Assembly (NCBI GenBank): GCA_017405965.1
Contig: JAFQZK010000026.1
Location: 1-64,000, forward strand
Direction: 5' to 3'
DNA: 64,000 bases
Origin: Muribaculaceae bacterium
GTDB lineage: Bacteria > Bacteroidota > Bacteroidia > Bacteroidales > Muribaculaceae
Made by a program: the position numbers and the translations under genes. Positions within the stretch are counted from its first letter, which is position 1, and every line of letters begins with the position of its first letter. Below, piece by piece: positions 1-64,000 of this stretch. A model generated the notes under the pieces. That model worked only from the letters and a program-made list of their open reading frames with translations. It did not search any database and was not told where the DNA came from.

Positions 1-3
1 ATA

Positions 4-2298
4 CTAGGCGTTGCTCATCAGATATGTGATCAGGGACGTCACGTCGCTGATGTTCGTTACACCGTCATCGTTGAAATCGGCGGCGGCTGGCATCTCGGCA
101 TCGATCATCAACAGGTTGAGCAGCGTGGTCACGTCGCTGATGTTAACGACGCCGTCGCCGTTCACGTCACCACGCTGCGAGGCCGCCAGGTCAACCCAGG
201 TGCTGCCATTCCACATCTTGGGATTCCAGTATTTGCTTCGGGCAACGGCGATCTGTGCAGCGGTAATGACGTTGTTCTCGTTGGCGTTGTTCAAAACGCG
301 GAAGGTGCCAGGGTCGCTGGCCGTGCGAGTGGGCAAACTGTTGACCAGGTTGGTCATTGCCGTGCCACTGATTCGGTTTCTGTTGCAGAAGAATTCTTTC
401 AGGGATGTGCAACCCGTCACAGTGAGTGATGTCAGATTGTTGTTGGTACATGACACGTTGGTCAAGGCGGGGCAGTTGGTAAAATCAAGTGAGGTCAAGG
501 CGTTATCGTAGCATTGCAGCGAGGTCAATAACTGATTACCACTGACCCTCAGTCTTGTCAGATTGGTCTTGCCGGTTACTTGAAGCGTGGTCAACTTGTT
601 GTTGCGGGCCAGCAGTGTAGCGATGTTGGTCATGTTGTTCACCCCAGGCAGGCTGGTGATGGCGCAGTCCTCGCAGTCCAGATAGGTGATGGCCTTACAG
701 TCGGCCAGGCCGATGATAGCTGCCAGGCTGGCGTTCTCGTAGCAACGCAGGTCCTGCAAGGCCGTGCAACCCTCCACATAGAGCGAGGTCAAGGCATTTG
801 AATAACAGTAAAGTTTGGTCAGTAAAGTATTACCGCTGACCAACAAATGCGTCAGTTTGCTCTTGTTGTTAACGGTGAGAGTGGTCAACTTGTTATTGCG
901 GGCTAAGATCATCTCGATGTTGGTCATCGAATCAACGGCACTCAGGCTGGTGATGGCGCAGTAATCTAAGTCCAGGTGGGTGATCGCGGTGCAGTCGGCC
1001 AGGCCAGTGACAGTAGATAGGCTAGGGTTGTTATAGCCATACAACTTTGTCATTGCGGTGCAACCTGTGACATTGAGCGTGGTCAAATCATCGTTGTCGC
1101 AGTAGAGTGTGGTCAATAATGTATTGTAACTACAGTTGAGAGTTTTCAATCCGGAAAAGTTATTTGCATACAGTGTCGTTAACTTGTTATAACTGCAATT
1201 CAGGTATTCCAGATTGGGGAAATAACTCAAAGTCAGTGAAGTCAATTGATTGTTGTTACAATACAGGGTTTTCAACTTGCTTAGACCAGACAATCTGCTC
1301 AGAGAAGTCAAATTATTGTTATCGAGAAACAAAGTCTGCAGATTGGTAAAGTACTCGATACCTTGTAGGTTAGAAATACCCCTGTTGCCAAGGTCCAACG
1401 TTGTGCGGTTGTTTACATCGTCCTGGGTAATATAGCCCTTGGGATAGAGGCCGAACAAATAAACGCTGAAGTTGGCGTCGGGGAAGTTGGTGGAGTTGAT
1501 GAAGGCTAAATAGTCGTCGCTCACATAAACGTCCTTATTATAGACCTTGCCACCGGTGGTATCATAGACAGAGTTATTGCTATAATAGGCTCCGTATGGC
1601 TCCAAGAGGGTCTCGTTTCCATAAAGTTGCCAGCCACAATAATTAATAACCGGATAACTGGAATTATTGGTGGCCTTGAATCTCACGCTACTGCCTGCTT
1701 TAAATCGGAGAAGCACACGCTTGACGACACTGTTTCCTCCAGAAGACAATACGGCATTCACATTGTCAAAATACACCTCGTGCCATGTATCAAGCTGGAT
1801 GCCCGAGCCATCGTCCTCATCCTCGATAGCCGTATTATTGGTGGACTTGATATTGAATGTTCCGGGACCCTTAATAGTAAGATCGAAAGCATTGCTTGTT
1901 GCCATCCAGATACCGTTCTCGTTGACACCGTTAATGTTGACAACATCGGTTGCTTGCGGAGCCCAAAGCGTTGTGCTTTTCCTAATGCGGATCACTGAGG
2001 CGTCCCGAGCCGTCAGGTTACAGGTGCCACGAAACATGATGAACAAGTCCGAATTTTCCAGATTGTTGATGACACGATTGTAACTGCCCGTCATGTTGAT
2101 GGTGACATTGTTCATGAGCAGGGTGTTGTTACTGGGATCGTAAGACACCGTTCCGCCCGTGATGTAGTTGCTCACGATGTTGCTGCAGTTGTCACTGGTC
2201 ACTGTGACTCCTGCCACCGAGAAGCCATAGTCGGTGGCTGCCTGTGCCGCCAGCGCCGCCAGCAGCACCATCATTAAGGTAAATAGAATCTTTTTCAT
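4..2298 (-). CDS. Secreted leucine-rich-repeat protein with C-terminal dockerin
   Basis: The 764-residue product starts with a signal peptide (about residues 1-20, hydrophobic core then AQA), so it is exported. Residues about 60-290 are a beta-rich, Asn/Thr-rich region of unknown fold. About 300-665 are roughly 20-residue leucine-rich repeats of the type LxxLxCxxNxLTxLxVxGC, giving a typical ligand-binding solenoid. The tail (about 705-764) carries two Ca-binding loops of dockerin type (GDVNGDGVVNISDV and DFNDDGVTNISDV). Bacteroidales use such dockerin-like tails on many surface proteins although cohesin scaffolds are not obvious. The gene is complete, with its stop codon 3 bases inside the left edge. 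The next gene upstream has the same tail, suggesting related surface roles. Ligand and function are unknown; no enzyme domain is visible. Confidence 0.85.
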   Translation of the reverse strand: MKKILFTLMMVLLAALAAQAATDYGFSVAGVTVTSDNCSNIVSNYITGGTVSYDPSNNTLLMNNVTINMTGSYNRVINNLENSDLFIMFRGTCNLTARDASVIRIRKSTTLWAPQATDVVNINGVNENGIWMATSNAFDLTIKGPGTFNIKSTNNTAIEDEDDGSGIQLDTWHEVYFDNVNAVLSSGGNSVVKRVLLRFKAGSSVRFKATNNSSYPVINYCGWQLYGNETLLEPYGAYYSNNSVYDTTGGKVYNKDVYVSDDYLAFINSTNFPDANFSVYLFGLYPKGYITQDDVNNRTTLDLGNRGISNLQGIEYFTNLQTLFLDNNNLTSLSRLSGLSKLKTLYCNNNQLTSLTLSYFPNLEYLNCSYNKLTTLYANNFSGLKTLNCSYNTLLTTLYCDNDDLTTLNVTGCTAMTKLYGYNNPSLSTVTGLADCTAITHLDLDYCAITSLSAVDSMTNIEMILARNNKLTTLTVNNKSKLTHLLVSGNTLLTKLYCYSNALTSLYVEGCTALQDLRCYENASLAAIIGLADCKAITYLDCEDCAITSLPGVNNMTNIATLLARNNKLTTLQVTGKTNLTRLRVSGNQLLTSLQCYDNALTSLDFTNCPALTNVSCTNNNLTSLTVTGCTSLKEFFCNRNRISGTAMTNLVNSLPTRTASDPGTFRVLNNANENNVITAAQIAVARSKYWNPKMWNGSTWVDLAASQRGDVNGDGVVNISDVTTLLNLLMIDAEMPAAADFNDDGVTNISDVTSLITYLMSNA

Positions 2299-2812
2299 TT
2301 CAGTTTGGGGTTTTATTAATAAAGTGAATAATAATTGACTATAATATAAGCATCGGCTCCCCTTGCCCTAAAGCAAGAAAAGCCTGACAACTATAGCACA
2401 CCCGCTAGGGCATTTAAAAGGCGTTTAGTGTGCGCAGAGAGAGCAGAAAACACTCTAATTGACCAAAACTGCGGCCAACTCTCAACATGCTTTATGAGAC
2501 TGTCGTCTATCATCCTGTTATCACATTGCAACGCTCTGCAAATATACAAAACAAAACAATATCCAACAAAAAAAATTCTACAAGTAATTACAATAAATAA
2601 ACAAAAAACACAATGACCAACCAGAAACCGTAGGGGTAAATTACGACGCCCCCTGCCGGCAGCGGTGAGGAGTTGATAGACAGCATTTAATTATCGTCGA
2701 ATTCACGTTTATTAGGAGTGGAGCCCCTAGGCGAGGCCCCACTCCTAGAATTGAAACATATGTGCCAGTTGCTATTGCCAGCAGATGCCAAGCATCTACC
2801 GATAGCGCAATA
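2299..2812. other. 514-bp intergenic region with one inverted repeat
   Basis: This stretch separates two minus-strand dockerin genes and holds no convincing gene. The side next to the LRR gene is AT-rich and probably carries its promoter, although no clear TAnnTTTG box was found. A 9-bp inverted repeat (TAGGAGTGG at 2713-2721, CCACTCCTA at 2739-2747) lies about 65 bp past the stop of the gene ending at 2813. It may act as its terminator, but it has no U-tract. Confidence 0.5.
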
Positions 2813-3805
2813 TTACCATGAACCAGACAGCAGGTAGTCAATAAGGGAGGTGACGTCGCTGATGTTCACGCTGTTGTCCTGGTTGCAGTCGGCACCGCTC
2901 AGGCTGATACCCGAAGCATTGCCGCTAAGCAGATAGTCGATCAGGGTTGTCACGTCGCTGATGTTCACGTTGTTGTCGCCGTTCACGTCACCACGCAGGC
3001 CAGCGTTCTTGGCGGTGAAGTAGCCCGGGTTGCTGGGGCCGCCGTCGATGTGGGCGTAGGTCTTGTCCACATGGTTGGCATCATAGGTCGTGCCCTTACC
3101 GCCCACCAGGTTGGTACAGTTCTTGAACATATCTGTGGAACTGGTAACGGCATTCGTACTCCAACCACTTCCGGCATAGATGGTTGTCAGGTTGCGGCAA
3201 CCATAGAACATATATTCCATATTAGTCACCTTGGACGTGTTAAAACCACTCAAGTCAAGGCTCGTCAAGCCTGGGCAAAAGTTGAACATGCTATACATAC
3301 TAGTCACCTTGGACGTGTTGAAGTGGCTTACATCTAGGCTCGTCAAGCCTGTGCAAAAGTTGAACATGCTAGCCATATTGGTCACCTTGGACGTGTTGAA
3401 GTGGCTCAAATCAAGACTCGATAATTTAATACAGGCATCGAACATAAAAACCATATTGGTCACCTCGCTGGTGTTCAGGTACTCCATGCCCGTGATGGAT
3501 TGAAGGTTCTGCATGTTAAAGAACCATTTGTGGGTCGTCGTCGGGCGGGCACCAGCGAACGAGGTGGCAAAGACCACTTTGGTCACATTGTAATAGGAGC
3601 CGTCAGCTCTCCAACCAGGATTGTTGGTGCCCGTGTTCAAGTCGTAGGTGGTGCCTGTGCGGCTGCTGCGGTAGTTGTCGTAGTAGAACGTCAGCGTCGT
3701 GTTCGACGACGTGTAGCAGGCATAGGCCTCGGCAGCAGTAGCGCCGAGGGCACACATCATGGCCGCCACCAGGACGGCTAGTTTGAAAAGTAGTTTCTTG
3801 CTCAT
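2813..3805 (-). CDS. BspA-like (DUF285) surface protein with dockerin tail
   Basis: The 330-residue exported protein has a signal peptide at about 1-24 ending AATAA. Residues about 85-215 contain four to five 24-25-residue repeats of the form FNTSKVTNMxxMFxxCxxLTSLDL, the DUF285/BspA-type leucine-rich repeat found in surface proteins of Bacteroidetes, Mycoplasma and lactobacilli. The end (about 268-330) is a dockerin-like double Ca-binding motif (GDVNGDNNVNISDV, DCNQDNSVNISDV), nearly the same as in the downstream LRR protein. A -7 box sits about 70 bp upstream. Probable roles are adhesion or ligand binding at the cell surface, inferred from the family only. Confidence 0.85.
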   Translation of the reverse strand: MSKKLLFKLAVLVAAMMCALGATAAEAYACYTSSNTTLTFYYDNYRSSRTGTTYDLNTGTNNPGWRADGSYYNVTKVVFATSFAGARPTTTHKWFFNMQNLQSITGMEYLNTSEVTNMVFMFDACIKLSSLDLSHFNTSKVTNMASMFNFCTGLTSLDVSHFNTSKVTSMYSMFNFCPGLTSLDLSGFNTSKVTNMEYMFYGCRNLTTIYAGSGWSTNAVTSSTDMFKNCTNLVGGKGTTYDANHVDKTYAHIDGGPSNPGYFTAKNAGLRGDVNGDNNVNISDVTTLIDYLLSGNASGISLSGADCNQDNSVNISDVTSLIDYLLSGSW

Positions 3806-3873
3806 AGTTATCTGAATTATTGGTTAATAATAATATTGTTAGTGGTTCGGAGTATCTTGCGAGATGCTCACCG

Positions 3874-3881
3874 CAAAGGTA
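3874..3881 (-). promoter_or_regulatory. Bacteroidetes -7 box for the BspA-like gene
   Basis: Read on the minus strand this is TACCTTTG, matching the TAnnTTTG -7 consensus, about 68 bp before the start codon. No clear -33 TTTG was found. Confidence 0.5.
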
Positions 3882-4143
3882 ATCAATTATTATCAATTTC
3901 CATCATTGGTTTGCCCATTTCTCATAAATCCAACAAAAAAACGGCCGGCTGTGTTTTTTTGATGTGGAACCTCCGGTTTCGGACGGATGAGCCTCAATGA
4001 GATGAAATGAGCCAATTATTGAACAGCACCTGTTCGTTCGTTCATTCATCCGTCAGTGTCCGGTAAAAATGCGATAGAACCTCACAAGTAGCTCAATAAC
4101 AAGGCCATGATGGTGGTTGCGCGTGCAGGGGGGGGCTTGCTGT

Positions 4144-4366
4144 AAAGCCCGTTAGGGCTGGGCAGAGCATAGGCAGGGGTTTCGCTTCGCTCCACCCCTG
4201 TGAACATGCATTAAAAGATAATAACCCCGCTAGGGGTGACAGATTGTGCAGCAAAGACTTACTGCCGCCCCGACGGGGCTTAAATGATTGCTCAACTTTA
4301 GCAGGGGCTACACTCGGCTTCGCCTCGTTGCACCCCTGCCTATGCCCTGACCGCTCCTAACGGAGC
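4144..4366. repeat. Nested inverted-repeat (REP-like) element
   Basis: About 220 bp of non-coding DNA built from nested palindromes. The outer arms are GCATAGGCAGGGGT (4167-4180) and ACCCCTGCCTATGC (4332-4345). Inside and around lie smaller stem-loops: AGCCC/GGGCT (4147-4159), CAGGGGT/ACCCCTG (4175-4199), CCCC/GGGG (4224-4235), GCCCC/GGGGC (4267-4279), GCAGGGG/CCCCTGC (4310-4339) and GCTCC/GGAGC (4353-4366). It ends about 30 bp beyond the stop of the GH2 gene. The architecture is like a dispersed REP/BIME mosaic; no transposase is present. The rest of the 3806-4397 gap shows nothing else recognisable. Confidence 0.65.
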
Positions 4367-4397
4367 TTTTACCAGACACTAATAATTTTTTTCTGGT

Positions 4398-6851
4398 TTA
4401 TTCGGCAGTGATAGTTAAATATCCAGACTTTAGACCGTTGCTGCTGCAGGTGAGTTGAAGGGCTGCGGGCGTGCGTCCGCTCTGGATGAGAATCTGGGCC
4501 AAGCCGTTGAATGCCGGTATTTGGAATGTGTGGCAGTCCAGTTCATCGGGATGGTCGGGACCCAGGTAGGAGGGGTCTCCGTTGCCGACGCCCAGAATGC
4601 GGCCATCCCCGTCGAGTGAGCAGGTGAGCATGGGGCAGGCATCAGGAACGATACGTCCCTTGTTGTCCTGAATCTGAACGGTCACGACGGCTACATCGCG
4701 TCCGTCGGCGGTGATGAGGCGGCGGTCGGCAGTCAGCACGATTTTTGCCGCGGGGTTGGTGGTCTCGATCGTTTGTTTCAAGACGCGCTTTCCGTTCTTG
4801 TATCCGGTGGCAACGATGCGGCCCGGTTGATAGACGGCTTTCCACTTCAGGTGACCGTTCTTGGGCATCGCCTGTCGGCCCAGCGGCTTGCCGTTGACGG
4901 TCAGTTCCACTTCATCACAGTTGCTGTAGGCCCAGATCTCCACTTCCTCGCCCTCATGGCCTTGCAGGTTCCAGTGCGGGAAGATGTGCAGCACGGGCTC
5001 GCTGGTCCACCATGCCTTAAGGTAGCTGGCCTCGTCTTTGGGAAATCCGCAATAGTCGAGAATGCCGAATTCCGAGTCGTGGGCGGGATAAGACAGGGGG
5101 TTGGGCTCGCCACGGTAGTCAAAGCCCGTCCAATAGAAGAGACCTGCCGCCCAGGGACGCTCGTCGTAGAATTTCCATCCGCGCTCAATCACGTTCTCCA
5201 CGCCTGGCGCGGTGCCACGGTTGATGCTGACCATGTGGCCGGGCTGGTCGGGCGAGTCAAAATAGACGCCCCGCGTGCCGCAGCCGGTGGTTTCCTCGGT
5301 GCCCACGATTTTCCACGTGGGATTGGCAGCCTTGCGGTTATCCACATCGTTTTGCGCGATATAGTTGAATCCCACCACATCGAGCCCCTTGATCATCTCG
5401 GACCCTCCGGCATTGGCTATCGTTGAATGGCGGGTGGGATCGAGCAGGCGGGTATATTCGCGCATGGCGGCTGCAACGCGTGTGCCTTGAATGGTATTCT
5501 CCATGCCCCACTCCTCATTGCCGTCGCTCCACAGGACAATCGACGGGTGGTTGCGGTCGCGCTTGATCATGTTCTCCAGCAGCCTCAGGTGCTCGGTGTT
5601 GATGCCCGCAAGCCGGTTCTCGTCAATGACGAGGATGCCCTCGCGGTCGCAGATGTCGAGTTGGGCGGGCGTCATCGGGTTGTGGGACGCACGATAGGCA
5701 TTGCAGCCCAATTTCTTCAGCTGGCGGATGCGCCAGGCCATGAGCGCCTCGGGGATAGCGGCACCCACGCCGGCATGGTCCTGATGCATGTTCACGCCCT
5801 TGAGTTCAATCTCTACTCCGTTGAGCAGAAATCCCCTGTCGGCGTCAAACTCCACATCACGGATGCCCGTGGTAGTCATGTACACATCGGTCACCAGCCC
5901 ATTCACCTTGACGGTCGTCTCCACTTGATACAGATAGGGGTCGCTGGTGCTCCACAGATGCGGCCGGTCAAGTGTCAGCATCTGTTTGCAGCCGCTGGTC
6001 TGCTCGCCTTTCAGGTCGAGTGATACAGTATTTGTCCGGCCCACTTCGTTGCCTTGGGCATCGAGCAGCCGGTGTTCAACGGTACACGTTTGTGGTTCCA
6101 ACGAGTGATTGTTGACCTCGGTATCCACATGAATGGTCGCCGCAGTGTAAGGGGCCTTGAGGTCGGCATAGACAAAGGTGCCGAATGGAGCCACACTGAC
6201 AGCAGCCGACTTGATGAGCCATGCGTCACGATAGATGCCAGCCCCTTCATAGAACCAGCCTTCTTCGAGCGTAGCGTCGGCTCGCACACAAACAAGATTC
6301 TCACCGCCATAGTTTACATATTCGGTCACATCATACACCTGGGTGGCATAGCCGCTGGGTTCAGTACCCATATAGAAGCCGTTGAACCACACGCGGGCAT
6401 TACGGAAGATGCAGTCGAACTGCAAGGCAATGTGCTTGCCCAAGTCCGACTCGGGGATTGTGATCACCTTGCGATACCAACCCACACTCGTTTCGGGATA
6501 TTGATAACCCACAGTTTTGTAGCCGTGCGAGTGGCTGGCCTCTTGAGCATAGGGCAAGGTAGTCACCCAATCGTGCGGAATGCGCACTTCTTGCCATGTA
6601 GAGTCGTTAAACTTGACGGAGTAAGGGCCCTCGTTGTGTATGGAGTTGGCCTTGGTCAAATAGTTGAAATACTCAGTGCCGCAGCCATAGTCCTTTGCCG
6701 GGTCGGCAGCGTTGCCCAGCGAGAATTTCCACCCCTCGTCCAATCGTATGGTCTCACGCACATTCTGCGCACAGACCGACAGCAATGCACAAAGCATCCA
6801 ACCCAGCATGGCGAGCCTCATGCCCACATGGTTACCGTTGTTATTTTTCAT
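4398..6851 (-). CDS. Exported glycoside hydrolase family 2 (beta-galactosidase type)
   Basis: The 817-residue protein has a signal peptide (about 1-29, ending VCAQ) and the GH2 domain order. The jelly-roll sugar-binding domain is at about 35-225 (RIPHDW, WYRK), the immunoglobulin-like domain at about 225-330, the TIM barrel at about 330-620, and C-terminal beta domains follow. The general acid/base is E446 in the GNEEW motif after NHPSIVLWSD. The nucleophile is probably E520 in GTEETTG. SHNPM and VIDEN motifs are also typical. The C-terminal region (about 635-817) matches the DUF4982 plus Ig-like layout of Bacteroides GH2 enzymes. It likely hydrolyses beta-galactosides or related glycans in the periplasm; the exact substrate cannot be read. 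There is no SusC/D pair next to it, so it is not in an obvious polysaccharide utilisation locus. Confidence 0.9.
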   Translation of the reverse strand: MKNNNGNHVGMRLAMLGWMLCALLSVCAQNVRETIRLDEGWKFSLGNAADPAKDYGCGTEYFNYLTKANSIHNEGPYSVKFNDSTWQEVRIPHDWVTTLPYAQEASHSHGYKTVGYQYPETSVGWYRKVITIPESDLGKHIALQFDCIFRNARVWFNGFYMGTEPSGYATQVYDVTEYVNYGGENLVCVRADATLEEGWFYEGAGIYRDAWLIKSAAVSVAPFGTFVYADLKAPYTAATIHVDTEVNNHSLEPQTCTVEHRLLDAQGNEVGRTNTVSLDLKGEQTSGCKQMLTLDRPHLWSTSDPYLYQVETTVKVNGLVTDVYMTTTGIRDVEFDADRGFLLNGVEIELKGVNMHQDHAGVGAAIPEALMAWRIRQLKKLGCNAYRASHNPMTPAQLDICDREGILVIDENRLAGINTEHLRLLENMIKRDRNHPSIVLWSDGNEEWGMENTIQGTRVAAAMREYTRLLDPTRHSTIANAGGSEMIKGLDVVGFNYIAQNDVDNRKAANPTWKIVGTEETTGCGTRGVYFDSPDQPGHMVSINRGTAPGVENVIERGWKFYDERPWAAGLFYWTGFDYRGEPNPLSYPAHDSEFGILDYCGFPKDEASYLKAWWTSEPVLHIFPHWNLQGHEGEEVEIWAYSNCDEVELTVNGKPLGRQAMPKNGHLKWKAVYQPGRIVATGYKNGKRVLKQTIETTNPAAKIVLTADRRLITADGRDVAVVTVQIQDNKGRIVPDACPMLTCSLDGDGRILGVGNGDPSYLGPDHPDELDCHTFQIPAFNGLAQILIQSGRTPAALQLTCSSNGLKSGYLTITAE

Positions 6852-6948
6852 ATTACCTGAATTTGAAAATCATTCATTAGTCGTCAAGCGATGCTGCCCC
6901 CAGTCATCATTTGGCCGCACTCTATCCACATTGCCGGCAATGGTACCT

Positions 6949-6956
6949 CAAAGTTA
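6949..6956 (-). promoter_or_regulatory. -7 box for the GH2 gene
   Basis: TAACTTTG on the minus strand, about 97 bp before the GH2 start codon, fits the TAnnTTTG consensus. Confidence 0.45.
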
Positions 6957-6990
6957 AACCAACCGCGCATGCCTTGAAAAAAAAATGAGG

Positions 6991-7533
6991 TTACTCTTCC
7001 CCGATGAGTTCTTGCAGACGACTGGTGATATCCCCATCACCGGAGCCTACAGAATATTTACCGCTTATTAATCTGTAAATACCCACTATAGCGGAGGCTA
7101 AGACGACGATCCAGCCAATCACTTTCATAATACCCGAAGCAGAGGAAAAATAACAGAAACAAGCAAACCACCCGCAAAATATCAATTGTCCTATCGTCCA
7201 GATGATACTTTTGTCTTTAACGTACTTCTTGAACTTGTTCAATAGCTGTTCTGGAGTGCCGAGACCGTCGATGGTTTTTAAGAAGCTGTGAGATTTCAGC
7301 CCCCCCCAGCCAGACACAAGTGCATATAACAATAGCGTCACGAGGTAAACAAAATCTTCTATTGTCCAAAGGCGAGAACGCTCGAGAGTTATTACCATTA
7401 TCAAAAATATCAGGAAAACTATCAAGAGAACCGACCAAACCCAGAAATAAGTTTTCGCACTATTCTTGCACTTGTCCTTGATGACATCCAGCCACTCTTC
7501 TTTGTTGACCAAGTATAAATCTTCCAGTTTCAT
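6991..7533 (-). CDS. Hypothetical membrane protein, paralogue of the 47.3-47.9 kb gene
   Basis: No known family was recognised in this 180-residue protein. It has a soluble N-terminus with KEEWLDVIKDKCKNSAKT, then four predicted membrane segments (about 32-52, 62-80, 113-131, 136-154) and a charged C-terminal tail ending LQELIGEE. The N-terminal KEE...IKxKCKxxA pattern and the central LGTPEQLL motif also occur in the protein at 47334-47867 (LDTPDELL), which has the same topology and ends LRQLIDKE, so the two look like distant paralogues. The DNA is more AT-rich than neighbouring enzyme genes. It has its own -7 box, so it is probably monocistronic. Confidence 0.75.
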   Translation of the reverse strand: MKLEDLYLVNKEEWLDVIKDKCKNSAKTYFWVWSVLLIVFLIFLIMVITLERSRLWTIEDFVYLVTLLLYALVSGWGGLKSHSFLKTIDGLGTPEQLLNKFKKYVKDKSIIWTIGQLIFCGWFACFCYFSSASGIMKVIGWIVVLASAIVGIYRLISGKYSVGSGDGDITSRLQELIGEE

Positions 7534-7613
7534 AATGATATGTTGTTAAAAATGACTCGTGTAACAAACCGCTGTAATAATCAAACTGATTATTCTATTC
7601 TTGCAAATATAGC

Positions 7614-7621
7614 CACTTTTC
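7614..7621 (-). promoter_or_regulatory. -7 box for the small membrane-protein gene
   Basis: TATATTTG on the minus strand, about 80 bp before the start codon of the gene at 6991-7533. Confidence 0.5.
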
Positions 7622-7738
7622 TTCAAATGACAACTATAAAGAACCGAAATTGATTAAAAAACAGTAGATTTTGTATCAAGACAAGTTCACTTGAGCGATG
7701 CCGAGGCGAAGCCCTGAATGCCATGAAACGGAATTTAC

Positions 7739-8734
7739 TTATTTGCCAACTTGAGATTTGCCTTGACGCAATTTTTCACGTAGTCGATCTCGTGTTCCCT
7801 GATAATACACATGGTGCTTGTCTTGGCCATAGTGATCTTCCCCCTTCAATACAGCGAAAGACGCTGGGTCTGCTCCCTCTACTATGTTGTTTTTGTAATA
7901 GACACACTTGGAATCAACTGCATAGAATTCATTTAAAACCTTAAACGTGCGGTAATCACCTGCTGACACGGCTCTATTATATGTATTGCCAACGATACCG
8001 AGATAATAGACCTGAAGGCTATCTAAAGCCCAATTACTGTCAATCAGTCTGAAACTTCCCATATTTGCCACATGGAGAGGCACTTTTCCCTTGTAGTAAT
8101 CGTGTGCGTCATGAGCAAGAGCAAAACCAAGAGACAAAATATCGCTATCTGGTAAGACAAAAGTGGCAGGATCTGCTCCTTCTATCATATTGTAATGAAA
8201 CCACACATGGTGCATATCGGCTGCATAATCAACGCTCAGGGCTTTGAATGTACTTGGGTCTGCCCCTTCCAATATCTTATAGCTTGAATTAAACCTATAA
8301 TAAACATGGTTAACATCGAATGTATACAATTCGTTTAGGCGTTTATAGGTCGAAGGATCATAACCTTCAGGTTTACTTTCGACGAATGAAATTGATGCGA
8401 GTGTTAGAAACAGGAAGAAAACAGCCACAGGTATGAATGGGCACAAATTGAACAGCCATGTCCTTCCCAGTTTTTTGGAAAGTATAAACCACAACCTTAT
8501 TAATGGAATCAGATAGATCGGGTAAAGCCAGATGGTGCATGCTGCACCCAAACGGCAAAAATCGTCGATAGAGGATCGGGTTGGCGCATCCCAGAAAAAA
8601 AAGGACCCAAATAAACCTATCGGCCAAAATAACAGCGCTAGAAACATCATCTGGACAACGGTTTTCTGGTCTGGTGTAGGCTGTTCTCCCAAAATACGAG
8701 CAATCAGTCCTTTTGATTTAGTTTTCTGGTCCAT
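7739..8734 (-). CDS. DKNYY-repeat membrane protein
   Basis: The 331-residue protein has three predicted N-terminal membrane segments (about 27-49, 60-80, 96-115). A region of repeated units from about 125 to 315 follows. Each unit has a Tyr/Phe-rich strand such as DxxHVYYxxxxIEGADPxTFxxLxxxYAxD. This matches the DKNYY family, seen in many Gram-negative species and of unknown function (for example SKCVYYKNNIVEGADPASF). The repeats should form a beta structure outside or beneath the membrane. The gene stands alone with its own promoter. Function is unknown. Confidence 0.8.
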   Translation of the reverse strand: MDQKTKSKGLIARILGEQPTPDQKTVVQMMFLALLFWPIGLFGSFFFWDAPTRSSIDDFCRLGAACTIWLYPIYLIPLIRLWFILSKKLGRTWLFNLCPFIPVAVFFLFLTLASISFVESKPEGYDPSTYKRLNELYTFDVNHVYYRFNSSYKILEGADPSTFKALSVDYAADMHHVWFHYNMIEGADPATFVLPDSDILSLGFALAHDAHDYYKGKVPLHVANMGSFRLIDSNWALDSLQVYYLGIVGNTYNRAVSAGDYRTFKVLNEFYAVDSKCVYYKNNIVEGADPASFAVLKGEDHYGQDKHHVYYQGTRDRLREKLRQGKSQVGK

Positions 8735-8760
8735 CTTGATTCATCTTTCTATCATAACGG

Positions 8761-8768
8761 CAAAGGTA
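8761..8768 (-). promoter_or_regulatory. -7 box for the DKNYY gene
   Basis: TACCTTTG on the minus strand about 27 bp before the start codon at 8734. Confidence 0.55.
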
Positions 8769-8863
8769 GCGATTATTTCGCTAAACACATCAGATTCATT
8801 GGGGCCAATTCATTATTTTTGGAATATTTTTGCGGATTGGTTGGTGGTTGAGGGAAAAAGTAG

Positions 8864-8871
8864 TACTTTTG
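8864..8871 (+). promoter_or_regulatory. -7 box in front of the cobalamin riboswitch
   Basis: TACTTTTG fits TAnnTTTG and ends about 14 bp before the aptamer, where the transcript of the TonB-CbiK operon should begin. It is the only visible promoter for this operon. Confidence 0.6.
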
Positions 8872-8884
8872 CGGCGTAATAATG

Positions 8885-9056
8885 GTAATCGGGTGGCTTA
8901 GGGCCATCGCGATGCAAGGGAATCCGGTGAAAGTCCGGAACTGTACCTGCAGCTGTAATCCCCTCAAAACACAGGGTTTGCTTACTGAATGTCACTGGCC
9001 GACAACAAGGCTGGGAAGGCAAAGCAGACCGGGGAAAAGTCAGAAGACCTGCCATT
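8885..9056 (+). ncRNA. Cobalamin (adenosylcobalamin) riboswitch
   Basis: The conserved core of the class-I cobalamin aptamer is readable in order. AAGGGAATCCGGTGAAAGTC and GGAACTGTACCTGCAGCTGT form the B12-box region, TCACTGGCC and CTGGGAAGGC the central arm, and GTCAGAAGACCTGCC the 3' conserved strand. Spacing between blocks is normal for the family. It sits between a -7 promoter box and the TonB receptor gene at 9182. It should therefore repress TonB receptor - CbiK - TonB receptor expression when cobalamin is plentiful. The expression platform is not a clear terminator; translational control near the start codon is likely (inference). About 125 nt separate the aptamer from the start codon. 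Confidence 0.93.
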
Positions 9057-9106
9057 TCAGTTAATAGTTACTGGTTAACAGTTGATAGTTGGTTTTGCGA
9101 ACTATT

Positions 9107-9148
9107 GAGACTGGAAACTAGGGGCTAGAGACTAAAAACTATTTAGTA
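9107..9148 (+). repeat. Heptamer repeat tract in the riboswitch leader
   Basis: Six consecutive degenerate heptamers (gagactg, gaaacta, ggggcta, gagacta, aaaacta, tttagta) lie between the aptamer and the TonB receptor start. They belong to the same family as the tracts at 22.15, 23.43, 25.4 and 31.07 kb. Confidence 0.65.
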
Positions 9149-9181
9149 CGTTCACTCAGGAACAGGTGTGACGGAAAGCAA

Positions 9182-11326
9182 ATGAAGAAAAGAAAAAGAC
9201 TGACGGCAGCAGTGCTGGCTTTATGCACGTTTGCGGCTGTCAATGGACAGAATGACATCTGGCGGCAGGATAGTCTGCCCGAGGTGGTGGTAACGGGTAC
9301 TGGCACTCAGCACCTGCTGAAGGATGCGCCCGTACAGACCGAGGTGATCACGAGCAAGATGCTGCGCAACTATGCGGGCAAGAGCATCGAGGATATCCTG
9401 GGCGGCCTCACGGCGTCATTTGCCTTTAACCAGGACGATATGGGCTCGCAGATGCAGCTCAACGGCCTGGGCAACAGCTATATCCTGATTTTGATTGACG
9501 GCAAGCGCATCCACGGCGACGTGGGTGGGCAAAATGACCTGTCGCTGATTGACCCGCAGAACATCGAGAAAATCGAGATCGTGAAGGGTGCCTCGAGCGC
9601 GCTCTACGGTTCGGACGCCATTGCCGGTGTGGTCAACATCATCACCAAGAAGCACCGCGAGGAAGGCCTGCTGATTGAGAACACGACGCGCGTGGGCAGC
9701 TATGGCGACGTGCGCCAGCACAATGGCTTGGCGCTGAATTACGGCAAGTTCAGCAGCTACACCAACTTCCAGCTGCAACACAGCGACGGCTGGCAGAACA
9801 CCTCGATCGAGCATACCGAGGGTTCGGAAGAGCCCATCACCGACTCCCGCAACAAGACCGTGAACCGCCACACCAACTGGCAGATTGCCGAACGGTTGAC
9901 CTATCAGCCGACCAAGAACTTGGAACTCTATGCCGACGGCAGCACCTACTGGAAACGCATCTACCGCGTGAGCGGCCGCCATCCCCACTACGACGTGAAG
10001 ACCTGGGACATGGAGTACCACAACGGCTCGGCATCCATCGGCGGCAAGTGGAGCCGTTCAAAGACCGACTACATTTCGCTGGATGTGGACTGGCACCGCC
10101 ATGCCTACTATTACTATTACACCGCCACGACACTTGTCGAGGACTACGAGAAGAGCACGGGCACACCTTATTACCCTTACTTCCCGTATCTTCCTGACCA
10201 GAAAGAGTTGCAGAGTGACCAACAACGCACAATGGCGGCGTTGAAGGGCGTGTTTACCCTACCCTACGAGAACATTCTGAGTGCCGGTGCGGAATTCCGC
10301 TATGACTGGCTCCATGCCCCCACCCGCGTGAAGGGCGGCAAGGCCAGCGACTGGACGGCGGCCGTGTATGTGCAGGACGAGTTCAACCTCATCCACAACG
10401 TGAACATCACCGCCGGATTGCGCTTGAATCAAAATGAGCAGTTCGGCACCAAACTGGCACCCAAGGTGTCGGCCATGTGGAAACCAGGCAACGCTTGGCG
10501 CTTGCGTGCCACCTGGAGCCAGGGCTTCAAGACGCCAGCCATCCGCGAACTGTTCTACCGCTATGTGCGACAGATGAGCGGCACCTACCTCTATCTCGGA
10601 AACACTGACCTCAAGCCACAGTCGAGCAACTATTTCTCGGTGAGCGGCGAGTACGGTTGGAGGGGCTTGAATGTGACCGTCACTGGTTACTATAATAAGG
10701 TCAAGGACATGATAGCCCTGGTGACCATCCCCAACTATCAGGCCCCCGACGAGTACATCATCCAGTATGATCCCGTCAAGACGCGCCAGTACCAGAACAT
10801 CGAGGACGCCAAGACCTACGGCGTTGACGTGAACGTCAATTACCAGTGGCGGGAGTTCGCCTTCGGCCTGGGCTACAGCTACCTGGACACCGATGCCAAC
10901 CAGTATGACACCAACCACGACAAGATGCACAAGGTCACCATCGACGGCACGGCCCACCACAAGGGCAACTGGTTCGCCACATGGGGTCACCGCTTCTCGG
11001 CCGACTACCGATTGGGCGTGGGCATCTATGGCCGCATGTCGAGCACCCGCTATTACCAGGACGACGGCAACGGCAAGGGCTACCAGACGTGGCGCCTGTC
11101 CACCACCCATGACCTGGGTCACTTCAAGGCGACCACCTGGCGCATAGAGGCCGGTGTTGACAACATCTTCAACTACTGCGACCGCACGCCTCACGGCTTG
11201 CACCTGGGTACGACCACCCCGGGACGCACAGGCTATGTGTCGCTGACCATCTGCTTCAACCAAGGAAAGAAACTTTCTAATAAGTATAAGTCTAACTATA
11301 AACAACAAAACAATGATGAAGATTAA
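9182..11326 (+). CDS. TonB-dependent outer-membrane receptor, probable corrinoid/tetrapyrrole transporter
   Basis: The 714-residue protein has a signal peptide (about 1-22, ending VNGQ) and a likely TonB box within LPEVVVTG. The plug domain lies at about 40-150, with typical motifs LNGLGNSYILILIDGKRI and VKGASSALYGSDAIAGVVNI. The rest is a TonB receptor beta barrel ending in an aromatic-rich strand. The cobalamin riboswitch directly upstream makes uptake of cobalamin, a precursor corrinoid or cobalt-tetrapyrrole the best inference (BtuB-like). Its stop overlaps the start of the CbiK lipoprotein gene by 14 bp, implying translational coupling. Unlike SusC it has no SusD partner and no N-terminal carboxypeptidase-like extension. 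Confidence 0.92.
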   Translation: MKKRKRLTAAVLALCTFAAVNGQNDIWRQDSLPEVVVTGTGTQHLLKDAPVQTEVITSKMLRNYAGKSIEDILGGLTASFAFNQDDMGSQMQLNGLGNSYILILIDGKRIHGDVGGQNDLSLIDPQNIEKIEIVKGASSALYGSDAIAGVVNIITKKHREEGLLIENTTRVGSYGDVRQHNGLALNYGKFSSYTNFQLQHSDGWQNTSIEHTEGSEEPITDSRNKTVNRHTNWQIAERLTYQPTKNLELYADGSTYWKRIYRVSGRHPHYDVKTWDMEYHNGSASIGGKWSRSKTDYISLDVDWHRHAYYYYYTATTLVEDYEKSTGTPYYPYFPYLPDQKELQSDQQRTMAALKGVFTLPYENILSAGAEFRYDWLHAPTRVKGGKASDWTAAVYVQDEFNLIHNVNITAGLRLNQNEQFGTKLAPKVSAMWKPGNAWRLRATWSQGFKTPAIRELFYRYVRQMSGTYLYLGNTDLKPQSSNYFSVSGEYGWRGLNVTVTGYYNKVKDMIALVTIPNYQAPDEYIIQYDPVKTRQYQNIEDAKTYGVDVNVNYQWREFAFGLGYSYLDTDANQYDTNHDKMHKVTIDGTAHHKGNWFATWGHRFSADYRLGVGIYGRMSSTRYYQDDGNGKGYQTWRLSTTHDLGHFKATTWRIEAGVDNIFNYCDRTPHGLHLGTTTPGRTGYVSLTICFNQGKKLSNKYKSNYKQQNNDED

Positions 11327-12407
11327 ATCTTTATTGATTGCCATGATGGCAATCTGCCTGACCATGGGCTTCACCTCTTGCAACGATGACAAGGATGATC
11401 CCGTTGAGAACAACTACACTATTTACCAGAAAGCCGTTACTCAGACCGTTAAGTCGCAGAAGAAGAGCGACAAGGTTATCCTGCTGGTGGCCTTCGGTTC
11501 GACCTGGGAGCAGGCCTACAACGCATTTGATGCCACTGTAGCCGCTTACAAGCAGGCCTTCCCCGGTTATGACGTGTTCCTGTCATTCTCGTCGGCCATC
11601 TGCATCAACCGCGCAGCTGCCGGTGAGAACGTTGACCCCCGCAACTTCTATGCACCTCCCTTCTGGCTCAACGCCTTTGCCGAGGTTGAGTACATGGAAA
11701 TCGTCGTACAATCGCTGCAGGTGATTCCCGGTGAGGAATATACCCGCGTGATCAACTACATCAAGGACTTTGCCAACAACGCCAACGGTGACATCAGCGA
11801 CAAGTACCTGTCGATCGTTGACCTCAAGCTTGGTGTGCCCCTGTTGCAGGATGCCGAGAGTGACGTCAACCTCGTTGCCAGCGAGTTGAACAAGCTGTAC
11901 AGCAGGCAAGCCAATGAGGGTGTTGTTGCCTTTATGGGCCACGGTAACCCCGACTCCTATGACACCTATAAGGCCAACGTGCGCTACACTCAGCTCGAGG
12001 AGGCCCTCCAGCAGTTCAACAGCCACTACTTCGTGGGCACAGTTGACATGATGGACAACTTCAAGACCGACGTCTATGAGCGCATGGTTGCTGCCGGTTT
12101 CACCAGCGGTAAGGTGTATTGCCACCCCCTGATGTCGATTGACGGTGACCACGGTCACAACGACATGGCTGGTGACGATGACGACAATTGGGACGGCGTG
12201 AAGTTCACCCCCAATGATGAGGGTGAGGTTGAGGACACCTCCTGGAAGATGTACTTCCAGCACCTGGGTTATGAGTGCAACAACTCGACCATGATCGAGA
12301 AGGGTCTGCTGGAGCTGCCCAGCATCCGTCAAGTGTGGATGAACCACACCCGTGACGCCATCAACGGCGATCCCCTCGACTTCTACCACAGCAAGAATCC
12401 CGAGTAA
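11313..12407 (+). CDS. cbiK: Exported CbiK-like cobaltochelatase lipoprotein
   Basis: The 364-residue protein belongs to the anaerobic sirohydrochlorin cobaltochelatase CbiK family (VILLVAFGSTW, FSSAICINR, MGHGNPD). The two family metal-ligand/catalytic histidines are present: H210 in GHGNP and H271 in CHPLMSIDGDHGHND. Their 61-residue spacing matches known CbiK proteins. Unlike the cytoplasmic Salmonella enzyme it has a lipoprotein signal (lipobox FTSC, Cys23) followed by an Asp-rich linker, so it is predicted to be membrane-anchored outside the cytoplasm. The gene overlaps the upstream TonB receptor by 14 bp and precedes a second receptor. A related arrangement, Porphyromonas IhtA/IhtB, has a CbiK-like haemin-binding lipoprotein. 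Here it may insert or remove cobalt, or bind a tetrapyrrole for import; that is inference. Confidence 0.88.
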   Translation: MMKIKSLLIAMMAICLTMGFTSCNDDKDDPVENNYTIYQKAVTQTVKSQKKSDKVILLVAFGSTWEQAYNAFDATVAAYKQAFPGYDVFLSFSSAICINRAAAGENVDPRNFYAPPFWLNAFAEVEYMEIVVQSLQVIPGEEYTRVINYIKDFANNANGDISDKYLSIVDLKLGVPLLQDAESDVNLVASELNKLYSRQANEGVVAFMGHGNPDSYDTYKANVRYTQLEEALQQFNSHYFVGTVDMMDNFKTDVYERMVAAGFTSGKVYCHPLMSIDGDHGHNDMAGDDDDNWDGVKFTPNDEGEVEDTSWKMYFQHLGYECNNSTMIEKGLLELPSIRQVWMNHTRDAINGDPLDFYHSKNPE

Positions 12408-12417
12408 ATTGACAATA

Positions 12418-12476
12418 AGGTCCTTAGGGTCCCTAAAGACCTTAAAGTCCTTAAAGTCCCTAAGGACCTTAAAGAA
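12418..12476 (+). repeat. Nonamer tandem tract
   Basis: About six degenerate 9-nt units related to CCTTAAAGT (ccttagggt, ccctaaaga, ccttaaagt, ccttaaagt, ccctaagga, ccttaaaga) fill the gap between the CbiK gene and the second TonB receptor. Confidence 0.7.
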
Positions 12477-12488
12477 TAAAACTAAGAA

Positions 12489-14555
12489 GTGATTAAGAGA
12501 ATCATATTGATTTCAGTAGCACTCCTCACGGGGAGTGCTGCTGTTTCACAAATCCACAAGATGGAACGCAGCGACTCGTCGATGACGAGCCGCGTTTATA
12601 CCTTAAATCCCGTAGTCGTGACCGGATCGGGTCACCACCAGCGCCTGAAATCCACCGCCACTCCAGTCCATGTGCTCAGCCGTCAGGAAATCAAGGAGCA
12701 AGGCATCACCACCTTTGACGCTGCATTGACCCGCATGATGCCGCAGGTGTCGATGGCACCCAACTCAATGGGCACGTTCTTGAGACTCAACGGACTGGGA
12801 AACAAGTATATTCTGATACTCATCAATGGTCAGAAACTGACGGGCGACATTTCCAATAATGTCGATTTGAACCGCATCAACATGGCGCGTGTGAAGCGCA
12901 TCGAGGTGCTTGACGGCGCCGCGTCGTCGCTCTACGGTTCGGATGCCATTGCCGGTGTCATCAACATCATCACCGACCAGCCCACACAGCAAATGGTGTC
13001 CCTTACCAGCGACACGCGCGTGTCGGGCCACGGCCAACTGACCGAGAACATCACCCTGGATATCTTCAAGAACGGTTTCGGCTCCTATACCTCGTTCTCG
13101 CGTGACCGGGCCGACAGTTACCGCATCAACGATGTGGAGTATGTCAAGGGTTCCGAAACCGAGACCCAGCCGACCATCGCCCCGTTCTTCACGGGCTACC
13201 GCTCAAATCTCATGGGGCAGAAATTCACCTATGCTCCCAATGAGCATCTGGCACTGAATGCCGGCATCGACTACTCCTACAAGATTACCGACCGCCCCAA
13301 CACCCGCAAGGACATCACCGGCGGCACCGACTACGAGATGCGCTACAAGGGGCTGCGCTGGAATGTGGGCGGTATCTACAAGTTCACGAGCCGCAACTCG
13401 TTGCAGGCCGACTTCACCGTTGACCGATTCCGCTACGGCAAGCAGTATGACGTGGCCACCAAGACCTATGCCATCGACGATTATGTGCAGTCCAAGAAGC
13501 AACGCTCGATGGAGGGCCAGTTGAAAGCTATTTTGGGGCTGATGAAGAACTCAACCACCATCCTCGGTGCTGACTGGCGTAAGGATTACCTCACCGCCAC
13601 TTCGGGCAACATCAACCAGAATGCCTATACGGCAGCCGCCTTTGCCCAGCATGAGATGTTGTTCTTTGAGCGATTGACCGCCACCGTGGGCCTGCGCTTG
13701 ACCTACCACGAGACCTTCAACTGGCACCTCACACCCAAAGCCACGCTGATGTATGCCCCTGGTAACTTCCGTCTGCGTGCCACCTATTCGGCGGGTTTCC
13801 GTGCTCCTGGCCTTGACGAGTTGTATTACCACTACTTCTCGGTGAACCGCGGCAAGGCGCAAATCATCTTCGGCAACAAGGAACTCAAGCCCGAGAAGAG
13901 CAACTACTTCTCACTCAATGCCGAGTACCGCAGCAATATCCTTGCCGTGAGTGTGACCGGATTCATCAACCGCATCAACGACATGGTCATCAGGGAGAAT
14001 ATCGATGTGGATGCCACCTCACTGGCCATGCTTCAAGCCGAATTCCCCGAGATGACCGATGACCAAGCGCAGAAACTCGAGCGCTACTCGCTGTATAAGA
14101 ACAGCGACAAGGGCGACGTCAAGGGCGTGCAAGTCAACGTCTCGGCCAATCTGTTCCAGGGCTTTAACCTGTCGGCCAACTACGTTTACACCTATGCCCG
14201 CACCTGCAGCGGCGACCAATGGACACCGCTGGAACGCAGCATCCGCAATGCCGCCACGGTGGCCGCAGATTATCACCACAGCTGGGGCAATTACGGACTG
14301 AACGTGAACATCAACGGCAGGTTGCAGTCCAAGACCTATTATCCTGACTACGAGGATGCACCAGGCTATGGCATCTGGAACCTGAACACGACCCACTCGT
14401 TCGACGGGTTGAAACATCTGTATCTGGAGCCGAGCATCGGCATCGACAACATCTTTGACAAGGTGGACCGCCGCATCGACTCCTCCAACCGCAAGTATGC
14501 CCTGTATTCCCCAGGGCGCATGCTCGTGATTGGTCTGAAATTGAGAATCAAGTAA
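12489..14555 (+). CDS. Second TonB-dependent outer-membrane receptor of the riboswitch operon
   Basis: The 688-residue receptor has a signal peptide (about 1-20), a probable TonB box in LNPVVVTG, and a plug domain at about 45-155 (LNGLGNKYILILINGQKL, LDGAASSLYGSDAIAGVINI). A TonB-type barrel follows to the C-terminus. The start used is GTG at 12489, which keeps the whole signal peptide (IKRIILISVALLTGSAAVSQ). It is similar in size and motif layout to the receptor at 9182, so the two are probably duplicated copies specialised for different ligands. The gene lies 81 bp after the CbiK gene, across a nonamer repeat, and ends at a strong terminator. It is probably under the same riboswitch. Confidence 0.9.
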   Translation: MIKRIILISVALLTGSAAVSQIHKMERSDSSMTSRVYTLNPVVVTGSGHHQRLKSTATPVHVLSRQEIKEQGITTFDAALTRMMPQVSMAPNSMGTFLRLNGLGNKYILILINGQKLTGDISNNVDLNRINMARVKRIEVLDGAASSLYGSDAIAGVINIITDQPTQQMVSLTSDTRVSGHGQLTENITLDIFKNGFGSYTSFSRDRADSYRINDVEYVKGSETETQPTIAPFFTGYRSNLMGQKFTYAPNEHLALNAGIDYSYKITDRPNTRKDITGGTDYEMRYKGLRWNVGGIYKFTSRNSLQADFTVDRFRYGKQYDVATKTYAIDDYVQSKKQRSMEGQLKAILGLMKNSTTILGADWRKDYLTATSGNINQNAYTAAAFAQHEMLFFERLTATVGLRLTYHETFNWHLTPKATLMYAPGNFRLRATYSAGFRAPGLDELYYHYFSVNRGKAQIIFGNKELKPEKSNYFSLNAEYRSNILAVSVTGFINRINDMVIRENIDVDATSLAMLQAEFPEMTDDQAQKLERYSLYKNSDKGDVKGVQVNVSANLFQGFNLSANYVYTYARTCSGDQWTPLERSIRNAATVAADYHHSWGNYGLNVNINGRLQSKTYYPDYEDAPGYGIWNLNTTHSFDGLKHLYLEPSIGIDNIFDKVDRRIDSSNRKYALYSPGRMLVIGLKLRIK

Positions 14556-14569
14556 CCTTATATTTTAAC

Positions 14570-14613
14570 ATGGAGGATTGTCGGGAGACTATGCCTCCAT
14601 TTTTTATTTTTTT
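14570..14613 (+). terminator. Rho-independent terminator of the TonB-CbiK operon
   Basis: A 7-bp stem ATGGAGG (14570-14576) and CCTCCAT (14594-14600) is followed by an almost pure T-run (14601-14613). It sits 15 bp after the receptor stop and separates the riboswitch operon from the cbi operon. Confidence 0.8.
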
Positions 14614-14615
14614 GC

Positions 14616-14623
14616 TAAATTTG
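14616..14623 (+). promoter_or_regulatory. -7 box only 8 bp before the CbiH-CbiC start
   Basis: TAAATTTG matches the -7 consensus. The ATG at 14632 follows so closely that the mRNA would have almost no 5' leader. The -33 region overlaps the upstream terminator and no good TTTG is seen. Confidence 0.5.
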
Positions 14624-14631
14624 CAACTGAT

Positions 14632-16080
14632 ATGGGTAAGATTATCGTAGCAGGCATCGGGCCTGGCAGTAAAGAAGACATCACTCCCGCCGTACTCGAC
14701 GCAGTGCGTGCGGCAGATGCCATTGTGGGTTATAAGTATTATTTCCAGTTTATTCAGGAATACGTGCAAGACGGTTGTGAGTGCATTGACACGGGCATGA
14801 AGAAGGAACGCGAGCGCGCTGAGCAGGCCTTTGAACTGGCCGAGCAGGGCAAGACCGTTGTGGTCATCTCGTCGGGCGATGCAGGCATCTATGGCATGAC
14901 ACCGCTCATCTATGAGATGAAACGTGAGCGCGGCTCTGATGTGGAAATTGAGTCGTTGCCCGGCATCTCGGCTTTCCAAAAAGCCGCCTCTCTCCTTGGC
15001 GCCCCCATCGGCCATGACCTGTGCATCATCTCGTTGAGCGACCTGATGACGCCCTGGGAAGTCATCGAGCGCCGCATCAAGGCTGCCGCCGTGGGTGATT
15101 TCGTTACCGCCATTTATAACCCCAAGTCCAATGGCCGCTACTGGCAACTGTACCGATTAGTGGAACTGTTCCTGCAGCAACGCCCAGCCGACACGCCTGT
15201 GGGCTATGTCCGTCAGGCGGGTCGCGATGAGCAGGAAATCAAGGTGACCACGTTAGGTGAATTTGACCCCGAGGACGTGGACATGTTCACCGTCATCCTC
15301 ATCGGCAACTCACAATCCTATATCTTCTCCCCCTCCTCCGCCCTTACGGGCACCTCCCCCCGGGCGGGGGAGGAGTATAAACTCATCATCACGCCTCGTG
15401 GGTATTACCGCGAGCAGCAAGACCAAGCCGTCAAGCCTCGCCAGCAGATCATGATTGAGTCGTTCCGCACCATCGAGAGCGAACTGCGCAACAAGGATAT
15501 ACCGCTTGACCATAAGTGGGCACTCCTGCACGCCATCCACACGACAGCCGACTTTGAGATGGAACGGATTCTCTATACCGATGAACGTGCTGTGGAAACG
15601 CTCTATAATAAAGTCGCTAATGGCGAAATCAAGACCATCGTGACCGATGTGACGATGGTGACCAGCGGCATCCGCAAGGGTGCGCTTACCCGATTGGGCG
15701 TAGAGGCCAAGTGCTACTTGAGTGACCCACGGGTAGCCGAGATGGCCACTGCTCAAGGCATCACCCGCACCCAGGCCGGCATCCGCCTCGCCGTCGAGGA
15801 GCATCCCGATGCATTATTCGCGTTTGGCAATGCGCCGACGGCACTGATGGAACTGTGTGACCTCATCCGCAAAGGCAAGGCTCATCCTGTCGGCATCATT
15901 GCCGCCCCCGTGGGTTTCGTGCATGTACGCGAGTCCAAACACATGGTCAAGCCGTTCAAGGAGATACCCAAAATCATCGTCAAGGGACGCAAAGGCGGCA
16001 GCAACCTTGCCGCAACCTTGTGCAATGCCATATTGACCTTTGACGATGCCGAACAACTTAAACCCGGACGCGATTTGTAA
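14632..16080 (+). CDS. cbiHC: Bifunctional CbiH (C17-methyltransferase) - CbiC (precorrin-8 methylmutase)
   Basis: Two cobalamin enzymes are fused in 482 residues. Residues 1 to about 240 are a tetrapyrrole methylase of the CobJ/CbiH type (IIVAGIGPGS, ISSGDAGIYGM, YNPKSNGR), which contracts the ring by C17 methylation. Residues about 270-482 are CbiC/CobH, precorrin-8X methylmutase (TDVTMVTSGI, FGNAPTAL, GFVHVRESK), which makes cobyrinate by methyl migration. The ATG at 14632 is preferred over an in-frame upstream start (14578) because the latter lies inside the terminator. The linker (about residues 233-248) is encoded by a GC-rich palindromic repeat. The gene is the first of four fusion genes on this strand. 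Confidence 0.9.
   Translation: MGKIIVAGIGPGSKEDITPAVLDAVRAADAIVGYKYYFQFIQEYVQDGCECIDTGMKKERERAEQAFELAEQGKTVVVISSGDAGIYGMTPLIYEMKRERGSDVEIESLPGISAFQKAASLLGAPIGHDLCIISLSDLMTPWEVIERRIKAAAVGDFVTAIYNPKSNGRYWQLYRLVELFLQQRPADTPVGYVRQAGRDEQEIKVTTLGEFDPEDVDMFTVILIGNSQSYIFSPSSALTGTSPRAGEEYKLIITPRGYYREQQDQAVKPRQQIMIESFRTIESELRNKDIPLDHKWALLHAIHTTADFEMERILYTDERAVETLYNKVANGEIKTIVTDVTMVTSGIRKGALTRLGVEAKCYLSDPRVAEMATAQGITRTQAGIRLAVEEHPDALFAFGNAPTALMELCDLIRKGKAHPVGIIAAPVGFVHVRESKHMVKPFKEIPKIIVKGRKGGSNLAATLCNAILTFDDAEQLKPGRDL
15327..15375 (+). repeat. Palindromic element inside the CbiH-CbiC linker
   Basis: This GC-rich block contains a CCC/GGG small stem and an 8-bp stem CCTCCCCC (15353-15360) with GGGGGAGG (15366-15373). 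It looks like the CTCC-rich REP elements normally found between genes in gut bacteria, yet here it is read through in frame and encodes a Ser/Pro/Thr-rich linker between the two enzyme domains. Confidence 0.6.
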
Positions 16081-16143
16081 AACTACGAATTACACGAATT
16101 TAACGAATATTATATTAGAGTAATTAGCGTAATTCGTAGTTAT
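16081..16143 (+). repeat. AACTACGAATT inverted-repeat element, copy 1
   Basis: AACTACGAATTACACG at the left and its inverse AATTCGTAGTT at the right bracket an AT-rich centre. It begins right at the stop codon of the CbiH-CbiC gene. Other copies lie at 17342, 28096, 58141 and 62016. Confidence 0.7.
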
Positions 16144-16157
16144 AAAAATAGAAAGAT

Positions 16158-17366
16158 ATGAAATTTTATGTGATAGGTATCAGTGACGCGCCGCGGCCTT
16201 ACTTGCCGCCGGAGGTAATCAGTATCATCTGCAAAGGGCGCATTTTTTCGGGCGGCAAGCGCCATTATGGACTTGTCGCACCCTATTTGCCCGAAGGCTC
16301 CAAGTGGATAGACATCACCACGCCGTTGGATTCAGTTTTCGAGCAGTATCACGACGAGGTGATTGTGTTTGCCAGCGGTGACCCGTTGTTTTTCGGATTT
16401 GCCAACACCATCAAGCGCAAGATGCCTGATGCCGAGATTGTGATATTTCCGTCCTTCAACTCGCTGCAGTTGTTGGCACATCGCCTGGTGATGCCCTATC
16501 ACGATATGCGCATCGTCTCGTTGACAGGACGTCCCTGGCCCGAATTTGACAAAGCGTTGATTGAACGGGCCGAAAAAATCGGCGTCCTTACCGACCATGA
16601 GCATACGCCTTCTGAGATTGCCAAGAGGATGCTGGAGTATGGCTATATCGATTATCAGATGCATGTTGGCGAGCATTTGGGCAATCCCAAAGAGGAACGC
16701 ATCACAACCTTGTCGCTTGAGGAGGCTGCCGAGCAGGACTTCGGCTATCCTAATTGCTTGATTTTGTGCGGCCACGCCAAGGCGAGGCCCTACGGCATCC
16801 CTGAGAGCGAATTTACTTTGCTTGATGGCAGGGAGAAAATGATTACCAAAGCACCCATACGCCTGTTGACCCTGCAAGCGTTGGAATTGCCGAGGAAACA
16901 TGTCATGTGGGACATCGGCTTTTGCACTGGCAGCGTGTCCATCGAGGCACGCCTGCAATTCCCGCATCTTCACGTCGAGGCCTTCGAAATCAGGCCCGAG
17001 TGTGAGGCCTTAATACAGGAGAACAGCCGACGTTTTGGTGTACCAGGCATTAATTACCACATCGGGGATTTCCTTGAGGCAGATCTTGAAAACCTGCCGC
17101 GTCCCGATGCCGTTTTCATCGGCGGTCATGGCGGTCAGCTTAAGGAAATCATGGCACGCGTATTGACAGTCTTGACCGATGACGGATGCATCGTGATGAA
17201 CAGCGTCACCTCGCCAATGGTGCAGACCGACAGCCACCAACTGTTTAACGAGGCTTGTGCCGAGTTGGGCTTGACACAGGAAGCACCCACACGCATCATC
17301 CTGAACGACAATAACCCGATAGAGATACTGAAATGCAAACGAAAAACTACGAATTACACGCATTAA
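16158..17366 (+). CDS. cbiET: Bifunctional CbiE (C5-methyltransferase) - CbiT (C15-methyltransferase/decarboxylase)
   Basis: Residues 1 to about 210 form a tetrapyrrole methylase of the CbiE type (VFASGDPLFFGFANTI, FNSLQLLAHRL). Residues about 220-395 form CbiT, an AdoMet-dependent methyltransferase with the glycine-rich motif MWDIGFCTGSVSIEA. Together (equivalent to CobL) they methylate C5 and C15 and decarboxylate the C12 acetate of cobalt-precorrin-6B/7. The 402-residue length is normal for the fusion. The last seven codons (KTTNYTH) and the stop are encoded by the AACTACGAATT repeat at 17342, so the native C-terminus may have been altered by repeat insertion. Confidence 0.92.
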   Translation: MKFYVIGISDAPRPYLPPEVISIICKGRIFSGGKRHYGLVAPYLPEGSKWIDITTPLDSVFEQYHDEVIVFASGDPLFFGFANTIKRKMPDAEIVIFPSFNSLQLLAHRLVMPYHDMRIVSLTGRPWPEFDKALIERAEKIGVLTDHEHTPSEIAKRMLEYGYIDYQMHVGEHLGNPKEERITTLSLEEAAEQDFGYPNCLILCGHAKARPYGIPESEFTLLDGREKMITKAPIRLLTLQALELPRKHVMWDIGFCTGSVSIEARLQFPHLHVEAFEIRPECEALIQENSRRFGVPGINYHIGDFLEADLENLPRPDAVFIGGHGGQLKEIMARVLTVLTDDGCIVMNSVTSPMVQTDSHQLFNEACAELGLTQEAPTRIILNDNNPIEILKCKRKTTNYTH

Positions 17367-17403
17367 ACTAAAAACACATGTGTAATCAGTGAAATTCGCA
17401 GTT
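17342..17403 (+). repeat. AACTACGAATT element, copy 2, overlapping the cbiET stop
   Basis: AACTACGAATTACACG starts inside the cbiET reading frame and supplies its last codons and TAA. The right arm GAAATTCGCAGTTTT is a degenerate inverse copy just before cbiGF. Confidence 0.65.
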
Positions 17404-17423
17404 TTAATATAGTGAGAATTGAA

Positions 17424-19196
17424 ATGCAAAAGATAGCTGTTATCAACATCAGCGAGGAAGGCCGCCCTATTGCCGAAACGCTCCAACAGGAGTTCAAAGC
17501 CTCGGTCATCAAACGTGCCGATGTTGCCGACCGATGGAAAGACTTTGAAGCCTTCATCTTTATCGGGGCAATGGGCATCTGCGTGCGTACGATAGCGCCG
17601 TTGATCGAGGACAAACATACCGACCCGGCTGTCATCTGTACCGATAGCATGGGGTTGCATGCCGTGTCGGTTTTGTCGGGGCATGTGGGTGGCGCCAATG
17701 ACTTGACGCACAATGTGGCAGCAATCTTGGGTGCCGATCCCGTGATTACCACCCAGAGCGATAATGCCGGGTTGTGGGCACTGGATACGCTGGAAAAACG
17801 CTTCAACTGGTCCATCGCCAGCGAGGACGATATGAATGCGTGCATCTTCGCTTTTGTCAACCGCAAGCCCACAGCTTTGTTTATGGAGGTGCGTGACGAG
17901 GGTACCGATTATCTGGAAAAGACCCTACCCGACCACGTCACCATCATCAACGACCTGAGCGAGGCCGACCCCAAAAAATACCGCTTGCTCATTATGGTGA
18001 CGCCTTTCCGCCGCTATGCACCTGAGGGAATGCTATCCTTGCACTTTGTGCCTATGGTGGGCACTATCGGCTTTGGCTTGGCTCATCACCCCGAGGACTA
18101 CAAGTTCATCTATGACCAGATGGACGAGGTCCTTGCAGAATGGGGCATCCTGCCGTGCGCTTGCCTTTACTGCACGATTGACGTCAAGGCCGACGAGCCG
18201 TTTGTACATCTGTTGAAAGATGGCTATGACGAGGAAGTTGAATTCTTTACCGCTGAGCAGTTGGCCACCGTTGAGGTGCCTAACCCGAGCGACACGGTGG
18301 CCAAACACGTGGGCACGCCAAGCGTATGCGAGGCTGCAGCCATCCTGGGCTCCAATCACGGCAAATTGATTGTTCCTAAAATCAAAGGCAAGAATTTTAC
18401 CGTTGCACTGGCCATTGACCACAGGTACCTGCGTGACCAGCAAGGTCACATCGAGATTGTGGGTGCTGGCCCCGGTGATCCCGACCTGGTGTCGGTGCGA
18501 GGCCGCAAGATGCTGGAACGTGCTGACCTCATCCTCTATGCCGGTTCACTTGTGCCGCGTGAGCTGACCTTGTGCGCCAAGCCCGGTGCCGTCGTTCGCA
18601 GTTCGGCGGGCATGAATCTTGAAGAGCAATGCGAGCTGATGAAGGAGTTCTATGACCAGGGACGGTTCATCGTGCGCTTGCACACGGGCGACCCCTGCAT
18701 CTTCGGAGCGATTCAGGAACAGATGGCATTCTTTGACCAGCACAATATGCATTACCACATCACGCCGGGCATCTCGTCGTTCCTTGCTGCAGCAGCTGAA
18801 TTGCGCAGCCAGTTTACCATTCCCGAGCGCACACAGACCATCATCCTGACGCGCGGCGAGGGCCGTACACCCATGCCCGAGAAGGAGCAACTGCATTTGT
18901 TGGCTAAAAGCCAAAGCACAATGTGCATCTTCCTGAGTGCTGCCATCGTGGATGACGTGCAGCGAGAGTTGCTCATGGAATATCCCGAGGATACGCCCGT
19001 TGCCGCTTGTTACCATCTCACCTGGCCCGACCAGCGCATCTATCGCGGCGTGCTGAAAGACCTGGCCAAGATTGTCCATGACAATAACCTCACGTTGACC
19101 ACGATGCTTGTCGTGGGCGAAGCCATCGACAACCGCAAGGGCCTGTCGGAACTCTATAACAAACATTTCACGCATTTGTTCAGAAAGGGGAGTTGA
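17424..19196 (+). CDS. cbiGF: Bifunctional CbiG (cobalt-precorrin-5A hydrolase) - CbiF (C11-methyltransferase)
   Basis: About residues 1-335 are CbiG, with its N-terminal motif IFIGAMGICVRTIAPL, the LSGHVGGANDLT segment and a C-terminal CbiG domain (ETPSVCEAAAIL-like region). CbiG opens the delta-lactone and releases acetaldehyde. Residues about 345-590 are CbiF/CobM (VGAGPGDPDLVSVRG, LHTGDPCIFGA, TPGISSFLAAAA, LTRGEGRTP), the C11 methyltransferase acting just before. The fusion therefore joins consecutive steps. The ATG at 17424 is chosen over GTG 17412. It lies 57 bp after cbiET in the same orientation. Confidence 0.9.
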   Translation: MQKIAVINISEEGRPIAETLQQEFKASVIKRADVADRWKDFEAFIFIGAMGICVRTIAPLIEDKHTDPAVICTDSMGLHAVSVLSGHVGGANDLTHNVAAILGADPVITTQSDNAGLWALDTLEKRFNWSIASEDDMNACIFAFVNRKPTALFMEVRDEGTDYLEKTLPDHVTIINDLSEADPKKYRLLIMVTPFRRYAPEGMLSLHFVPMVGTIGFGLAHHPEDYKFIYDQMDEVLAEWGILPCACLYCTIDVKADEPFVHLLKDGYDEEVEFFTAEQLATVEVPNPSDTVAKHVGTPSVCEAAAILGSNHGKLIVPKIKGKNFTVALAIDHRYLRDQQGHIEIVGAGPGDPDLVSVRGRKMLERADLILYAGSLVPRELTLCAKPGAVVRSSAGMNLEEQCELMKEFYDQGRFIVRLHTGDPCIFGAIQEQMAFFDQHNMHYHITPGISSFLAAAAELRSQFTIPERTQTIILTRGEGRTPMPEKEQLHLLAKSQSTMCIFLSAAIVDDVQRELLMEYPEDTPVAACYHLTWPDQRIYRGVLKDLAKIVHDNNLTLTTMLVVGEAIDNRKGLSELYNKHFTHLFRKGS

Positions 19197-19200
19197 AAAT

Positions 19201-19272
19201 GTAGAGACGCATAATCTTGCGTCTCCAGGAAAAGGCAATAGTATTTTGAGACGCAAAATTTTGCGTCTCTAC
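19201..19272 (+). repeat. Paired GAGACGC palindromes
   Basis: Two palindromic units of the form GTAGAGACGC-AAAATTTT-GCGTCTCTAC lie side by side: a degenerate one at 19201-19227 and a near-perfect one at 19248-19272. A third copy is at 28055-28082. They lie between cbiGF and cbiJD. Confidence 0.75.
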
Positions 19273-19291
19273 AGGTAGGAAAACTAATAAA

Positions 19292-21049
19292 ATGATTCTC
19301 GTATTTGGTGGAACGACCGAGGGTCGCGTGGCGGCCAAGGTGCTCGATGAATCGGGTGCCTCCTATTGGTATTCCACCAGAGGCGACCTGCAGGATATTC
19401 AACTTGCACATGGACAACACGTCATCGGAGCCATGGAGGTGCCCGAGATGGTTACTTTCTGCCATGAGCATGACATCCGCTTGATTGTTGATGCCGCACA
19501 TCCGTTCGCCGTCAATCTGCACCGTAATGTCGTCAATCTTGCAGGGCAGATTGGCGTGCCAATCATTCGTTATGACCGCATCTTTCCGCACCACGACGAG
19601 GATATCGTATGGTGCAGGGACTATGATGAAGCCATCGCCCAATTAAAAGCGCAAGGCGTTCATCGTCTGTTAGCACTTACGGGAGTCAATACCATCACAA
19701 AACTGCGTGATTACTGGCAGGTCCATGACTGTTGGTTCCGCATCCTGAACCGTGACGAATCATTGACTGGAGCGCAGAAGGCCGGTTTTCCCGTTGACCG
19801 CCTCGTTTATTACGAGAAAGATGATACCTCGGCGTTGATTGAGCGACTGAAGCCCCAAGCCATGATTACCAAGGAAAGCGGCTTGAGCGGCGGCTTCAGT
19901 GAGAAAGTCGATGCGGCTCGACAAGCGGGAATCAAGGTTTTTGTCGTGGAAAGGCCTGAATATCCTACGGCAGATGGGGTGACCGTCCATCACGTCAATG
20001 GCCCTCACGGCCTGCGTCGAATGGTGGAGAAACTGCTGCCCGAGTTTTATCCCCTGCATAGCGGCTTGACCACAGGCACCTGTGCCACGGCGGCTGCTAT
20101 TGCAGCAACAACACGCATGAAAACGGGTGAAACAACACCCTCGGTGCCCGTCATCTTGCCCAATGGCGAGACCATTGAGGTCGAAGTCATCTATGGTGAC
20201 GGTTATGCTGCCGTATTCAAGCAGGCCGGTGATGACCCTGACGTGACCAACGGTATTGAGATCAGGGCCAGCGTCGAACCCAGCAATAAGTTTGAAATAC
20301 ATGGCGGCGATGGTGTCGGAAAATTCACGGTGCCTGGATTCGACTTCCCTCCGGGCGAGTCCGCCATCAACAAGGCTCCGCGCCAAATGATGCTAGATAA
20401 CATCAAGGAGAACGTCAGCATCACCATCAGCGTTCCCCAAGGCGCCGAAATTGCCCGCCGCACCTTCAACCCGCGACTGGGTATCGAGGGTGGAATCAGC
20501 ATCATCGGGGTGACAGGCATCGTGAAACCTTTCAGCGAGGAGGCTTTCATCAGCAGTATCCGCAAGTGCATGCAGGTGGCTAAGGCTTCGGGCAGCGATC
20601 GTGTGGTCATCAACAGCGGCGGCAAGAGTGAGCGCTTTGTAAAAGCGCAATACCCCGACCTGCCGCAGCAGGCCTTTGTGGAATACGGGAATTACATCGG
20701 CGAGACCTTGTCCATCGCCAATGAACTTGACATCAAAAACATCACCATGGGGGTGATGTTGGGCAAGGCAGTGAAACTCGCGGCAGGTAACCTCGACACC
20801 CACAGCCGTCACACGACAATGGACAAAGATTTCGTCATGAGCATGCTTCATGAGGCAGACATTGACATCGATATCAGCGACCTCACTCTCGCCCGCGAAC
20901 TGTGGGAGAGAATTCCCCATGAAAAACTCCAGAACTTCGCTACAGTTGTCATCAGCCACTGCAACCGGTACTGCGCCCCCCTACTCCCCAACGGCAATCT
21001 CACCATCCTCCTCATCACCGACAACGGCACGATTTTCAAACAACAATAA
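19292..21049 (+). CDS. cbiJD: Bifunctional CbiJ (precorrin-6A reductase) - CbiD (C1-methyltransferase)
   Basis: Residues 1 to about 245 match CbiJ/CobK, the NAD(P)H-dependent cobalt-precorrin-6A reductase (ILVFGGTTEGRVAAKVL, VDAAHPFAVNLHRNV, TKESGLSGG). Residues about 250-585 match CbiD, the cobalt-precorrin-5B C1-methyltransferase (HSGLTTGTCATAAA, IPQGAE-like VPQGAEIARRTFNPRLGIEGG, GISIIGVTGIVKPFSEEA). The two act in successive steps. It ends the plus-strand cbi run and converges with btuC. The C-terminus (about 550-585) reads as normal CbiD. Confidence 0.9.
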   Translation: MILVFGGTTEGRVAAKVLDESGASYWYSTRGDLQDIQLAHGQHVIGAMEVPEMVTFCHEHDIRLIVDAAHPFAVNLHRNVVNLAGQIGVPIIRYDRIFPHHDEDIVWCRDYDEAIAQLKAQGVHRLLALTGVNTITKLRDYWQVHDCWFRILNRDESLTGAQKAGFPVDRLVYYEKDDTSALIERLKPQAMITKESGLSGGFSEKVDAARQAGIKVFVVERPEYPTADGVTVHHVNGPHGLRRMVEKLLPEFYPLHSGLTTGTCATAAAIAATTRMKTGETTPSVPVILPNGETIEVEVIYGDGYAAVFKQAGDDPDVTNGIEIRASVEPSNKFEIHGGDGVGKFTVPGFDFPPGESAINKAPRQMMLDNIKENVSITISVPQGAEIARRTFNPRLGIEGGISIIGVTGIVKPFSEEAFISSIRKCMQVAKASGSDRVVINSGGKSERFVKAQYPDLPQQAFVEYGNYIGETLSIANELDIKNITMGVMLGKAVKLAAGNLDTHSRHTTMDKDFVMSMLHEADIDIDISDLTLARELWERIPHEKLQNFATVVISHCNRYCAPLLPNGNLTILLITDNGTIFKQQ

Positions 21050-21108
21050 TAACATTAAAAAGTTTGTCGTTATTGTGGTCAAAAGGTTGTCCAAGTTGTC
21101 TGAAAAAA

Positions 21109-22140
21109 CTACTCGTAGGAGGTTTTGCGGCGGCGGTAGAGGACGTAGATGATGATGGGGGCGCCAATGAGGGCAGTGACGCTGTTGACGGGCATGGCAC
21201 CCTCGAAGCCGGGAGCCCGGGCAATCAGATTACATATTAAGGCCAAAGCCGCGCCACACAAGGCGGTGGCGGGCATCAGTTTCCAGTGGTCACTGGTGCG
21301 GAAAATGCCGCGGGCAAGATGGGGTACGGCCATACCGATGAACATGATGGGACCGCAATAGGCGGTGACGATAGCGACCAATGTGCCTGAGCAAATGATA
21401 ATCCAAGTGCGAGCCCGCTTGACGTTGACACCCAGGTTGGCTGCATAACGGTCACCGAGCAGCATGGCATTCAGGGGCTTGACTAGCAGAAAACTCAAGG
21501 GCAGCAGGATGCACATGAGCACGACAAAAAGTATCATCTGGTCACCCGACACGCGCGAGAACGAGCCGAGTCCCCACACGACGAATGCTTTGACGTCTTC
21601 CTCGGGACTGAGGAATTTCAAGACACCGATAATGGCGGTGGCCAGGTAACCGATCATCACGCCGATAATCAGCAAGGTGACGTTGCCCTTGACTTTACCC
21701 GAAATCCACACAATCAGCATCATCACGGCGATGGCACCGATGATGGCGGCAACCGAGACGGCGGCATCGCCCAGATAGCCAAGGCTACTCAAGGCCACAC
21801 CGCCCAACTGGCCAGACAGCAGCACAACGAAAGCCACACCCAGGCTGGCGCCATTGGAGATACCCAAGATGGACGGTCCTGCCAACGGGTTGTGGAAGAT
21901 GGTCTGCATCATCAGGCCGCTCACGGCAAGGCCAGCACCAGCCATGATGGCGGTGAGCACCTGCGGCAGACGGGAACTGAGGATGATATTGGTCCAGATT
22001 TCATTTTCGCTGCCCTGACCGACAAGGATGCGGCAGATGTCGCGCACCGGAATCTCAATCGAACCGATGAACAGGTTGACAATCACCATCACGGCAATGA
22101 CCACCACAAGGGCCAACATCAAAGGCAACGTTCGTCTCAT
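21109..22140 (-). CDS. btuC: FecCD/BtuC-family ABC transporter permease
   Basis: The 343-residue polytopic inner-membrane protein has about nine to ten hydrophobic helices. It carries family signatures GPSILGISNGASLGVAF, LLGDRYAANLGVNVKRAR and FIGMAVPHLAR, the last near the cytoplasmic ATPase-coupling region. It belongs to the BtuCD/FecCD/FhuB group that imports cobalamin, siderophores or haem. It lies 113 bp after the binding-protein gene within a cobalamin locus, so cobalamin import is inferred. No BtuD ATPase follows it: the DNA downstream is the convergent cbiJD gene. The ATPase must be elsewhere or shared. Confidence 0.88.
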   Translation of the reverse strand: MRRTLPLMLALVVVIAVMVIVNLFIGSIEIPVRDICRILVGQGSENEIWTNIILSSRLPQVLTAIMAGAGLAVSGLMMQTIFHNPLAGPSILGISNGASLGVAFVVLLSGQLGGVALSSLGYLGDAAVSVAAIIGAIAVMMLIVWISGKVKGNVTLLIIGVMIGYLATAIIGVLKFLSPEEDVKAFVVWGLGSFSRVSGDQMILFVVLMCILLPLSFLLVKPLNAMLLGDRYAANLGVNVKRARTWIIICSGTLVAIVTAYCGPIMFIGMAVPHLARGIFRTSDHWKLMPATALCGAALALICNLIARAPGFEGAMPVNSVTALIGAPIIIYVLYRRRKTSYE

Positions 22141-22144
22141 TATC

Positions 22145-22253
22145 TCTTTAGTTTCTAGTCCTTAGTCCCTAGTTTCTAGTTTCTAGTTTCTAGATATTCT
22201 AGATTTTCTGGATTTTCTAGAACTCCTAACTCCTAACTTCTAACTCCTAACTA
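22145..22253. repeat. Heptamer tract between btuF and btuC
   Basis: About 105 bp of degenerate heptamers: TTCTAGT-type units (ttctagt, ccttagt, ccctagt, ttctagt, ttctagt), a TCTAGA-rich middle, then TAACTCC-type units (taactcc, taacttc, taactcc, taactat). It begins immediately after the btuF stop codon. Confidence 0.8.
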
Positions 22254-23366
22254 TTATTGCAGCAAGCGATAAAAGGTGGGCTGGTAGTCTTTCTCGACCA
22301 GTTCGGGATGGAAGATAGCAACAAAGTCCTTCAGCAGCACATCGGGCTTGACGGGTGCGATTTCGTAGTAGGGCGTCTGCTTCATGTTGCAGTAGATGAC
22401 CTTTTTCTCCTTGAAGGCCTTGAACATCTCGTTGCGAGGTTCACTGGCCTTCAGTGCCTCGTAAGAGAAATCGCCCTGGTAGCTGTTCAGGATGCGCCAA
22501 TAGTCAGCATTAGCCGACAGTGCATACATCTTTTCAAACTCCAGGTCCTCGCCCGAAGTTTCGTCATCGTTGATGACGTAGTCGCCCCCCGCGTCACGGA
22601 AAATTTGGGCCAGGTAGTTCTTGCCGCCCACAGCATGCCAGTTGCCGTAGTGCATCTCGCCGCTGGTGACGGTGGGACGCTGCTCGACCTTGGCGGCTTT
22701 CTCCTTCAGGTCATTGTATCGGCTCTCGATACCGGCAAAAATCTCGGCAGCCTCTTTCTCCTTGCCGATGAACATGCCGATGAATTTGATCCACTCGGCC
22801 TGGCCCAGCGGGTCCAGTTCTTTGTAGCCCAAGTGGGGCACGAGCGTGATGCCGATTTCCTTGATGGCGTCATAACCGCCGCGCTTTGACGGAGAAATGA
22901 AGATGACATCAGGGTTGGCGGCCATGACCACCTCGGGGTCAAATTCGCCCTCCATACCAATCTTGACGATACGGCCGTCCTTGACGCGCGCCTTGATATC
23001 TTCATTAAAGAGGTTCTTTGTACCAGTGATGCCCTTAACCACGTCGTGGGCCTCGAGAATAGTGAAATTGGACAATTGCAGCGAGGTCATGCAGATGGTG
23101 CGCTCAATGGGCACTTTGACCTTGACATAACCCTCGGGAACTACTGCATCGGCATCATGCACCAGGGCAAAATGGTCTTTTTTACCCACATCAACCAGTC
23201 GGATGTCGGCCGAGTCCCTGACACTGAATCCAGTGGCATACTTCACGGTCACCTCTTCCATTGAATCGGGACCTGATTTCGACTGCTTCTCGCCCTGTGA
23301 AGAGCAAGCGCAAAATAGCATCAAAACTGTAATTAATCCAAAAAATTTCTTCATTCTTCTTTTCAT
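22254..23366 (-). CDS. btuF: BtuF-like periplasmic-binding lipoprotein of the cobalamin ABC transporter
   Basis: The 370-residue protein has a lipoprotein signal (lipobox FCAC, Cys21), then a helical-backbone substrate-binding fold (peripla_BP_2): TICMTSLQLSNFTIL, NPDVIFISPSKRGG, GEMHYGNWHAVGGKNYLAQIF, AGGDYVINDD. This is the cluster A-1/TroA-like family that binds cobalamin, haem or siderophores for FecCD permeases. It is the first gene of a two-gene minus-strand unit with btuC. A -7 box lies only 13 bp before the ATG. Cobalamin or corrinoid specificity is inferred from the locus; no riboswitch is seen before it. Confidence 0.85.
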   Translation of the reverse strand: MKRRMKKFFGLITVLMLFCACSSQGEKQSKSGPDSMEEVTVKYATGFSVRDSADIRLVDVGKKDHFALVHDADAVVPEGYVKVKVPIERTICMTSLQLSNFTILEAHDVVKGITGTKNLFNEDIKARVKDGRIVKIGMEGEFDPEVVMAANPDVIFISPSKRGGYDAIKEIGITLVPHLGYKELDPLGQAEWIKFIGMFIGKEKEAAEIFAGIESRYNDLKEKAAKVEQRPTVTSGEMHYGNWHAVGGKNYLAQIFRDAGGDYVINDDETSGEDLEFEKMYALSANADYWRILNSYQGDFSYEALKASEPRNEMFKAFKEKKVIYCNMKQTPYYEIAPVKPDVLLKDFVAIFHPELVEKDYQPTFYRLLQ

Positions 23367-23379
23367 CTGATTTATGCTA

Positions 23380-23387
23380 CAAAGGTA
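23380..23387 (-). promoter_or_regulatory. -7 box of the btuF-btuC unit
   Basis: TACCTTTG on the minus strand, 13 bp before the btuF start codon, implies a very short leader. A TTTG lies 15 bp further upstream, closer than the usual -33 spacing. Confidence 0.5.
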
Positions 23388-23427
23388 CTACTTTTTAATG
23401 ACCAAACTGCACGAAAACCACCAAAAA

Positions 23428-23460
23428 ATCTAGGGACTAGGGGCCAGAAACCAGAAACTT
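23428..23460. repeat. Short heptamer tract before cobS
   Basis: Units aatctag, ggactag, gggccag, aaaccag, aaactta form a short tract of the same heptamer family directly upstream of the cobS -7 box. Confidence 0.55.
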
Positions 23461-23465
23461 ATTTG

Positions 23466-23473
23466 TACCTTTG
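23466..23473 (+). promoter_or_regulatory. -7 box 5 bp before the cobS start
   Basis: TACCTTTG followed by GCAGG and the ATG at 23479. Transcription would start at or within a few bases of the start codon, giving a leaderless or nearly leaderless cobS mRNA. Confidence 0.55.
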
Positions 23474-23478
23474 CAGGT

Positions 23479-24261
23479 ATGGAAGAGACAGCAGTAAAAA
23501 CAAGGTGGTATGACAACATTTGGGCAGCGTTGATTTTCTTCACGCGTTTGCCCTTTTGGCGCGTATATCAACCGCCACAGGCGAGTTATAAAGCAGTTGT
23601 TGAGTTCTGGCCATTGACGGGTTGGCTCACAGGTGGCGCGATGGCTGCGACACTCTACTTCGGTAGTATGGTGTTGCCTCATGCCGTAGCCGTGATTGCT
23701 GCAATTGCCGTGCGGTTACTGATTACCGGAGCGTTGCATGAAGACGGGCTTGCCGACTTCCTGGACGGCTTCGGTGGCGGTGGCGACCGCAATCGCATCC
23801 TTGCCATCATGAAGGACTCCCACATCGGCACCTATGGCGTGCTGGGTCTTATCATCTACTTTCTGCTTTTGGGTACAGCACTCTACAGCATGCCTGTGAC
23901 TGTGGCAGCCCTTACCATACTTGCTGCCGATCCGTTCGCCAAGATGGTTACGAGCCAGCTGGTGAATATGCTGCCCTATGCCCGTCACGAGGAAGAAGCC
24001 AAGAACAAGACCGTTTACCGCAAGCCCACGATGGCAGCGGGGTTAAGTCTGACGGCGCAGGGCCTGCTGCCGATGGTGCTGTTGATTTGGCTGACAGGCA
24101 TCCGCTGGTATTTGGTCATCGCTATACCTCCCCTGGTGATGTATTTCCTGTACTTGCTCATGTTGCGCAAGATTAAGGGCTACACCGGCGACTGCTGCGG
24201 TGCCGTGTGCCTACTGGTGGAACTAGCAGTATATCTGGCCACATGCTCACAACAACTATAA
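23479..24261 (+). CDS. cobS: Adenosylcobinamide-GDP ribazoletransferase (cobalamin synthase)
   Basis: The 260-residue integral membrane enzyme joins adenosylcobinamide-GDP and alpha-ribazole(-phosphate), the last assembly step of adenosylcobalamin. The acidic motif LHEDGLADFLDGFGGGGDR, which binds Mg, is present at about residues 86-104. About six hydrophobic segments follow, and IWAALIFFTRLPFWRV at the N-terminus is typical. It heads the nucleotide-loop run cobS-cobC-cobU-cobT. The length is normal. Confidence 0.93.
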   Translation: MEETAVKTRWYDNIWAALIFFTRLPFWRVYQPPQASYKAVVEFWPLTGWLTGGAMAATLYFGSMVLPHAVAVIAAIAVRLLITGALHEDGLADFLDGFGGGGDRNRILAIMKDSHIGTYGVLGLIIYFLLLGTALYSMPVTVAALTILAADPFAKMVTSQLVNMLPYARHEEEAKNKTVYRKPTMAAGLSLTAQGLLPMVLLIWLTGIRWYLVIAIPPLVMYFLYLLMLRKIKGYTGDCCGAVCLLVELAVYLATCSQQL

Positions 24262-24300
24262 TAGTGAACAGTTAACAGAGAACAGTTAACAGAGAATTAG
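24262..24300 (+). repeat. Heptamer tract between cobS and cobC
   Basis: Units of CAGTTAA/CAGAGAA type (tgaacagttaacagagaac and so on) fill most of the gap. Confidence 0.7.
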
Positions 24301-24315
24301 AACCTGAAGACTAAA

Positions 24316-24846
24316 ATGGAAGTTATTTTTGTGAGACATACGAGTGTTGATGTGCCACGGGGGACTTGCTACGGGTGGACCGATGTGCCTGTGCGCGACA
24401 CTTTTGAGCAGGAGGCCGAGCTGACGCGTCAGTCACTGGAGCAGTTCCTGCCGTTTGACAAGGTGTTCTCGTCACCATTGACACGCGCCCGCATGTTGGC
24501 GGCCTATTGTGGCTACCCCGATGCCGAGACCGACAACCGCCTGCTGGAGATGAACATGGGCGAGTGGGAAATGCAGCTGTATGACGAAATCCAGGACCCG
24601 CACCTGCAGGAGTGGTATGACGATTATATCTACCAACCCACGACAGGCGGCGAAAGTTTCTCGCAACAATACCAGCGTGTGGCGGCCTTCCTTGACGAGC
24701 TCAAGGGCAAGCCCTACCGGCGGGTGGCCATTTTTGCCCATGCCGGTGTGCTTATCAGCGCGGGACTCTATGGCGGGCTGTATGCCTGGAAAAATGCCTG
24801 GAATAATCTGCCCGACTACGGAGATTATATTGTAATTACGATTTAG
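24316..24846 (+). CDS. cobC: Alpha-ribazole phosphatase (histidine phosphatase family)
   Basis: The 176-residue protein has the phosphoglycerate-mutase-like fold. The phospho-accepting His8 lies in VRHTSVDVPRGTCYG (RHT replaces the usual RHG), the FSSPLTRARMLA motif is present, and the second catalytic histidine lies in IFAHAGVLIS. The TCYGxTDVP segment is characteristic of CobC. It dephosphorylates alpha-ribazole-5-phosphate or adenosylcobalamin-5'-phosphate, partner to CobS. It lies between cobS and cobU in the same direction. Confidence 0.88.
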   Translation: MEVIFVRHTSVDVPRGTCYGWTDVPVRDTFEQEAELTRQSLEQFLPFDKVFSSPLTRARMLAAYCGYPDAETDNRLLEMNMGEWEMQLYDEIQDPHLQEWYDDYIYQPTTGGESFSQQYQRVAAFLDELKGKPYRRVAIFAHAGVLISAGLYGGLYAWKNAWNNLPDYGDYIVITI

Positions 24847-24850
24847 ATAT

Positions 24851-24874
24851 TTAGGGCCTCGCCTTGGCGTGGCC
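24851..24874 (+). repeat. Short GC-rich element shared with 53.81 kb
   Basis: AGGGCCTCGCCTTGGCGTGG plus CCG occurs here between cobC and cobU and again, nearly identical, at 53812. Its core GGCC...GGCC can fold on itself. Confidence 0.5.
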
Positions 24875-24892
24875 GACAAACAGAGATACTCG

Positions 24893-25408
24893 ATGAGCAA
24901 AATCATACTGATCACTGGCGGGCAACGCTCGGGTAAGAGCCGCTATGCCGAGGAACTGGCATTGAGCAAAACAGACAATCCCGTGTATGTGGCCACGGCC
25001 CATGTGTGGGACGAGGAGTTCCGTGAACGCGTACGCCGTCATCAAGACCGCCGTGGCCCGCAGTGGACCAACATCGAAGAAGAAAAATACTTGAGCCGTC
25101 ATGACTTGACAGGTCGTGTTGCAGTCATCGATTGCGTGACGTTGTGGCTGACAAATTTCTTCTTCGAGGGTCAAGAACAAGACACACAACAGACCCTTGC
25201 AGTTGCCAAAGAGGAGTTTGATCGCTTTACGGCCCAAGATGCCACCTTTATCTTCGTGACCAACGAAATCGGCAGCGGCGGCGTGAGCGTGGATGCCGTT
25301 CAACGGCGGTTCACTGACCTGCAAGGCTGGATGAACCAGTATATCGCCAGCAAGGCTGACGAAGTCATCCTCATGGTTTCAGGAATCCCGGTAACAGTGA
25401 AGAGTTAA
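24893..25408 (+). CDS. cobU: Adenosylcobinamide kinase / adenosylcobinamide-phosphate guanylyltransferase
   Basis: The 171-residue enzyme phosphorylates adenosylcobinamide and then adds GMP. The P-loop is GGQRSGKS (residues 8-15) followed by RYAEELAL. Family motifs VYVATAHVWDEEFRERVRRH and VIDCVTLWLTNFF are present. ATG 24893 is chosen because an in-frame upstream GTG (24869) falls within a repeat element. The C-terminus is odd: the last codons (about TVKS) and the TAA are read from the start of a heptamer tract, so the native end may have been replaced. Confidence 0.9.
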   Translation: MSKIILITGGQRSGKSRYAEELALSKTDNPVYVATAHVWDEEFRERVRRHQDRRGPQWTNIEEEKYLSRHDLTGRVAVIDCVTLWLTNFFFEGQEQDTQQTLAVAKEEFDRFTAQDATFIFVTNEIGSGGVSVDAVQRRFTDLQGWMNQYIASKADEVILMVSGIPVTVKS

Positions 25409-25527
25409 CAGTGAACAGAGAACAGTGAACAGTTAACAGTTAACAGTGAACAGTTAACAGAGAACAGTTCTAGAAAATCTAGAGCATCTAGAATATCTAG
25501 GGGCTAAGGACTAAGGACTAAAGAAAA
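25395..25527 (+). repeat. Long heptamer tract starting inside the cobU 3' end
   Basis: Nearly 130 bp of heptamers: CAGTGAA, CAGAGAA and CAGTTAA units, then TCTAGA-rich units, then ggggcta, aggacta, aggacta. The first units encode the cobU C-terminus and stop; the last lie just before the cobT ATG. Confidence 0.8.
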
Positions 25528-26570
25528 TGAGAGAATTCAAAATACAACACACCGATAAATCGATGGCTGATGCCATCCAGCAGAAAATCGACCACCTGAA
25601 CAAACCCAAAGGCTCGCTGGGCCGTCTGGAGGAACTTGCCTTGCAAATCTGCCTCATCCAGCAGACTTTGACGCCCAGCCTCAACCACCCCTGCCACCTA
25701 TTGCTGGGTGGTGACCATGGTATTGAACGCGAGGGCGTGAGCGTGTCGCCTCGTGAGGTTACCTGGCAACAGATGATTAACTTCACCCATGGCGGTGGCG
25801 GCGTGAATATGTTCTGCCGTCAGCATGGCTTCAAATTGCGCATCGTGGACGCGGGCGTGGATTATGACCTAAGCAATATTAAGGGCATTATCGACCGCAA
25901 GATTGCCCGTGGTACCCGCAATTTCCTGCACGAGCCGGCTATGAACCAGGAGGAATTTGATCGAGCCATCCAAACGGGCTGTGACCTAGTGGATGAATGC
26001 ATCGCCGAAGGCTGTCAAGTGCTGTGCATCGGCGAAATGGGCATTGCCAATACTTCACCGTCAAGCATCTGGATGAGCCTGTTCGGCAACATTCCGCTCG
26101 ACGAGTGCATCGGCGCAGGGGCGGGTCTTGATAATCCCGGTATCCAGCACAAACGCGAAATCCTCGCACAAGCATTAAAGCATTACAAAGAGACGATGGA
26201 TCACACGACCGAGAATGCTATACGCTACTTCGGTGGTTTTGAGATGGTGACGGCTATCGGCGCGATGTTGCGTGGAGCCGAGAAACACCTGGTTGTACTG
26301 GTTGACGGCTTTATCATGACGGCCTGTGCCATTGCCGCTATCCAACTCTATCCAACCGCCCAGGACTACATGATTTTCACCCATTGCGGTGACGAGAGCG
26401 GCCACCGACGCATGCTCGACATCGTCCACGCCAAGCCTATCCTCAACCTGGGGCTGCGTCTCGGCGAGGGAACAGGAGCCTTATGTGCCTATCCCATCAT
26501 TGATTCGGCCGTGAGGATGATCAATGAGATGAACAATTTCGACACCGCCCACATCACCAAATACTTCTAG
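25527..26570 (+). CDS. cobT: Nicotinate-nucleotide-dimethylbenzimidazole phosphoribosyltransferase
   Basis: The 347-residue enzyme makes alpha-ribazole-5'-phosphate from nicotinate mononucleotide and a lower-ligand base. Motifs: KPKGSLGRLEELA (about 25-38), GDHGIEREGVS, NFTHGGGGVNMF, CIGEMGIANT, and the catalytic-glutamate region GLRLGEGTGALCAYPI near the C-terminus. It ends the cobS-cobC-cobU-cobT run and is followed by an inverted repeat. Which base it uses cannot be read. Confidence 0.94.
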   Translation: MREFKIQHTDKSMADAIQQKIDHLNKPKGSLGRLEELALQICLIQQTLTPSLNHPCHLLLGGDHGIEREGVSVSPREVTWQQMINFTHGGGGVNMFCRQHGFKLRIVDAGVDYDLSNIKGIIDRKIARGTRNFLHEPAMNQEEFDRAIQTGCDLVDECIAEGCQVLCIGEMGIANTSPSSIWMSLFGNIPLDECIGAGAGLDNPGIQHKREILAQALKHYKETMDHTTENAIRYFGGFEMVTAIGAMLRGAEKHLVVLVDGFIMTACAIAAIQLYPTAQDYMIFTHCGDESGHRRMLDIVHAKPILNLGLRLGEGTGALCAYPIIDSAVRMINEMNNFDTAHITKYF

Positions 26571-26594
26571 CGATTGGTGTCAGTTATATGTATC

Positions 26595-26633
26595 GAACGG
26601 GGTGTGATAGCAGAATTGCGACACACCCCGTTC
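26595..26633 (+). terminator. Inverted repeat after cobT
   Basis: A perfect 12-bp stem, GAACGGGGTGTG (26595-26606) with CACACCCCGTTC (26622-26633), begins 25 bp past the cobT stop. There is no T-run, so termination is probable rather than certain. Confidence 0.55.
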
Positions 26634-26807
26634 AAGGTTGAATCATGTTCCAATCGCTGACGGCCTGCCCATTCACCACAATTGCGGAAAACGAGCTCAA
26701 GGACATTTCTTCGGATTACGAATGAAAATACTTCTTTAGTATATAATCATAGAATAACGCTATCTTTGTAACCTGAATTTGTATAACTAGCATCATGATT
26801 TTTCTTG

Positions 26808-27002
26808 CTAATCCACAACGATGTTCTTGGTTACGATAGGTTTCCCGTTTTCATCAATCAAGGGTGTTAATCCAGAGCCTTCACCAAAGGATACAAACAG
26901 ATAATTCACTCCTGTTTGGGTGTCAACGAGTACAGAGGCTTGTCTCATTAATCCATTCACTTCGATGTCATTCCAAACAAATCTTTTCAATTTCTTGCTC
27001 AT
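26808..27002 (-). CDS. Small DUF6440-like protein
   Basis: The 64-residue protein has no signal peptide or membrane segment. Its second half (VLVDTQTGVNYLFVSFGEG, then GLTPLIDENGKPIV) is the pattern of the DUF6440 family of short proteins found in Firmicutes and Bacteroidetes, with unknown function. It stands alone between cobT and cbiB and does not look part of the cobalamin pathway. Family assignment is from memory of the motif. Confidence 0.7.
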   Translation of the reverse strand: MSKKLKRFVWNDIEVNGLMRQASVLVDTQTGVNYLFVSFGEGSGLTPLIDENGKPIVTKNIVVD

Positions 27003-27109
27003 TTTTTCAACTTTTTAATCATTTAACCATATTAACTTGTATTGCTTGACCTTGCTCTTGTCAAATCAGATTTAATGTTACAGTATCACCAGATGTATAA
27101 CTGGATCTT

Positions 27110-28036
27110 TCATCGCCAACAAAACGAGAGGAGGACAAGCACGATCATCAGGGCCTCGGAGAGGCGGTTGATGAGGACAGAAATGCGCATGTCCTGGGTA
27201 GTCAGTTCGCGGTCGTTCTCCCCGATGTAAGGTTTGTCGAAGAGTTCGCCGAAGTAGTAGTGGGGACCGCCGAAGCGGCAGTTGAGGATTCCGGCGAGGG
27301 CAGCCTCGGGGTAGCCGCTGTTGGGGCTGGCGTGACGTCGTCCGTTTTTCCAAACGAATTTCAACAAGGACAACTTACCTGATGCGATGACCATCAGCAG
27401 GGCCGTCAAGCGGGCCGGGATGTAATTAGCCACGTCATCGATATGGGCGGCCCAGCAGCCGAAGTCCTTGTAGCGCTCGGTGCGGTAACCGATCATCGAG
27501 TCAAGGGTGTTGACCATCTTATAGGCCAGCATACCAGGCGTGCCCAGCAATGCAAACCAAAACAGCGGGGCAATCACGCCGTCGCTCAAGTTCTCGGCAA
27601 GGGTCTCAAGGGCGGCGGTGCGCACTTCTTGGGCAGACAGTTGCGACGTGTCACGGCCCACAATGCGGGCGACCTGCTGGCGGCCCTCGTCCAGCGAGCG
27701 ATCCAACGCCAGGAAGACCTCACGCACCTCACGGATGAGCGTTGTTCCTGCCAGGCAGTAGAAAATGATAATCGTGTCAAGGATGAGCCACAAAATCATG
27801 TTGGGTACAAGCCGCTTCAGCCCCCACACGATGAAGAACACCATCAGAATCAAGGCAATGGCCATCACAGCACCCTTGGCCATGCGATGGTTGCCCTTGT
27901 TGAGACGATGCTCGCCCCACGAAATCATTTTGCCGAACCACACGACGGGATGCGGCAACCGTAACGGGTCACCAAAGATGAAATCCAGCAACCAGCCAAA
28001 CAACAATGGCAATATGAGTATAACAGTATCAATCAT
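27110..28036 (-). CDS. cbiB: Adenosylcobinamide-phosphate synthase
   Basis: The membrane enzyme of about 308 residues attaches (R)-1-amino-2-propanol phosphate to adenosylcobyric acid. Motifs: FIFGDPLRLPHPVVWFGKMI at the N-terminus, SDGVIAPLFWFALLGTPGMLAYKMVNTLDSMIG split over the middle, and GGPHYYFGE near the end. Several hydrophobic helices are present. The start MIDTVIL (28036) is preferred because the longer ORF (28066) would begin inside a GAGACGC palindrome. It is the last gene of the minus-strand operon, next to cobD, which makes its substrate. Confidence 0.92.
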   Translation of the reverse strand: MIDTVILILPLLFGWLLDFIFGDPLRLPHPVVWFGKMISWGEHRLNKGNHRMAKGAVMAIALILMVFFIVWGLKRLVPNMILWLILDTIIIFYCLAGTTLIREVREVFLALDRSLDEGRQQVARIVGRDTSQLSAQEVRTAALETLAENLSDGVIAPLFWFALLGTPGMLAYKMVNTLDSMIGYRTERYKDFGCWAAHIDDVANYIPARLTALLMVIASGKLSLLKFVWKNGRRHASPNSGYPEAALAGILNCRFGGPHYYFGELFDKPYIGENDRELTTQDMRISVLINRLSEALMIVLVLLSFCWR

Positions 28037-28054
28037 TTCAGTTATTTGTCTAAC

Positions 28055-28082
28055 GTAGAGACGCAAAACTTTGCGTCTCTAC
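28055..28082. repeat. GAGACGC palindrome, copy 3
   Basis: GTAGAGACGC / GCGTCTCTAC with a short AT centre, the same element as at 19248-19272, here between cobD and cbiB. Confidence 0.75.
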
Positions 28083-28095
28083 AATGCGGATGGCA

Positions 28096-28127
28096 AATTA
28101 GTTTAATTGGCGTAATTCGTAGTTCCT
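28096..28127. repeat. AACTACGAATT element, copy 3, overlapping the cobD stop
   Basis: On the minus strand GGAACTACGAATTACG encodes the last residues of CobD (NYELRQLN) and the stop codon follows inside the element. Confidence 0.6.
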
Positions 28128-29087
28128 TATTGCGGCGATGAGGGCGTCGTTCTCGGTGGGTGACTGGGTAGCGATGCGGAAGTGGTGCGGCGTGAGGCCC
28201 GTGAAATTGGAGGCGTCGCGGATGAGGATGCCATGCTCTCGGGCCAAGTATTCCTTCAGGTCGGCAGCCGTAGTTTGGCGAATGATACACAAAAAGAAAT
28301 TGGTCTGTGTATCAAACGCTTCGATGCCTTCAATGTTGTTCAGCATGGACCGCAGACGCTGGGTCTCAGCCAGATAGGACGGCAGGTCTGGAATGGCTGT
28401 TTTGCCTTGATCAACGAGCCACTTGCCCGCCTCAAGCGACAGGGCATTGATGGCCCAGGGACGGTATTGTTCCCGCAAGCGGCTGATTATCGCAGAAGAT
28501 GCCGTGACATAGCCCAACCGCAGCCCGGGCACCGCATAGCGCTTGGTCATCGAGTGCAACAGAAGGATGTCGTCACGACCGACGACATCGGCAGGCTGCA
28601 GCAGGGGTGCCATCGTGTAGTCCTCGTAGGATTGGTCCACGATAAGCAGACGGTGTTGCTCGGCAAGTGCCAGCACCTTGTCAACGGGCATCACATCGCC
28701 TGTGGGATTGTTGGGATTGCACAACCAGCATAGGGCGCCTTCCTTGTTTTCTTGGTAGCCAAATACGCGACAGGCGTCCTCATATTCCCTGAATGTGGGT
28801 TGCAGGATACGGCAGGAGCCCTCATGGCGATAGGCTTGGGCAATCAGGTAGATGGCATCTACTGCGCCACTTGTCACGAGCACCTCGTCGGGGCTGATGC
28901 CACACTCGCGGGCAATCATCCGCTCGAGCGATGCCGCCGACGGCTCGGGATATGAGCGCACGACATCCAAACGGGAACTCAGGTAGTTGTTAAGCGCACT
29001 CAGGTCAGTTCCGTTGTAAATGTTGGAACTGAAATTCATCTTGATATTGTCGTAACGATACAAGTCGTCGCCGTGTCCTTCAATCAT
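28098..29087 (-). CDS. cobD: L-threonine-O-3-phosphate decarboxylase
   Basis: The 329-residue PLP enzyme of the aminotransferase fold I family makes (R)-1-amino-2-propanol phosphate, the linker of the nucleotide loop. Visible features: substrate-binding N-terminus (HGDDLYRY), WLCNPNNPTGD, and the Schiff-base lysine in LLHSMTKRYAVPGLRLGY. Context next to cbiP and cbiB supports CobD over histidinol-phosphate aminotransferase, which it resembles. It overlaps cbiP by 8 bp. Its C-terminal eight residues come from a dispersed repeat. Confidence 0.88.
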   Translation of the reverse strand: MIEGHGDDLYRYDNIKMNFSSNIYNGTDLSALNNYLSSRLDVVRSYPEPSAASLERMIARECGISPDEVLVTSGAVDAIYLIAQAYRHEGSCRILQPTFREYEDACRVFGYQENKEGALCWLCNPNNPTGDVMPVDKVLALAEQHRLLIVDQSYEDYTMAPLLQPADVVGRDDILLLHSMTKRYAVPGLRLGYVTASSAIISRLREQYRPWAINALSLEAGKWLVDQGKTAIPDLPSYLAETQRLRSMLNNIEGIEAFDTQTNFFLCIIRQTTAADLKEYLAREHGILIRDASNFTGLTPHHFRIATQSPTENDALIAAIRNYELRQLN

Positions 29088-30561
29088 GGTCAGTCAAGAT
29101 TTTGTAGATTTGTTCCATATCGACATACTGGCGCACGTGGGCAGCCAACTTGTCGTATTGTTCTTCCTTGAACGCCGCGTAGTCAAACGGCTGATTTCCC
29201 TCAGCAATTTTGTCCTTGAAAGGGTCCAGCAGGAAATCGACAAAGGCCGCATTGTCGAGGATGCCGTGGACATAGGTGCCCATGCACTTGCGATCGACGA
29301 TATAGCCATCTTCACGCCCGTCATCGAGATGCAGTAAGGGTGAGGGCTTGGCGTCGCCCACAGGATGGGTTTCACCCTGATGGATTTCGTAGCCTTGTCC
29401 GTATTGAGTGGTGACTTGGCGCGTCTGCTTGTCACCGTTCATCGTCGTACTCGTCGGCAGCAAACCCAAGCCAGGCAAACGTTCGATATCGCCCTCCACG
29501 TGGTCGGGGTCGTGCACTTCCATGCCCATCATCTGGTAACCGCCACAGATGCCCAACACCGCCGCACCCTCGCGATGGGCACGGACGATGGCCTGGGCGC
29601 AACCGTTGCGGCGCAGTTCATACAGATCATGCAAGGTGGACTTGGTGCCCGGCAGAATAATGATGTCGGCTTTCTTGATGTCCTCGGTATTATTGGTATA
29701 GAACAGATGCACACGCGGGTCACGTTCCAGCGCATCAAAGTCGGTGTAATTGGACAGGTGTCGCAGCATGACTACGGCCACATTGACCTTACCCCGCTCA
29801 GCCTGCATCGACTTTTGCGCCAGCGCCACGCTGTCCTCCTCCTCGATATAGATATCCTTATAGTAAGGGATAACACCCAGCACTGGAACCCCGCAGATGT
29901 CCTCCAACATTTTGCGTCCCTCGTCAAACAGCCTCATGTCGCCACGGAACTTGTTGATGATGATGCCCTTGATAAGACTGCGGTCTTCGGGCGTCTGCAA
30001 AGCGATGCTGCCATAGACCGAAGCAAACACCCCTCCCCGGTCGATATCACCCACGAGAATCACGTCGGCATGGGCGTGACGAGCCATGGGCAGGTTCACC
30101 AGGTCGGTGTCGCGCAGGTTGATTTCAGAGATGCTGCCTGCGCCCTCCATCACGATGGGATTGAAACGGGATGCCAAGCGGTCGAAGGCGGCACACACCT
30201 CGCGGCGATAGTCGATGTCGGACGTGCCGCGACGCCAATAGTCATAGGCATTCTTGTTGCCGATGGGTTTGCCGTGCAGGATGACCTGAGAGGTGTGGTC
30301 CGATTGAGGTTTCAGCAACAGCGGATTCATGTCGGTGTGGCAAGGAATACCCGCTGCCTCGGCCTGAACAGCCTGGGCACGGCCTATTTCAAAACCCTCG
30401 GGCGTGGCATAGGAATTCAATGCCATATTCTGAGCCTTGAACGGGGCTGGTCTGTAGCCGTCCTGCCTGAAAATGCGGCAGAAGGCAGCGGCAACGATGC
30501 TCTTGCCCACGTCGCTGCCAGTACCGGCAAACATTACTGGATGCAATCGCTTGTTATTCAT
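29080..30561 (-). CDS. cbiP: Adenosylcobyric acid synthase (glutamine-hydrolysing)
   Basis: The 493-residue cytoplasmic enzyme amidates four side chains of adenosylcobyrinic acid a,c-diamide. The N-terminal P-loop-like domain has VMFAGTGSDVGKSIVAAAF and KAQNMALNSY. The C-terminal class-I glutamine amidotransferase has the nucleophile Cys in VLGICGGYQMMG and the His in YVHGILDN. It overlaps pduO by 4 bp and cobD by 8 bp, so these are translationally coupled. Confidence 0.93.
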   Translation of the reverse strand: MNNKRLHPVMFAGTGSDVGKSIVAAAFCRIFRQDGYRPAPFKAQNMALNSYATPEGFEIGRAQAVQAEAAGIPCHTDMNPLLLKPQSDHTSQVILHGKPIGNKNAYDYWRRGTSDIDYRREVCAAFDRLASRFNPIVMEGAGSISEINLRDTDLVNLPMARHAHADVILVGDIDRGGVFASVYGSIALQTPEDRSLIKGIIINKFRGDMRLFDEGRKMLEDICGVPVLGVIPYYKDIYIEEEDSVALAQKSMQAERGKVNVAVVMLRHLSNYTDFDALERDPRVHLFYTNNTEDIKKADIIILPGTKSTLHDLYELRRNGCAQAIVRAHREGAAVLGICGGYQMMGMEVHDPDHVEGDIERLPGLGLLPTSTTMNGDKQTRQVTTQYGQGYEIHQGETHPVGDAKPSPLLHLDDGREDGYIVDRKCMGTYVHGILDNAAFVDFLLDPFKDKIAEGNQPFDYAAFKEEQYDKLAAHVRQYVDMEQIYKILTDHD

Positions 30562-31058
30562 TCTTTCTTGTTGGCTAAGACAAACAGATAATCGGACAGG
30601 CGGTTCATCATCATCAGAATTGAACTGTCAACAGGATGTTCCCGATTCAGCGACCACAAGCGGCGTTCCACCGTGCGGGCTTGAGTGCGAGCCAAGTGGA
30701 TGAAAGCAGACAACTGCGACCCACCACCAGGAACAACGAAACCGCCTTGATAATCGGCCTGGTCAATGGCAAGTTCCAACTGTGCAGTGATTTCTGCAGC
30801 ATTGAGTTGCCGCGGATTGATGCTACCCTCGGGCGTGGCAATGTGGCTCATTACCGTCATCAACTCACGCTGCACGGCGAGAATGAGCACTCGGTTCACA
30901 TCGTCATCACCGAGCATCGACCGCACGATACCCAGGTGGGCATTCAGTTGGTCAATCTGCCCGTTGACCTCAATGCGCAGATCATCTTTTGCGACCCTCT
31001 CCCCGTCACGCAGGCTGGTCATGCCCTCATCGCCTGTTTTGGTATATATCTGTTTCAT
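30558..31058 (-). CDS. pduO: PduO-type cob(I)alamin adenosyltransferase
   Basis: The 166-residue protein transfers the 5'-deoxyadenosyl group of ATP to the corrin cobalt. ATP-binding motif IYTKTGDEGMTSL at residues 4-16, ...NGQIDQLNAHLG, and the C-terminal signature ARTQARTVERRLWSL are those of the PduO/MMAB family, not CobA/BtuR. It sits between split cbiA and cbiP, where adenosylation is needed for CbiP. It lies about 95 bp after the cbiA C-terminal frame, across a repeat tract. Confidence 0.9.
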   Translation of the reverse strand: MKQIYTKTGDEGMTSLRDGERVAKDDLRIEVNGQIDQLNAHLGIVRSMLGDDDVNRVLILAVQRELMTVMSHIATPEGSINPRQLNAAEITAQLELAIDQADYQGGFVVPGGGSQLSAFIHLARTQARTVERRLWSLNREHPVDSSILMMMNRLSDYLFVLANKKE

Positions 31059-31064
31059 TTTGTC

Positions 31065-31166
31065 CTTAGTTTTTAGTCCTTAGTCCTTAGTTTCTAGATA
31101 TTCTAGATACTCTAGATGATCTAGATGTTCTAGAACTGTTAACTGTTCACTGTTAACTGTTCACTA
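31065..31166. repeat. Heptamer tract between cbiA and pduO
   Basis: Units of ccttagt/ttctaga type, a TCTAGA-rich centre, then TTAACTGTTCACTG units (minus-strand CAGTGAACAGTTAA). On the minus strand its first units encode the C-terminal LVNS and stop of the cbiA frame. Confidence 0.78.
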
Positions 31167-31716
31167 AATAAAGGTGTGTATAGCTTGCCAGGACGTTCTT
31201 GTAGCGGAGGACGGGTGTGGACACAGGTTCACCCTTGGCATTATAGACTTGGGTGACCGATGGCGGCACCTCGCCCAGGAACTGCGTGTAGTGGAACTCA
31301 TGCCCGCGAAATTCCTGGCCATCGAGCGTAAAACGGCGATAACCCAACGAGAGTTTTCGGTCTTGCTTGCGGGCCGTGATGCTATAGGGCAACACACCGC
31401 ACATGGGGAACTCGCCCTCGTCGGTGACGATCTTCTCGCACAGGTACATCATGCCGCCACACTCGGCGATGATGCGTCCACCGCGCTCGGCATACTCCTT
31501 GATAGCACGCCTTGTTGCCTCGGCAGCCACCAGCGCCTCCAGATGCTTCTCAGGATAACCGCCTGGCAGATAGAGCAAAGCCACATCGTCAAGACAAGGC
31601 ACGTCGGTCTCGGGATTGAAGAAAGAGACATTCTCCAACCGATCGATATTCTCCTGATAAATGAAGGAGAATGACTCGTCGTTACGAGCGATTAAAGTTT
31701 CAAGAGCCGTTGCCAT
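31153..31716 (-). CDS. cbiA: cbiA, C-terminal glutaminase part (separate frame)
   Basis: The 187-residue frame contains the class-I glutamine amidotransferase half of cobyrinate a,c-diamide synthase: LLYLPGGYPEKHLEAL, the nucleophile Cys in RIIAECGGMMYL, and LGYRRFTLDG...RGHEFHYTQF with the catalytic His. It overlaps the N-terminal frame by 25 bp in a different register; a single -1 shift near the end of that frame rejoins them. The candidate ATG at 31716 may allow independent translation. Its last residues (LVNS) and stop are encoded by a heptamer repeat tract. Confidence 0.82.
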   Translation of the reverse strand: MATALETLIARNDESFSFIYQENIDRLENVSFFNPETDVPCLDDVALLYLPGGYPEKHLEALVAAEATRRAIKEYAERGGRIIAECGGMMYLCEKIVTDEGEFPMCGVLPYSITARKQDRKLSLGYRRFTLDGQEFRGHEFHYTQFLGEVPPSVTQVYNAKGEPVSTPVLRYKNVLASYTHLYLVNS

Positions 31717-32345
31717 TCCACATGCTTTTCAAGAAGTTCAACCAAAAGATTGCTTTCGGGTTTCTCGCTGAAGTCCAGTCCCAGGTAACGTGAACCTTGC
31801 TCGAGTTCTGTTTTCTTGGGCAGAAAGCCATAGCAAGCCACGCCCAAGTCGTCACACACCTGTTGCAGCATGGCAAAATGCCTTGCCGAACCCACACGAT
31901 TGAAAATCACGCCGCAGATGCGCAGGTCCTTGCGGAAGTTGATGAAGCCCGACAGTAGCGCAGCCATCGAATAGGCCGCCGACTTGGCATCGACCACCAA
32001 CACGACAGGCAGATTCAGTACGCGTGCAATCTCGGCAGATGACCCCTTGTCGCGGTCATAGCCGTCAAACAAACCCATCATGCCCTCGACAACGCACACA
32101 TCGGCATCAGCACCATAGCGTTCAAACAGCTCTCGCACATGCTCAGGCGTAGCCATGAACGTGTCCAAATTGATACTAGGTCGCCCACACACCGCCGCAT
32201 GAAACTTGGTGTCGATATAATCAGGGCCGCACTTAAACGGCTGAACCCGATACCCCTTTCGGCTAAACAACGCCATCAGCCCCCGAGCAATCGTCGTCTT
32301 GCCCGAGCCACTATTCGGCGCCGCAATTAAAAATCCACGTCCCAT
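31692..32345 (-). CDS. cbiA: cbiA, N-terminal synthetase part (frame ends early)
   Basis: The 217-residue frame is the P-loop half of cobyrinate a,c-diamide synthase, which amidates the a and c side chains: FLIAAPNSGSGKTTIARGLM (Walker A), PFKCGPDYIDTKFH, VCVVEGMMGLFDGYD, FNRVGSARHFAML. ATG 32345 is chosen because a -7 box lies 8 bp before it; the longer in-frame extension to 32687 is non-coding in character. The frame ends at EWQRLLKL*, whereas -1 shifting gives EWQRLLETLIARN, a natural continuation. Either a real frameshift mutation or split gene, or a sequencing error. Confidence 0.85.
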   Translation of the reverse strand: MGRGFLIAAPNSGSGKTTIARGLMALFSRKGYRVQPFKCGPDYIDTKFHAAVCGRPSINLDTFMATPEHVRELFERYGADADVCVVEGMMGLFDGYDRDKGSSAEIARVLNLPVVLVVDAKSAAYSMAALLSGFINFRKDLRICGVIFNRVGSARHFAMLQQVCDDLGVACYGFLPKKTELEQGSRYLGLDFSEKPESNLLVELLEKHVEWQRLLKL

Positions 32346-32353
32346 ACAAACCG

Positions 32354-32382
32354 CAAATTTACAAAAAAATAACGAAATCAAA
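32354..32382 (-). promoter_or_regulatory. Promoter of the cbiA-pduO-cbiP-cobD-cbiB operon
   Basis: On the minus strand a TTTG (32379-32382), 17-bp spacer and TAAATTTG (32354-32361) form a -33/-7 pair. The ATG at 32345 is only 8 bp beyond the -7 box, so the leader is almost absent. No riboswitch is visible. Confidence 0.55.
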
Positions 32383-32585
32383 TAGTATTGTAACTCATAG
32401 TTCCTTTTTATAATCAGCACGATTTGAAGGCAGCTCTTGAATACTTCAGATATATATGGTATGGTTCGCCTAAACCGGGTTGACAGTTTGGCGGTTTTGT
32501 TACAAGATTGGTTTATAGAATCACCCATGAAGGCTGAAATCCAATCACTGTATGTCAAACTATTGCATCCATCGCTCAAATGACC
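32383..32585. other. Intergenic region between divergent cbiA and GH97
   Basis: About 200 bp of AT-rich DNA holding the two divergent promoters. No riboswitch core, RNA gene or small ORF of merit was seen. Confidence 0.4.
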
Positions 32586-32593
32586 TATCTTTG
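32586..32593 (+). promoter_or_regulatory. -7 box for the GH97 gene
   Basis: TATCTTTG fits the consensus and lies about 118 bp before the start at 32712. Confidence 0.55.
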
Positions 32594-32711
32594 CACCAAT
32601 TAATGAGCGTGAAGAATCAAGCCTGATGAGAGTGCCGAAATTGCGGTTGATCAGCAGAGCCGATTTTAGCGATCGCTCTATGAACACAAAACTGACAATG
32701 ATATAAGCACA

Positions 32712-34988
32712 ATGATGAAATCATTCAAAACCATTTTGATAGCGGCGATAGTCACCCTGGCGACATTCGTTCAGTGTGCAGCCCAGTCCGGGGATGCAAT
32801 CACCATGACGAGTCCCGACGGCAATCTGGTCATGAAGTTTGCTTTGACCGACGGTGTTCCCACCTATTCGCTGGATTTCGGCGGTCAGGCGGTCATCCTG
32901 CCTTCATGCTTAGGCTTCGAACTCAAGGGCGGCCGACAGTTAACTCATGGCTTTGTCTTTGACGGCCAGCAGAGGTCATCGTTTGACGAGACGTGGGAAC
33001 CGGTTTGGGGCGAGGAAGCCTCCATCCGCAACCATTACAACGAGCTGCTGGTGAAGCTGCAACAACCATCTGCCCAAGATGGAGAAAAGCCTGTTGTCAT
33101 GCACGTGCGCTTCCGCTTATATGATGACGGCATGGGATTCCGCTACGAGTTTCCCATGGAGAATGCGTTGACCTATTTCATGATCCAGGAAGAATTGACG
33201 CAGTTTTCACTCACGGGCGACCACATCGCCTGGTGGATTCCCGGCGACTATTCCACCCAGGAATTCAGACCCACCCGTTCCCGACTGTCGCAAGTGCGGG
33301 AACTGACCCCGAAGGCCCGCACGGGCTGCGGATGGCCCAATACGGCATTCTCGCCAACAGGCGTCCAGACAGCCTTGCAGATGAAGACCGACGAGGGCCT
33401 CTACATCAACATCCACGAGGCCGCTGTGCTGGACTACCCCACGACCAACCTTGACTTGGATGATAAGAACTTCGTGCTGCGCACCTGGCTCACCCCCGAT
33501 GCCGAGGGTGTGAAAGGCCGCATGCAGGCTCCCTGCAAGACGCCATGGCGCTCGATCATGGTGTGCCGCAGCGCCACCGATGTCCTGGCTTCCCGTCTCA
33601 TCTTGAACCTCAATGAGCCCTGCGCCATCAAAGACGTGTCGTGGATCCACCCCACCAAGTATATGGGTGTGTGGTGGGAAATGATCAGCGGCAAGAGCCA
33701 GTGGTCGTACACCAACGACTACCCCTCGGTGCAATTGGGCAAGACCGATTATGCACACTCCACTCCTCACGGCAAGCACGGTGCCAACAACGAGAATGTG
33801 CGCCGCTACATTGACTTTGCCGCCGAGAACGACTTTGATGCCCTCCTCATCGAGGGTTGGAACGAAGGATGGGAAGACTGGTACGGCAAACAGAAGGATT
33901 TCGTCTTTGACTTCATCACCCCCTACCCCGACTTTGACCTGCCCGCCCTCAACGCCTATGCCCACCAGAAGGGCATCCGCCTCATCATGCACCACGAGAG
34001 TTCTTCATCGACAGTCAACTATGAGCGCTGGATGGAAAAGGCGTACAACCTGATGAACCAATATGGCTATGACGCAGTCAAGAGCGGCTACGTGGGCAAG
34101 ATCATCCCCTATGGCGAGTACCACTACAGCCAACCCCTGATCAACCACTACCACTATGCCATCACCGAGGCTGCCAAGCACCACATCATGGTCAATGCCC
34201 ACGAGGCCGTGCGTCCCACGGGCCTGTGCCGCACCTGGCCCAACATGATCGGCAACGAGAGCGCGATGGGCAACGAGTTCCGCCAAGGCATTGACCCAGG
34301 CCAAACTGCAGTTTATCCCTTCACCCGCCTGCAGGGCGGACCGATGGACTTCACACCCGGCATCTTCGAAATGGATCTGGAGAAAGTCAGCGGCTGGGCC
34401 GACAAAATGCGTCACACCATCTGCAACCAGTTGGGACTCTATGTCACCTTCTACTCGCCCCTGCAGATGGCAGCCGACCTTCCCGAGAACTATGCCCGCT
34501 TCATGGACGCTTTCCAGTTCATCAAGAATGTGGCAGTGGACTGGGACAGGAGCATCTATATCATGGCTGAGCCTGGAGAATATATGGTCACGGCACGCCA
34601 TCCCAAGCTGTCCACCGTCAACAAAGCTGCCGAGGGAGTCGCCAAACTGCCCGACGGCAAGAAAGACATGGTGAGCGGAGCAGCCAAGTTCATCTATGCC
34701 CTTCCCGACAATGCCACCGCCGCCGACCTCAACGGCGCCAAGGCTCACGATGTGTGGTACGTTGGAGGAATCAATGACGACCATGCCCGCGAGGTGTCTT
34801 TCAAGCTCGACTTCCTGAAGCCAGGCGTGAAGTATGAGGCCACCATCTATGCCGACGCCAAGGACGCCGACTACGAGAACAACCCGCAGGCCTATACCAT
34901 CACCCACAAGAAGGTGACCGCCAAGACGCTCATGAAAATCCGTATGGCACGAGCCGGAGGCTTCGGCATCACCATCCGCGAGTTGTAA
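32712..34988 (+). CDS. Exported glycoside hydrolase family 97 (SusB-like alpha-glucosidase)
   Basis: The 758-residue protein has a signal peptide (about 1-24, ending CAAQ), an N-terminal beta-sandwich (SPDGNLVMKF, SYGGEA-like blocks), the TIM barrel at about 300-620, and a C-terminal beta domain. The barrel keeps the inverting-type acidic residues of SusB: Glu in IMHHESSSS, Glu in MVNAHEAVRPTG and Glu in NMIGNESAMGNE. It is therefore predicted to be an inverting, calcium-dependent alpha-glucosidase rather than the retaining Asp-type GH97. It is periplasmic or outer-membrane associated. It is not next to susC/susD, and is divergent from the cobalamin operon. Confidence 0.92.
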   Translation: MMKSFKTILIAAIVTLATFVQCAAQSGDAITMTSPDGNLVMKFALTDGVPTYSLDFGGQAVILPSCLGFELKGGRQLTHGFVFDGQQRSSFDETWEPVWGEEASIRNHYNELLVKLQQPSAQDGEKPVVMHVRFRLYDDGMGFRYEFPMENALTYFMIQEELTQFSLTGDHIAWWIPGDYSTQEFRPTRSRLSQVRELTPKARTGCGWPNTAFSPTGVQTALQMKTDEGLYINIHEAAVLDYPTTNLDLDDKNFVLRTWLTPDAEGVKGRMQAPCKTPWRSIMVCRSATDVLASRLILNLNEPCAIKDVSWIHPTKYMGVWWEMISGKSQWSYTNDYPSVQLGKTDYAHSTPHGKHGANNENVRRYIDFAAENDFDALLIEGWNEGWEDWYGKQKDFVFDFITPYPDFDLPALNAYAHQKGIRLIMHHESSSSTVNYERWMEKAYNLMNQYGYDAVKSGYVGKIIPYGEYHYSQPLINHYHYAITEAAKHHIMVNAHEAVRPTGLCRTWPNMIGNESAMGNEFRQGIDPGQTAVYPFTRLQGGPMDFTPGIFEMDLEKVSGWADKMRHTICNQLGLYVTFYSPLQMAADLPENYARFMDAFQFIKNVAVDWDRSIYIMAEPGEYMVTARHPKLSTVNKAAEGVAKLPDGKKDMVSGAAKFIYALPDNATAADLNGAKAHDVWYVGGINDDHAREVSFKLDFLKPGVKYEATIYADAKDADYENNPQAYTITHKKVTAKTLMKIRMARAGGFGITIREL

Positions 34989-35041
34989 CCACCCAACACA
35001 GGAAATGAAGACATAGTTTATCCACTTTAATACGATTCATT

Positions 35042-35443
35042 ATGAAAAAGCTGACATTCTTATTGATTGCGTTATTGACCGTCTTGACTATCAATGCACA
35101 GCAAAAAGGCTACGTGTGCACCGGCGATCATGTGAACATTCGCACTGGAGCCGGAGTCAAATACAGCGTCATGGATGAGGAAACCGGGCACAAGCGCCAG
35201 TTGTCAAAAGGCGACGTTGTGTTAGATTGTGGACAGAAGAAGAATGGCTTTTGCCTTATCAACGGGCCATTAGCATGGGGCGGTGACGAGAGAGACGGTT
35301 GGGTTTCACAACAATTTCTGCGCCCTGTCACGATATGCCCCACGTGCGATGGGACAAAACAGGAAAACATAGCCAAGGAAGAAATCGACCTGGTCACTTG
35401 CACCAAGTGCAAAGGCAAAGGCTACATAGAATCACGTCATTAA
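35042..35443 (+). CDS. Secreted SH3-like protein with C-terminal zinc-ribbon
   Basis: The 133-residue protein has a signal peptide (about 1-19, ending INAQ). An SH3b-like domain follows at about 22-92 (VCTGDHVNIRTGAGVKYSV, GWVSQQFL). A C-terminal DnaJ-type CxxCxG pair is present (CPTCDGT and CTKCKGKG), likely binding one zinc ion. Bacterial SH3 domains bind peptidoglycan or peptides; this combination is uncommon. It lies 53 bp after GH97 without an obvious promoter, so it may be co-transcribed. Function unknown. Confidence 0.78.
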   Translation: MKKLTFLLIALLTVLTINAQQKGYVCTGDHVNIRTGAGVKYSVMDEETGHKRQLSKGDVVLDCGQKKNGFCLINGPLAWGGDERDGWVSQQFLRPVTICPTCDGTKQENIAKEEIDLVTCTKCKGKGYIESRH

Positions 35444-35461
35444 AGTGAATAATGAAAAATG

Positions 35462-35491
35462 AAAGCGAGGCCAGAACGGCTTCGCTTTTTT
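35462..35491 (+). terminator. Rho-independent terminator after the SH3/zinc-ribbon gene
   Basis: Stem AAAGCGAGGCC (35462-35472) and GGCTTCGCTT (35478-35487), then a short T-run. Confidence 0.7.
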
Positions 35492-35496
35492 AGTGC

Positions 35497-35598
35497 TCAT
35501 GTCCAAAACCCGTTGATCTTGTTCACGCCAGCGGTGTTAACCTGGTGGTCGTCATTTACATCGACAATATTAATCACGTTGTCACCGTTGATATCGTC
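35497..35598 (-). pseudogene. Dockerin remnant
   Basis: On the minus strand the translation DDINGDNVINIVDVNDD is a recognisable dockerin Ca-binding loop, followed by a degenerate second half and a stop. Nothing upstream extends it: an in-frame TAA lies a few codons before. It appears to be the worn 3' end of a deleted dockerin gene like those at 4-3805. Confidence 0.6.
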
Positions 35599-35726
35599 GA
35601 TTATATATTATCAACACTTCGTGAAATAATGATGTGAGTGGCAGGGTGTCGTTGAAGTGTGAAATTTTTTTCATTTGAGAATTACAGAAAACAGTTATTT
35701 TATACGCTCAACAACATAAAAAATTG

Positions 35727-35734
35727 TATATTTG
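35727..35734 (+). promoter_or_regulatory. -7 box of the C10 protease gene
   Basis: TATATTTG, 22 bp before the ATG at 35757. Confidence 0.55.
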
Positions 35735-35756
35735 CACAGCTAAACTTAATAATCAT

Positions 35757-38700
35757 ATGAAAAGAACATCTCTACTATTCATCGCCATGCTGGCTGCATT
35801 GATGATGACAGCCACGCAGTTCACACAGAATCAGGCAAAACATGTCGCAGAACAGTTTGTGAAACAAAAGGTCGGCTAAAATGCCGCAATCAGGGAAATT
35901 CAATCGTTGCCCATCAATCAAGCAAGGTTATCGGCAGCGAGCAACGACGGCGAGGTGGCGGCCTATGCCGTAAACCTGGGCAATAATGACGGCTTTGTGT
36001 TGGTCATTGGCAATGACCAGAGCAACGACATCCTGGGCTATTGCGACCACGGCACTTTCAACGAGCAGCAGATGCCGCCCAACATGCGCTCGTGGCTTGA
36101 AAGTTACATGGCCAGCGCCACTGCCGTTAAGGATGTAAATACCTCTCATGTCCTTCGCTCGGCACCGGGAGTCCCGACCAAGACTCCCATCGCGCCCTTG
36201 CTCAAGTGCCAGTGGAACCAAGACGCACCCTACAATGACCAGTGCCCCGTGATTGACGGCCAGCATTGTGCCACAGGTTGCACCAACACGGCAATGGCCC
36301 AGGTGATGTTCTATCACAAGTGGCCCGCGGGCACTACTGCCACGATCCCCGGCTATACCCCCGTCAACAGTGGAGGCACCCAATACCCCACACTGCCGGC
36401 CCTTGAGCCCACGACCTTTGACTGGAGCAAGATGTATCCCACCTACACAAATGGCGAAGACGGCACCGAGGTGGCCCGCTTGTTTAAATATCTGGGCACG
36501 GCATCACTCACCAATTACGGTAAAGAAAGCGGCGCATCGGGCTATAATGCACTGCTGGGCATCATCAAGTATTTTGATTACGATGCCAGTGCCAGTACCG
36601 TGTGGCGCCGCCAGCGCAGCTACAACGAGTGGATCGATATGCTCTATGCCGAGCTCCAGGCCAAGCGCCCGGTGATGTTCAGCGGCACCACGCCTGATGG
36701 AGCACACTCGTTTGTCGTTGACGGATATATGGAGGAAGACATCTTCCATGTAAACTGGGGATGGGGCGGCTATAGCGACGGCTATTACAAAGTGCTGCTC
36801 ATGGATCCTAACGAGCAGGGCATCGGTGGCAGCCCAAACAACGACAACTACTCCATGGACCAAGTCGCATTCTTTGGAGTTAAGCCCAATGAGGGTGGGA
36901 CGGCAACGCCCTCCAGGCTGGCGGTACTGAACAACTGGCTGCTCTATGATGCTCAAGGCAATTACACCTATGACACGCAAGGCATGGAAAGCACCAGTCC
37001 CTTCTTCGAGAATGAAGGCTATCTTGTCTATGCGGTGATAGACTGCCATTCTTTTAATCCAGTAACAGACGAGTTTGACCTCGGATGCCGGCTTGTGAAA
37101 GATGACGGCAGTGTGACAAGGGATTATCCTTGGGATGTTTCGGTCAATTTCATTCCCAATACCAGATGTGATGACCTTAAAAAGGATATGCACATCAATC
37201 CCATTGCCGACCCCGGATTAACCGACGGTGACTACAAGATGTATTTCATCAGCAAGCTGAAGACCTCCGACACGTGGCAGGTGGATGAGAGCAGTGACAA
37301 TCATTACATGCTGATTCATCTGGACCATGCCAACAACAAGCTCACAGCCAAGGCTGTGTCTAACGAGGCCAAACTGAGTGTAGAGCAGGTGAAAGTCGGA
37401 ACCACGACGCCCACTGTGGGAAAACCATGCGAAATGATGGTCACCGTGAAGAACGATGGACCCGTTGCCTATCACGGTGACTTGGGCGTCAGCCAAGATG
37501 AAGGATGGCTGGACGCCATAGGCTGTGACTTGGAGCCGGGAGAAAGCATCGACGTCAGCCTCTCGTTCAAGCCCAAGAAGGCCGGTGACATGAAGTACTA
37601 CGTGCAAGACAACCGAAACATCATTCTGTACACTGGAACCATGACCATTGCCGAGAACAATCAGAGCAGCAACTGCGACCTCACCATTACTCACCAGGTC
37701 ACCAATGCCGAGGGCACCGAGATTGCCGCTCCCAAGGCAAAGCTTGACCTCACTGTCACCAACAACAGCGACCATGATTACTATGGCGCAATCTACGTCT
37801 TCTGCTTTAGTTACACAGGTGACGAGGCCGAAGTGGAACATGTATCCTCGCCCGAGACTATCCCGGCCCACCAAACTGTGGTTCTGCACCGCGAGTCGCC
37901 CGATCTCGCTGAAGGCGAAACCTACCGCTTCTCCACCATGTATATCAAAAATGGAGCCCAGATAGAACAAGACATACCAGAGGTTTACTACACAGCAGTA
38001 CCTTTCTACTATACCTACGATGCCGTGGGCAACGAAAGCACCAAACGTGCAACTGCCACTTTGCAGCCCGACGCAACGGAGTGTGCTATCGACGTGAGTG
38101 TAGCTCCCGAGGTGACAAGCGTCATCACAAGCGCCAATCCCAATCTGATCATCTTTGCGTCGAATGACAGCCCCCTCACGGGCGACAACATCGTCAAGGA
38201 CCTGCAGGCACAGAACATCAAGCTCATCGACGGGTATCCATTCTACACGCCAATCGATTTCAAGGCTCAGCACATCAGCTACACACGTACTCCCGAGCGA
38301 TACTATGACATCAAGAACGACAAGGGATGGACCACTTTGACCCTCCCGTTTGCCGCGACAAGTTGCCACGCAACAATCAACGGAGTTGACACGCCGCTCA
38401 GATGGTACACCGACAACACCGATGGCGAGTTGATGGTTGTTACTTTTAAGTATGAAAACGGCAGCAAACTGTTCTTTGGCTTTCCTGAAGCCACTTTGAA
38501 CGCTTTCTATCCTTATCTGCTGGGCGTCCCGTCAACATTGGATGAAAGCAGGTCGCTCTTGAATGTCCCCATAACATTCAGCGCCGACAATGTAGACATG
38601 ACTTTCAATAGCGCGGCCATTACCGGACTGGAATATAAGATGAAAGGCACCTTGTCGCCCATCAAGGAAGAGAAGGGCATTTATGTCCTCAATAGCGATG

Positions 38701-38951
38701 GATCGGCCTTCGTGCTCGGCACCCACTCGGTGAACCCCTCCCACGCCTTCTGTGTGCCCATAGGTTCACCGAACCCCGCCGACCGGTTGACGATTAAACT
38801 CACCTTTGACGCGCCGACAGGCATCAGCGAGATTTTTGACAATGAGGCCAACGACCTGCAAGGTCCTTACTACAACATCAATGGACAGCGCGTGTCCAGG
38901 CCTGGTAAGGGCATCTACATTGTCAACGGAAAAAAGGTCTTATTTAAGTAA
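35757..38951 (+). CDS. C10 (SpeB/streptopain-like) cysteine protease, interrupted by a stop at codon 41
   Basis: From ATG 35757 the frame gives a signal peptide and the start of a Spi-type propeptide (NQAKHVAEQFVKQKVG). It then meets TAA at 35877-35879 and resumes in the same frame (NAAIREIQSLP) without any shift. The rest is a full-length C10 protease of about 1064 codons: propeptide, catalytic Cys175 in ATGCTNTAMAQVMFYHKW, His317 in AHSFVVDGY, then HVNWGWGGYSDGYY. Long beta-rich domains follow, and the tail (YYNINGQRVSRPGKGIYIVNGKKVL) resembles a type IX secretion sorting end. A TTG at 35907 is a poor alternative start since it would drop the signal peptide. The gene is probably inactivated, or the stop is an error. 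Confidence 0.82.
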
Positions 38952-39078
38952 TCAACAGATATAATATATGCCATTATGGAGTGCGCTGCGTTTTCTTCGT
39001 GGCGCACTTCTCTTATAACCAGAACCTGGGCTCACCGGGGTAAAGGTGAGGGCCGTAGTTCATATCACCAAAGAACAG

Positions 39079-39108
39079 GAAAGGCAGGATCGTGCGACCC
39101 TGCCTTTC
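39079..39108. terminator. Bidirectional terminator between convergent genes
   Basis: A perfect 10-bp stem, GAAAGGCAGG and CCTGCCTTTC, lies between the converging C10 protease and C69 dipeptidase genes. Confidence 0.7.
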
Positions 39109-39130
39109 TTCTGCTATAATTCTCCCGTGT

Positions 39131-40783
39131 TTACAGCGACTTGATGTCTTCAGAGCTTTCGGGCATCTGGTAACGGGTGCCGGTGTCCTTGCTGATCTGT
39201 TCACGGTACTGCTGGTCATAGCCCGGTGTAGTAAAGCGTCCGGGAACGACGACGCCATTCTCGGATGGCTTCATGATCTGGTCGTTGTGCTTCACGGCTA
39301 TGAGGCGGAAAAGTTTGTCCCAACGCTGCATCATCCGGGCGGTGTAGGCGGCACTCTTGCTGGTGAGGTAGCTGACGCGCTCACGCTTGGTGAGAGGCTC
39401 GATGTCTTTCAACACCTGGGCCTGATCGGCAGCGTAGAAGTCCTCCAACTCCTGCTGCGCCTCACGCAGGTCGCCAATCATGACGCTGTAGCGCGGATAA
39501 ATCATGTTGGCCACCAGATTGTTCAGCCAGAAAGCGCTGTGCTCGCTGAATTCGTTGTTCACGTTGTTCTCACGGCGGAAGGCTTCGGGCACCTCATTCA
39601 CGCAGCAATACACAGGCACGTAGGCTATCATGTTGGCATCGTCGCAATTGAAGTACATGACGCCACCCACCTCGTCGGGCAGCCAGCTGCGAAGATGTGA
39701 CACCAGCGTGAAACCCGACTGTGGGGTGCCGATGGCACGCTCGCGGAAGTAGTTCTTTCCATCCACTTCCCAATTCATGGGCATCGGGCGGTAAGGAGAA
39801 CTCCAAGGGCCTGCACTCATGTCGGCCGTCATGTCGAGCGGTGTGCCCTCGTAATGGTCGCGCATGTCATTCATGATGTCACGCACCGTCAGCTTGCGGT
39901 CTGGCTTGATATAGAGCGGCAGATGGTCGCACACGTCATGCTGGCCGTTGATATAGGGCAGGTACTTGTCCATCTCGGCCTGGTTGTAGTGGTGGCGGAA
40001 GAAACTCCACACACGGGCATCGGAATAGCGCACCTTGGAGAAAGAAATCGGGCAATAGGCATCGCGGAAGCTGAAATCCGCATCCTTGCCACTGAAATAG
40101 CCTTTCTCGCGTGCAAAGGAAATCACGTCCTTGGAATACAGGCAGTTCTTGGGGTCCTTCAACGGAAACTGGCGAATGCGGGAGAGATTGGCATGGGCGC
40201 AGATGCAGTCGTCAGGGATGCGGACGGCTACCCAAACGGCACCTTTAACACCCGGACCCTTGCCTATGATTTCGAGAATCCAAGCCTCGTTCTTGTCGCA
40301 CACGGTAATCGTCTCGCCCGTGCTTGAGTAACCATACTCTTGCACGAGGTCGGTCATGATGATGATGGCCTCACGTGCCGTGGCAGCACGCTCCAGTCCC
40401 AGGTGCATCATGCTGAAATAGTCGAGCCATCCTTCAGGGTTCTGCAACTCCAGGCGGCCATCGAAGGTGGTTTCCACGATGCTCACCTGCTTCTCATTGA
40501 TAAAGCCGATGACGTCATAGGTATATTCCACTTGAGGTATATAACCTCTCACAGGTCCCCTGCCCCACTCACGGATGGCAATCTTCTCGTCTTTGTCGTG
40601 TTTGCCGCCAGGCGTGCGCGACAGGGAGCCGGCAAAGCCATAGCCGTCACAATTATAGGTACAAATCACCGAGCCATCTGCCGAGGCCGCCTTACCAACG
40701 ATAAGGTTGGTACATGCCCTTGACGGAGCGACTGCCAGCACCAACATCGCCACGAGGGAAAAGATAAATCGTTTTGTATTCAT
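39131..40783 (-). CDS. C69-family dipeptidase
   Basis: The 550-residue exported peptidase (PepD/U34 family, N-terminal-nucleophile fold) has a signal peptide ending SRA directly before Cys24 in ACTNLIVGKAASADGS. Cys24 becomes the catalytic N-terminal residue after processing. Downstream motifs include CTYNCDGYGF, SIVETTFDGR, MTDLVQEYGY and NEAWILEIIGKG. Bacteroidales commonly carry several such secreted dipeptidases for peptide catabolism. It is monocistronic, with a -7 box about 25 bp upstream. Confidence 0.92.
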   Translation of the reverse strand: MNTKRFIFSLVAMLVLAVAPSRACTNLIVGKAASADGSVICTYNCDGYGFAGSLSRTPGGKHDKDEKIAIREWGRGPVRGYIPQVEYTYDVIGFINEKQVSIVETTFDGRLELQNPEGWLDYFSMMHLGLERAATAREAIIIMTDLVQEYGYSSTGETITVCDKNEAWILEIIGKGPGVKGAVWVAVRIPDDCICAHANLSRIRQFPLKDPKNCLYSKDVISFAREKGYFSGKDADFSFRDAYCPISFSKVRYSDARVWSFFRHHYNQAEMDKYLPYINGQHDVCDHLPLYIKPDRKLTVRDIMNDMRDHYEGTPLDMTADMSAGPWSSPYRPMPMNWEVDGKNYFRERAIGTPQSGFTLVSHLRSWLPDEVGGVMYFNCDDANMIAYVPVYCCVNEVPEAFRRENNVNNEFSEHSAFWLNNLVANMIYPRYSVMIGDLREAQQELEDFYAADQAQVLKDIEPLTKRERVSYLTSKSAAYTARMMQRWDKLFRLIAVKHNDQIMKPSENGVVVPGRFTTPGYDQQYREQISKDTGTRYQMPESSEDIKSL

Positions 40784-40807
40784 ATGATGTCTTTTTTTCT
40801 ATAGGGG

Positions 40808-40815
40808 CAAAGATA
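40808..40815 (-). promoter_or_regulatory. -7 box for the C69 dipeptidase
   Basis: TATCTTTG on the minus strand, about 25 bp before the start codon at 40783. Confidence 0.55.
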
Positions 40816-40950
40816 GGGATTATTTCGCTAAACACTTTATTTTCCTTTCTTTTTGGTTGAAAATGGCAGGATTAAAGCCAATCGGGCGAGCCCGTTTGCA
40901 TTCAGCTTGCACAAGTTTTCCTTATTATCGTCAGTTCATAAAGAAAAAGC

Positions 40951-40979
40951 GGTTGATTTGCCGCAAAGGTAAATCAACC
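40951..40979. repeat. Hairpin GGTTGATTT/AAATCAACC
   Basis: A 9-bp perfect stem with an 11-base loop. A related block (aaccgatta...ttgaaaa) recurs at about 48.09-48.14 kb, both times downstream of a minus-strand gene, so it may act as a terminator-type repeat. Confidence 0.5.
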
Positions 40980-41004
40980 GATTAGACATTGAAAAGACGC
41001 TGCG

Positions 41005-41172
41005 ATAAATTGGAATATATCCGATTGATGGCTTCGCCTTGGCATAGTGAAAACAAGTTTTCCCTCTGCTCTCGGCTCGCACATAAATTGGAATTCATCC
41101 GATTGATGGCTTCACCTTGGCATAGTGAAAACAAGTTTTCCCTCTGCTCTCGGCTCGCACATAAATTGGAAT
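41005..41172. repeat. 78-bp tandem repeat, two copies plus a partial third
   Basis: Units begin at 41005, 41083 and 41161 with ATAAATTGGAAT. Each carries CCGATTGATGGCTTC, GCATAGTGAAAACAAG and CTCGGCTCGCAC. The copies differ at few positions. Related fragments occur at 40.89, 41.65 and 41.82 kb. It lies between two minus-strand genes and shows no known gene. Confidence 0.8.
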
Positions 41173-41187
41173 TTACTTAATTCGTGA

Positions 41188-41622
41188 TCAGTTTGTATAA
41201 CCTGTTTTCCAATACTTTGCCCACTCTTGGTTTACATCTTCTCCCTCTTGTATATCTACTTCTTCTAATTGTTCAAATTGTTCATCCCTAGGTATTTGAT
41301 ATTCAATAACTTCAAATGTTTCATCAGTAGAGAAAAGAAATGAAAGAGGCTTAAGAGAAAGCAGATATGCAACTACAAGCAGAAGTAAAGAAATAAGGAA
41401 CTTACGCCATTGCTTTCTTGACAATAGCCCAACCCAAGATGTTAGTAAGGCTATAATCGTCAGAATTAACACAACAAACAACATCAAAAATAGAAATAAA
41501 ACTAAAATCTTCCCATTCCATTCGACAGCCCAAAGCAATTTCTTTAAGCCTGCGCCCACAAATGAATACAATGCTAATAGACAGGGTAATACCCACCAGT
41601 ATTTTGTAACGATACGTTTCAT
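41188..41622 (-). CDS. Hypothetical membrane protein
   Basis: The 144-residue protein has three predicted membrane segments (about 9-28, 36-63, 74-94), then an acidic tail with several Glu/Asp (EQLEEVDIQEGEDV). No family was recognised. The DNA is AT-rich compared with neighbouring enzyme genes, like the other orphan membrane proteins here. It is preceded by a -7 box and surrounded by repeats. Confidence 0.65.
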   Translation of the reverse strand: MKRIVTKYWWVLPCLLALYSFVGAGLKKLLWAVEWNGKILVLFLFLMLFVVLILTIIALLTSWVGLLSRKQWRKFLISLLLLVVAYLLSLKPLSFLFSTDETFEVIEYQIPRDEQFEQLEEVDIQEGEDVNQEWAKYWKTGYTN

Positions 41623-41743
41623 TATCTATTCTGCTAAATTCCATTTCATGGCATTTAGGGCTTCGCCTCAGCATAGCTCAAGTATACTTGGCTCTGACTT
41701 CGGCCTACACCTAAATTCCGATTTATCTTTCAGTAAACACAGG

Positions 41744-41751
41744 CAAAGATA
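41744..41751 (-). promoter_or_regulatory. -7 box for the 41.2-41.6 kb membrane-protein gene
   Basis: TATCTTTG on the minus strand, about 120 bp before the start codon, with a Bacteroidales-style repeat between. Confidence 0.45.
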
Positions 41752-42053
41752 GCGAAATTTTCGCTATGCACTACTATTTCCCATATTCTTTTGGTGATTT
41801 AGATAAATCGTTCTCGCTCGGCAATGCTCAAACTTGTTTGGCATTGCATTCGGCTTGCAAGATTTTTCAGCAAAAGTAGAATGATTGGGCGGTGCATGAA
41901 AAGACAAGGTTTTGGGCATGAAAAAGCCCACCCGAAGGTAAAAAATTAATAAATTTTAACAGATCTCCGTTGAATTCTTTCTTTCAATGTTACCATAGAG
42001 AAAGTGGGCAGTTTTGCCCATCGAAACATATACTAACCTTTAATTATAAAAGT
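41752..42053. other. Promoter region of the AAA+ gene with repeat fragment
   Basis: Contains a CTCGGC...GCATT...GGCTTGCAAG fragment (about 41815-41860), related to the 78-bp repeat, and a GGGC/GCCC stem (42007-42020) in the leader of the AAA+ gene. No clear TAnnTTTG box on the plus strand was found. Confidence 0.35.
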
Positions 42054-43778
42054 ATGGCAAGAAGACGAGTTCACATCGCACCTAGTTTGAAAATTGATTT
42101 GGACGGAAATCTGATTTCCGAGAAGAAAGAGAAAGACGTCAATGAGTTGACGCTGTTGCAAACCATTGAGCGCGTGGTGGAATTGTCCAAGGACAGCGAG
42201 CTGGATGATGAATTCCTGGAGAGCGCTGAGCCTGTACTGACCCTATTGTCGTCACGACTTGGCGTGACTCCTGTGCAGGCTGTGCTGTTTTCTATCTGCC
42301 TGAACTGCGGTCCCAACCGCGTCAATTATGACGACCTGGCTTGTCATCTCGATATTAGCAATGTGCGGGTGCTGAGTTACGGAAAGGATCTTGATGCGCT
42401 GGTGCGACGCCGCCTGCTCCGCCATCGCGATGTGATGGACGGGGATACTGTCGGCGTCCCCCGTGATGTGCTCAAGGCCTTGAAAAATGACGAGGTTCCC
42501 GAGTTGCCCAAGATCAAGGGGCTCAATGTGTTTGAATTCTTCGAGGCGGTGAACCGCATCTTCAACGACCTGACTGATGATGCCGCCACCTTCTATGAGG
42601 CGCGGCAGGAACTCGAGGACCTTGTCGACGCCAATCCCAAGTTGGAGTTTGTCAAGCGCCTTCGTGCACTCAACCTCAGAGGAGTCAACTGGATGATTCT
42701 TTTCTTCTTCATCCACCTCTGTGTCAATAAGGACTATAACCGCATCCGCAGCGGCGAACTGAGCCTGCTCTTCACACGACAGAGCCAATTCAGCGAGGCG
42801 CGCAGTGCGCTGCAGAGTGGTAACCATCCATTGATGGAGAAGAAACTCATCGAACACTTTTGTGAAGACGGCATCGCCGACCCCACGACCTACTGCCTCA
42901 CCAGTTCGGCCAAGAGTAACCTGTTGTGCGAGCTCAATCTCAAGACCAGCGATGTCAGAATCGCCGATTTGCGCAATCCTGCCGACCTCACCCCCAAAGA
43001 GATGTTCTATCCCGCCGAAGTCGGGAAGCAGGTGATGGAGCTATCGTCGTTCCTCTCGCAGGAGAAATACGGCGAGATACACGAGCGGATGCAGCAGCAG
43101 GGATTCCGCCAGGGCTTTGCGTGCCTGTTCTACGGCGGCCCCGGCACGGGCAAGACCGAGACCGTCTATCAGTTGGCGCGCCGCACGGGTCGCCCCATTA
43201 TGACGGTCGATGTGCCGCAAATTAAGAGCAAGTGGGTGGGCGAAAGCGAAAAGAACCTCAAGGCGTTGTTTGAACGCTACCGTGGCGCGGTGAACCGCTG
43301 CGAGGTGGCGCCCATCCTGTTCTTCAACGAGGCCGATGCCATCATCGGCAAGCGCAAGAGCGGTGCCGAGTATGCAGTGGACAAGATGGAGAACACCCTC
43401 CAGAACATCCTGCTGCAGGAGATGGAGAACCTTGACGGCATCCTCATCGCCACGACCAACCTCGAGGGTAATCTTGACAGCGCATTCGAGCGCCGCTTCC
43501 TCTACAAGATTAAGTTCGAGACGCCCGATGCCACAGTCCGTGCCAAGATTTGGCAAGAGATGATTAAAGACCTTACCGAGGCCGAGGCCGAGCATCTGGC
43601 CAAAATCTTCGACTTCAGCGGAGGGCAGATTGAGAACGTCGCTCGTAAGTATGCCATCAGCGCCATCCTCTATGGTGCGGGTGCCAAGCCTCGTCTGGAG
43701 CAGTTGGTGGACTACTGCAAGAGCGAGCAGTTGGCGAACAAGACGGTTGCCAAGTCAGTCGGTTTTCACACCGCCTGA
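42054..43778 (+). CDS. AAA+ ATPase with N-terminal helical region
   Basis: The 574-residue cytoplasmic protein has a long helical N-terminus (about 20-300) that includes a possible winged-helix segment (YDDLACHLDISNVRVLSYG). An AAA+ module follows at about 330-540: Walker A GGPGTGKT (361-368), Walker B ILFFNEAD with Asn425 where the first acidic residue is usual, sensor ATTN and Arg-finger-like FERRF. The module resembles Cdc48/FtsH-type AAA domains without a protease. ATG 42054 is used; the in-frame extension to 41970 lacks support. It is followed at 43 bp by two small paralogous genes, probably one operon. The substrate is unknown. Confidence 0.85.
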   Translation: MARRRVHIAPSLKIDLDGNLISEKKEKDVNELTLLQTIERVVELSKDSELDDEFLESAEPVLTLLSSRLGVTPVQAVLFSICLNCGPNRVNYDDLACHLDISNVRVLSYGKDLDALVRRRLLRHRDVMDGDTVGVPRDVLKALKNDEVPELPKIKGLNVFEFFEAVNRIFNDLTDDAATFYEARQELEDLVDANPKLEFVKRLRALNLRGVNWMILFFFIHLCVNKDYNRIRSGELSLLFTRQSQFSEARSALQSGNHPLMEKKLIEHFCEDGIADPTTYCLTSSAKSNLLCELNLKTSDVRIADLRNPADLTPKEMFYPAEVGKQVMELSSFLSQEKYGEIHERMQQQGFRQGFACLFYGGPGTGKTETVYQLARRTGRPIMTVDVPQIKSKWVGESEKNLKALFERYRGAVNRCEVAPILFFNEADAIIGKRKSGAEYAVDKMENTLQNILLQEMENLDGILIATTNLEGNLDSAFERRFLYKIKFETPDATVRAKIWQEMIKDLTEAEAEHLAKIFDFSGGQIENVARKYAISAILYGAGAKPRLEQLVDYCKSEQLANKTVAKSVGFHTA

Positions 43779-43821
43779 TATGCCAATCAAGTGAATGTTC
43801 AACCCTTAAAACGGAATTCAT

Positions 43822-44139
43822 ATGTTGAGATTAATTGCGCCAAGCAGGGCCGAAAACCTGATGCTGAAAGCCAAACTGCGTGACGAAGCCTATGCCAAGT
43901 GGCTCAATAGCGATGCCGGGCAGGAAATGCAGGGCCGAGTGGCACGCTGGTTTGAAAGCAATATGTGCAACCAAGGAGCCAGATACACCTATGGCGAAAT
44001 GCTCGACGTGCAGTTGGGCGGGCGGTTTGACATCGTGTATGTAATGCTCAAAGAGACGGACATCGCCGGTCCGTATGACCGGTTGTTTGCCGCCCACAGG
44101 CTGCTTGAAATAATCAAACAGTATGATGAATCACATTAA
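43822..44139 (+). CDS. Small hypothetical protein A of a tandem pair
   Basis: The 105-residue soluble protein was not recognised. Its core DEAYAKWLNSDAGQEMQGRV, then YGEMLDVQLGGRFDIVYV and GPYDRLFAAHRLLE, is shared with the next gene (DDAYAQWLASESGQEMEGRV, YGEMLD, YDIVYL, DPYDRYFVVRRL). The two are tandem duplicates at about 45-50% identity by eye. It lies 43 bp after the AAA+ gene, suggesting a substrate or adaptor role (inference). Confidence 0.75.
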   Translation: MLRLIAPSRAENLMLKAKLRDEAYAKWLNSDAGQEMQGRVARWFESNMCNQGARYTYGEMLDVQLGGRFDIVYVMLKETDIAGPYDRLFAAHRLLEIIKQYDESH

Positions 44140-44155
44140 CGGAAGGAGGCCAGTT

Positions 44156-44476
44156 ATGGAAACATTAGGAAGCGTTTGGAACAGTTATCTGGAAAAGAAA
44201 CTGTGGGATGATGCCTATGCCCAGTGGCTCGCAAGCGAGTCCGGGCAGGAGATGGAAGGTCGCGTGAGGCGTTGGTGCCGTGACAATCTTGAGGGATGTT
44301 GCTTCAATGACGGGACAAGAATCTCCTATGGCGAAATGCTTGACACCACTTCTGGCGACCGCTATGACATCGTTTATCTGTTCCTGAACGAGACAGGCAT
44401 TACCGATCCCTATGACCGATATTTCGTTGTGCGCAGACTTTTCGAAGAAATGGAAAAATACGACTACATCGATTGA
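44156..44476 (+). CDS. Small hypothetical protein B of a tandem pair
   Basis: 106 residues, paralogous to the preceding product. ATG 44156 is preferred over 44123 because a purine-rich GGAAGGAGG lies just upstream (unusually strong for this genome) and the earlier start would overlap the previous gene. It contains WCRDNLEGCCFNDG with three cysteines in place of FESNMCNQGA in protein A. Function unknown. Confidence 0.75.
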   Translation: METLGSVWNSYLEKKLWDDAYAQWLASESGQEMEGRVRRWCRDNLEGCCFNDGTRISYGEMLDTTSGDRYDIVYLFLNETGITDPYDRYFVVRRLFEEMEKYDYID

Positions 44477-44533
44477 TGCCATGGAGAATCTTCTCCATAG
44501 TGTTATTCTCTGAGGAACAAATATTATAAAAAC

Positions 44534-44561
44534 AGCAGGCCACACTTACGCGTGGCCTGCT
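44534..44561 (+). terminator. Hairpin after the AAA+ / small-protein cluster
   Basis: A perfect 10-bp stem, AGCAGGCCAC (44534-44543) and GTGGCCTGCT (44552-44561), about 58 bp after the last stop. Confidence 0.6.
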
Positions 44562-44638
44562 CTGGTACACATATTGCCGATGCCTTGAGCACCGGGATGG
44601 TCTCAACCGAGTTGATAGGAATTGTATTGTGCCCTTTG

Positions 44639-45121
44639 TTATTTTTGGGAGAGGGTTGCGAGCATCTCCACCAGTATGTCGATAGCCTCGTTGGCACGGC
44701 TAATCGGGCTCTGGATTGATCCGGAGAAGCATTCGGGCTCCTTGGTAATCATCAGGAACCACACGACGACGGTTTGCGTTCCGTCGTCCTCATCGGTCTC
44801 GATCGAACGCACGAGCGCATAGTCGTCTTTGACCAGTTTCTGGTCCACCTTGTGGCCGTTGCTCGTTTTCATGTACTCCCAATTGTCTGCGGCCTCTTTC
44901 AGCTGACTTTTTGTTGGGCCATAATCATTGTAGGTGACATCAAAACGGATCTCATCATCAGGCGAAGCCACGTTCATCCAGTCATCACCATAAAAAGACA
45001 CTTCCCAGTCGGCAGGATAGCTGATCTTGAGTTTCTCGTTCTCGAAGGTCTTAAAGTCGGTAGCCGTCGAAACAAGGTTCACCATCAAAGCCATCAGCAA
45101 AATCATCAATATTTTCTTCAT
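44639..45121 (-). CDS. Small secreted protein, PsbP/DUF1795-like
   Basis: The 160-residue product starts at MKKILMILLMALMVN and has a signal peptide of about 20 residues. The motif FENEKLKISYPADWEV at about 27-42 is typical of PsbP-like lipoproteins and secreted proteins (compare DcrB/DUF1795); the remainder alternates short strands. The longer frame to 45313 is rejected because a -7 box lies at 45144-45151. No lipobox Cys is seen. Function unknown. Confidence 0.72.
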   Translation of the reverse strand: MKKILMILLMALMVNLVSTATDFKTFENEKLKISYPADWEVSFYGDDWMNVASPDDEIRFDVTYNDYGPTKSQLKEAADNWEYMKTSNGHKVDQKLVKDDYALVRSIETDEDDGTQTVVVWFLMITKEPECFSGSIQSPISRANEAIDILVEMLATLSQK

Positions 45122-45143
45122 AATAAACAGTATTTGGTGGTTA

Positions 45144-45151
45144 CAAAGATA
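45144..45151 (-). promoter_or_regulatory. -7 box for the PsbP-like gene
   Basis: TATCTTTG on the minus strand about 23 bp before the start codon at 45121. Confidence 0.55.
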
Positions 45152-45191
45152 ACTATTATTTCGCGAAACACAAACTTTCTTGTGGTTTTGT

Positions 45192-45827
45192 TTATTCCTC
45201 GTTGCAGCGGGAAATGAGGTCTTCGAGCATCCCGTGCCAGTCACCACCATTATCAGGCTGCAACACATGTATGCCCAATGCAGCGGCCGCTTGGGTATTG
45301 TTCGGGCTATCATCTATGAAAACAGTCTCGTCGGGCTTTGCTTGTTCGCCCTGCAGCATCATCTCGAAGATACGTCTTTCGGGCTTCATGATGCCCATTT
45401 CATAACTGAGATACAGTGCATCAAAGTAGTGGTCCAGACCATGTCCCCGGCCATCGAAAGCGCTGCTGAGTGCCCATTGCATCATGAACGGGTTCGTGTT
45501 GCTGAGCAGGCTGACCCTGAAACCGCGCTGGCGCAACTCGATGAGTTTGTCCAGGTTGCGCTGGGGCAAGTCCACCGCATAGCCCTGCCAGCCATAGGCG
45601 CAATCCTCAAGCGTCAGTTCCTTTCCCGCCAGTTCACTCAACTGGCAACGGAACTGTTCGGCGGTAATCCTGCCGCTCTCGAGATCCCCGAAGATTCCTA
45701 TCTGGGCAAAAGCATCGAGGTAGGAAGCTGCATCGTGAAACCCCACCTCGTTAAAACGCCTGATGGCTTGGTTCTTATCTATCTTAAAGATAACTCCTCC
45801 TAAATCAAAGACTATGTTCTTTATCAT
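45192..45827 (-). CDS. HAD-family hydrolase
   Basis: The 211-residue cytoplasmic phosphatase-type protein has HAD motif I (FDLGGVIFKI), motif II (LLSNTN), motif III (KPERRIFEMML) and motif IV (FIDDSPNN), in the IA subgroup with an alpha-helical cap. MIKNIVFDLGG is chosen as the start; an upstream in-frame ATG exists at 45848. The substrate cannot be told; such enzymes often act on sugar phosphates or nucleotides. It has no linked pathway neighbours. Confidence 0.85.
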   Translation of the reverse strand: MIKNIVFDLGGVIFKIDKNQAIRRFNEVGFHDAASYLDAFAQIGIFGDLESGRITAEQFRCQLSELAGKELTLEDCAYGWQGYAVDLPQRNLDKLIELRQRGFRVSLLSNTNPFMMQWALSSAFDGRGHGLDHYFDALYLSYEMGIMKPERRIFEMMLQGEQAKPDETVFIDDSPNNTQAAAALGIHVLQPDNGGDWHGMLEDLISRCNEE

Positions 45828-45920
45828 AAATAAACCACAATTTGCCACGCAAAGGTTGCGAATATCATTTTATACTACTATTAGATACAACAAAATACTT
45901 ACTGGGAAGTTTATTATCTA

Positions 45921-47126
45921 TCATTCAAGCAAATCATTCAGATTCTTCATGTCGATGTCTTCCCAAGCTATCATTTGTAAAAACTCCATAACTAAAAACG
46001 AAATTGCATATAAGACTGAAACTGCAAGAACAAGTAGATTTTTATTAAAAAAAGAGCTCATAACAATTGACAGATTAAATGAAACTACAACTCCAAACAC
46101 AGCATACATCCATTTAAGTTTAGGCTTTTTCAAAGATATAATTACTATAACAATAGCAACAAGTGAAAACCATATGTCACGTGTCAAAACAAAAGTTAAA
46201 ACAAATGAAAGTACAGATGAAAAAATGTAAATTGGTGCTAGTTCTTTTAAATCCAGAGAATATCCATAAATATCCAAAGCTTCATCAACGATCTCTAATC
46301 CAACTTCAAAAACTTGCCTCATAAAAGAGCACTTTAAGAGTTCGTCATAGAAGCTAAAGAAAAGCAGCAGAGGACCAAAAATCTGAATTTTGCTGCCGAA
46401 ACCAGCAAAATCAATTGATTTTCCGTAAATGCAAGAACAGAACACGCATAATATTGAAATAAAGAAGATAATAATCGAACTGTATCTTTGCTTTTTTTTC
46501 CAGAATACTTTTTTTGTTTTGCATTCTAGATAACTAAGTATCCATTTACATATTCTTTTACCCAACTCCATACAAGCGCTCAAGACCAAAGCGGTCAATA
46601 AATTAGTGTCTGGAAATGATTGTGATATGATCAACGCACCGAACAAAATCAACACAAATGAATAAGAAAACTGATTTGTGGAATTCGTTTCTATGCTTAT
46701 ACTCAAATCTGCATTCGATTTGGAAATCATTTTGCCGGCATACATTGCAATGTCTGAAAAAAACCAAAACACTATACCAAACATTGCGCAAAAAATAAAG
46801 ATAAGAGGCAACACAAATGGGATTAAAAAAAACTCCAATAAATAATATATTTCAAAACCATTCTCAAACCAATCTGAAATAAGAACATAATCGAAATGAG
46901 GAATTAAATACAAATAGTAGAATGGCCATACACAAAGCCCAGCAATTGCACCATTGATTAGTGTAGAGAAAAAATTAACTCTATAGTATTTAGTTATTCG
47001 ATTTTTTGTTGTAGGCGATAAGTGTTTAAAAATGAAACGGGCAATTGTTTTCGAAATAATATAATATAAGAAGATTATAGCAGCTGTAATTGCCACAATG
47101 ATAATAATCGCTAAATCATCACTCAT
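45921..47126 (-). CDS. Large hypothetical membrane protein (AT-rich gene)
   Basis: The 401-residue protein has about ten hydrophobic segments across its length and no recognised motif. The DNA is strikingly AT-rich compared with flanking enzyme genes, with many AAA/TTT codons. This suggests either recent acquisition or an orphan lineage gene. It has its own -7 box. Function unknown. Confidence 0.75.
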   Translation of the reverse strand: MSDDLAIIIIVAITAAIIFLYYIISKTIARFIFKHLSPTTKNRITKYYRVNFFSTLINGAIAGLCVWPFYYLYLIPHFDYVLISDWFENGFEIYYLLEFFLIPFVLPLIFIFCAMFGIVFWFFSDIAMYAGKMISKSNADLSISIETNSTNQFSYSFVLILFGALIISQSFPDTNLLTALVLSACMELGKRICKWILSYLECKTKKVFWKKKQRYSSIIIFFISILCVFCSCIYGKSIDFAGFGSKIQIFGPLLLFFSFYDELLKCSFMRQVFEVGLEIVDEALDIYGYSLDLKELAPIYIFSSVLSFVLTFVLTRDIWFSLVAIVIVIISLKKPKLKWMYAVFGVVVSFNLSIVMSSFFNKNLLVLAVSVLYAISFLVMEFLQMIAWEDIDMKNLNDLLE

Positions 47127-47217
47127 AAATCAATCCGATTGTTTCTGAAATACTTCCCAATTATAAGACAAGTCAGAGTATCTTTATAAAAACATCCTAT
47201 ATTATACTTTGATGGTG

Positions 47218-47225
47218 CAAATATA
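47218..47225 (-). promoter_or_regulatory. -7 box for the 401-residue membrane protein gene
   Basis: TATATTTG on the minus strand about 90 bp before the start codon. Confidence 0.5.
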
Positions 47226-47333
47226 AACAATTAACATCAAATAGCAAAAAAACTACTATTATTCCCAACACAACAAAAGCTGCTAGTTCTGTTTTTGAAA
47301 AAAACTTAATTGCGGAATGAGTGGGATAGGGGG

Positions 47334-47867
47334 TTATTCTTTGTCAATGAGTTGTCGCAGTTGCTCTATAGTCTTCATATCTCGTCCCAGGACCACTCCT
47401 CCACTCACAAGGATGGGTACCAAAATAACGAGTACTGCGAGCAACACAATTAATCTGATCAATGAATCTGAGTTGAGACTCTCTCCGATATACTCTCGGA
47501 GAATTATAGCGGCATAAAACACTATAAAGAAAACAATGACAAAAATTCTGCCTTTTCGTAATTTCTTTTCATACCAATACAATAACTCATCTGGAGTGTC
47601 AAGACGATCGAATATCTTTTTATACCGATAACTGTATATAACTAACCATCCCACCAGACAAGCAATAACTGCATTTTCTATTAAGAAAAGGGTATCCTTA
47701 ACTTCATAAGGATAATTTGTTATCGCTTTCCAAACCAAGAGCACTATAATTAACAGCAACCAAAACAGTCCGAAATAGAAGTTTCTATTTGCTCTTGATT
47801 TACACTTGCCTTTGATTTGCTCGAACAACTCCTCTTTGGTGAGGTTGTCTGATTCTTCATACTTCAT
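47334..47867 (-). CDS. Hypothetical membrane protein, paralogue of the 7.0-7.5 kb gene
   Basis: The 177-residue protein has four predicted membrane segments (about 31-49, 61-79, 108-125, 132-152). It shares with the 6991-7533 product the LTKEELFEQIKGKCKSRA N-terminus, a central LDTPDELL and a terminal LRQLIDKE. No family or function is known. The gene is AT-rich, with a -7 box about 65 bp upstream. Confidence 0.75.
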   Translation of the reverse strand: MKYEESDNLTKEELFEQIKGKCKSRANRNFYFGLFWLLLIIVLLVWKAITNYPYEVKDTLFLIENAVIACLVGWLVIYSYRYKKIFDRLDTPDELLYWYEKKLRKGRIFVIVFFIVFYAAIILREYIGESLNSDSLIRLIVLLAVLVILVPILVSGGVVLGRDMKTIEQLRQLIDKE

Positions 47868-47931
47868 AATATCTCGTATTTATCTGGTTATAATTTCACT
47901 CTCTAAAACACATGAGTAGCAAAGAACTACG

Positions 47932-47939
47932 CAAAGGTA
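47932..47939 (-). promoter_or_regulatory. -7 box for the 177-residue membrane protein gene
   Basis: TACCTTTG on the minus strand about 65 bp before the start codon at 47867. Confidence 0.5.
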
Positions 47940-48153
47940 GCGAATTTTTCGCTATTATCTTCTCTTTTTCCAGGGATTCATGTAAATCGATGCTCGTCCC
48001 GTGTCAGTTGGGATAAACTCAACGGTTCCCTCGGCGAATTATGCAAGCCCAGCAGTGAACAAGTTTTCGGTTCACCATGAGCACAAAAGAAAACCGGTTA
48101 GCATACCTTTGTGGTAAACCAACCGATTATACCTTGAAAAAAGTATCTGTGAA

Positions 48154-48900
48154 CTATTTGCGACGGGCGCGAACTGCACGGACAGTATTGCCATCGTACC
48201 GGGAATCGTACCAGACCTCGCTGTCCCACCTATCAAGGAAAAGCAGATAGGCATGTTTCTGGTCAGACGCTTCGATTCTGAGCTTTTCGGGGGAGCAAAG
48301 CGTGCGTGACCAATAGTAGGCGCACACGCCACCATTAAATTGATAATCAACGTGTCCGCCCGCTGCGGGCAAGAAGATGGATTTACCATTGGGACCGGTT
48401 ACCAGTTGACCATTCAAGCCGTTCATCTGAGTCCATTGCCATTGGCATTTGTCCAGCAGTTCCTGCAACTGTTCCAGGGTAGGCATGCGCCATCGTGAGC
48501 CCCAGTTCACGTATGCAGCATCGTCTTCAGGCTCCAGCTCCATCTTGCCATCTCCCTTAACATAACCACTGCCAGTCCAATTCCTGACATAGTACTTGAA
48601 CCATGTTTCTTCGAGAATCTTATAAAAGTGATCACTAATGGTATCATATACCCAGTGTGCCCACTTATAGTTGCTCCAGAGATATTTGTCCTTAGGCACG
48701 ACCTCTCCCCAGGCAAAGTAGTCACCGTATTCCTCGGGGCTCTCGGCACCGACGTTACACGTTGCCCACAGCGTGCCGCTGGGCAGGCCCAGGTCTACAT
48801 ACTCGTGATTGTCGGGAATGTCCGGTTCATCTTTATCGTCGTTGCATGAAATGAAAGCAAACGGTAATGCAACAGCCAATAACAAAAGAATCTTTTTCAT
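48154..48900 (-). CDS. Fibrobacter-paralogous-domain-type lipoprotein
   Basis: The 248-residue lipoprotein has lipobox FISC (Cys19), then DKDEPDIPDNHEYVDLGLPS and GTLWATCNVGAESPEEYGDY. Together these match the start of the Fibrobacter succinogenes major paralogous domain (FISUMP), a C-type-lectin-like domain abundant on gut Bacteroidetes surface proteins. The rest (WGSRWRMPTLEQLQELLDKC, IFLPAAGG, YYWSRTLC) continues that fold to the end. Start MKKILLLLAVALP (48900) is chosen over the longer frame. Binding role unknown. Confidence 0.85.
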   Translation of the reverse strand: MKKILLLLAVALPFAFISCNDDKDEPDIPDNHEYVDLGLPSGTLWATCNVGAESPEEYGDYFAWGEVVPKDKYLWSNYKWAHWVYDTISDHFYKILEETWFKYYVRNWTGSGYVKGDGKMELEPEDDAAYVNWGSRWRMPTLEQLQELLDKCQWQWTQMNGLNGQLVTGPNGKSIFLPAAGGHVDYQFNGGVCAYYWSRTLCSPEKLRIEASDQKHAYLLFLDRWDSEVWYDSRYDGNTVRAVRARRK

Positions 48901-49082
48901 TTTGATAAGCATTTTATAGTTTATGTTTAGTCTATGATACTTCTCCCAGAAATTCAAGTTATACACTATACTAACGGACAGAATCTGGAATTATTACGCA
49001 AAAACATCCAAAAAGTGCGTTAAGCTGCAAATAACTGAGCTAAACGTTTTATTGTATTCCAAGACGAACAACAGGCGATGAC
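48901..49082. other. Intergenic region upstream of the lipoprotein gene
   Basis: AT-rich promoter region; no clear -7 box, RNA or repeat was identified. Confidence 0.3.
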
Positions 49083-49235
49083 TCAATCCTCGGGGGTGCC
49101 TTTTTTCTGCTTATTGCGTTTGCGCACTTTGAGCTCATGAATCAAGGCGAGGAATGCGACCAGCACACCGATCAGCCCCACAAGCAGGCTGATAAGTTGA
49201 TAGTTCTCTTTGGCAAAACTGAACAGGGTATCCAT
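49083..49235 (-). CDS. 50-residue single-pass membrane protein
   Basis: This short frame reads as a real peptide: MDTLFSFAKENYQLIS, a 17-residue hydrophobic segment (LLVGLIGVLVAFLALIH), and a basic tail (KVRKRNKQKKGTPED). The hydrophobic helix followed by positive charges fits an inner-membrane microprotein with its tail in the cytoplasm. An in-frame ATG two codons upstream (49241) is an alternative. No homologue was recognised. Confidence 0.55.
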   Translation of the reverse strand: MDTLFSFAKENYQLISLLVGLIGVLVAFLALIHELKVRKRNKQKKGTPED

Positions 49236-49305
49236 ATGCATATCTATGTTTAGATGACAAAGGTAATGCTTTTTTGGGTGGAATGTAGTTTTTTTGCCGA
49301 GAAAT

Positions 49306-49452
49306 AACTACATGGTCAAGAACTTGTGGGGCAAGACAGGTGATTACCAGGGCATCTGGTACATGTCGATGGCCTACATCGCCCTGAACACGACCTATAT
49401 CTTCCTGAACAAGGCCGCCGTGAAAGACATATGCAAGAAACTGGGATTCTGA
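49306..49452 (+). pseudogene. C-terminal fragment of a C1B (bleomycin hydrolase/PepC-like) peptidase
   Basis: An open frame of 48 codons reads NYMVKNLWGKTGDYQGIWYM..., ending DICKKLGF*. This is the typical C-terminal end of Bacteroidetes C1B aminopeptidases, where the catalytic Asn/Trp region YxMKNSWG leads the fragment. The rest of the gene, with the Cys and His, is missing upstream; the DNA before it is unrelated non-coding. It is a deletion remnant. Confidence 0.7.
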
Positions 49453-49470
49453 GACCGCGACCGAAAGCCG

Positions 49471-49520
49471 ATGAAAAGCCCTGCATGGATGCCATCGCAG
49501 CACCTTGCAGGGCTTTTCAT
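49471..49520 (+). terminator. Strong hairpin after the peptidase remnant
   Basis: A perfect 15-bp stem, ATGAAAAGCCCTGCA (49471-49485) with TGCAGGGCTTTTCAT (49506-49520). Probably the original terminator of the lost peptidase gene. Confidence 0.7.
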
Positions 49521-49562
49521 TGAATGTTAGTATGATAATTTGTAAAAATGAGAAAATATTGC

Positions 49563-49570
49563 TACCTTTG
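49563..49570 (+). promoter_or_regulatory. -7 box for the patatin-recX-comF unit
   Basis: TACCTTTG about 30 bp before the ATG at 49601. Confidence 0.55.
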
Positions 49571-49600
49571 CCATAGAAAACCAACATAAAACTATTATCA

Positions 49601-50500
49601 ATGAATACTGTCAAGACAGGTATCGTACTGGAAGGCGGTGGCATGCGCGGCATGTACACCTGCGGCATCCTTGACGTTCTCATGGAAAACCACATCTATG
49701 TTGACGGCATGGTCGGCGTGTCGGCAGGCATTGCCTTCGGTTGCAACTACAAGTCCAGGCAAGCCGGTCGCGCATTGCGTTACAACGTGCGTTTTGCCAA
49801 AGACCGCCGTTACAGCGGCATGATGTCACTGCTCAAGACCGGCAACTACTACAATGCACACTTCGCCTACAATCTGGTGCCGAGACACTACGACGTGTTT
49901 GACTACAACGTGTTCGAGGACACGGCGATGGAATGCTATGCGGTGTGCTTCGACGTGAAAACCGGCAATGGCGTTTATCAACGCCTGGACCGGGTGAACG
50001 ACGATTTCTTTGAATGGATACGCGCCTCGGCATCGATGCCCGTGGTAGCCCAGCCCGTTGAGGTGGGCGGTCGCCTGTTGCTTGACGGCGGACTGGCCGA
50101 CTCCATCCCCCTGGAATTCATGATGAGCAAGGGCTATGAGCGCAACATCGTGATCCTGACCCGCGAAGACGGCTTCCGCAAGACCGCCGAACACGGCATG
50201 TGGCTGATAAAGCCGCTGCTGCGCAAATGGCCCAAGGTCATCGAGGCCCTCAAGAAGCGCCCCGCACATTACAACATGCAGCTGCAACAGGTGCGCGAGC
50301 AAGAACGCAAGGGCACGGCCTTTGTGTTCCGCCCGCTCAAGCCGCTCAACGTGAGCCGCACGACACATGATGCCGCCGAGATGAACCGCGTGTATCAACA
50401 AGGCCGCGAGGAAGCCCTGCAGCGCCTCGACGAGCTGAAGCGATTCCTCGCCGGCGAGAAAGAGACAGCCCCCTCTCCCACCCCCGATGAACAGTCCTAA
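49601..50500 (+). CDS. Patatin-like phospholipase
   Basis: The 299-residue protein has the Ser-Asp dyad of the patatin family. The oxyanion loop is LEGGGMRGMYTCG (about 10-22), the nucleophile Ser lies in VGVSAGIAFG (about 39-48), and the Asp in LLLDGGLADSIPL. No signal peptide, so it is cytoplasmic or peripheral. It likely hydrolyses membrane lipids or acyl-CoA-type esters. It overlaps recX by 14 bp, forming a three-gene unit with the ComF-like gene. Confidence 0.9.
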   Translation: MNTVKTGIVLEGGGMRGMYTCGILDVLMENHIYVDGMVGVSAGIAFGCNYKSRQAGRALRYNVRFAKDRRYSGMMSLLKTGNYYNAHFAYNLVPRHYDVFDYNVFEDTAMECYAVCFDVKTGNGVYQRLDRVNDDFFEWIRASASMPVVAQPVEVGGRLLLDGGLADSIPLEFMMSKGYERNIVILTREDGFRKTAEHGMWLIKPLLRKWPKVIEALKKRPAHYNMQLQQVREQERKGTAFVFRPLKPLNVSRTTHDAAEMNRVYQQGREEALQRLDELKRFLAGEKETAPSPTPDEQS

Positions 50501-50981
50501 GCAACCGCTCACCCCAGCCCAGGCTGCGAACCGCGCCGCCGCCCTATGTGCCCGCTGCGAGCAGGCGCCTGGTGATATACGCGAGAAGCTGCTCAAGTGG
50601 GGTCTGTCGCCAGCCGACGCCAGCCAAGTGCTTCGCCAACTCACCGAGCAGGGATTCATCGACGAGAGCCGATTCGCCAGTGCGTTTGTCAAGGACAAAT
50701 TCATGTTCAACGGCTGGGGACGCATCAAGATTGCCCACCAGCTGCGCCAAAAAGGCATCACCGCCGAGGTCATCGACGAAGCGACAGGCACACTGGATGA
50801 GGAAAATTACCGCAATCGTCTCATAGAACTGCTGCGCGCCAAATGGCGCACCGTGAAAACCCGTGAGCCGCGTGCGGCATGGGCTGCAATGATGCGGTTT
50901 GCCGTTTCACGAGGCTTCGAGACATCGATTGCCGCCGAGTGTGTCAAGCAAGTAACCCGAATCGATGCTGAAGACGATTAA
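50487..50981 (+). CDS. recX: RecX regulatory protein
   Basis: The 164-residue protein is all-helical with three RecX-type tandem repeats (CARCEQAPGDIREKLLKWGL, ...FIDESRFASAFVKDKF, ...GRIKIAHQLRQKGI). RecX limits RecA filament activity. No recA lies next to it, as is common in Bacteroidetes. It overlaps both neighbours (14 and 17 bp). Confidence 0.88.
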   Translation: MNSPKQPLTPAQAANRAAALCARCEQAPGDIREKLLKWGLSPADASQVLRQLTEQGFIDESRFASAFVKDKFMFNGWGRIKIAHQLRQKGITAEVIDEATGTLDEENYRNRLIELLRAKWRTVKTREPRAAWAAMMRFAVSRGFETSIAAECVKQVTRIDAEDD

Positions 50982-51672
50982 ACAATGGCTGGGAGCCGCT
51001 GCCGACGTGGCCTTGCCTCGATTGTGCCCGGTGTGCGGAAAAGCGCTCGACAGCGACGAGCAGTGGCTGTGCCGCAAGTGCCTTGCCGCCTTGCCCCGCA
51101 CCCGCTACGAGGAAGCAGATTTCAACACCATGGAACAACACTTTGCAGGCAAGGTACCCATCGAGCGTGCCACTGCCTATTTCTTCTACGAGAAAGGGGC
51201 GCCCTATGCCAGTATCCTACACGATATCAAATACCATTCCACACCACGCATGGGACGATGGCTGACCTCCCACGCCGTGCGCGACATGAAGGCAAGCCGT
51301 TTTTTTGAGGGCATCGATGTGGTGACCGCAGTACCGCTTCACCGCAGCAAGTTGGCCAAGCGCGGCTACAACCAGAGTGAATACCTCGCGCTCGGCATTG
51401 CCGACGAACTGGGCATCCCCTATGTCGAGCTATTGAAGGCCGTTCGTCCCCACTCCACCCAGACCCACAAAGGCGCCCTTGAGCGCTGGCAGAACATCCA
51501 AGACAACTATGCATTAAAAAAAGATGCCGACCGCTATGCCGGCCAGCACATCCTGCTCGTTGACGACGTCATCACTACAGGCTCCACCCTCACCGTGTGC
51601 GCCGCCCTGCTGAAAAGCATCCCCGGCACACGGATTTCGTTGTTTACTCTCGCCGCCGCCAGGTTGGAGTAA
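50965..51672 (+). CDS. ComF-family phosphoribosyltransferase-like protein
   Basis: The 235-residue protein has an N-terminal zinc-finger (CPVCGKALDSDEQWLCRKCL, about 19-38) and a C-terminal phosphoribosyltransferase fold with the PRPP-binding motif ILLVDDVITTGSTL (about 193-206). It is the ComF/GntX family; in naturally competent bacteria it assists DNA uptake, elsewhere its job is unclear. It overlaps recX by 17 bp. Confidence 0.9.
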   Translation: MLKTIKQWLGAAADVALPRLCPVCGKALDSDEQWLCRKCLAALPRTRYEEADFNTMEQHFAGKVPIERATAYFFYEKGAPYASILHDIKYHSTPRMGRWLTSHAVRDMKASRFFEGIDVVTAVPLHRSKLAKRGYNQSEYLALGIADELGIPYVELLKAVRPHSTQTHKGALERWQNIQDNYALKKDADRYAGQHILLVDDVITTGSTLTVCAALLKSIPGTRISLFTLAAARLE

Positions 51673-51773
51673 TCTTCCATCACTTAAGCGATGGAAGATA
51701 GTGTATCTCACGGGCGATCGTCATCGCCCGTGGTGTAGAGTTGAGTTAGTCCATGTGCAATGGCACATGGACT
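51672..51773. repeat. Three successive perfect hairpins
   Basis: Within about 100 bp lie ATCTTCCATC/GATGGAAGAT (51672-51699), CACGGGCGAT/ATCGCCCGTG (51709-51732, 4-base loop) and AGTCCATGTGC/GCACATGGACT (51748-51773, 4-base loop). They sit between convergent comF and the four-helix-bundle gene. The first could terminate comF; the group resembles REP/BIME units. Confidence 0.75.
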
Positions 51774-51798
51774 GTGTATGGGAGACAATGCTGATTTA

Positions 51799-52167
51799 TC
51801 AGGATTGATTCTGTTTGGCTTTGTGCAAGCCGTTCAGCAGCTTTGATGTTGTAAAAAAGAGTGGTCTTATCTGATTGAAATCTTCTTCTGAAATGTAGCC
51901 CAAGTCGACGGACAACTGAAGTTGGCAGTAAAGTTCCATAAGTGAACCATAAGCAATTTCCAGGAAATGAGTTGTCTCTTTGGCTGCAAGCCTACCTATG
52001 CCTTCTGCAATGTTCGACGGAACAGAAATGGCCGATCGTTGCAACTGATTGCACAAGGCGAATTTCTCTTCGGGCGGGAACTTCTTGAGTAGTTGATAGA
52101 CTTTGACAGTCAATTGGCGCGCCAACTGATAGACTTCAAGTTTCTCGAAATGATAAATATATTCCAT
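51799..52167 (-). CDS. Four-helix-bundle protein (S23 ribosomal / IVP-type)
   Basis: The 122-residue protein has the family pattern FEKLEVYQLARQLTVKVYQL, ...LCNQLQRSAISVPSNIAEGI, and ...LEIAYGSLMELYCQLQL. This is the four-helix-bundle family first found as an intervening sequence in 23S rRNA genes, widespread in Bacteroidetes as stand-alone genes. Function unknown. No rRNA is present in this window. Confidence 0.88.
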   Translation of the reverse strand: MEYIYHFEKLEVYQLARQLTVKVYQLLKKFPPEEKFALCNQLQRSAISVPSNIAEGIGRLAAKETTHFLEIAYGSLMELYCQLQLSVDLGYISEEDFNQIRPLFFTTSKLLNGLHKAKQNQS

Positions 52168-52251
52168 GATGATGACTGTTTAAAAGATAATCCTGATTGC
52201 CAAATACCATCCTACACGTTTTTTCATTTCGGTGAAATGAAAAAACTCCAC

Positions 52252-52279
52252 TATACACCATACACCATACACCATACAC
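52252..52279. repeat. ACACCAT heptamer tandem
   Basis: About four copies of the heptamer ACACCAT (ccatacaccatacaccat). An exact-unit member of the heptamer-tract class seen elsewhere. Confidence 0.7.
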
Positions 52280-52283
52280 AAGT

Positions 52284-52307
52284 AACGGCGCCTTGCGGGG
52301 CGCCGTT
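52284..52307 (-). terminator. Hairpin downstream of rpoZ
   Basis: 9-bp stem AACGGCGCC/GGCGCCGTT with a 6-base loop, 8 bp past the rpoZ stop; weak T-run. Confidence 0.6.
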
Positions 52308-52314
52308 AACTTTA

Positions 52315-52647
52315 TCAAAATTCCTCTTTTTCTTTGGCTAGGTTGCGGTAAGCAAGTTTGTCCTCCAGGTATTCCTGGGTAGCAATGAGTGTGGGCTTGG
52401 GAAGTTTCTCGTAGTACTTCGAGATCTCAATCTGCTCACGGTTCTCACTGATTTCCTCGAGGTTGTCGTTCAGGGTAGCAAATTCCTGAAGCTTCTTTTC
52501 AAGGTCGGACTTCATCTCGGCGGCAATCTGGTTGGCACGCTTGCTGATGATGCAAACGGTCTCATAGATGTTGCCCGTGGGCTCAGCCATCTCAATGATG
52601 TCATGCACAGTTGTGGTGAGTGGCGCGTTAGTCTTCTTGTAATCCAT
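52315..52647 (-). CDS. rpoZ: RNA polymerase omega subunit (Bacteroidetes Rpb6/RpoZ type)
   Basis: The 110-residue protein matches the Bacteroidetes omega/Rpb6 subunit: MDYKKTNAP at the start, TGNIYETVCIISKRANQIAA, and the conserved YYEKLPKPTLIATQEYLEDK. It assists assembly of the RNA polymerase beta' subunit. It lies 45 bp after bamD in the same direction; the two are commonly neighbours in this phylum. Confidence 0.9.
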   Translation of the reverse strand: MDYKKTNAPLTTTVHDIIEMAEPTGNIYETVCIISKRANQIAAEMKSDLEKKLQEFATLNDNLEEISENREQIEISKYYEKLPKPTLIATQEYLEDKLAYRNLAKEKEEF

Positions 52648-52692
52648 ATTACTGCTATTAATATTTAATGTGTTGTTAATATCGGTTGATGA

Positions 52693-53499
52693 TCAATTGC
52701 CGTTGACACGCTTGTTGGCAACTTTGAAAATGTTGTCGGCTTCCTTGCGCATCTTGCTGTCGGGGTAATCGTTGATGAACGAGTAGTACTCGTCGATGAC
52801 GGTGCGGAAACGCTCCTCCTTCTTCTCCTCGACGCTCTCTACGGCCTCGCGGTAACGGGCACGCAGCACGAGCATCTCGAGATCCTCCTTGTACTTGCTG
52901 TAAGGATAGGCCTTGATGGCATTCTGGGCCGTGATCACTGCACTCTCGTAGTTGTTGCCCATATAGTTGCCCAGGTTGTAGTAGAGCGTTGCGTTTTGCA
53001 GTTCCTTGAGCACCAGCTTGTCCTGCAGCTCAAAGACAGCGCTCTGGGCGATAGACACCTTGTCGCTCTTGGGGAAGTAGTCAAGGAAGGCTTGCAGCTC
53101 CTCCATGGCACGGATGGTCTCGGTCTGATCGAGCTGGGCATCTGGCGAATCGAGGTAGAAGCCATAACCGGCGTAGAAACGAGCCAACTCGGCATACTGG
53201 CCACGCGGATAGCGCTGGTAGTACTGCTTGAAGTAGGAGCCTGCGCTGACGTAGTCCTTGTTCTCGTAGTAACTTAACGCTAACAGATAGAGCGATTCCT
53301 CGGCATGCGGAGTGCCACGGAAGATGGGCACCAGCTCGGTGAGGATGGTGTAGGCCTGAGCATAGCGCTTGTTCTCGAACGCCTTTTTGGCATAGGCGTA
53401 CTTGTACTCAAGGTCAGAGCTTTTCATCACCTTGTTGTACTCGCCACAGCTCACCAGCATACAGGCTAGGGCCACTATTATCGTCAGTTTCTTGATCAT
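52693..53499 (-). CDS. bamD: Outer-membrane assembly lipoprotein BamD
   Basis: The 268-residue lipoprotein (lipobox LVSC, Cys18) is followed by TPR-type helices with BamD signatures YAYAKKAFENKRYAQAYTIL, EESLYLLALSYYENKDY, YFKQYYQRYPRGQY. It is part of the BAM complex that inserts beta-barrel proteins such as the TonB receptors. The start at MIKK (53499) gives a normal lipoprotein signal. It precedes rpoZ. Confidence 0.92.
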   Translation of the reverse strand: MIKKLTIIVALACMLVSCGEYNKVMKSSDLEYKYAYAKKAFENKRYAQAYTILTELVPIFRGTPHAEESLYLLALSYYENKDYVSAGSYFKQYYQRYPRGQYAELARFYAGYGFYLDSPDAQLDQTETIRAMEELQAFLDYFPKSDKVSIAQSAVFELQDKLVLKELQNATLYYNLGNYMGNNYESAVITAQNAIKAYPYSKYKEDLEMLVLRARYREAVESVEEKKEERFRTVIDEYYSFINDYPDSKMRKEADNIFKVANKRVNGN

Positions 53500-53528
53500 T
53501 GAAAAGTCGTTTTTGCGCATTTAGCCCG

Positions 53529-53536
53529 CAAAATTA
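53529..53536 (-). promoter_or_regulatory. -7 box for bamD-rpoZ
   Basis: TAATTTTG on the minus strand, 29 bp before the bamD start. Confidence 0.45.
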
Positions 53537-53636
53537 CTACTTTTTTATAAGATGTGCAACAACCGAGGCCAAATCCGAAGAATATTTCGCAAAATTTAAC
53601 GGAAAGAGCCGAGGATGTATCGATTCAACCGTTTAA

Positions 53637-53773
53637 CCCCACGCAAAGACGCTAAGGCGCTAAGAGTCTTGTTGGCATCCGCGCCCTTTGCCCCACGCAA
53701 AGACGCTAAGGCGCTAAGAGTCTTGTTGGCATCCGCGCCCTTTGCCCCACGCAAAGGCGCAAAGACGCTAAGG
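53637..53773. repeat. 54-bp tandem repeat (2.5 copies)
   Basis: The unit starts with CCCCACGCAAAGACGCTAAG and ends with TTGGCATCCGCGCCCTTTG. Copies are at 53637-53690 and 53691-53744, with a partial at 53745-53773. The copies look identical. Non-coding, between divergent bamD and bcp. Confidence 0.82.
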
Positions 53774-53811
53774 TTTTAAAACAACTTAAACAATATGGCA
53801 TCAGCGCTGTA

Positions 53812-53836
53812 GGGCCTCGCCTTGGCGTGGCCGCAC
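53812..53836. repeat. Short GC-rich element shared with 24.85 kb
   Basis: AGGGCCTCGCCTTGGCGTGG plus CCG, the second copy of the element found between cobC and cobU. Confidence 0.5.
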
Positions 53837-53849
53837 AAAAAAGAAGGAA

Positions 53850-53916
53850 AACCTCACGCTAAAGCGCAAAGACACTAACATCTTAGCGCCTTAGCGGCTT
53901 AGCGTGAGGTTTTTCA
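53850..53916 (+). repeat. Long hairpin made of CGCTAA-rich DNA
   Basis: AACCTCACGCTAA (53850-53862) pairs with TTAGCGTGAGGTT (53899-53911), followed by a T-run. The interior (aaagcgcaaagac, cttagcgcc) echoes the 54-bp tandem repeat. It may terminate antisense transcription but follows no gene. Confidence 0.65.
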
Positions 53917-54035
53917 GAAAGCGTTGACGATACGCAATACCAAACGACACGGCGGAACGAGGCGTGGCGAATGGTTTGATGGGCCATGGGAGGCGAAAAA
54001 GCACAAATGTTGAAGACAATACGGGAAAAAGTTTG

Positions 54036-54043
54036 TATATTTG
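54036..54043 (+). promoter_or_regulatory. -7 box for bcp
   Basis: TATATTTG, 30 bp before the ATG at 54074. Confidence 0.55.
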
Positions 54044-54073
54044 TCGGATATAACCACTTAATTACACGAGATT

Positions 54074-54529
54074 ATGAAAATTGGAGATAAGATTCCCGAG
54101 TTTCTGGGACTGGACCAGAATGGCAACGAAGTGAAAGCCAGCGACTTTGCCGGCAAAAAGCTCATCATTTACTTCTACCCGAAAGACAATACCCCCGGCT
54201 GCACGGCCGAGGCCTGCAGCCTTTCGACCGGTTACGGCGCACTCAAGCGCGCAGGCTATGCCCTGCTTGGCGTGAGCAAGGACAGCGCTGCCAGCCATCA
54301 GAAGTTTGCCGATAAATACAGCCTGCCCTTCCCGCTCATCGCCGATGTGGACACGACGCTGAACCAAGCCTTCGGCGTGTGGCGTGAGAAAAAGATGGCC
54401 GGCCGCACCTACATGGGCACCGTGCGCACCACCTTCATCATCGATGAACAAGGCGTTGTGACGCACATCATCGAGAAGGTGAACACCAAGGACAGTGCCA
54501 ACCAGATACTGGAGTTAGTTAACAGTTAA
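54074..54529 (+). CDS. bcp: Thioredoxin-dependent thiol peroxidase (bacterioferritin comigratory protein)
   Basis: The 151-residue peroxiredoxin reduces peroxides with thioredoxin. The peroxidatic Cys lies in FYPKDNTPGCTAEACSL, and the second cysteine five residues later is the resolving Cys of Bcp-type atypical 2-Cys enzymes. YMGTVRTTFIIDEQG follows. The last residues (LVNS) and the stop are read from a heptamer repeat, like the cbiA C-terminus. Cytoplasmic, antioxidant. Confidence 0.92.
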   Translation: MKIGDKIPEFLGLDQNGNEVKASDFAGKKLIIYFYPKDNTPGCTAEACSLSTGYGALKRAGYALLGVSKDSAASHQKFADKYSLPFPLIADVDTTLNQAFGVWREKKMAGRTYMGTVRTTFIIDEQGVVTHIIEKVNTKDSANQILELVNS

Positions 54530-54597
54530 CAGAGAACAGTTAATAGTTAATAGTTAATAGTTAACAGAGAACAGTTAACAGAGAACAGTTAACGGAT
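54517..54597 (+). repeat. Heptamer tract starting inside the bcp 3' end
   Basis: Eleven units: agttaac, agttaac, agagaac, agttaat (three times), agttaac, agagaac, agttaac, agagaac, agttaac. The first units encode the bcp stop codon. Confidence 0.85.
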
Positions 54598-54635
54598 TTT
54601 GATAATTGAATTCTTGAACCGACAGCAGAAACGAT

Positions 54636-56804
54636 ATGAAAAAGATATTTTTGATGCTTGCGATAATGGCACTGGCAATCGGCGCCGATGCCTTGACGCT
54701 TGAAGAATGTGTGTTGCGCGGCAATTCACCCCGTGGCATCGGAGCGATGCAGCCCGCCAAGAACGACGGCCGCTACTTTTACCGCCTGAGCGATGACGGC
54801 AATGCCATCATGCGCATCGGCTATGTGAAGGGTGACGAGAGCGTGCTGGTTGATACCCGGGATGAGTTTGTGACCGGTTGGGACGACTTTGAGGTGACCG
54901 CCGACGGTGCCTATGTCTTGCTGTGGAACAACTCGCAGGAGATCTATCGCTACAGCTTCAGCGCCGACTACTATGTCTATGACCTGAAGAACAAGACGTT
55001 GAAGGCCCTGAGCGATGGCGGCGGCGAGGAAATCGCGACCTTGTCGCCCGACGGCAAGCGCGTGGCCTATGTCAAGGGTAACAACGTGTTTGTGCGCAAC
55101 CTGGTCGACGGCACGACCGTGCAAGTCACCCGCGACGGCGAAAAGAACAAGATCATCTACGGCGTGCCTGACTGGGTGTATCAGGAGGAGCTGGGGATGC
55201 TCAACACCCTCAACTGGTCGAGCGATAGCCGTTCGCTGGCCTTCCTGCGCTGGGACGAGAGTCAGGTGAAGATGGCGTCGATGGTCATCTATCAGGGCAC
55301 TTGCAACCCGAAGGACGAATACGCGCTCTACCCTGGCCGCTACGACTTCAAGTACCCCGTCGCCGGTGAGAAGAACTCCATCGTGACGGTTCACTGCTAT
55401 GACGTCATCGACGGTACCTTCAAGCAGCTCAACGTGCCTCTTGACGAGGAGGATTACGTGTGCCACATCACTTTCAGCCCCGATCCTCAGCGGTTGATGG
55501 TGCAGCGCTTGAACCGTCACCAGAACGACCTGCGCATCTATGCCGTTAACCCCATGACGGGTGAGTCCAAGCAGGTCTATCACGAGACGTCCGACACGTG
55601 GGTGGACGCCGAGACCTCGCAGCAAGTGCAGTACGAGGACAATTTCTTTGTCATCCCCAGCGAGCGATCAGGTTTCATGCAGCTTTATCAATATGACCTA
55701 GACGGCAACCTGATGCGCCAGCTCACCAACGACAACAACCGCATCATCTCACAATTCTACGGCTACGACAAGAAAACCAAGCGCTTCTACTACCAAGCCT
55801 CTTGCGGCCCGCTGAACCGTGTTGTCGAGTTTGTGGATGCCAATGGCAAGGTGACACGTCTTGCTCCGTCAACGATTGATGGTCAGGGAACTGCATCAGC
55901 AATCTTCAACGGAGACTTTAGCTATTATGTGGGCCATTACAGCGATGCCACGACGCCCGACCAGTACCGCATCTATGACCGTAAGGGCAAGCGCGTGCGC
56001 GATCTGCAGCTCAACGAGGAATATGCCCGCCGCTACACCGCTGTGGATGTACCCAAGAAGGAATTCTTCACAATGGAATACGATGGCTATACCCTTAACG
56101 GATACATGATTAAGCCTACAGACTTCGACCAAAACAAGAAGTATCCCGTCATCATGGAGCATTACAACGGTCCCGGATCGCAGGAGGTGCTCAACAAGTG
56201 GCGCATGGGCTGGGAGCAGTACTTTGCCACGCAGGGCTATATCGTAGTTGAGGTGGATAGCCGCGGCACGGGTTTCCGTGGCAAAGACTTCGAGTCGATC
56301 ACCTATCTGAACCTGGGCAAGTACGAGACCGAGGATGCCGTTGCCGCTGCCAAGTACATGGCCGGGCAACCCTGGGTAGATGCCCACCACATCGGCATCA
56401 TGGGCTGGAGCTACGGCGGTTTCCAGACGCTGATGGCGATGAGCGAGCCGGGCAGCAACTATGCCTGCGGCGTGAGCATCGCCCCCGTGACCACATGGCG
56501 TTTCTATGACAGCATCTACACCGAGCGCTACATGCGCACGCCCCAGGAGAACCCCGAGGGTTACAGCAACTTCCCGCTGAACCGCGCCGAGAACCTGAAC
56601 GGCCGTGTGCTCATCATGTTCGGTAGCGCCGACGACAACGTGCACATCGTCAACTCGATGCAGTATGTCTCTAAACTCGTGGACATGAACCGCACCTGCG
56701 ACATGATGGTGTTCCCCAACATGAACCACAGCATCCGCGACTGCTCAGCCCGCTACGTGGTCTATCAGCGCGCCCTCGAGTTCTACGACCAGTACCTCAA
56801 GTAA
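54636..56804 (+). CDS. S9 dipeptidyl peptidase IV-like
   Basis: The 722-residue exported serine peptidase has a signal peptide (about 1-20, ending GADA), an N-terminal beta-propeller (about 40-470), and a C-terminal alpha/beta hydrolase. The nucleophile is Ser592 in IMGWSYGGFQTLMAM; the acid is in LIMFGSADDNVH and the His in FPNMNHSIR. The Glu pair in YQEELGMLNTLNWS (near residue 180) supports removal of N-terminal dipeptides. Typical periplasmic peptide-catabolic enzyme of Bacteroidales. Confidence 0.93.
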   Translation: MKKIFLMLAIMALAIGADALTLEECVLRGNSPRGIGAMQPAKNDGRYFYRLSDDGNAIMRIGYVKGDESVLVDTRDEFVTGWDDFEVTADGAYVLLWNNSQEIYRYSFSADYYVYDLKNKTLKALSDGGGEEIATLSPDGKRVAYVKGNNVFVRNLVDGTTVQVTRDGEKNKIIYGVPDWVYQEELGMLNTLNWSSDSRSLAFLRWDESQVKMASMVIYQGTCNPKDEYALYPGRYDFKYPVAGEKNSIVTVHCYDVIDGTFKQLNVPLDEEDYVCHITFSPDPQRLMVQRLNRHQNDLRIYAVNPMTGESKQVYHETSDTWVDAETSQQVQYEDNFFVIPSERSGFMQLYQYDLDGNLMRQLTNDNNRIISQFYGYDKKTKRFYYQASCGPLNRVVEFVDANGKVTRLAPSTIDGQGTASAIFNGDFSYYVGHYSDATTPDQYRIYDRKGKRVRDLQLNEEYARRYTAVDVPKKEFFTMEYDGYTLNGYMIKPTDFDQNKKYPVIMEHYNGPGSQEVLNKWRMGWEQYFATQGYIVVEVDSRGTGFRGKDFESITYLNLGKYETEDAVAAAKYMAGQPWVDAHHIGIMGWSYGGFQTLMAMSEPGSNYACGVSIAPVTTWRFYDSIYTERYMRTPQENPEGYSNFPLNRAENLNGRVLIMFGSADDNVHIVNSMQYVSKLVDMNRTCDMMVFPNMNHSIRDCSARYVVYQRALEFYDQYLK

Positions 56805-56936
56805 TAATTTATTTGTTTGAATTTGTGTTTGATTTGTTTTGATTTTTCCGAGCGCAGAGAGGACCTTTTTGCCCCGTATTACGGGAACCCGCAAACCGGA
56901 AAAAACCGACAACAAGTCATAACAACTTAAAAAGAG

Positions 56937-57884
56937 ATGGAGATGGAGTATAGGGATGTTTTCTTTGTCATTACGGGGCCGACGGCAACGGGCAAGACGG
57001 CGCGGGCGGTGCATCTGGCCAAGGCCATCGGTGGCGAGATCATCAGCGCCGACTCGCGTCAGATCTACCGCGGCATGGACATCGGCACGGGCAAGGACCT
57101 GGCCGAGTATGACGGTGTGCCCTATCACCTCATCGACATCCGACCAGCAGGCTACCGCTACAGCCTGTATGAGTTCCTGGAGGACTTTGAGCGTGTCTAT
57201 GACGACATCCGCCGTCGCGGCAAGCCTGTCATCATGTGCGGTGGTACGGGAATGTATGTCGAGACGGTGGTCAAGGGCATCAAGTTGCCGCCCGTTCCGC
57301 GCAACGAGGAACTGCGGGCCGAACTTGCGGGGAAATCGCTCGAGGAGTTGACCGCCCTGCTCAAGACGATGAAGACTCTGCGCAACAACAGCGACATCGA
57401 CACGGTGGCGCGTGCCACTCGAGCCATCGAAATCTGCCGCTACTATGAGCGACACCCTGAACTGAAAGCCCTCACCGAGCCACACCCCATGTCGAATGCA
57501 CTGGTCATCGGTGTGGAGGTGGACCGTGACACGCGGCGCGAACGCATCAGTCGCCGTCTGCGTGCCCGTCTTGACGAGGGCATGATCGACGAGGTGCGCC
57601 GCCTTATCGACGAGGGCATCGACCCCGAGGACCTCATCTACTACGGCCTGGAATACAAATTTGTCACCCAGCACGTCATCGGCCAGTTAAGCGAGGAAGA
57701 AATGTTCCGCCAACTGGAAATCGCCATCCACCAGTTCGCCAAGCGCCAGATGACCTGGTTCCGCGGCATGGAAAAACGCGGCACCCCCATCCACTGGCTC
57801 TCCAGCACCCTCTCCCCCGACGACTTCACCACCCAAGTCCTCACCCTCGCCACCACCCTCTCAAACAACCAAAACAACCAATAA
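56937..57884 (+). CDS. miaA: tRNA dimethylallyltransferase
   Basis: The 315-residue enzyme prenylates A37 of UNN-reading tRNAs. P-loop GPTATGKTA (about 13-21), DSRQIYRGMDIGTGK, CGGTGMYVETVVKGI and ...TRRYAKRQ-like HQFAKRQMTWFRG are all present. ATG 56937 or 56943 could be the start. The C-terminus ends in Asn/Gln-rich residues. It is followed by a strong hairpin. Confidence 0.93.
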   Translation: MEMEYRDVFFVITGPTATGKTARAVHLAKAIGGEIISADSRQIYRGMDIGTGKDLAEYDGVPYHLIDIRPAGYRYSLYEFLEDFERVYDDIRRRGKPVIMCGGTGMYVETVVKGIKLPPVPRNEELRAELAGKSLEELTALLKTMKTLRNNSDIDTVARATRAIEICRYYERHPELKALTEPHPMSNALVIGVEVDRDTRRERISRRLRARLDEGMIDEVRRLIDEGIDPEDLIYYGLEYKFVTQHVIGQLSEEEMFRQLEIAIHQFAKRQMTWFRGMEKRGTPIHWLSSTLSPDDFTTQVLTLATTLSNNQNNQ

Positions 57885-57902
57885 ACAACTCAGACAACAA
57901 TG

Positions 57903-57950
57903 ATTTTGTTTCCGAAATGCGGCATTTTTGCATCATTTCGGAAACAAAAT
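57903..57950 (+). terminator. Perfect 17-bp hairpin after miaA
   Basis: ATTTTGTTTCCGAAATG (57903-57919) pairs with CATTTCGGAAACAAAAT (57934-57950); AT-rich ends allow it to serve both strands. Confidence 0.7.
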
Positions 57951-58002
57951 TGTTGTTATACGTGAGCTGATTGTGTGTTATTGAGCCAATCGTGGGTGTG
58001 GA

Positions 58003-58134
58003 TCACTTGGATTGGTTTTTCTTTTTGAGGTATTCTTCGCGGGCGTGGCGGAGGCGGCGCTGGCGCTCGGCCTCGCGGTGGCGACGGCGCTTCTCGGCGT
58101 CCTCTTGGCGGTATGCAAAATCGTTGTCGGCCAT
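58003..58134 (-). CDS. 43-residue highly charged basic peptide
   Basis: The frame reads MADNDFAYRQEDAEKRRRHR, then EAERQRRLRHAREEY and a Lys-rich end. It is alternately charged and likely one helix. It ends about 50 bp from the miaA hairpin. No homologue was recognised. It may be a real small protein in front of miaA's terminator, or spurious; codons are typical of the genome. Confidence 0.45.
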   Translation of the reverse strand: MADNDFAYRQEDAEKRRRHREAERQRRLRHAREEYLKKKNQSK

Positions 58135-58140
58135 AATCTA

Positions 58141-58215
58141 TAACTACTAATTTCGCGAATGTAACGAATTGATTAACAAAAGAAAAATTAGCATAATTCG
58201 TGTAATTCGTAGTTT
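58141..58215. repeat. AACTACGAATT element, copy 4
   Basis: Degenerate left arm aactactaatttcg and right arm GTAATTCGTAGTTTTT, abutting the recR stop codon at 58219. Confidence 0.55.
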
Positions 58216-58218
58216 TTC

Positions 58219-58848
58219 TTATTCTTTGTGGAAAGTGTCGCTGAAGAGGGTGCGGTTAAGGATGGAACGCCCGAGGGTGAGTTCGTCGGTGTACTCGATC
58301 TCGTTACCCACGCTCACGCCACGTGCCAGGATGGTGATCTTCACGTCGGGGTATGGGGCCAGGCGGCGGAAAATGTAGAAGTTGGTCGTGTCGCCCTCCA
58401 TTGTGGCGCTGAGGGCGAGGATGACTTCCTTGATGCCGCCTGCCTTAACGCGCTCCTCCAGACTGTCCACCTCGATGTCGCCGGGGCCGATGCCGTCCAT
58501 CGGCGAGATGAGTCCTCCCAGCACATGATAGAGTCCATGATGCTGGTTAGTGTTCTCGATGCTCATCACATCCTTGACATTCTCGACCACACAGATGGTA
58601 GAGGCATCACGCGACGGGTTGCTGCAGATGGGGCACACCTCGGTCTCGCTGATGTTGTGGCACACCTTGCAGTAACGGATCTCGCGGCGCAATCTGATGA
58701 TGGCCTCGCCAAAGTTGACGGCCTCCTGCTCGTCCTGCTTGAGCAAGTGCAGCACGAGGCGCAACGCCGTCTTGCGCCCGATGCCGGGCAACTTGGCGAA
58801 CTCAGCAACAGCCGATTCCAGCAAACGCGAAGCAAATTCCTGTTCCAT
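58219..58848 (-). CDS. recR: Recombination protein RecR
   Basis: The 209-residue protein has the RecR helix-hairpin-helix ([17 protein letters not shown]), the Cys4 zinc finger ([16 protein letters not shown]) and the Toprim domain ([30 protein letters not shown]). It works with RecO/RecF to load RecA at gaps. Its own promoter is at 58875. Confidence 0.93.
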
Positions 58849-58874
58849 CTCCTAATTGTCAAATAAAACAGCGA

Positions 58875-58882
58875 CAAAATTA
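58875..58882 (-). promoter_or_regulatory. -7 box for recR
   Basis: TAATTTTG on the minus strand about 26 bp before the start codon at 58848. Confidence 0.45.
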
Positions 58883-58976
58883 ATGAATTTCCCCGACAGC
58901 GGCAAACATCACCGATAACAAAGCGGACAAAAAAGCACAAAAAAAATCCGATTTTGGCAATTACACGATTTTTTAT

Positions 58977-58984
58977 TATCTTTG
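58977..58984 (+). promoter_or_regulatory. -7 box for the acyl-CoA ligase gene
   Basis: TATCTTTG about 29 bp before the ATG at 59014. Confidence 0.6.
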
Positions 58985-59013
58985 CCGATTAGTAACAAAA
59001 TCATCAAGGCGAT

Positions 59014-60873
59014 ATGAATAAATTTGTCGAACTAATACCCACGCAACGAGCCAAGTATGGCGAACGTGAAGCGTTGCGATTCCGTGACTACAAGACCCAA
59101 GTGTGGTCCTCCATCACATGGGTGGGTTTCAGCGACCTGATTGATCGAGCTGCCGGTGCCATGCTTGTCAACGGCGTGGGAGAGCATGGCCGAGTGTGTC
59201 TTTTCACTCAGAATTGCCCTGAGATATTGATCACTCACTTCGGTGCCTTCTATAACCGTGCCATCCCTGTCCCCATCTATGCCACGAGCAGCAAGGACGA
59301 GGTGGCCTACATCGTCAATGACTCGGGTGCCACCATCCTGTTCGCCGGCGATCAGAGGCAGTATGACATCGCTCGCCAAGTGATTGACGAGTGCCCCACC
59401 CTCAAGTTCATCGTTACCCTTCACCCCGATGTTAAGCGCCAACCCAAGGACAAATCCACCCTCACGTGGGAGGAGTTCCTGAGCACCGGCGACAAGCTGG
59501 GCAAGGAGGTGCTTGCCGAATTGGAGAAACGTAAGCAGTCGGGGGTGGACAGCGACATCATGTACCTCATCTACACCTCGGGCACCACAGGCGTCCCCAA
59601 GGGCGTGATGCTGGCTCACAGCAACATGAACGCCGCCATGGAGGCCCATATCGAACGCTTCGATGCTTTCATCGATGACAAGACCGACATTTCGCTGAGT
59701 TTCCTGCCCTTCAGCCACGTATTCGAGCTGGGCTGGACAATGGTGTGCCTGTGCACCGGCATCCGTGTCGCCATCAACTACAATCCCAAGGAAATCCAGC
59801 GTGCAGTCAAGGAGGTGCAACCCAACTACATGTGCAGCGTGCCGCGTTTCTGGGAAAAAGTCTATACCGCTATCAACGACAACCTGGCCCATGCCAAGCC
59901 CGTGGTGCGTATGATGGTCAAGCAAGCCATCCGCGTGGGCAAGGTCAGGAATCTGAAATATGCCCGCATGGGCAAGAAGGCTCCCGCTCTGATAGAGAGG
60001 CAATACCAGTATTTCGAGAAAAAGGTTTTCCAAAAGTTGCGTGGCGCCATCGGCGTGACCGATAACAAGATGTTCCCCACCGCCGGTGCCATGCTCAGCG
60101 ACAACATCACCGAGTTCCTGCACGCCGTGGGCATCAACATCTGCATCGGCTACGGCCTGAGCGAGACCAACGCCTCGGTGAGCTTCTTCACCGAGCCCGG
60201 CTGGACCATCGGCACCGTCGGCATGCCCATCTCGAGCATCCAGGTGAAAATCGGCGACCAAAACGAGATTCTGGTCAAGGGCCCCACAGTGATGCAGGGC
60301 TACTACAACAAACCCGAGGAGACCGCCAAAGCTATCGACGCCGACGGCTGGTTCCACACCGGCGACTGCGGCGAGCTGGCCCCCACCGGCGAAATCATCC
60401 TCACCGAGCGCCTCAAGGACCTGTACAAGACCAGCAACGGCAAGTACATCGCCCCGCAGGTGCTCGAGACCATGCTGGGTCAAGACAAATTCATCGAGCA
60501 GGTGGCCATCATCGGCGACGGCCGCAAATATGTGTCGGCGCTCATCGTCCCCGACTTTGAGGAACTGAAGGCCTATGCCGACAAGAAGCACATCGAGCAC
60601 AACACCATCGAGGAACTGGTCAACAGCCCCGATATCCACAAGATGATTGAGGCACGCATCAACGATTACCAGAAAGGTCTCGCCAGCTATGAGCAAATCA
60701 AGCGCTTCGTGCTGCTGCCCAAGGCCTTCACGATGGAGAACGGCGAACTGACCAACACGCTCAAGATCAAGCGAGCCGTGATCAACAAGCGCTACAGCCT
60801 GCTGATCGACGCGATGTACGCCGCCGACTTCCGCAAGAAAAAATCAGCCGACAAGTCGACTGAGGATCAGTGA
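59014..60873 (+). CDS. Long-chain fatty-acid-CoA ligase (AMP-forming)
   Basis: The 619-residue enzyme of the ANL superfamily activates fatty acids as acyl-AMP and then acyl-CoA. The AMP-binding signature YTSGTTGVPKGVMLAHSN is at about 190-207. GYGLSETNASVSF, the GDCGELAPTGEIILTERLKDLYKTSNGKY segment (in parts) and the catalytic Lys near the end (GELTNTLKIKRA) are present. Gut Bacteroidales use it for fatty-acid recycling. It precedes prfB by 29 bp. Confidence 0.93.
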   Translation: MNKFVELIPTQRAKYGEREALRFRDYKTQVWSSITWVGFSDLIDRAAGAMLVNGVGEHGRVCLFTQNCPEILITHFGAFYNRAIPVPIYATSSKDEVAYIVNDSGATILFAGDQRQYDIARQVIDECPTLKFIVTLHPDVKRQPKDKSTLTWEEFLSTGDKLGKEVLAELEKRKQSGVDSDIMYLIYTSGTTGVPKGVMLAHSNMNAAMEAHIERFDAFIDDKTDISLSFLPFSHVFELGWTMVCLCTGIRVAINYNPKEIQRAVKEVQPNYMCSVPRFWEKVYTAINDNLAHAKPVVRMMVKQAIRVGKVRNLKYARMGKKAPALIERQYQYFEKKVFQKLRGAIGVTDNKMFPTAGAMLSDNITEFLHAVGINICIGYGLSETNASVSFFTEPGWTIGTVGMPISSIQVKIGDQNEILVKGPTVMQGYYNKPEETAKAIDADGWFHTGDCGELAPTGEIILTERLKDLYKTSNGKYIAPQVLETMLGQDKFIEQVAIIGDGRKYVSALIVPDFEELKAYADKKHIEHNTIEELVNSPDIHKMIEARINDYQKGLASYEQIKRFVLLPKAFTMENGELTNTLKIKRAVINKRYSLLIDAMYAADFRKKKSADKSTEDQ

Positions 60874-60902
60874 TTAAGGAATAGAGATTAGTGACATAAT
60901 AA

Positions 60903-62012
60903 ATGATAACTCAAGAACAACTCAAGGAACTGCAACAACGCAAAGACGACCTCAAACGTTATCTCGACATCGACGGTAAGAAAATTGAGGTTGAGGAAGA
61001 AGAACTGCGCACACACGTGCCCGACTTCTGGCAAGACCAGAAGGCTGCCGAGGCACAAATGAAAAAGATCAAGTCGCTGCGCAACTGGATCAACGGCTGC
61101 GAGGAAGTGGAACTCGCCGTTGACGAGGTGGCCACCGGATTTGATTTCGTCAAGGAAGGACTCGTCGAGGAAAGCGAAGTCGATGACCTGTATACCAAGG
61201 CGCTTGCCATGCTCGAGAAACTCGAGTTGCGCAACATGCTGCGCCATGACGAGGACAAGATGGACGCGATTCTCAAGATCAACTCGGGTGCCGGTGGTAC
61301 CGAGAGCCAGGACTGGGCATCGATGCTGATGCGCATGTACCTGCGCTGGTGTGAACGCCATGGCTACAAGACCGCAATAGAGCACCTCATCGACGGTGAC
61401 GAGGCCGGCATCAAGAGTGTGACCATCAGCATCGAGGGCGATTTTGCCTACGGTTACCTCAAGAGCGAGAACGGCGTGCACCGCCTGGTGCGCGTGTCGC
61501 CCTATAATGCCCAGGGCAAGCGCATGACCTCGTTTGCCTCGGTCTTCGTGACGCCGCTGGTCGATGACACCATCGAAATCACCCTCGACCCGGCCAGAAT
61601 CTCGTGGGACACCTTCCGCAGCGGCGGTGCCGGTGGCCAGAACGTGAACAAGGTGGAATCGGGTGTGCGCGTGCGCTACCAGTACAAGGACCCCTACACG
61701 GGCGAGGAAGAGGAAATCCTGGTTGAGAACACCGAGACCCGCGACCAGCCCAAGAACCGCGAGAACGCCCTGCGCAACCTGCGTTCAATCCTCTACAACA
61801 AGGAGTTGCAACACCGTCAGGAAGAACAGCGCAAGGTCGAGGACAGCAAGAAGAAGATTGAATGGGGCAGCCAGATACGCAGCTACGTCTTTGATGACCG
61901 CCGCGTGAAGGACCACCGCACCAACCATCAGACCAGTGATGTGGGCGGCGTGATGGACGGCGACCTCGACGACTTTATCAAGGCCTACCTGATGGAGTTC
62001 GCCGAGAGCTAA
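60903..62012 (+). CDS. prfB: Peptide chain release factor 2
   Basis: The 369-residue class-I release factor has the peptidyl-tRNA hydrolysis motif GGQ in SGGAGGQNVNKVESG. The stop-codon recognition tripeptide is SPY (in RVSPYNAQGKRMTSF) where E. coli RF2 has SPF. The frame is continuous through LKRYLDIDGKK, so no programmed +1 frameshift (CUUUGA) is used for its own regulation. The length is normal. Confidence 0.95.
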   Translation: MITQEQLKELQQRKDDLKRYLDIDGKKIEVEEEELRTHVPDFWQDQKAAEAQMKKIKSLRNWINGCEEVELAVDEVATGFDFVKEGLVEESEVDDLYTKALAMLEKLELRNMLRHDEDKMDAILKINSGAGGTESQDWASMLMRMYLRWCERHGYKTAIEHLIDGDEAGIKSVTISIEGDFAYGYLKSENGVHRLVRVSPYNAQGKRMTSFASVFVTPLVDDTIEITLDPARISWDTFRSGGAGGQNVNKVESGVRVRYQYKDPYTGEEEEILVENTETRDQPKNRENALRNLRSILYNKELQHRQEEQRKVEDSKKKIEWGSQIRSYVFDDRRVKDHRTNHQTSDVGGVMDGDLDDFIKAYLMEFAES

Positions 62013-62015
62013 CTT

Positions 62016-62140
62016 AAACTACGAATTCCACGTATTTAACAAATTGGCATCCGCATTCAATTTTTACGAATTTGACTCATGAGTCAACTACGAGGCTTTA
62101 GCTCGGCGAAGCCAATTCCACGTATTTAACAAATTATCAA
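62016..62140. repeat. AACTACGAATT-type element, copy 5, between prfB and argB
   Basis: Contains aactacgaattccacgtatt, then a second ...ttccacgtatttaacaaatt, with GGCTTTAGCTCGGCGAAGCC (a short stem) between. It fills most of the prfB-argB gap. Confidence 0.55.
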
Positions 62141-62160
62141 CCAAGGACCAGGAACTAAAT

Positions 62161-62931
62161 ATGAACGAGAAATTCACCATCGTCAAGGTCAGCGGCAAGA
62201 TTGTCGAGAAAGCCGACCAATTGCGCACCTTTGTCAAGGCATTTGCCGCCATCAAGGGCAAGAAAATGCTCCTCTTCAGCGGCAACATGATGGCCCAGGA
62301 CATCGGCAACAAGCTGGGCATCAAGACCAAACTCATCGACGACCGGCCAGTAGTCGATGCCGGGACGCTGAAACTGCTCACCATGGTCTATGGCGGACTG
62401 GTGAGCCGATTGTTTGTCTCGCTGCTTCAAGGCCACAAGGTCAATGCCCTGGGTGTTACCGGAGCCGACATGAACCTGGTCACCAGCGTCAAACTGCCCG
62501 ACGGCAAGCTGGGTGATACCGGGCAAGTGCGCCACGTCAATACCGAGGCCATCGCTCGCCTGGTCGACAGCGGCATCGTTCCCGTGCTCGCGCCCATCAC
62601 CCATGACGGACGTGGCAACCTGCTGTTCAACGAAACCGACGCCATGGCCGCCGAAATTGCTCGCGCATTATCCTTGAGGTTCAATATCACGCTCATCTAC
62701 TGCTTTGAGAAAAAAGGTGTGCTGCTTAATCCGCAAGACCCCGACAGCGTGGTGGCCAACCTGCGCCGCACCCAGTACAAGAGCCTGCGCGACATGGAAA
62801 TTATCCAGGACTGGTTCGACAACAAGCTGGAAAATGCCTTTACGGCCATCGACCGCGGCGTCAAGGAGGTGATCATCACCTGTCCCGACCAGCTGGGAAA
62901 CCCAGACAAGGGCACCCACATCAAGAGTTGA
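62161..62931 (+). CDS. argB: Acetylglutamate kinase
   Basis: The 256-residue amino-acid-kinase-family protein carries out the second step of arginine synthesis. Motifs: IVKVSGKIVEKADQL, YGGLVSRLFVSLLQGHKVNAL, LGVTGADMNLV, and PVLAPITHDGRGNLLFNETD. The usual KxGG start is degenerate (VSGKIVEK). It follows prfB and precedes asd in the same orientation. Confidence 0.88.
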   Translation: MNEKFTIVKVSGKIVEKADQLRTFVKAFAAIKGKKMLLFSGNMMAQDIGNKLGIKTKLIDDRPVVDAGTLKLLTMVYGGLVSRLFVSLLQGHKVNALGVTGADMNLVTSVKLPDGKLGDTGQVRHVNTEAIARLVDSGIVPVLAPITHDGRGNLLFNETDAMAAEIARALSLRFNITLIYCFEKKGVLLNPQDPDSVVANLRRTQYKSLRDMEIIQDWFDNKLENAFTAIDRGVKEVIITCPDQLGNPDKGTHIKS

Positions 62932-62981
62932 CAACCTGTTGGCACAAGTTTTGCAGAAAGACACCCCGAACGAACTTTTTT

Positions 62982-63009
62982 AAACTCTAAACTCTAAACT
63001 TTATAAACT
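62982..63009 (+). repeat. AAACTCT heptamer tract before asd
   Basis: Four heptamers, aaactct, aaactct, aaacttt, ataaact, end directly at the asd start codon and so form its 5' leader. Confidence 0.7.
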
Positions 63010-63010
63010 T

Positions 63011-64000
63011 ATGAAGGTTGCTATTGTTGGCGCCAGCGGCGCAGTGGGACAGGAATTCATGCGTGTCCTCGACGAACAGAATTTTCCCGTGACTGAACTC
63101 GTCCTTTTCGGCTCGGAACGCAGTGCCGGACGCATTTTCACGTTCCGTGGCAAGGACTATGTGGTGAAACTCCTGCAACACAACGATGACTTCAAGGACA
63201 TCGACATCGCCTTTGTGGCCATGGGTGCCGGTCCGGCACGTGAGTTTGCCCCCACTATCACCAAGCACGGCTGCATCATGATTGACAACAGCAGCGCCTT
63301 CCGCATGGACGACGACGTGCCCCTGGTGGTGCCCGAGGTCAACGGCGAAGACGCCCTGAACACCCCGCGCAACATCATTGCCAACCCCAACTGCTCGACC
63401 ATCATCATGGTTGTTGCCCTCAAGCCGCTCGACAACCTGTCACACATCAAGAACGTGCAGGTGGCAACCTATCAGGCCGCCAGCGGTGCCGGTATGGAGG
63501 CGATGTACGAGTTGGCCCTGCAGACCAGCGAGATCGCCGTCGGCAAGGAAGAACTCACCGTGCGCCACTTCCAGCACGAATTGGCCTATAACGTCATCCC
63601 CCACATCGACGTCTTCCAGGACAACGACTACACACGCGAGGAGATGAAAATGGTGAAGGAGACCTGCAAAATCATGCACAGCGACATCAGGGTGAGCGCC
63701 ACCTGCGTGCGCGTGCCCGTCATGCGCGCCCACAGCGAGGCCGTGTGGATCGAGTGCGAGAACCCCATCACCCCCGAGGAGGCCCGTGCCGCCCTGCAGC
63801 TTGCTCCTGGCGTTGTCGTTGTCGATGACCCGCGCAGCAACCGCTATCCCATGCCCATCGACTGCTCGGGCAAGGATCCCGTCTACGTGGGCCGCATCCG
63901 CGAAGACACCAGCAGCGACAACGGCCTGACCTTCTGGCTGTGCGGTGACCAAATCAAGAAAGGCGCCGCCCTCAACGCCGTCCAGATCGGCCAATACCTC
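63011..64000 (+). CDS. asd: Aspartate-semialdehyde dehydrogenase (partial, runs off the right edge)
   Basis: 330 codons are visible from ATG 63011 with no stop, so the 3' end lies just beyond the window. The N-terminus [20 protein letters not shown] is the NADP-binding Rossmann loop. [14 protein letters not shown], the catalytic Cys128 in [11 protein letters not shown], and [16 protein letters not shown]-type segments identify Asd, which makes L-aspartate-semialdehyde for lysine, methionine and threonine. About 335 residues are expected, so nearly all is present. Confidence 0.93.

Follow-up and report, generated by a model that had tools for sequence, protein, structure and literature searches.

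A predicted surface-tethered chelatase between two import pores suggests that a Muribaculaceae bacterium finishes B12 from ring pieces gathered outside

What could a CbiK-family protein do when it is encoded as a lipoprotein between two TonB-dependent receptors, behind a cobalamin riboswitch? This question is raised by a stretch of 64,000 nt (hereafter the window) of a gut Muribaculaceae bacterium (GCA_017405965.1, contig JAFQZK010000026.1, positions 1-64,000, forward strand), whose genome assembly comprises 40 contigs at 96.3% completeness. The gene content suggests that a chelatase is tethered at the surface between two import pores, and that the bacterium finishes B12 from ring pieces gathered outside.

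The riboswitch unit and its lipoprotein

The unit lies on the forward strand and starts with a cobalamin riboswitch aptamer (RF00174; 8866..9070; 82.8 bits, E 6.9e-19, model complete 1-189). It is followed by the receptor TonB1 (9182..11326; 714 aa; Plug and beta-barrel profile matches), the CbiK-family lipoprotein (11313..12407; 364 aa), the gene of which shares its first 14 bases with the end of TonB1, and the receptor TonB2 (12489..14555; 688 aa, GTG start; profile match). A terminator-like hairpin with a T-run (14570..14612; -14.4 kcal/mol) ends the unit. The same order of riboswitch, receptor, CbiK-like lipoprotein and receptor had been given in a preliminary description of this DNA and was borne out by the profile searches; the two receptors are indeed non-identical, sharing 31% identity. 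Overall, the observations in that description were partly confirmed and its interpretation was partly supported.

The arrangement is conserved. TonB1 was located immediately upstream of CbiK in all 75 testable loci, mostly from rumen Bacteroidales, a TonB receptor was found at most 2 kb downstream of CbiK in 70 of 78 loci, and cob or btu genes were present in 56 of the 62 loci that span 12 kb or more. The riboswitch preceded TonB1 in 14 of the 15 loci scanned, the contig of the 15th starting inside TonB1. The proposed tie to cobalamin supply is thus supported by the riboswitch, the neighbouring cob genes and their co-occurrence. TonB1 is 47-48% identical to the receptor adjoining the lipoprotein CbiK in two genomes of family f79, where the pair also adjoins cbiL and cbiHC and was found without a riboswitch at the Rfam threshold, and TonB2 is 40-44% identical to receptors adjoining a Sec-type CbiK in other genera of its own family. 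Both receptors scored below the cut-off of 599.7 of the BtuB model TIGR01779 (TonB1 126 and TonB2 157 bits), a model outside of which Bacteroidota receptors may lie. In other genomes an exported CbiK adjoins a CobN-like protein under a cobalamin riboswitch.

The lipoprotein matched PF06180 with 142.7 bits (cut-off 26.2); this was the sole domain found, and a BtuG/BtuH-type beta-propeller or DUF4465 domain was absent. Against NF047852, the equivalog model for sirohydrochlorin cobaltochelatase, it reached 107.3 bits, far under the cut-off of 400, and it carries a lipobox besides. A class II chelatase fold is predicted from sequence matches, and the ligand triad of that class is present as H210/E142/H280, aligned with the metal ligands H145/E89/H207 of Salmonella CbiK. 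All 79 full-length sequences (the window protein plus 78 relatives, one fragment having been dropped from the 80 CbiK rows) have H210 and H280, and the E142 column is conserved in 77 of 78 rows across clades. The preliminary description had named H210 and H271, at a spacing of 61, as the metal histidines. H210 stands, but position 271 is variable among the 79 sequences (H in 62, A in 13 and other residues in 4) and is therefore ruled out as a ligand; the partner is H280, at a spacing of 70. A further Salmonella histidine, H83, which is kept in FetB and CbiK-P, corresponds to Q136. Conservation of the H/E/H site speaks for a role of the lipoprotein in handling metal.

The lipid-bearing Cys23 is invariant in all 79 sequences, as expected from the lipobox noticed earlier. 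Positions +2 to +6 after it read N-D-D-K-D, and at least three acidic residues occur there in 66 of 79 sequences (background 4.7% of windows); the consensus for surface export (LES) in Bacteroidota is SDDDD (PMC5080379). With a lipobox and an LES-like acidic stretch, the protein has the sequence features of Bacteroidota surface lipoproteins, which supports the exported location proposed before, and it is probably tethered on the outside of the cell.

In a tree of 78 CbiK rows, from which many near-identical relatives were left out and in which clades are not pure, the window protein fell into the same 38-row clade as FetB (PDB 9b86; support 100/98), apart from classical CbiK. FetB, also known as IhtB, was its best PDB match too (99.3 bits), and shares with it the combination of a lipoprotein and a partner TonB receptor. 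The comparison with IhtA/IhtB made at the outset was therefore right, and is sharpened by this placement.

Corrin genes next door and missing pathway steps

Directly downstream of the unit, behind the hairpin, four fused corrin genes that were absent from the preliminary description follow on the forward strand: cbiHC (14632..16080; C17-methyltransferase and precorrin-8 methylmutase; TIGR01466, 312 bits), cbiET (16158..17366; TIGR02467 and TIGR02469 above cut-off), cbiGF (17412..19196; TIGR01465, 344 bits) and cbiJD (19292..21049; TIGR00312, 326 bits). At 6.6-8.8 kb from the unit, on the reverse strand, profile matches identified a BtuC-like FecCD permease (21109..22140) and a BtuF-like periplasmic binding protein (22254..23366), and no ATPase gene was identified among the genes scanned; in the Iht system an ABC transporter, IhtCDE, belongs to the unit itself. 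The forward strand then carries cobS (23479..24261), a cobC-like histidine phosphatase (24316..24846), cobU (24869..25408) and cobT (25527..26570), and the reverse strand cbiB (27110..28066), a cobD-like aminotransferase (28098..29087), cbiP for cobyric acid synthase (29080..30561; 608 bits), a PduO-type adenosyltransferase (30558..31058) and cbiA, split into a C-terminal half as a separate ORF (31153..31716) and an N-terminal half (31692..32687; domain from residue ~118 of the ORF). The four fused genes are under purifying selection (dN/dS 0.04-0.13 where not saturated). Of 22 CbiK-positive genomes found within the genus, 15 were examined and all 15 contained cbi methylase genes, as against none of the seven CbiK-negative ones examined.

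The cbi genes are probably transcribed separately from the riboswitch unit. The hairpin has a z of -3.6 and was equalled in 0 of 200 shuffles; among 40 relatives with a TonB2-cbiHC gap below 400 bases, 21 had a GGAGG...CCTCC hairpin and 28 had a box resembling a promoter (TAnnTTTG). Because of these two elements, a single riboswitch-controlled operon reaching the cbi genes is unsupported in the genus. In six loci (L102, L104, L129, L133, L153 and L159) the gap is only 18-29 bases, too short for such a terminator. A generic promoter and terminator scan performed no better than chance and did not pick up the hairpin, the loop of which is outside the form that the scan allows.

The strongest clue, unseen in the preliminary description, is the truncation of the corrin pathway. 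In the source genome the window CbiK is the sole CbiK, and no CbiX, HemB, uroporphyrinogen methyltransferase (SUMT) or CbiL was found; the TP_methylase matches are CbiHC, CbiET, CbiGF and one RsmI-like gene. Matches of CbiL or SUMT strength were likewise absent from 28 of 28 cbi-holding genomes examined (from 33 CbiK-positive genomes of the family), apart from at most one strong single-domain gene taken as RsmI on its size and number, and in the source genome alone on its sequence as well. Among 34 other locus-bearing genomes, one (G524) did contain CbiL, so the search was able to detect it. A second whole CbiK was present in eight of these 34 (seven high-scoring, one a second lipoprotein copy; the count leaves aside additional CbiK-like fragments in G319 and G462), and the lipoprotein is thus not always the sole CbiK.

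As to a hidden CbiL or SUMT, weak PF00590 matches of 30-38 bits in six genomes (G057, G164, G171, G176, G180 and G189), two of them CbiK-negative (G164, G180), were left unassigned, and so was a match of 23 bits in G080. A 279-aa match in G541 turned out to be a CbiH, located at the edge of its contig and sharing 84% identity with that of the window, and a similar 289-aa match in G548 is likewise close to a contig end.

HemB was found in 0 of 18 genomes of the family. Among 33 genomes compared across the order, a signal-less CbiK or CbiX was present in 9 of 11 HemB-positive ones and 0 of 22 HemB-negative, CbiK-holding ones (Fisher 1.4e-6), or, counted by family, in 7 of 8 versus 0 of 7 (p 0.0014). 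Two genomes (G248 and G508) have HemB, yet only an exported CbiK. The pattern was counted without five HemB-negative, CbiK-positive genomes outside the CbiX search (G041, G080, G143, G184 and G193) and without G161 and G175, which have no CbiK; location was counted without G318 (HemB-negative, CbiL-positive, no CbiK match), and the HemB search left out G298, G282 and G304. Candidate CbiX matches in HemB-negative genomes were either the CbiK gene itself or weak, at 22.4 bits (G367, just above cut-off) and 21.6 bits (G343), the two weak ones being left unassigned. In the terms of Shelton et al., the absence of a detected HemB agrees with the early-gene trait of a tetrapyrrole precursor salvager, but the complete corrin ring pathway of that class is not seen, CbiL not having been found. 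The source bacterium apparently cannot build the B12 ring from scratch.

Possible roles of the lipoprotein

The explanation that is tentatively favoured, and which may apply, is a B12-repressed outer-membrane system that acquires a corrin-ring precursor, the lipoprotein likely loading cobalt before import and the truncated pathway finishing the ring. At low cobalamin, the riboswitch would permit expression of the two receptors and the FetB-clade lipoprotein. The latter, predicted to face outward, would bind an exogenous tetrapyrrole in its chelatase fold, most likely insert cobalt via H210/E142/H280 and deliver the ring to TonB1. Once periplasmic, the ring would pass inward through a BtuF/BtuC-type transporter and be completed by CbiHC, CbiET, CbiGF, CbiJD, CbiA and CbiP together with the nucleotide-loop enzymes. 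Since CbiL is missing, sirohydrochlorin cannot serve as the starting point of the pathway unless some hidden enzyme substitutes, and we infer that the substrate is a ring already methylated at position 20, for example factor III. In favour of this explanation are the sole CbiK and the undetected CbiX, the co-occurrence with cbi genes and their purifying selection, the HemB pattern, the f79 pair next to cbiL and cbiHC, the conserved ligands and the Mn insertion reported for a FetB-clade protein (PMC13402209). Counting against it are the missing CbiL, the probably separate transcription of the cbi genes, the f79 pair without a riboswitch, the exported CbiK of G248 and G508, the two weak CbiX matches, the genomes with a second CbiK, and Q136.

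It is possible, though less likely, that the lipoprotein only captures corrinoids at the surface, its CbiK fold acting without catalysis as a binding protein like BtuG/BtuH that feeds cobamides or cobinamide to both receptors. A passage of PMC8941943 describes cobamide uptake loci of B. thetaiotaomicron in which riboswitches that respond to cobamides stand together with transport genes and proteins that bind B12; in the window, two receptors suggest two ligands, the nucleotide-loop pathway needed for cobinamide salvage is present, and Q136 replaces the Salmonella histidine. Pure binding, however, would not need the three conserved metal ligands, and it leaves unexplained the association with, and selection on, cbiHC-ET-GF-JD as well as the HemB pattern.

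The favoured explanation has a more specific form, in which part of B12 synthesis takes place outside the cell: the chelatase would load cobalt into a scavenged ring that already bears the C20 methyl group, such as factor III or a related compound, import would proceed through a dedicated TonB receptor and a BtuFCD-type transporter, and the pathway would begin at CbiH. In this form it is rather doubtful. If true, it would amount to cobamide cross-feeding with a ring that is not yet contracted, at a point beyond the precorrin-2 put forward for P. gingivalis, and unfinished corrin precursors would be a traded good in the rumen.

A haem or porphyrin metal exchange of the FetB/IhtB type, with iron removal or a metal swap at the surface and a riboswitch acquired by mere regulatory capture, is unlikely. 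It would fit the shared clade; FetB is reported in a section of PMC13402209 to insert Mn into protoporphyrin and IhtB is thought, in part of PMC10913741, to take iron from haem; organisms in which HemB was not found may also need porphyrin. Against it speak the cobalamin riboswitch, in the window as in nearly all loci scanned, and the frequent cob and btu genes. Even less likely is a role in which damaged or metal-free corrinoids would be stripped of cobalt, or re-metallated, by the lipoprotein ahead of import. An excerpt of PMC13227078 calls IhtB a putative ferrochelatase/reverse ferrochelatase, and the CobN-like neighbour of exported CbiKs elsewhere would suit such stripping, but the unit in the window showed no CobN-like gene. 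That the protein is simply a cytoplasmic sirohydrochlorin cobaltochelatase whose N-terminus was misread, as the PF06180 match and the neighbouring cbi genes could suggest, can practically be dismissed in view of the invariant lipid Cys, the acidic stretch and the lack of any detected sirohydrochlorin supply in the cell.

Comparison with known systems

Exported CbiKs and Hmu-like operons with a cobalamin riboswitch are already in print; a literature search found no description of the present arrangement. New here are a sole CbiK that is predicted to be exported, cbi genes under selection although no CbiX, HemB, SUMT or CbiL was found, and a chelatase location linked to HemB. The criteria in a section of PMC6593275 treat CbiK as the enzyme that inserts cobalt during B12 synthesis; pathway reconstructions of this kind may assign to such organisms a cytoplasmic reaction which is absent from them.

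The window unit resembles Bacteroides BtuB-BtuG and BtuH loci in its cobalamin riboswitch, TonB receptor and surface lipoprotein, but the lipoprotein is of the chelatase type. With the Hmu-like operons containing CobN/BtuS it shares the riboswitch, a TonB receptor and exported chelatase-like proteins, and in B. fragilis cbiK lies within the BtuS1 operon (PMC10100974, PMC6460266). The similar clusters seen in this analysis hold a Sec-type CbiK of another clade and a CobN-like protein, whereas the window unit has neither.

FetB/IhtB of Porphyromonas gingivalis (Iht system) shares the clade, the lipoprotein nature, the partner receptor and the intact H/E/H site, and is tied, in the excerpts available, to haem and Mn-protoporphyrin. 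The window differs from it in the cobalamin riboswitch, the two receptors, the adjoining corrin genes and Q136. CbiK-P of Desulfovibrio vulgaris (PDB 2xvx) is periplasmic and appears, by sequence, to share the exported class II fold and the three ligands, but falls in another clade; we know of no lipobox reported for it and no TonB partner. Salmonella CbiK (PDB 1qgo), also of PF06180 and with equivalent ligands, is cytoplasmic and feeds CbiL, whereas the window protein is predicted to be exported and CbiL was not found. P. gingivalis reportedly keeps a corrin pathway without precorrin-2 synthesis, for a reason that is still open. A passage of PMC6461909, citing Roper 2000, restates that its corrin enzymes are kept without the steps to precorrin-2. 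The source bacterium likewise retains corrin enzymes without the early steps, but with CbiL undetected as well, its pathway would be entered one step further on than in P. gingivalis. That only exported chelatases were found where HemB is missing offers a testable answer to the P. gingivalis puzzle, namely that a ring is taken up and metallated outside.

Organization and conservation of the riboswitch unit

The order of riboswitch, TonB-dependent receptor, CbiK and second receptor in the preliminary description was borne out. A complete cobalamin riboswitch (RF00174, 82.8 bits) was identified at 8866-9070 as the sole Rfam match at gathering thresholds across the 64 kb window, and is followed by the receptor gene TonB1 (9182-11326), the gene of the CbiK-family protein (11313-12407), which overlaps with TonB1 by 14 bases, and the second receptor gene TonB2 (12489-14555). 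A hairpin followed by a T-run is located at 14570-14612 (-14.4 kcal/mol, z -3.6, equalled by 0/200 shuffles) and therefore the unit probably ends there, at the boundary previously proposed. The hairpin sequence between TonB2 and cbiHC, approximately GGAGG.TTGTCGTGAGACA..GCCTCC (14570-14600 in the window), is kept beyond the own genus and is retained in some relatives whose CbiK is only 70-76% identical (loci L114, L120, L134 and L161). This conservation exceeds the need of a plain terminator. Immediately 5' of the riboswitch, a DKNYY-repeat protein is encoded on the opposite strand (7739-8734, minus strand). The window also encodes a DUF285 repeat protein with a terminal type I dockerin-like domain (2813-3805, minus strand) and a 1014-aa protein with Peptidase C10 (streptopain type) and Inhibitor_I69 domains (35907-38951, plus strand).

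The genes cbiHC, cbiET, cbiGF and cbiJD follow 3' of the unit in that order. Genes resembling BtuC and BtuF come next, on the opposite strand, and the remaining late cobalamin pathway genes reach ~32.7 kb. Among 40 relatives in which the gap between TonB2 and cbiHC is <400 bases, a TAnnTTTG box, the Bacteroidota -7 element, precedes cbiHC in 28 and a GGAGG...CCTCC hairpin does so in 21; with these elements, the cbi genes may have their own transcript. The cbiA gene consists of two overlapping ORFs (31153-32687, minus strand) and is possibly a true two-gene CbiA. It is a single ORF in 18 of the 27 relatives having both halves, the halves are in different frames in six (L115, L125, L126, L130, L135 and L148), and in three (L120, L134 and L161) a stop lies near the match start, which an over-long query may explain.

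A scan of public genomes yielded 79 loci, mostly from rumen Bacteroidales MAGs. CbiK is preceded by TonB1 in all 75 loci that could be tested, and in 70/78 a TonB receptor follows CbiK within 2 kb. Of the 62 loci that span 12 kb or more, 56 contain cob or btu genes, and a riboswitch was located 5' of TonB1 in 14 of the 15 loci scanned. For the seven genes compared between the window and four relatives, dN/dS was 0.03-0.13 (0.04-0.13 for the cbi genes), with two CbiET comparisons saturated and dS >1 in most comparisons with the two more distant relatives. TonB2 varies more among relatives (identity down to 31%).

Metal site, location and relatives of the chelatase

The CbiK protein matches PF06180 (142.7 bits) and its closest solved structures by sequence are the Porphyromonas gingivalis lipoprotein FetB, or IhtB (9b86, 99.3 bits), CbiK-P of Desulfovibrio vulgaris (2xvx, 75.8) and Salmonella CbiK (1qgo, 58.9). 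By residue count in the sequence alignment with 1qgo, the metal ligands of Salmonella CbiK, H145, E89 and H207, correspond to H210, E142 and H280. H210 and H280 are present in 79/79 full-length sequences (window and 78 relatives), and among 78 CbiKs of all kinds both histidine columns are kept in 78/78 and the glutamate column in 77/78. The earlier observation therefore stands with one correction, as H271, proposed as the second metal histidine, is a histidine in only 62/79. The position of Salmonella H83 is also a histidine in FetB and CbiK-P, whereas it is Q136 in the window.

The protein begins with a signal sequence that contains the lipobox cysteine noted before, Cys23, and this cysteine is found in 79/79 sequences; a few relatives, e.g., L139, have a cut or shifted CbiK start. 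At least three acidic residues at positions +2 to +6 were found in 66/79 CbiK lipoproteins, compared with a background of 4.7% of five-residue windows in the mature proteins. In many these positions read SDDDD, given in PMC5080379 as the consensus of B. fragilis surface lipoproteins. The CbiK lipoprotein is predicted to be exposed at the cell surface.

The maximum-likelihood tree built from 78 CbiK domains contains one clade (100/98) that comprises FetB and mostly lipoprotein CbiKs, with the group of the window nested within. Exceptions are the protein of genome G302, which lacks a signal, and one G276 copy, which has a signal but, by pattern, no lipobox. The G302 protein (L261), from a genome positive for the early tetrapyrrole enzyme HemB, is the only signal-less one among FetB-clade members with an examined start. 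CbiK-P and Salmonella CbiK fall in the other clade, together with the signal-less CbiKs from family f25 and the mostly Sec-type CbiKs; lipobox pattern matches occur there in G532, G535 and G057.

A TonB1-like receptor with a lipoprotein CbiK also occurs in two genomes of family f79 (47-48% and 38% identity). At one of these loci, L263, the pair is neighboured by a CbiHC and by a CbiL, assigned through its best NCBIfam match (116 bits, under the curated cut-off). Genes resembling CbiGF and CbiET, named from sequence only, lie in between; no riboswitch was found 5' of the receptor at the Rfam threshold. Locus L121 (302-12665) carries two cobalamin riboswitches and tandem units, the first TonB1-lipoprotein CbiK, the second TonB-436-aa lipoprotein-Sec-type CbiK-CobN-like 1290-aa protein. 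In other genera of the family (L071, L074 and L076), a strong cobalamin riboswitch (93-117 bits) precedes a set of genes that encode a receptor-like protein, a 423-424-aa lipoprotein (no NCBIfam match in L074), a Sec-type CbiK, a ~1295-aa CobN-like protein and relatives of BtuF and BtuC, receptor and CobN being named by sequence appearance alone.

A corrin pathway without its start

The genome of the window (3.6 Mb, 96.3% complete) has a single CbiK, and neither CbiX nor HemB was found in it. Its four TP_methylase matches are CbiHC, CbiET, CbiGF and a gene that we take, judging by sequence, to be RsmI-like. CbiK occurs in 40 of 225 family genomes, 22 of these in the own genus. A TP_methylase survey covered 40 family genomes. 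Among those of the own genus, cbi genes were present in 15/15 CbiK-positive vs 0/7 CbiK-negative genomes, and among those of other genera in 13/18 CbiK-positive genomes. In these 28 genomes holding cbi genes, no match of CbiL or uroporphyrinogen methyltransferase (SUMT) strength was found, apart from a lone single-domain gene in some or all of them, which we interpret as RsmI. Among 34 further genomes with the locus, CbiL was found in one (G524, TIGR01467, 166.7 bits), a second high-scoring CbiK (PF06180) in seven (G515, G524, G531, G532, G535, G537 and G540); G542 carries the lipoprotein CbiK twice. Across the order, the CbiL model matched 25/295 genomes at 1e-15 (21 >100 bits, 7 above the cut-off), all in other families.

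A signal-less CbiK (G302, G350 and G430) or a CbiX (G236, G280, G342, G386, G415 and G458, the last with a fragmentary HemB) was present in 9/11 HemB-positive genomes with a chelatase; G248 and G508 have exported CbiK only. Neither was found in any of the 22 HemB-negative genomes with CbiK, with two weak CbiX matches (21.6 and 22.4 bits) kept unassigned. Signals were judged by hydropathy and by lipobox. Fisher tests, which allow for relatedness only in part, gave p = 1.4e-6 at the genome level and p = 0.0014 at the family level, with f79 on both sides. Such a pattern would be expected for a ring that is acquired externally and receives its metal before entry.

Proposed route and comparison with known systems

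Low cobalamin would open the riboswitch unit, surface CbiK would capture a tetrapyrrole and insert cobalt, and TonB1, the constant partner, would import the cobalt-loaded ring; the remaining steps would fall to a transporter of BtuFCD type and to the truncated pathway. Because CbiL is missing, the natural entry ring would be 20-methylated, with factor III as candidate; alternatively, CbiHC or another enzyme might stand in for CbiL. A second ligand, e.g., cobinamide, may be taken up through TonB2.

In the literature, IhtB figures as a putative lipoprotein for haem binding that is proposed to strip iron from haem (PMC10913741), and a review states that FetB puts manganese into protoporphyrin (PMC13402209). 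Hmu-like operons with cobalamin riboswitches are on record, with a suspected role in cobalamin (PMC10100974), and the B. fragilis BtuS1 operon contains a cbiK, its disruption being cited as unpublished data to have no effect on haem-iron use (PMC6460266). Shelton et al. defined tetrapyrrole precursor salvagers and point out that P. gingivalis is without the steps to precorrin-2 (PMC6461909). No description of a riboswitch-TonB-CbiK lipoprotein-TonB unit was found in a literature search that covered subscription journals only in small part. The parts are known in kind, from Iht/FetB and from riboswitch-controlled uptake; new is their combination with a corrin pathway that lacks its start, which is sharply testable.
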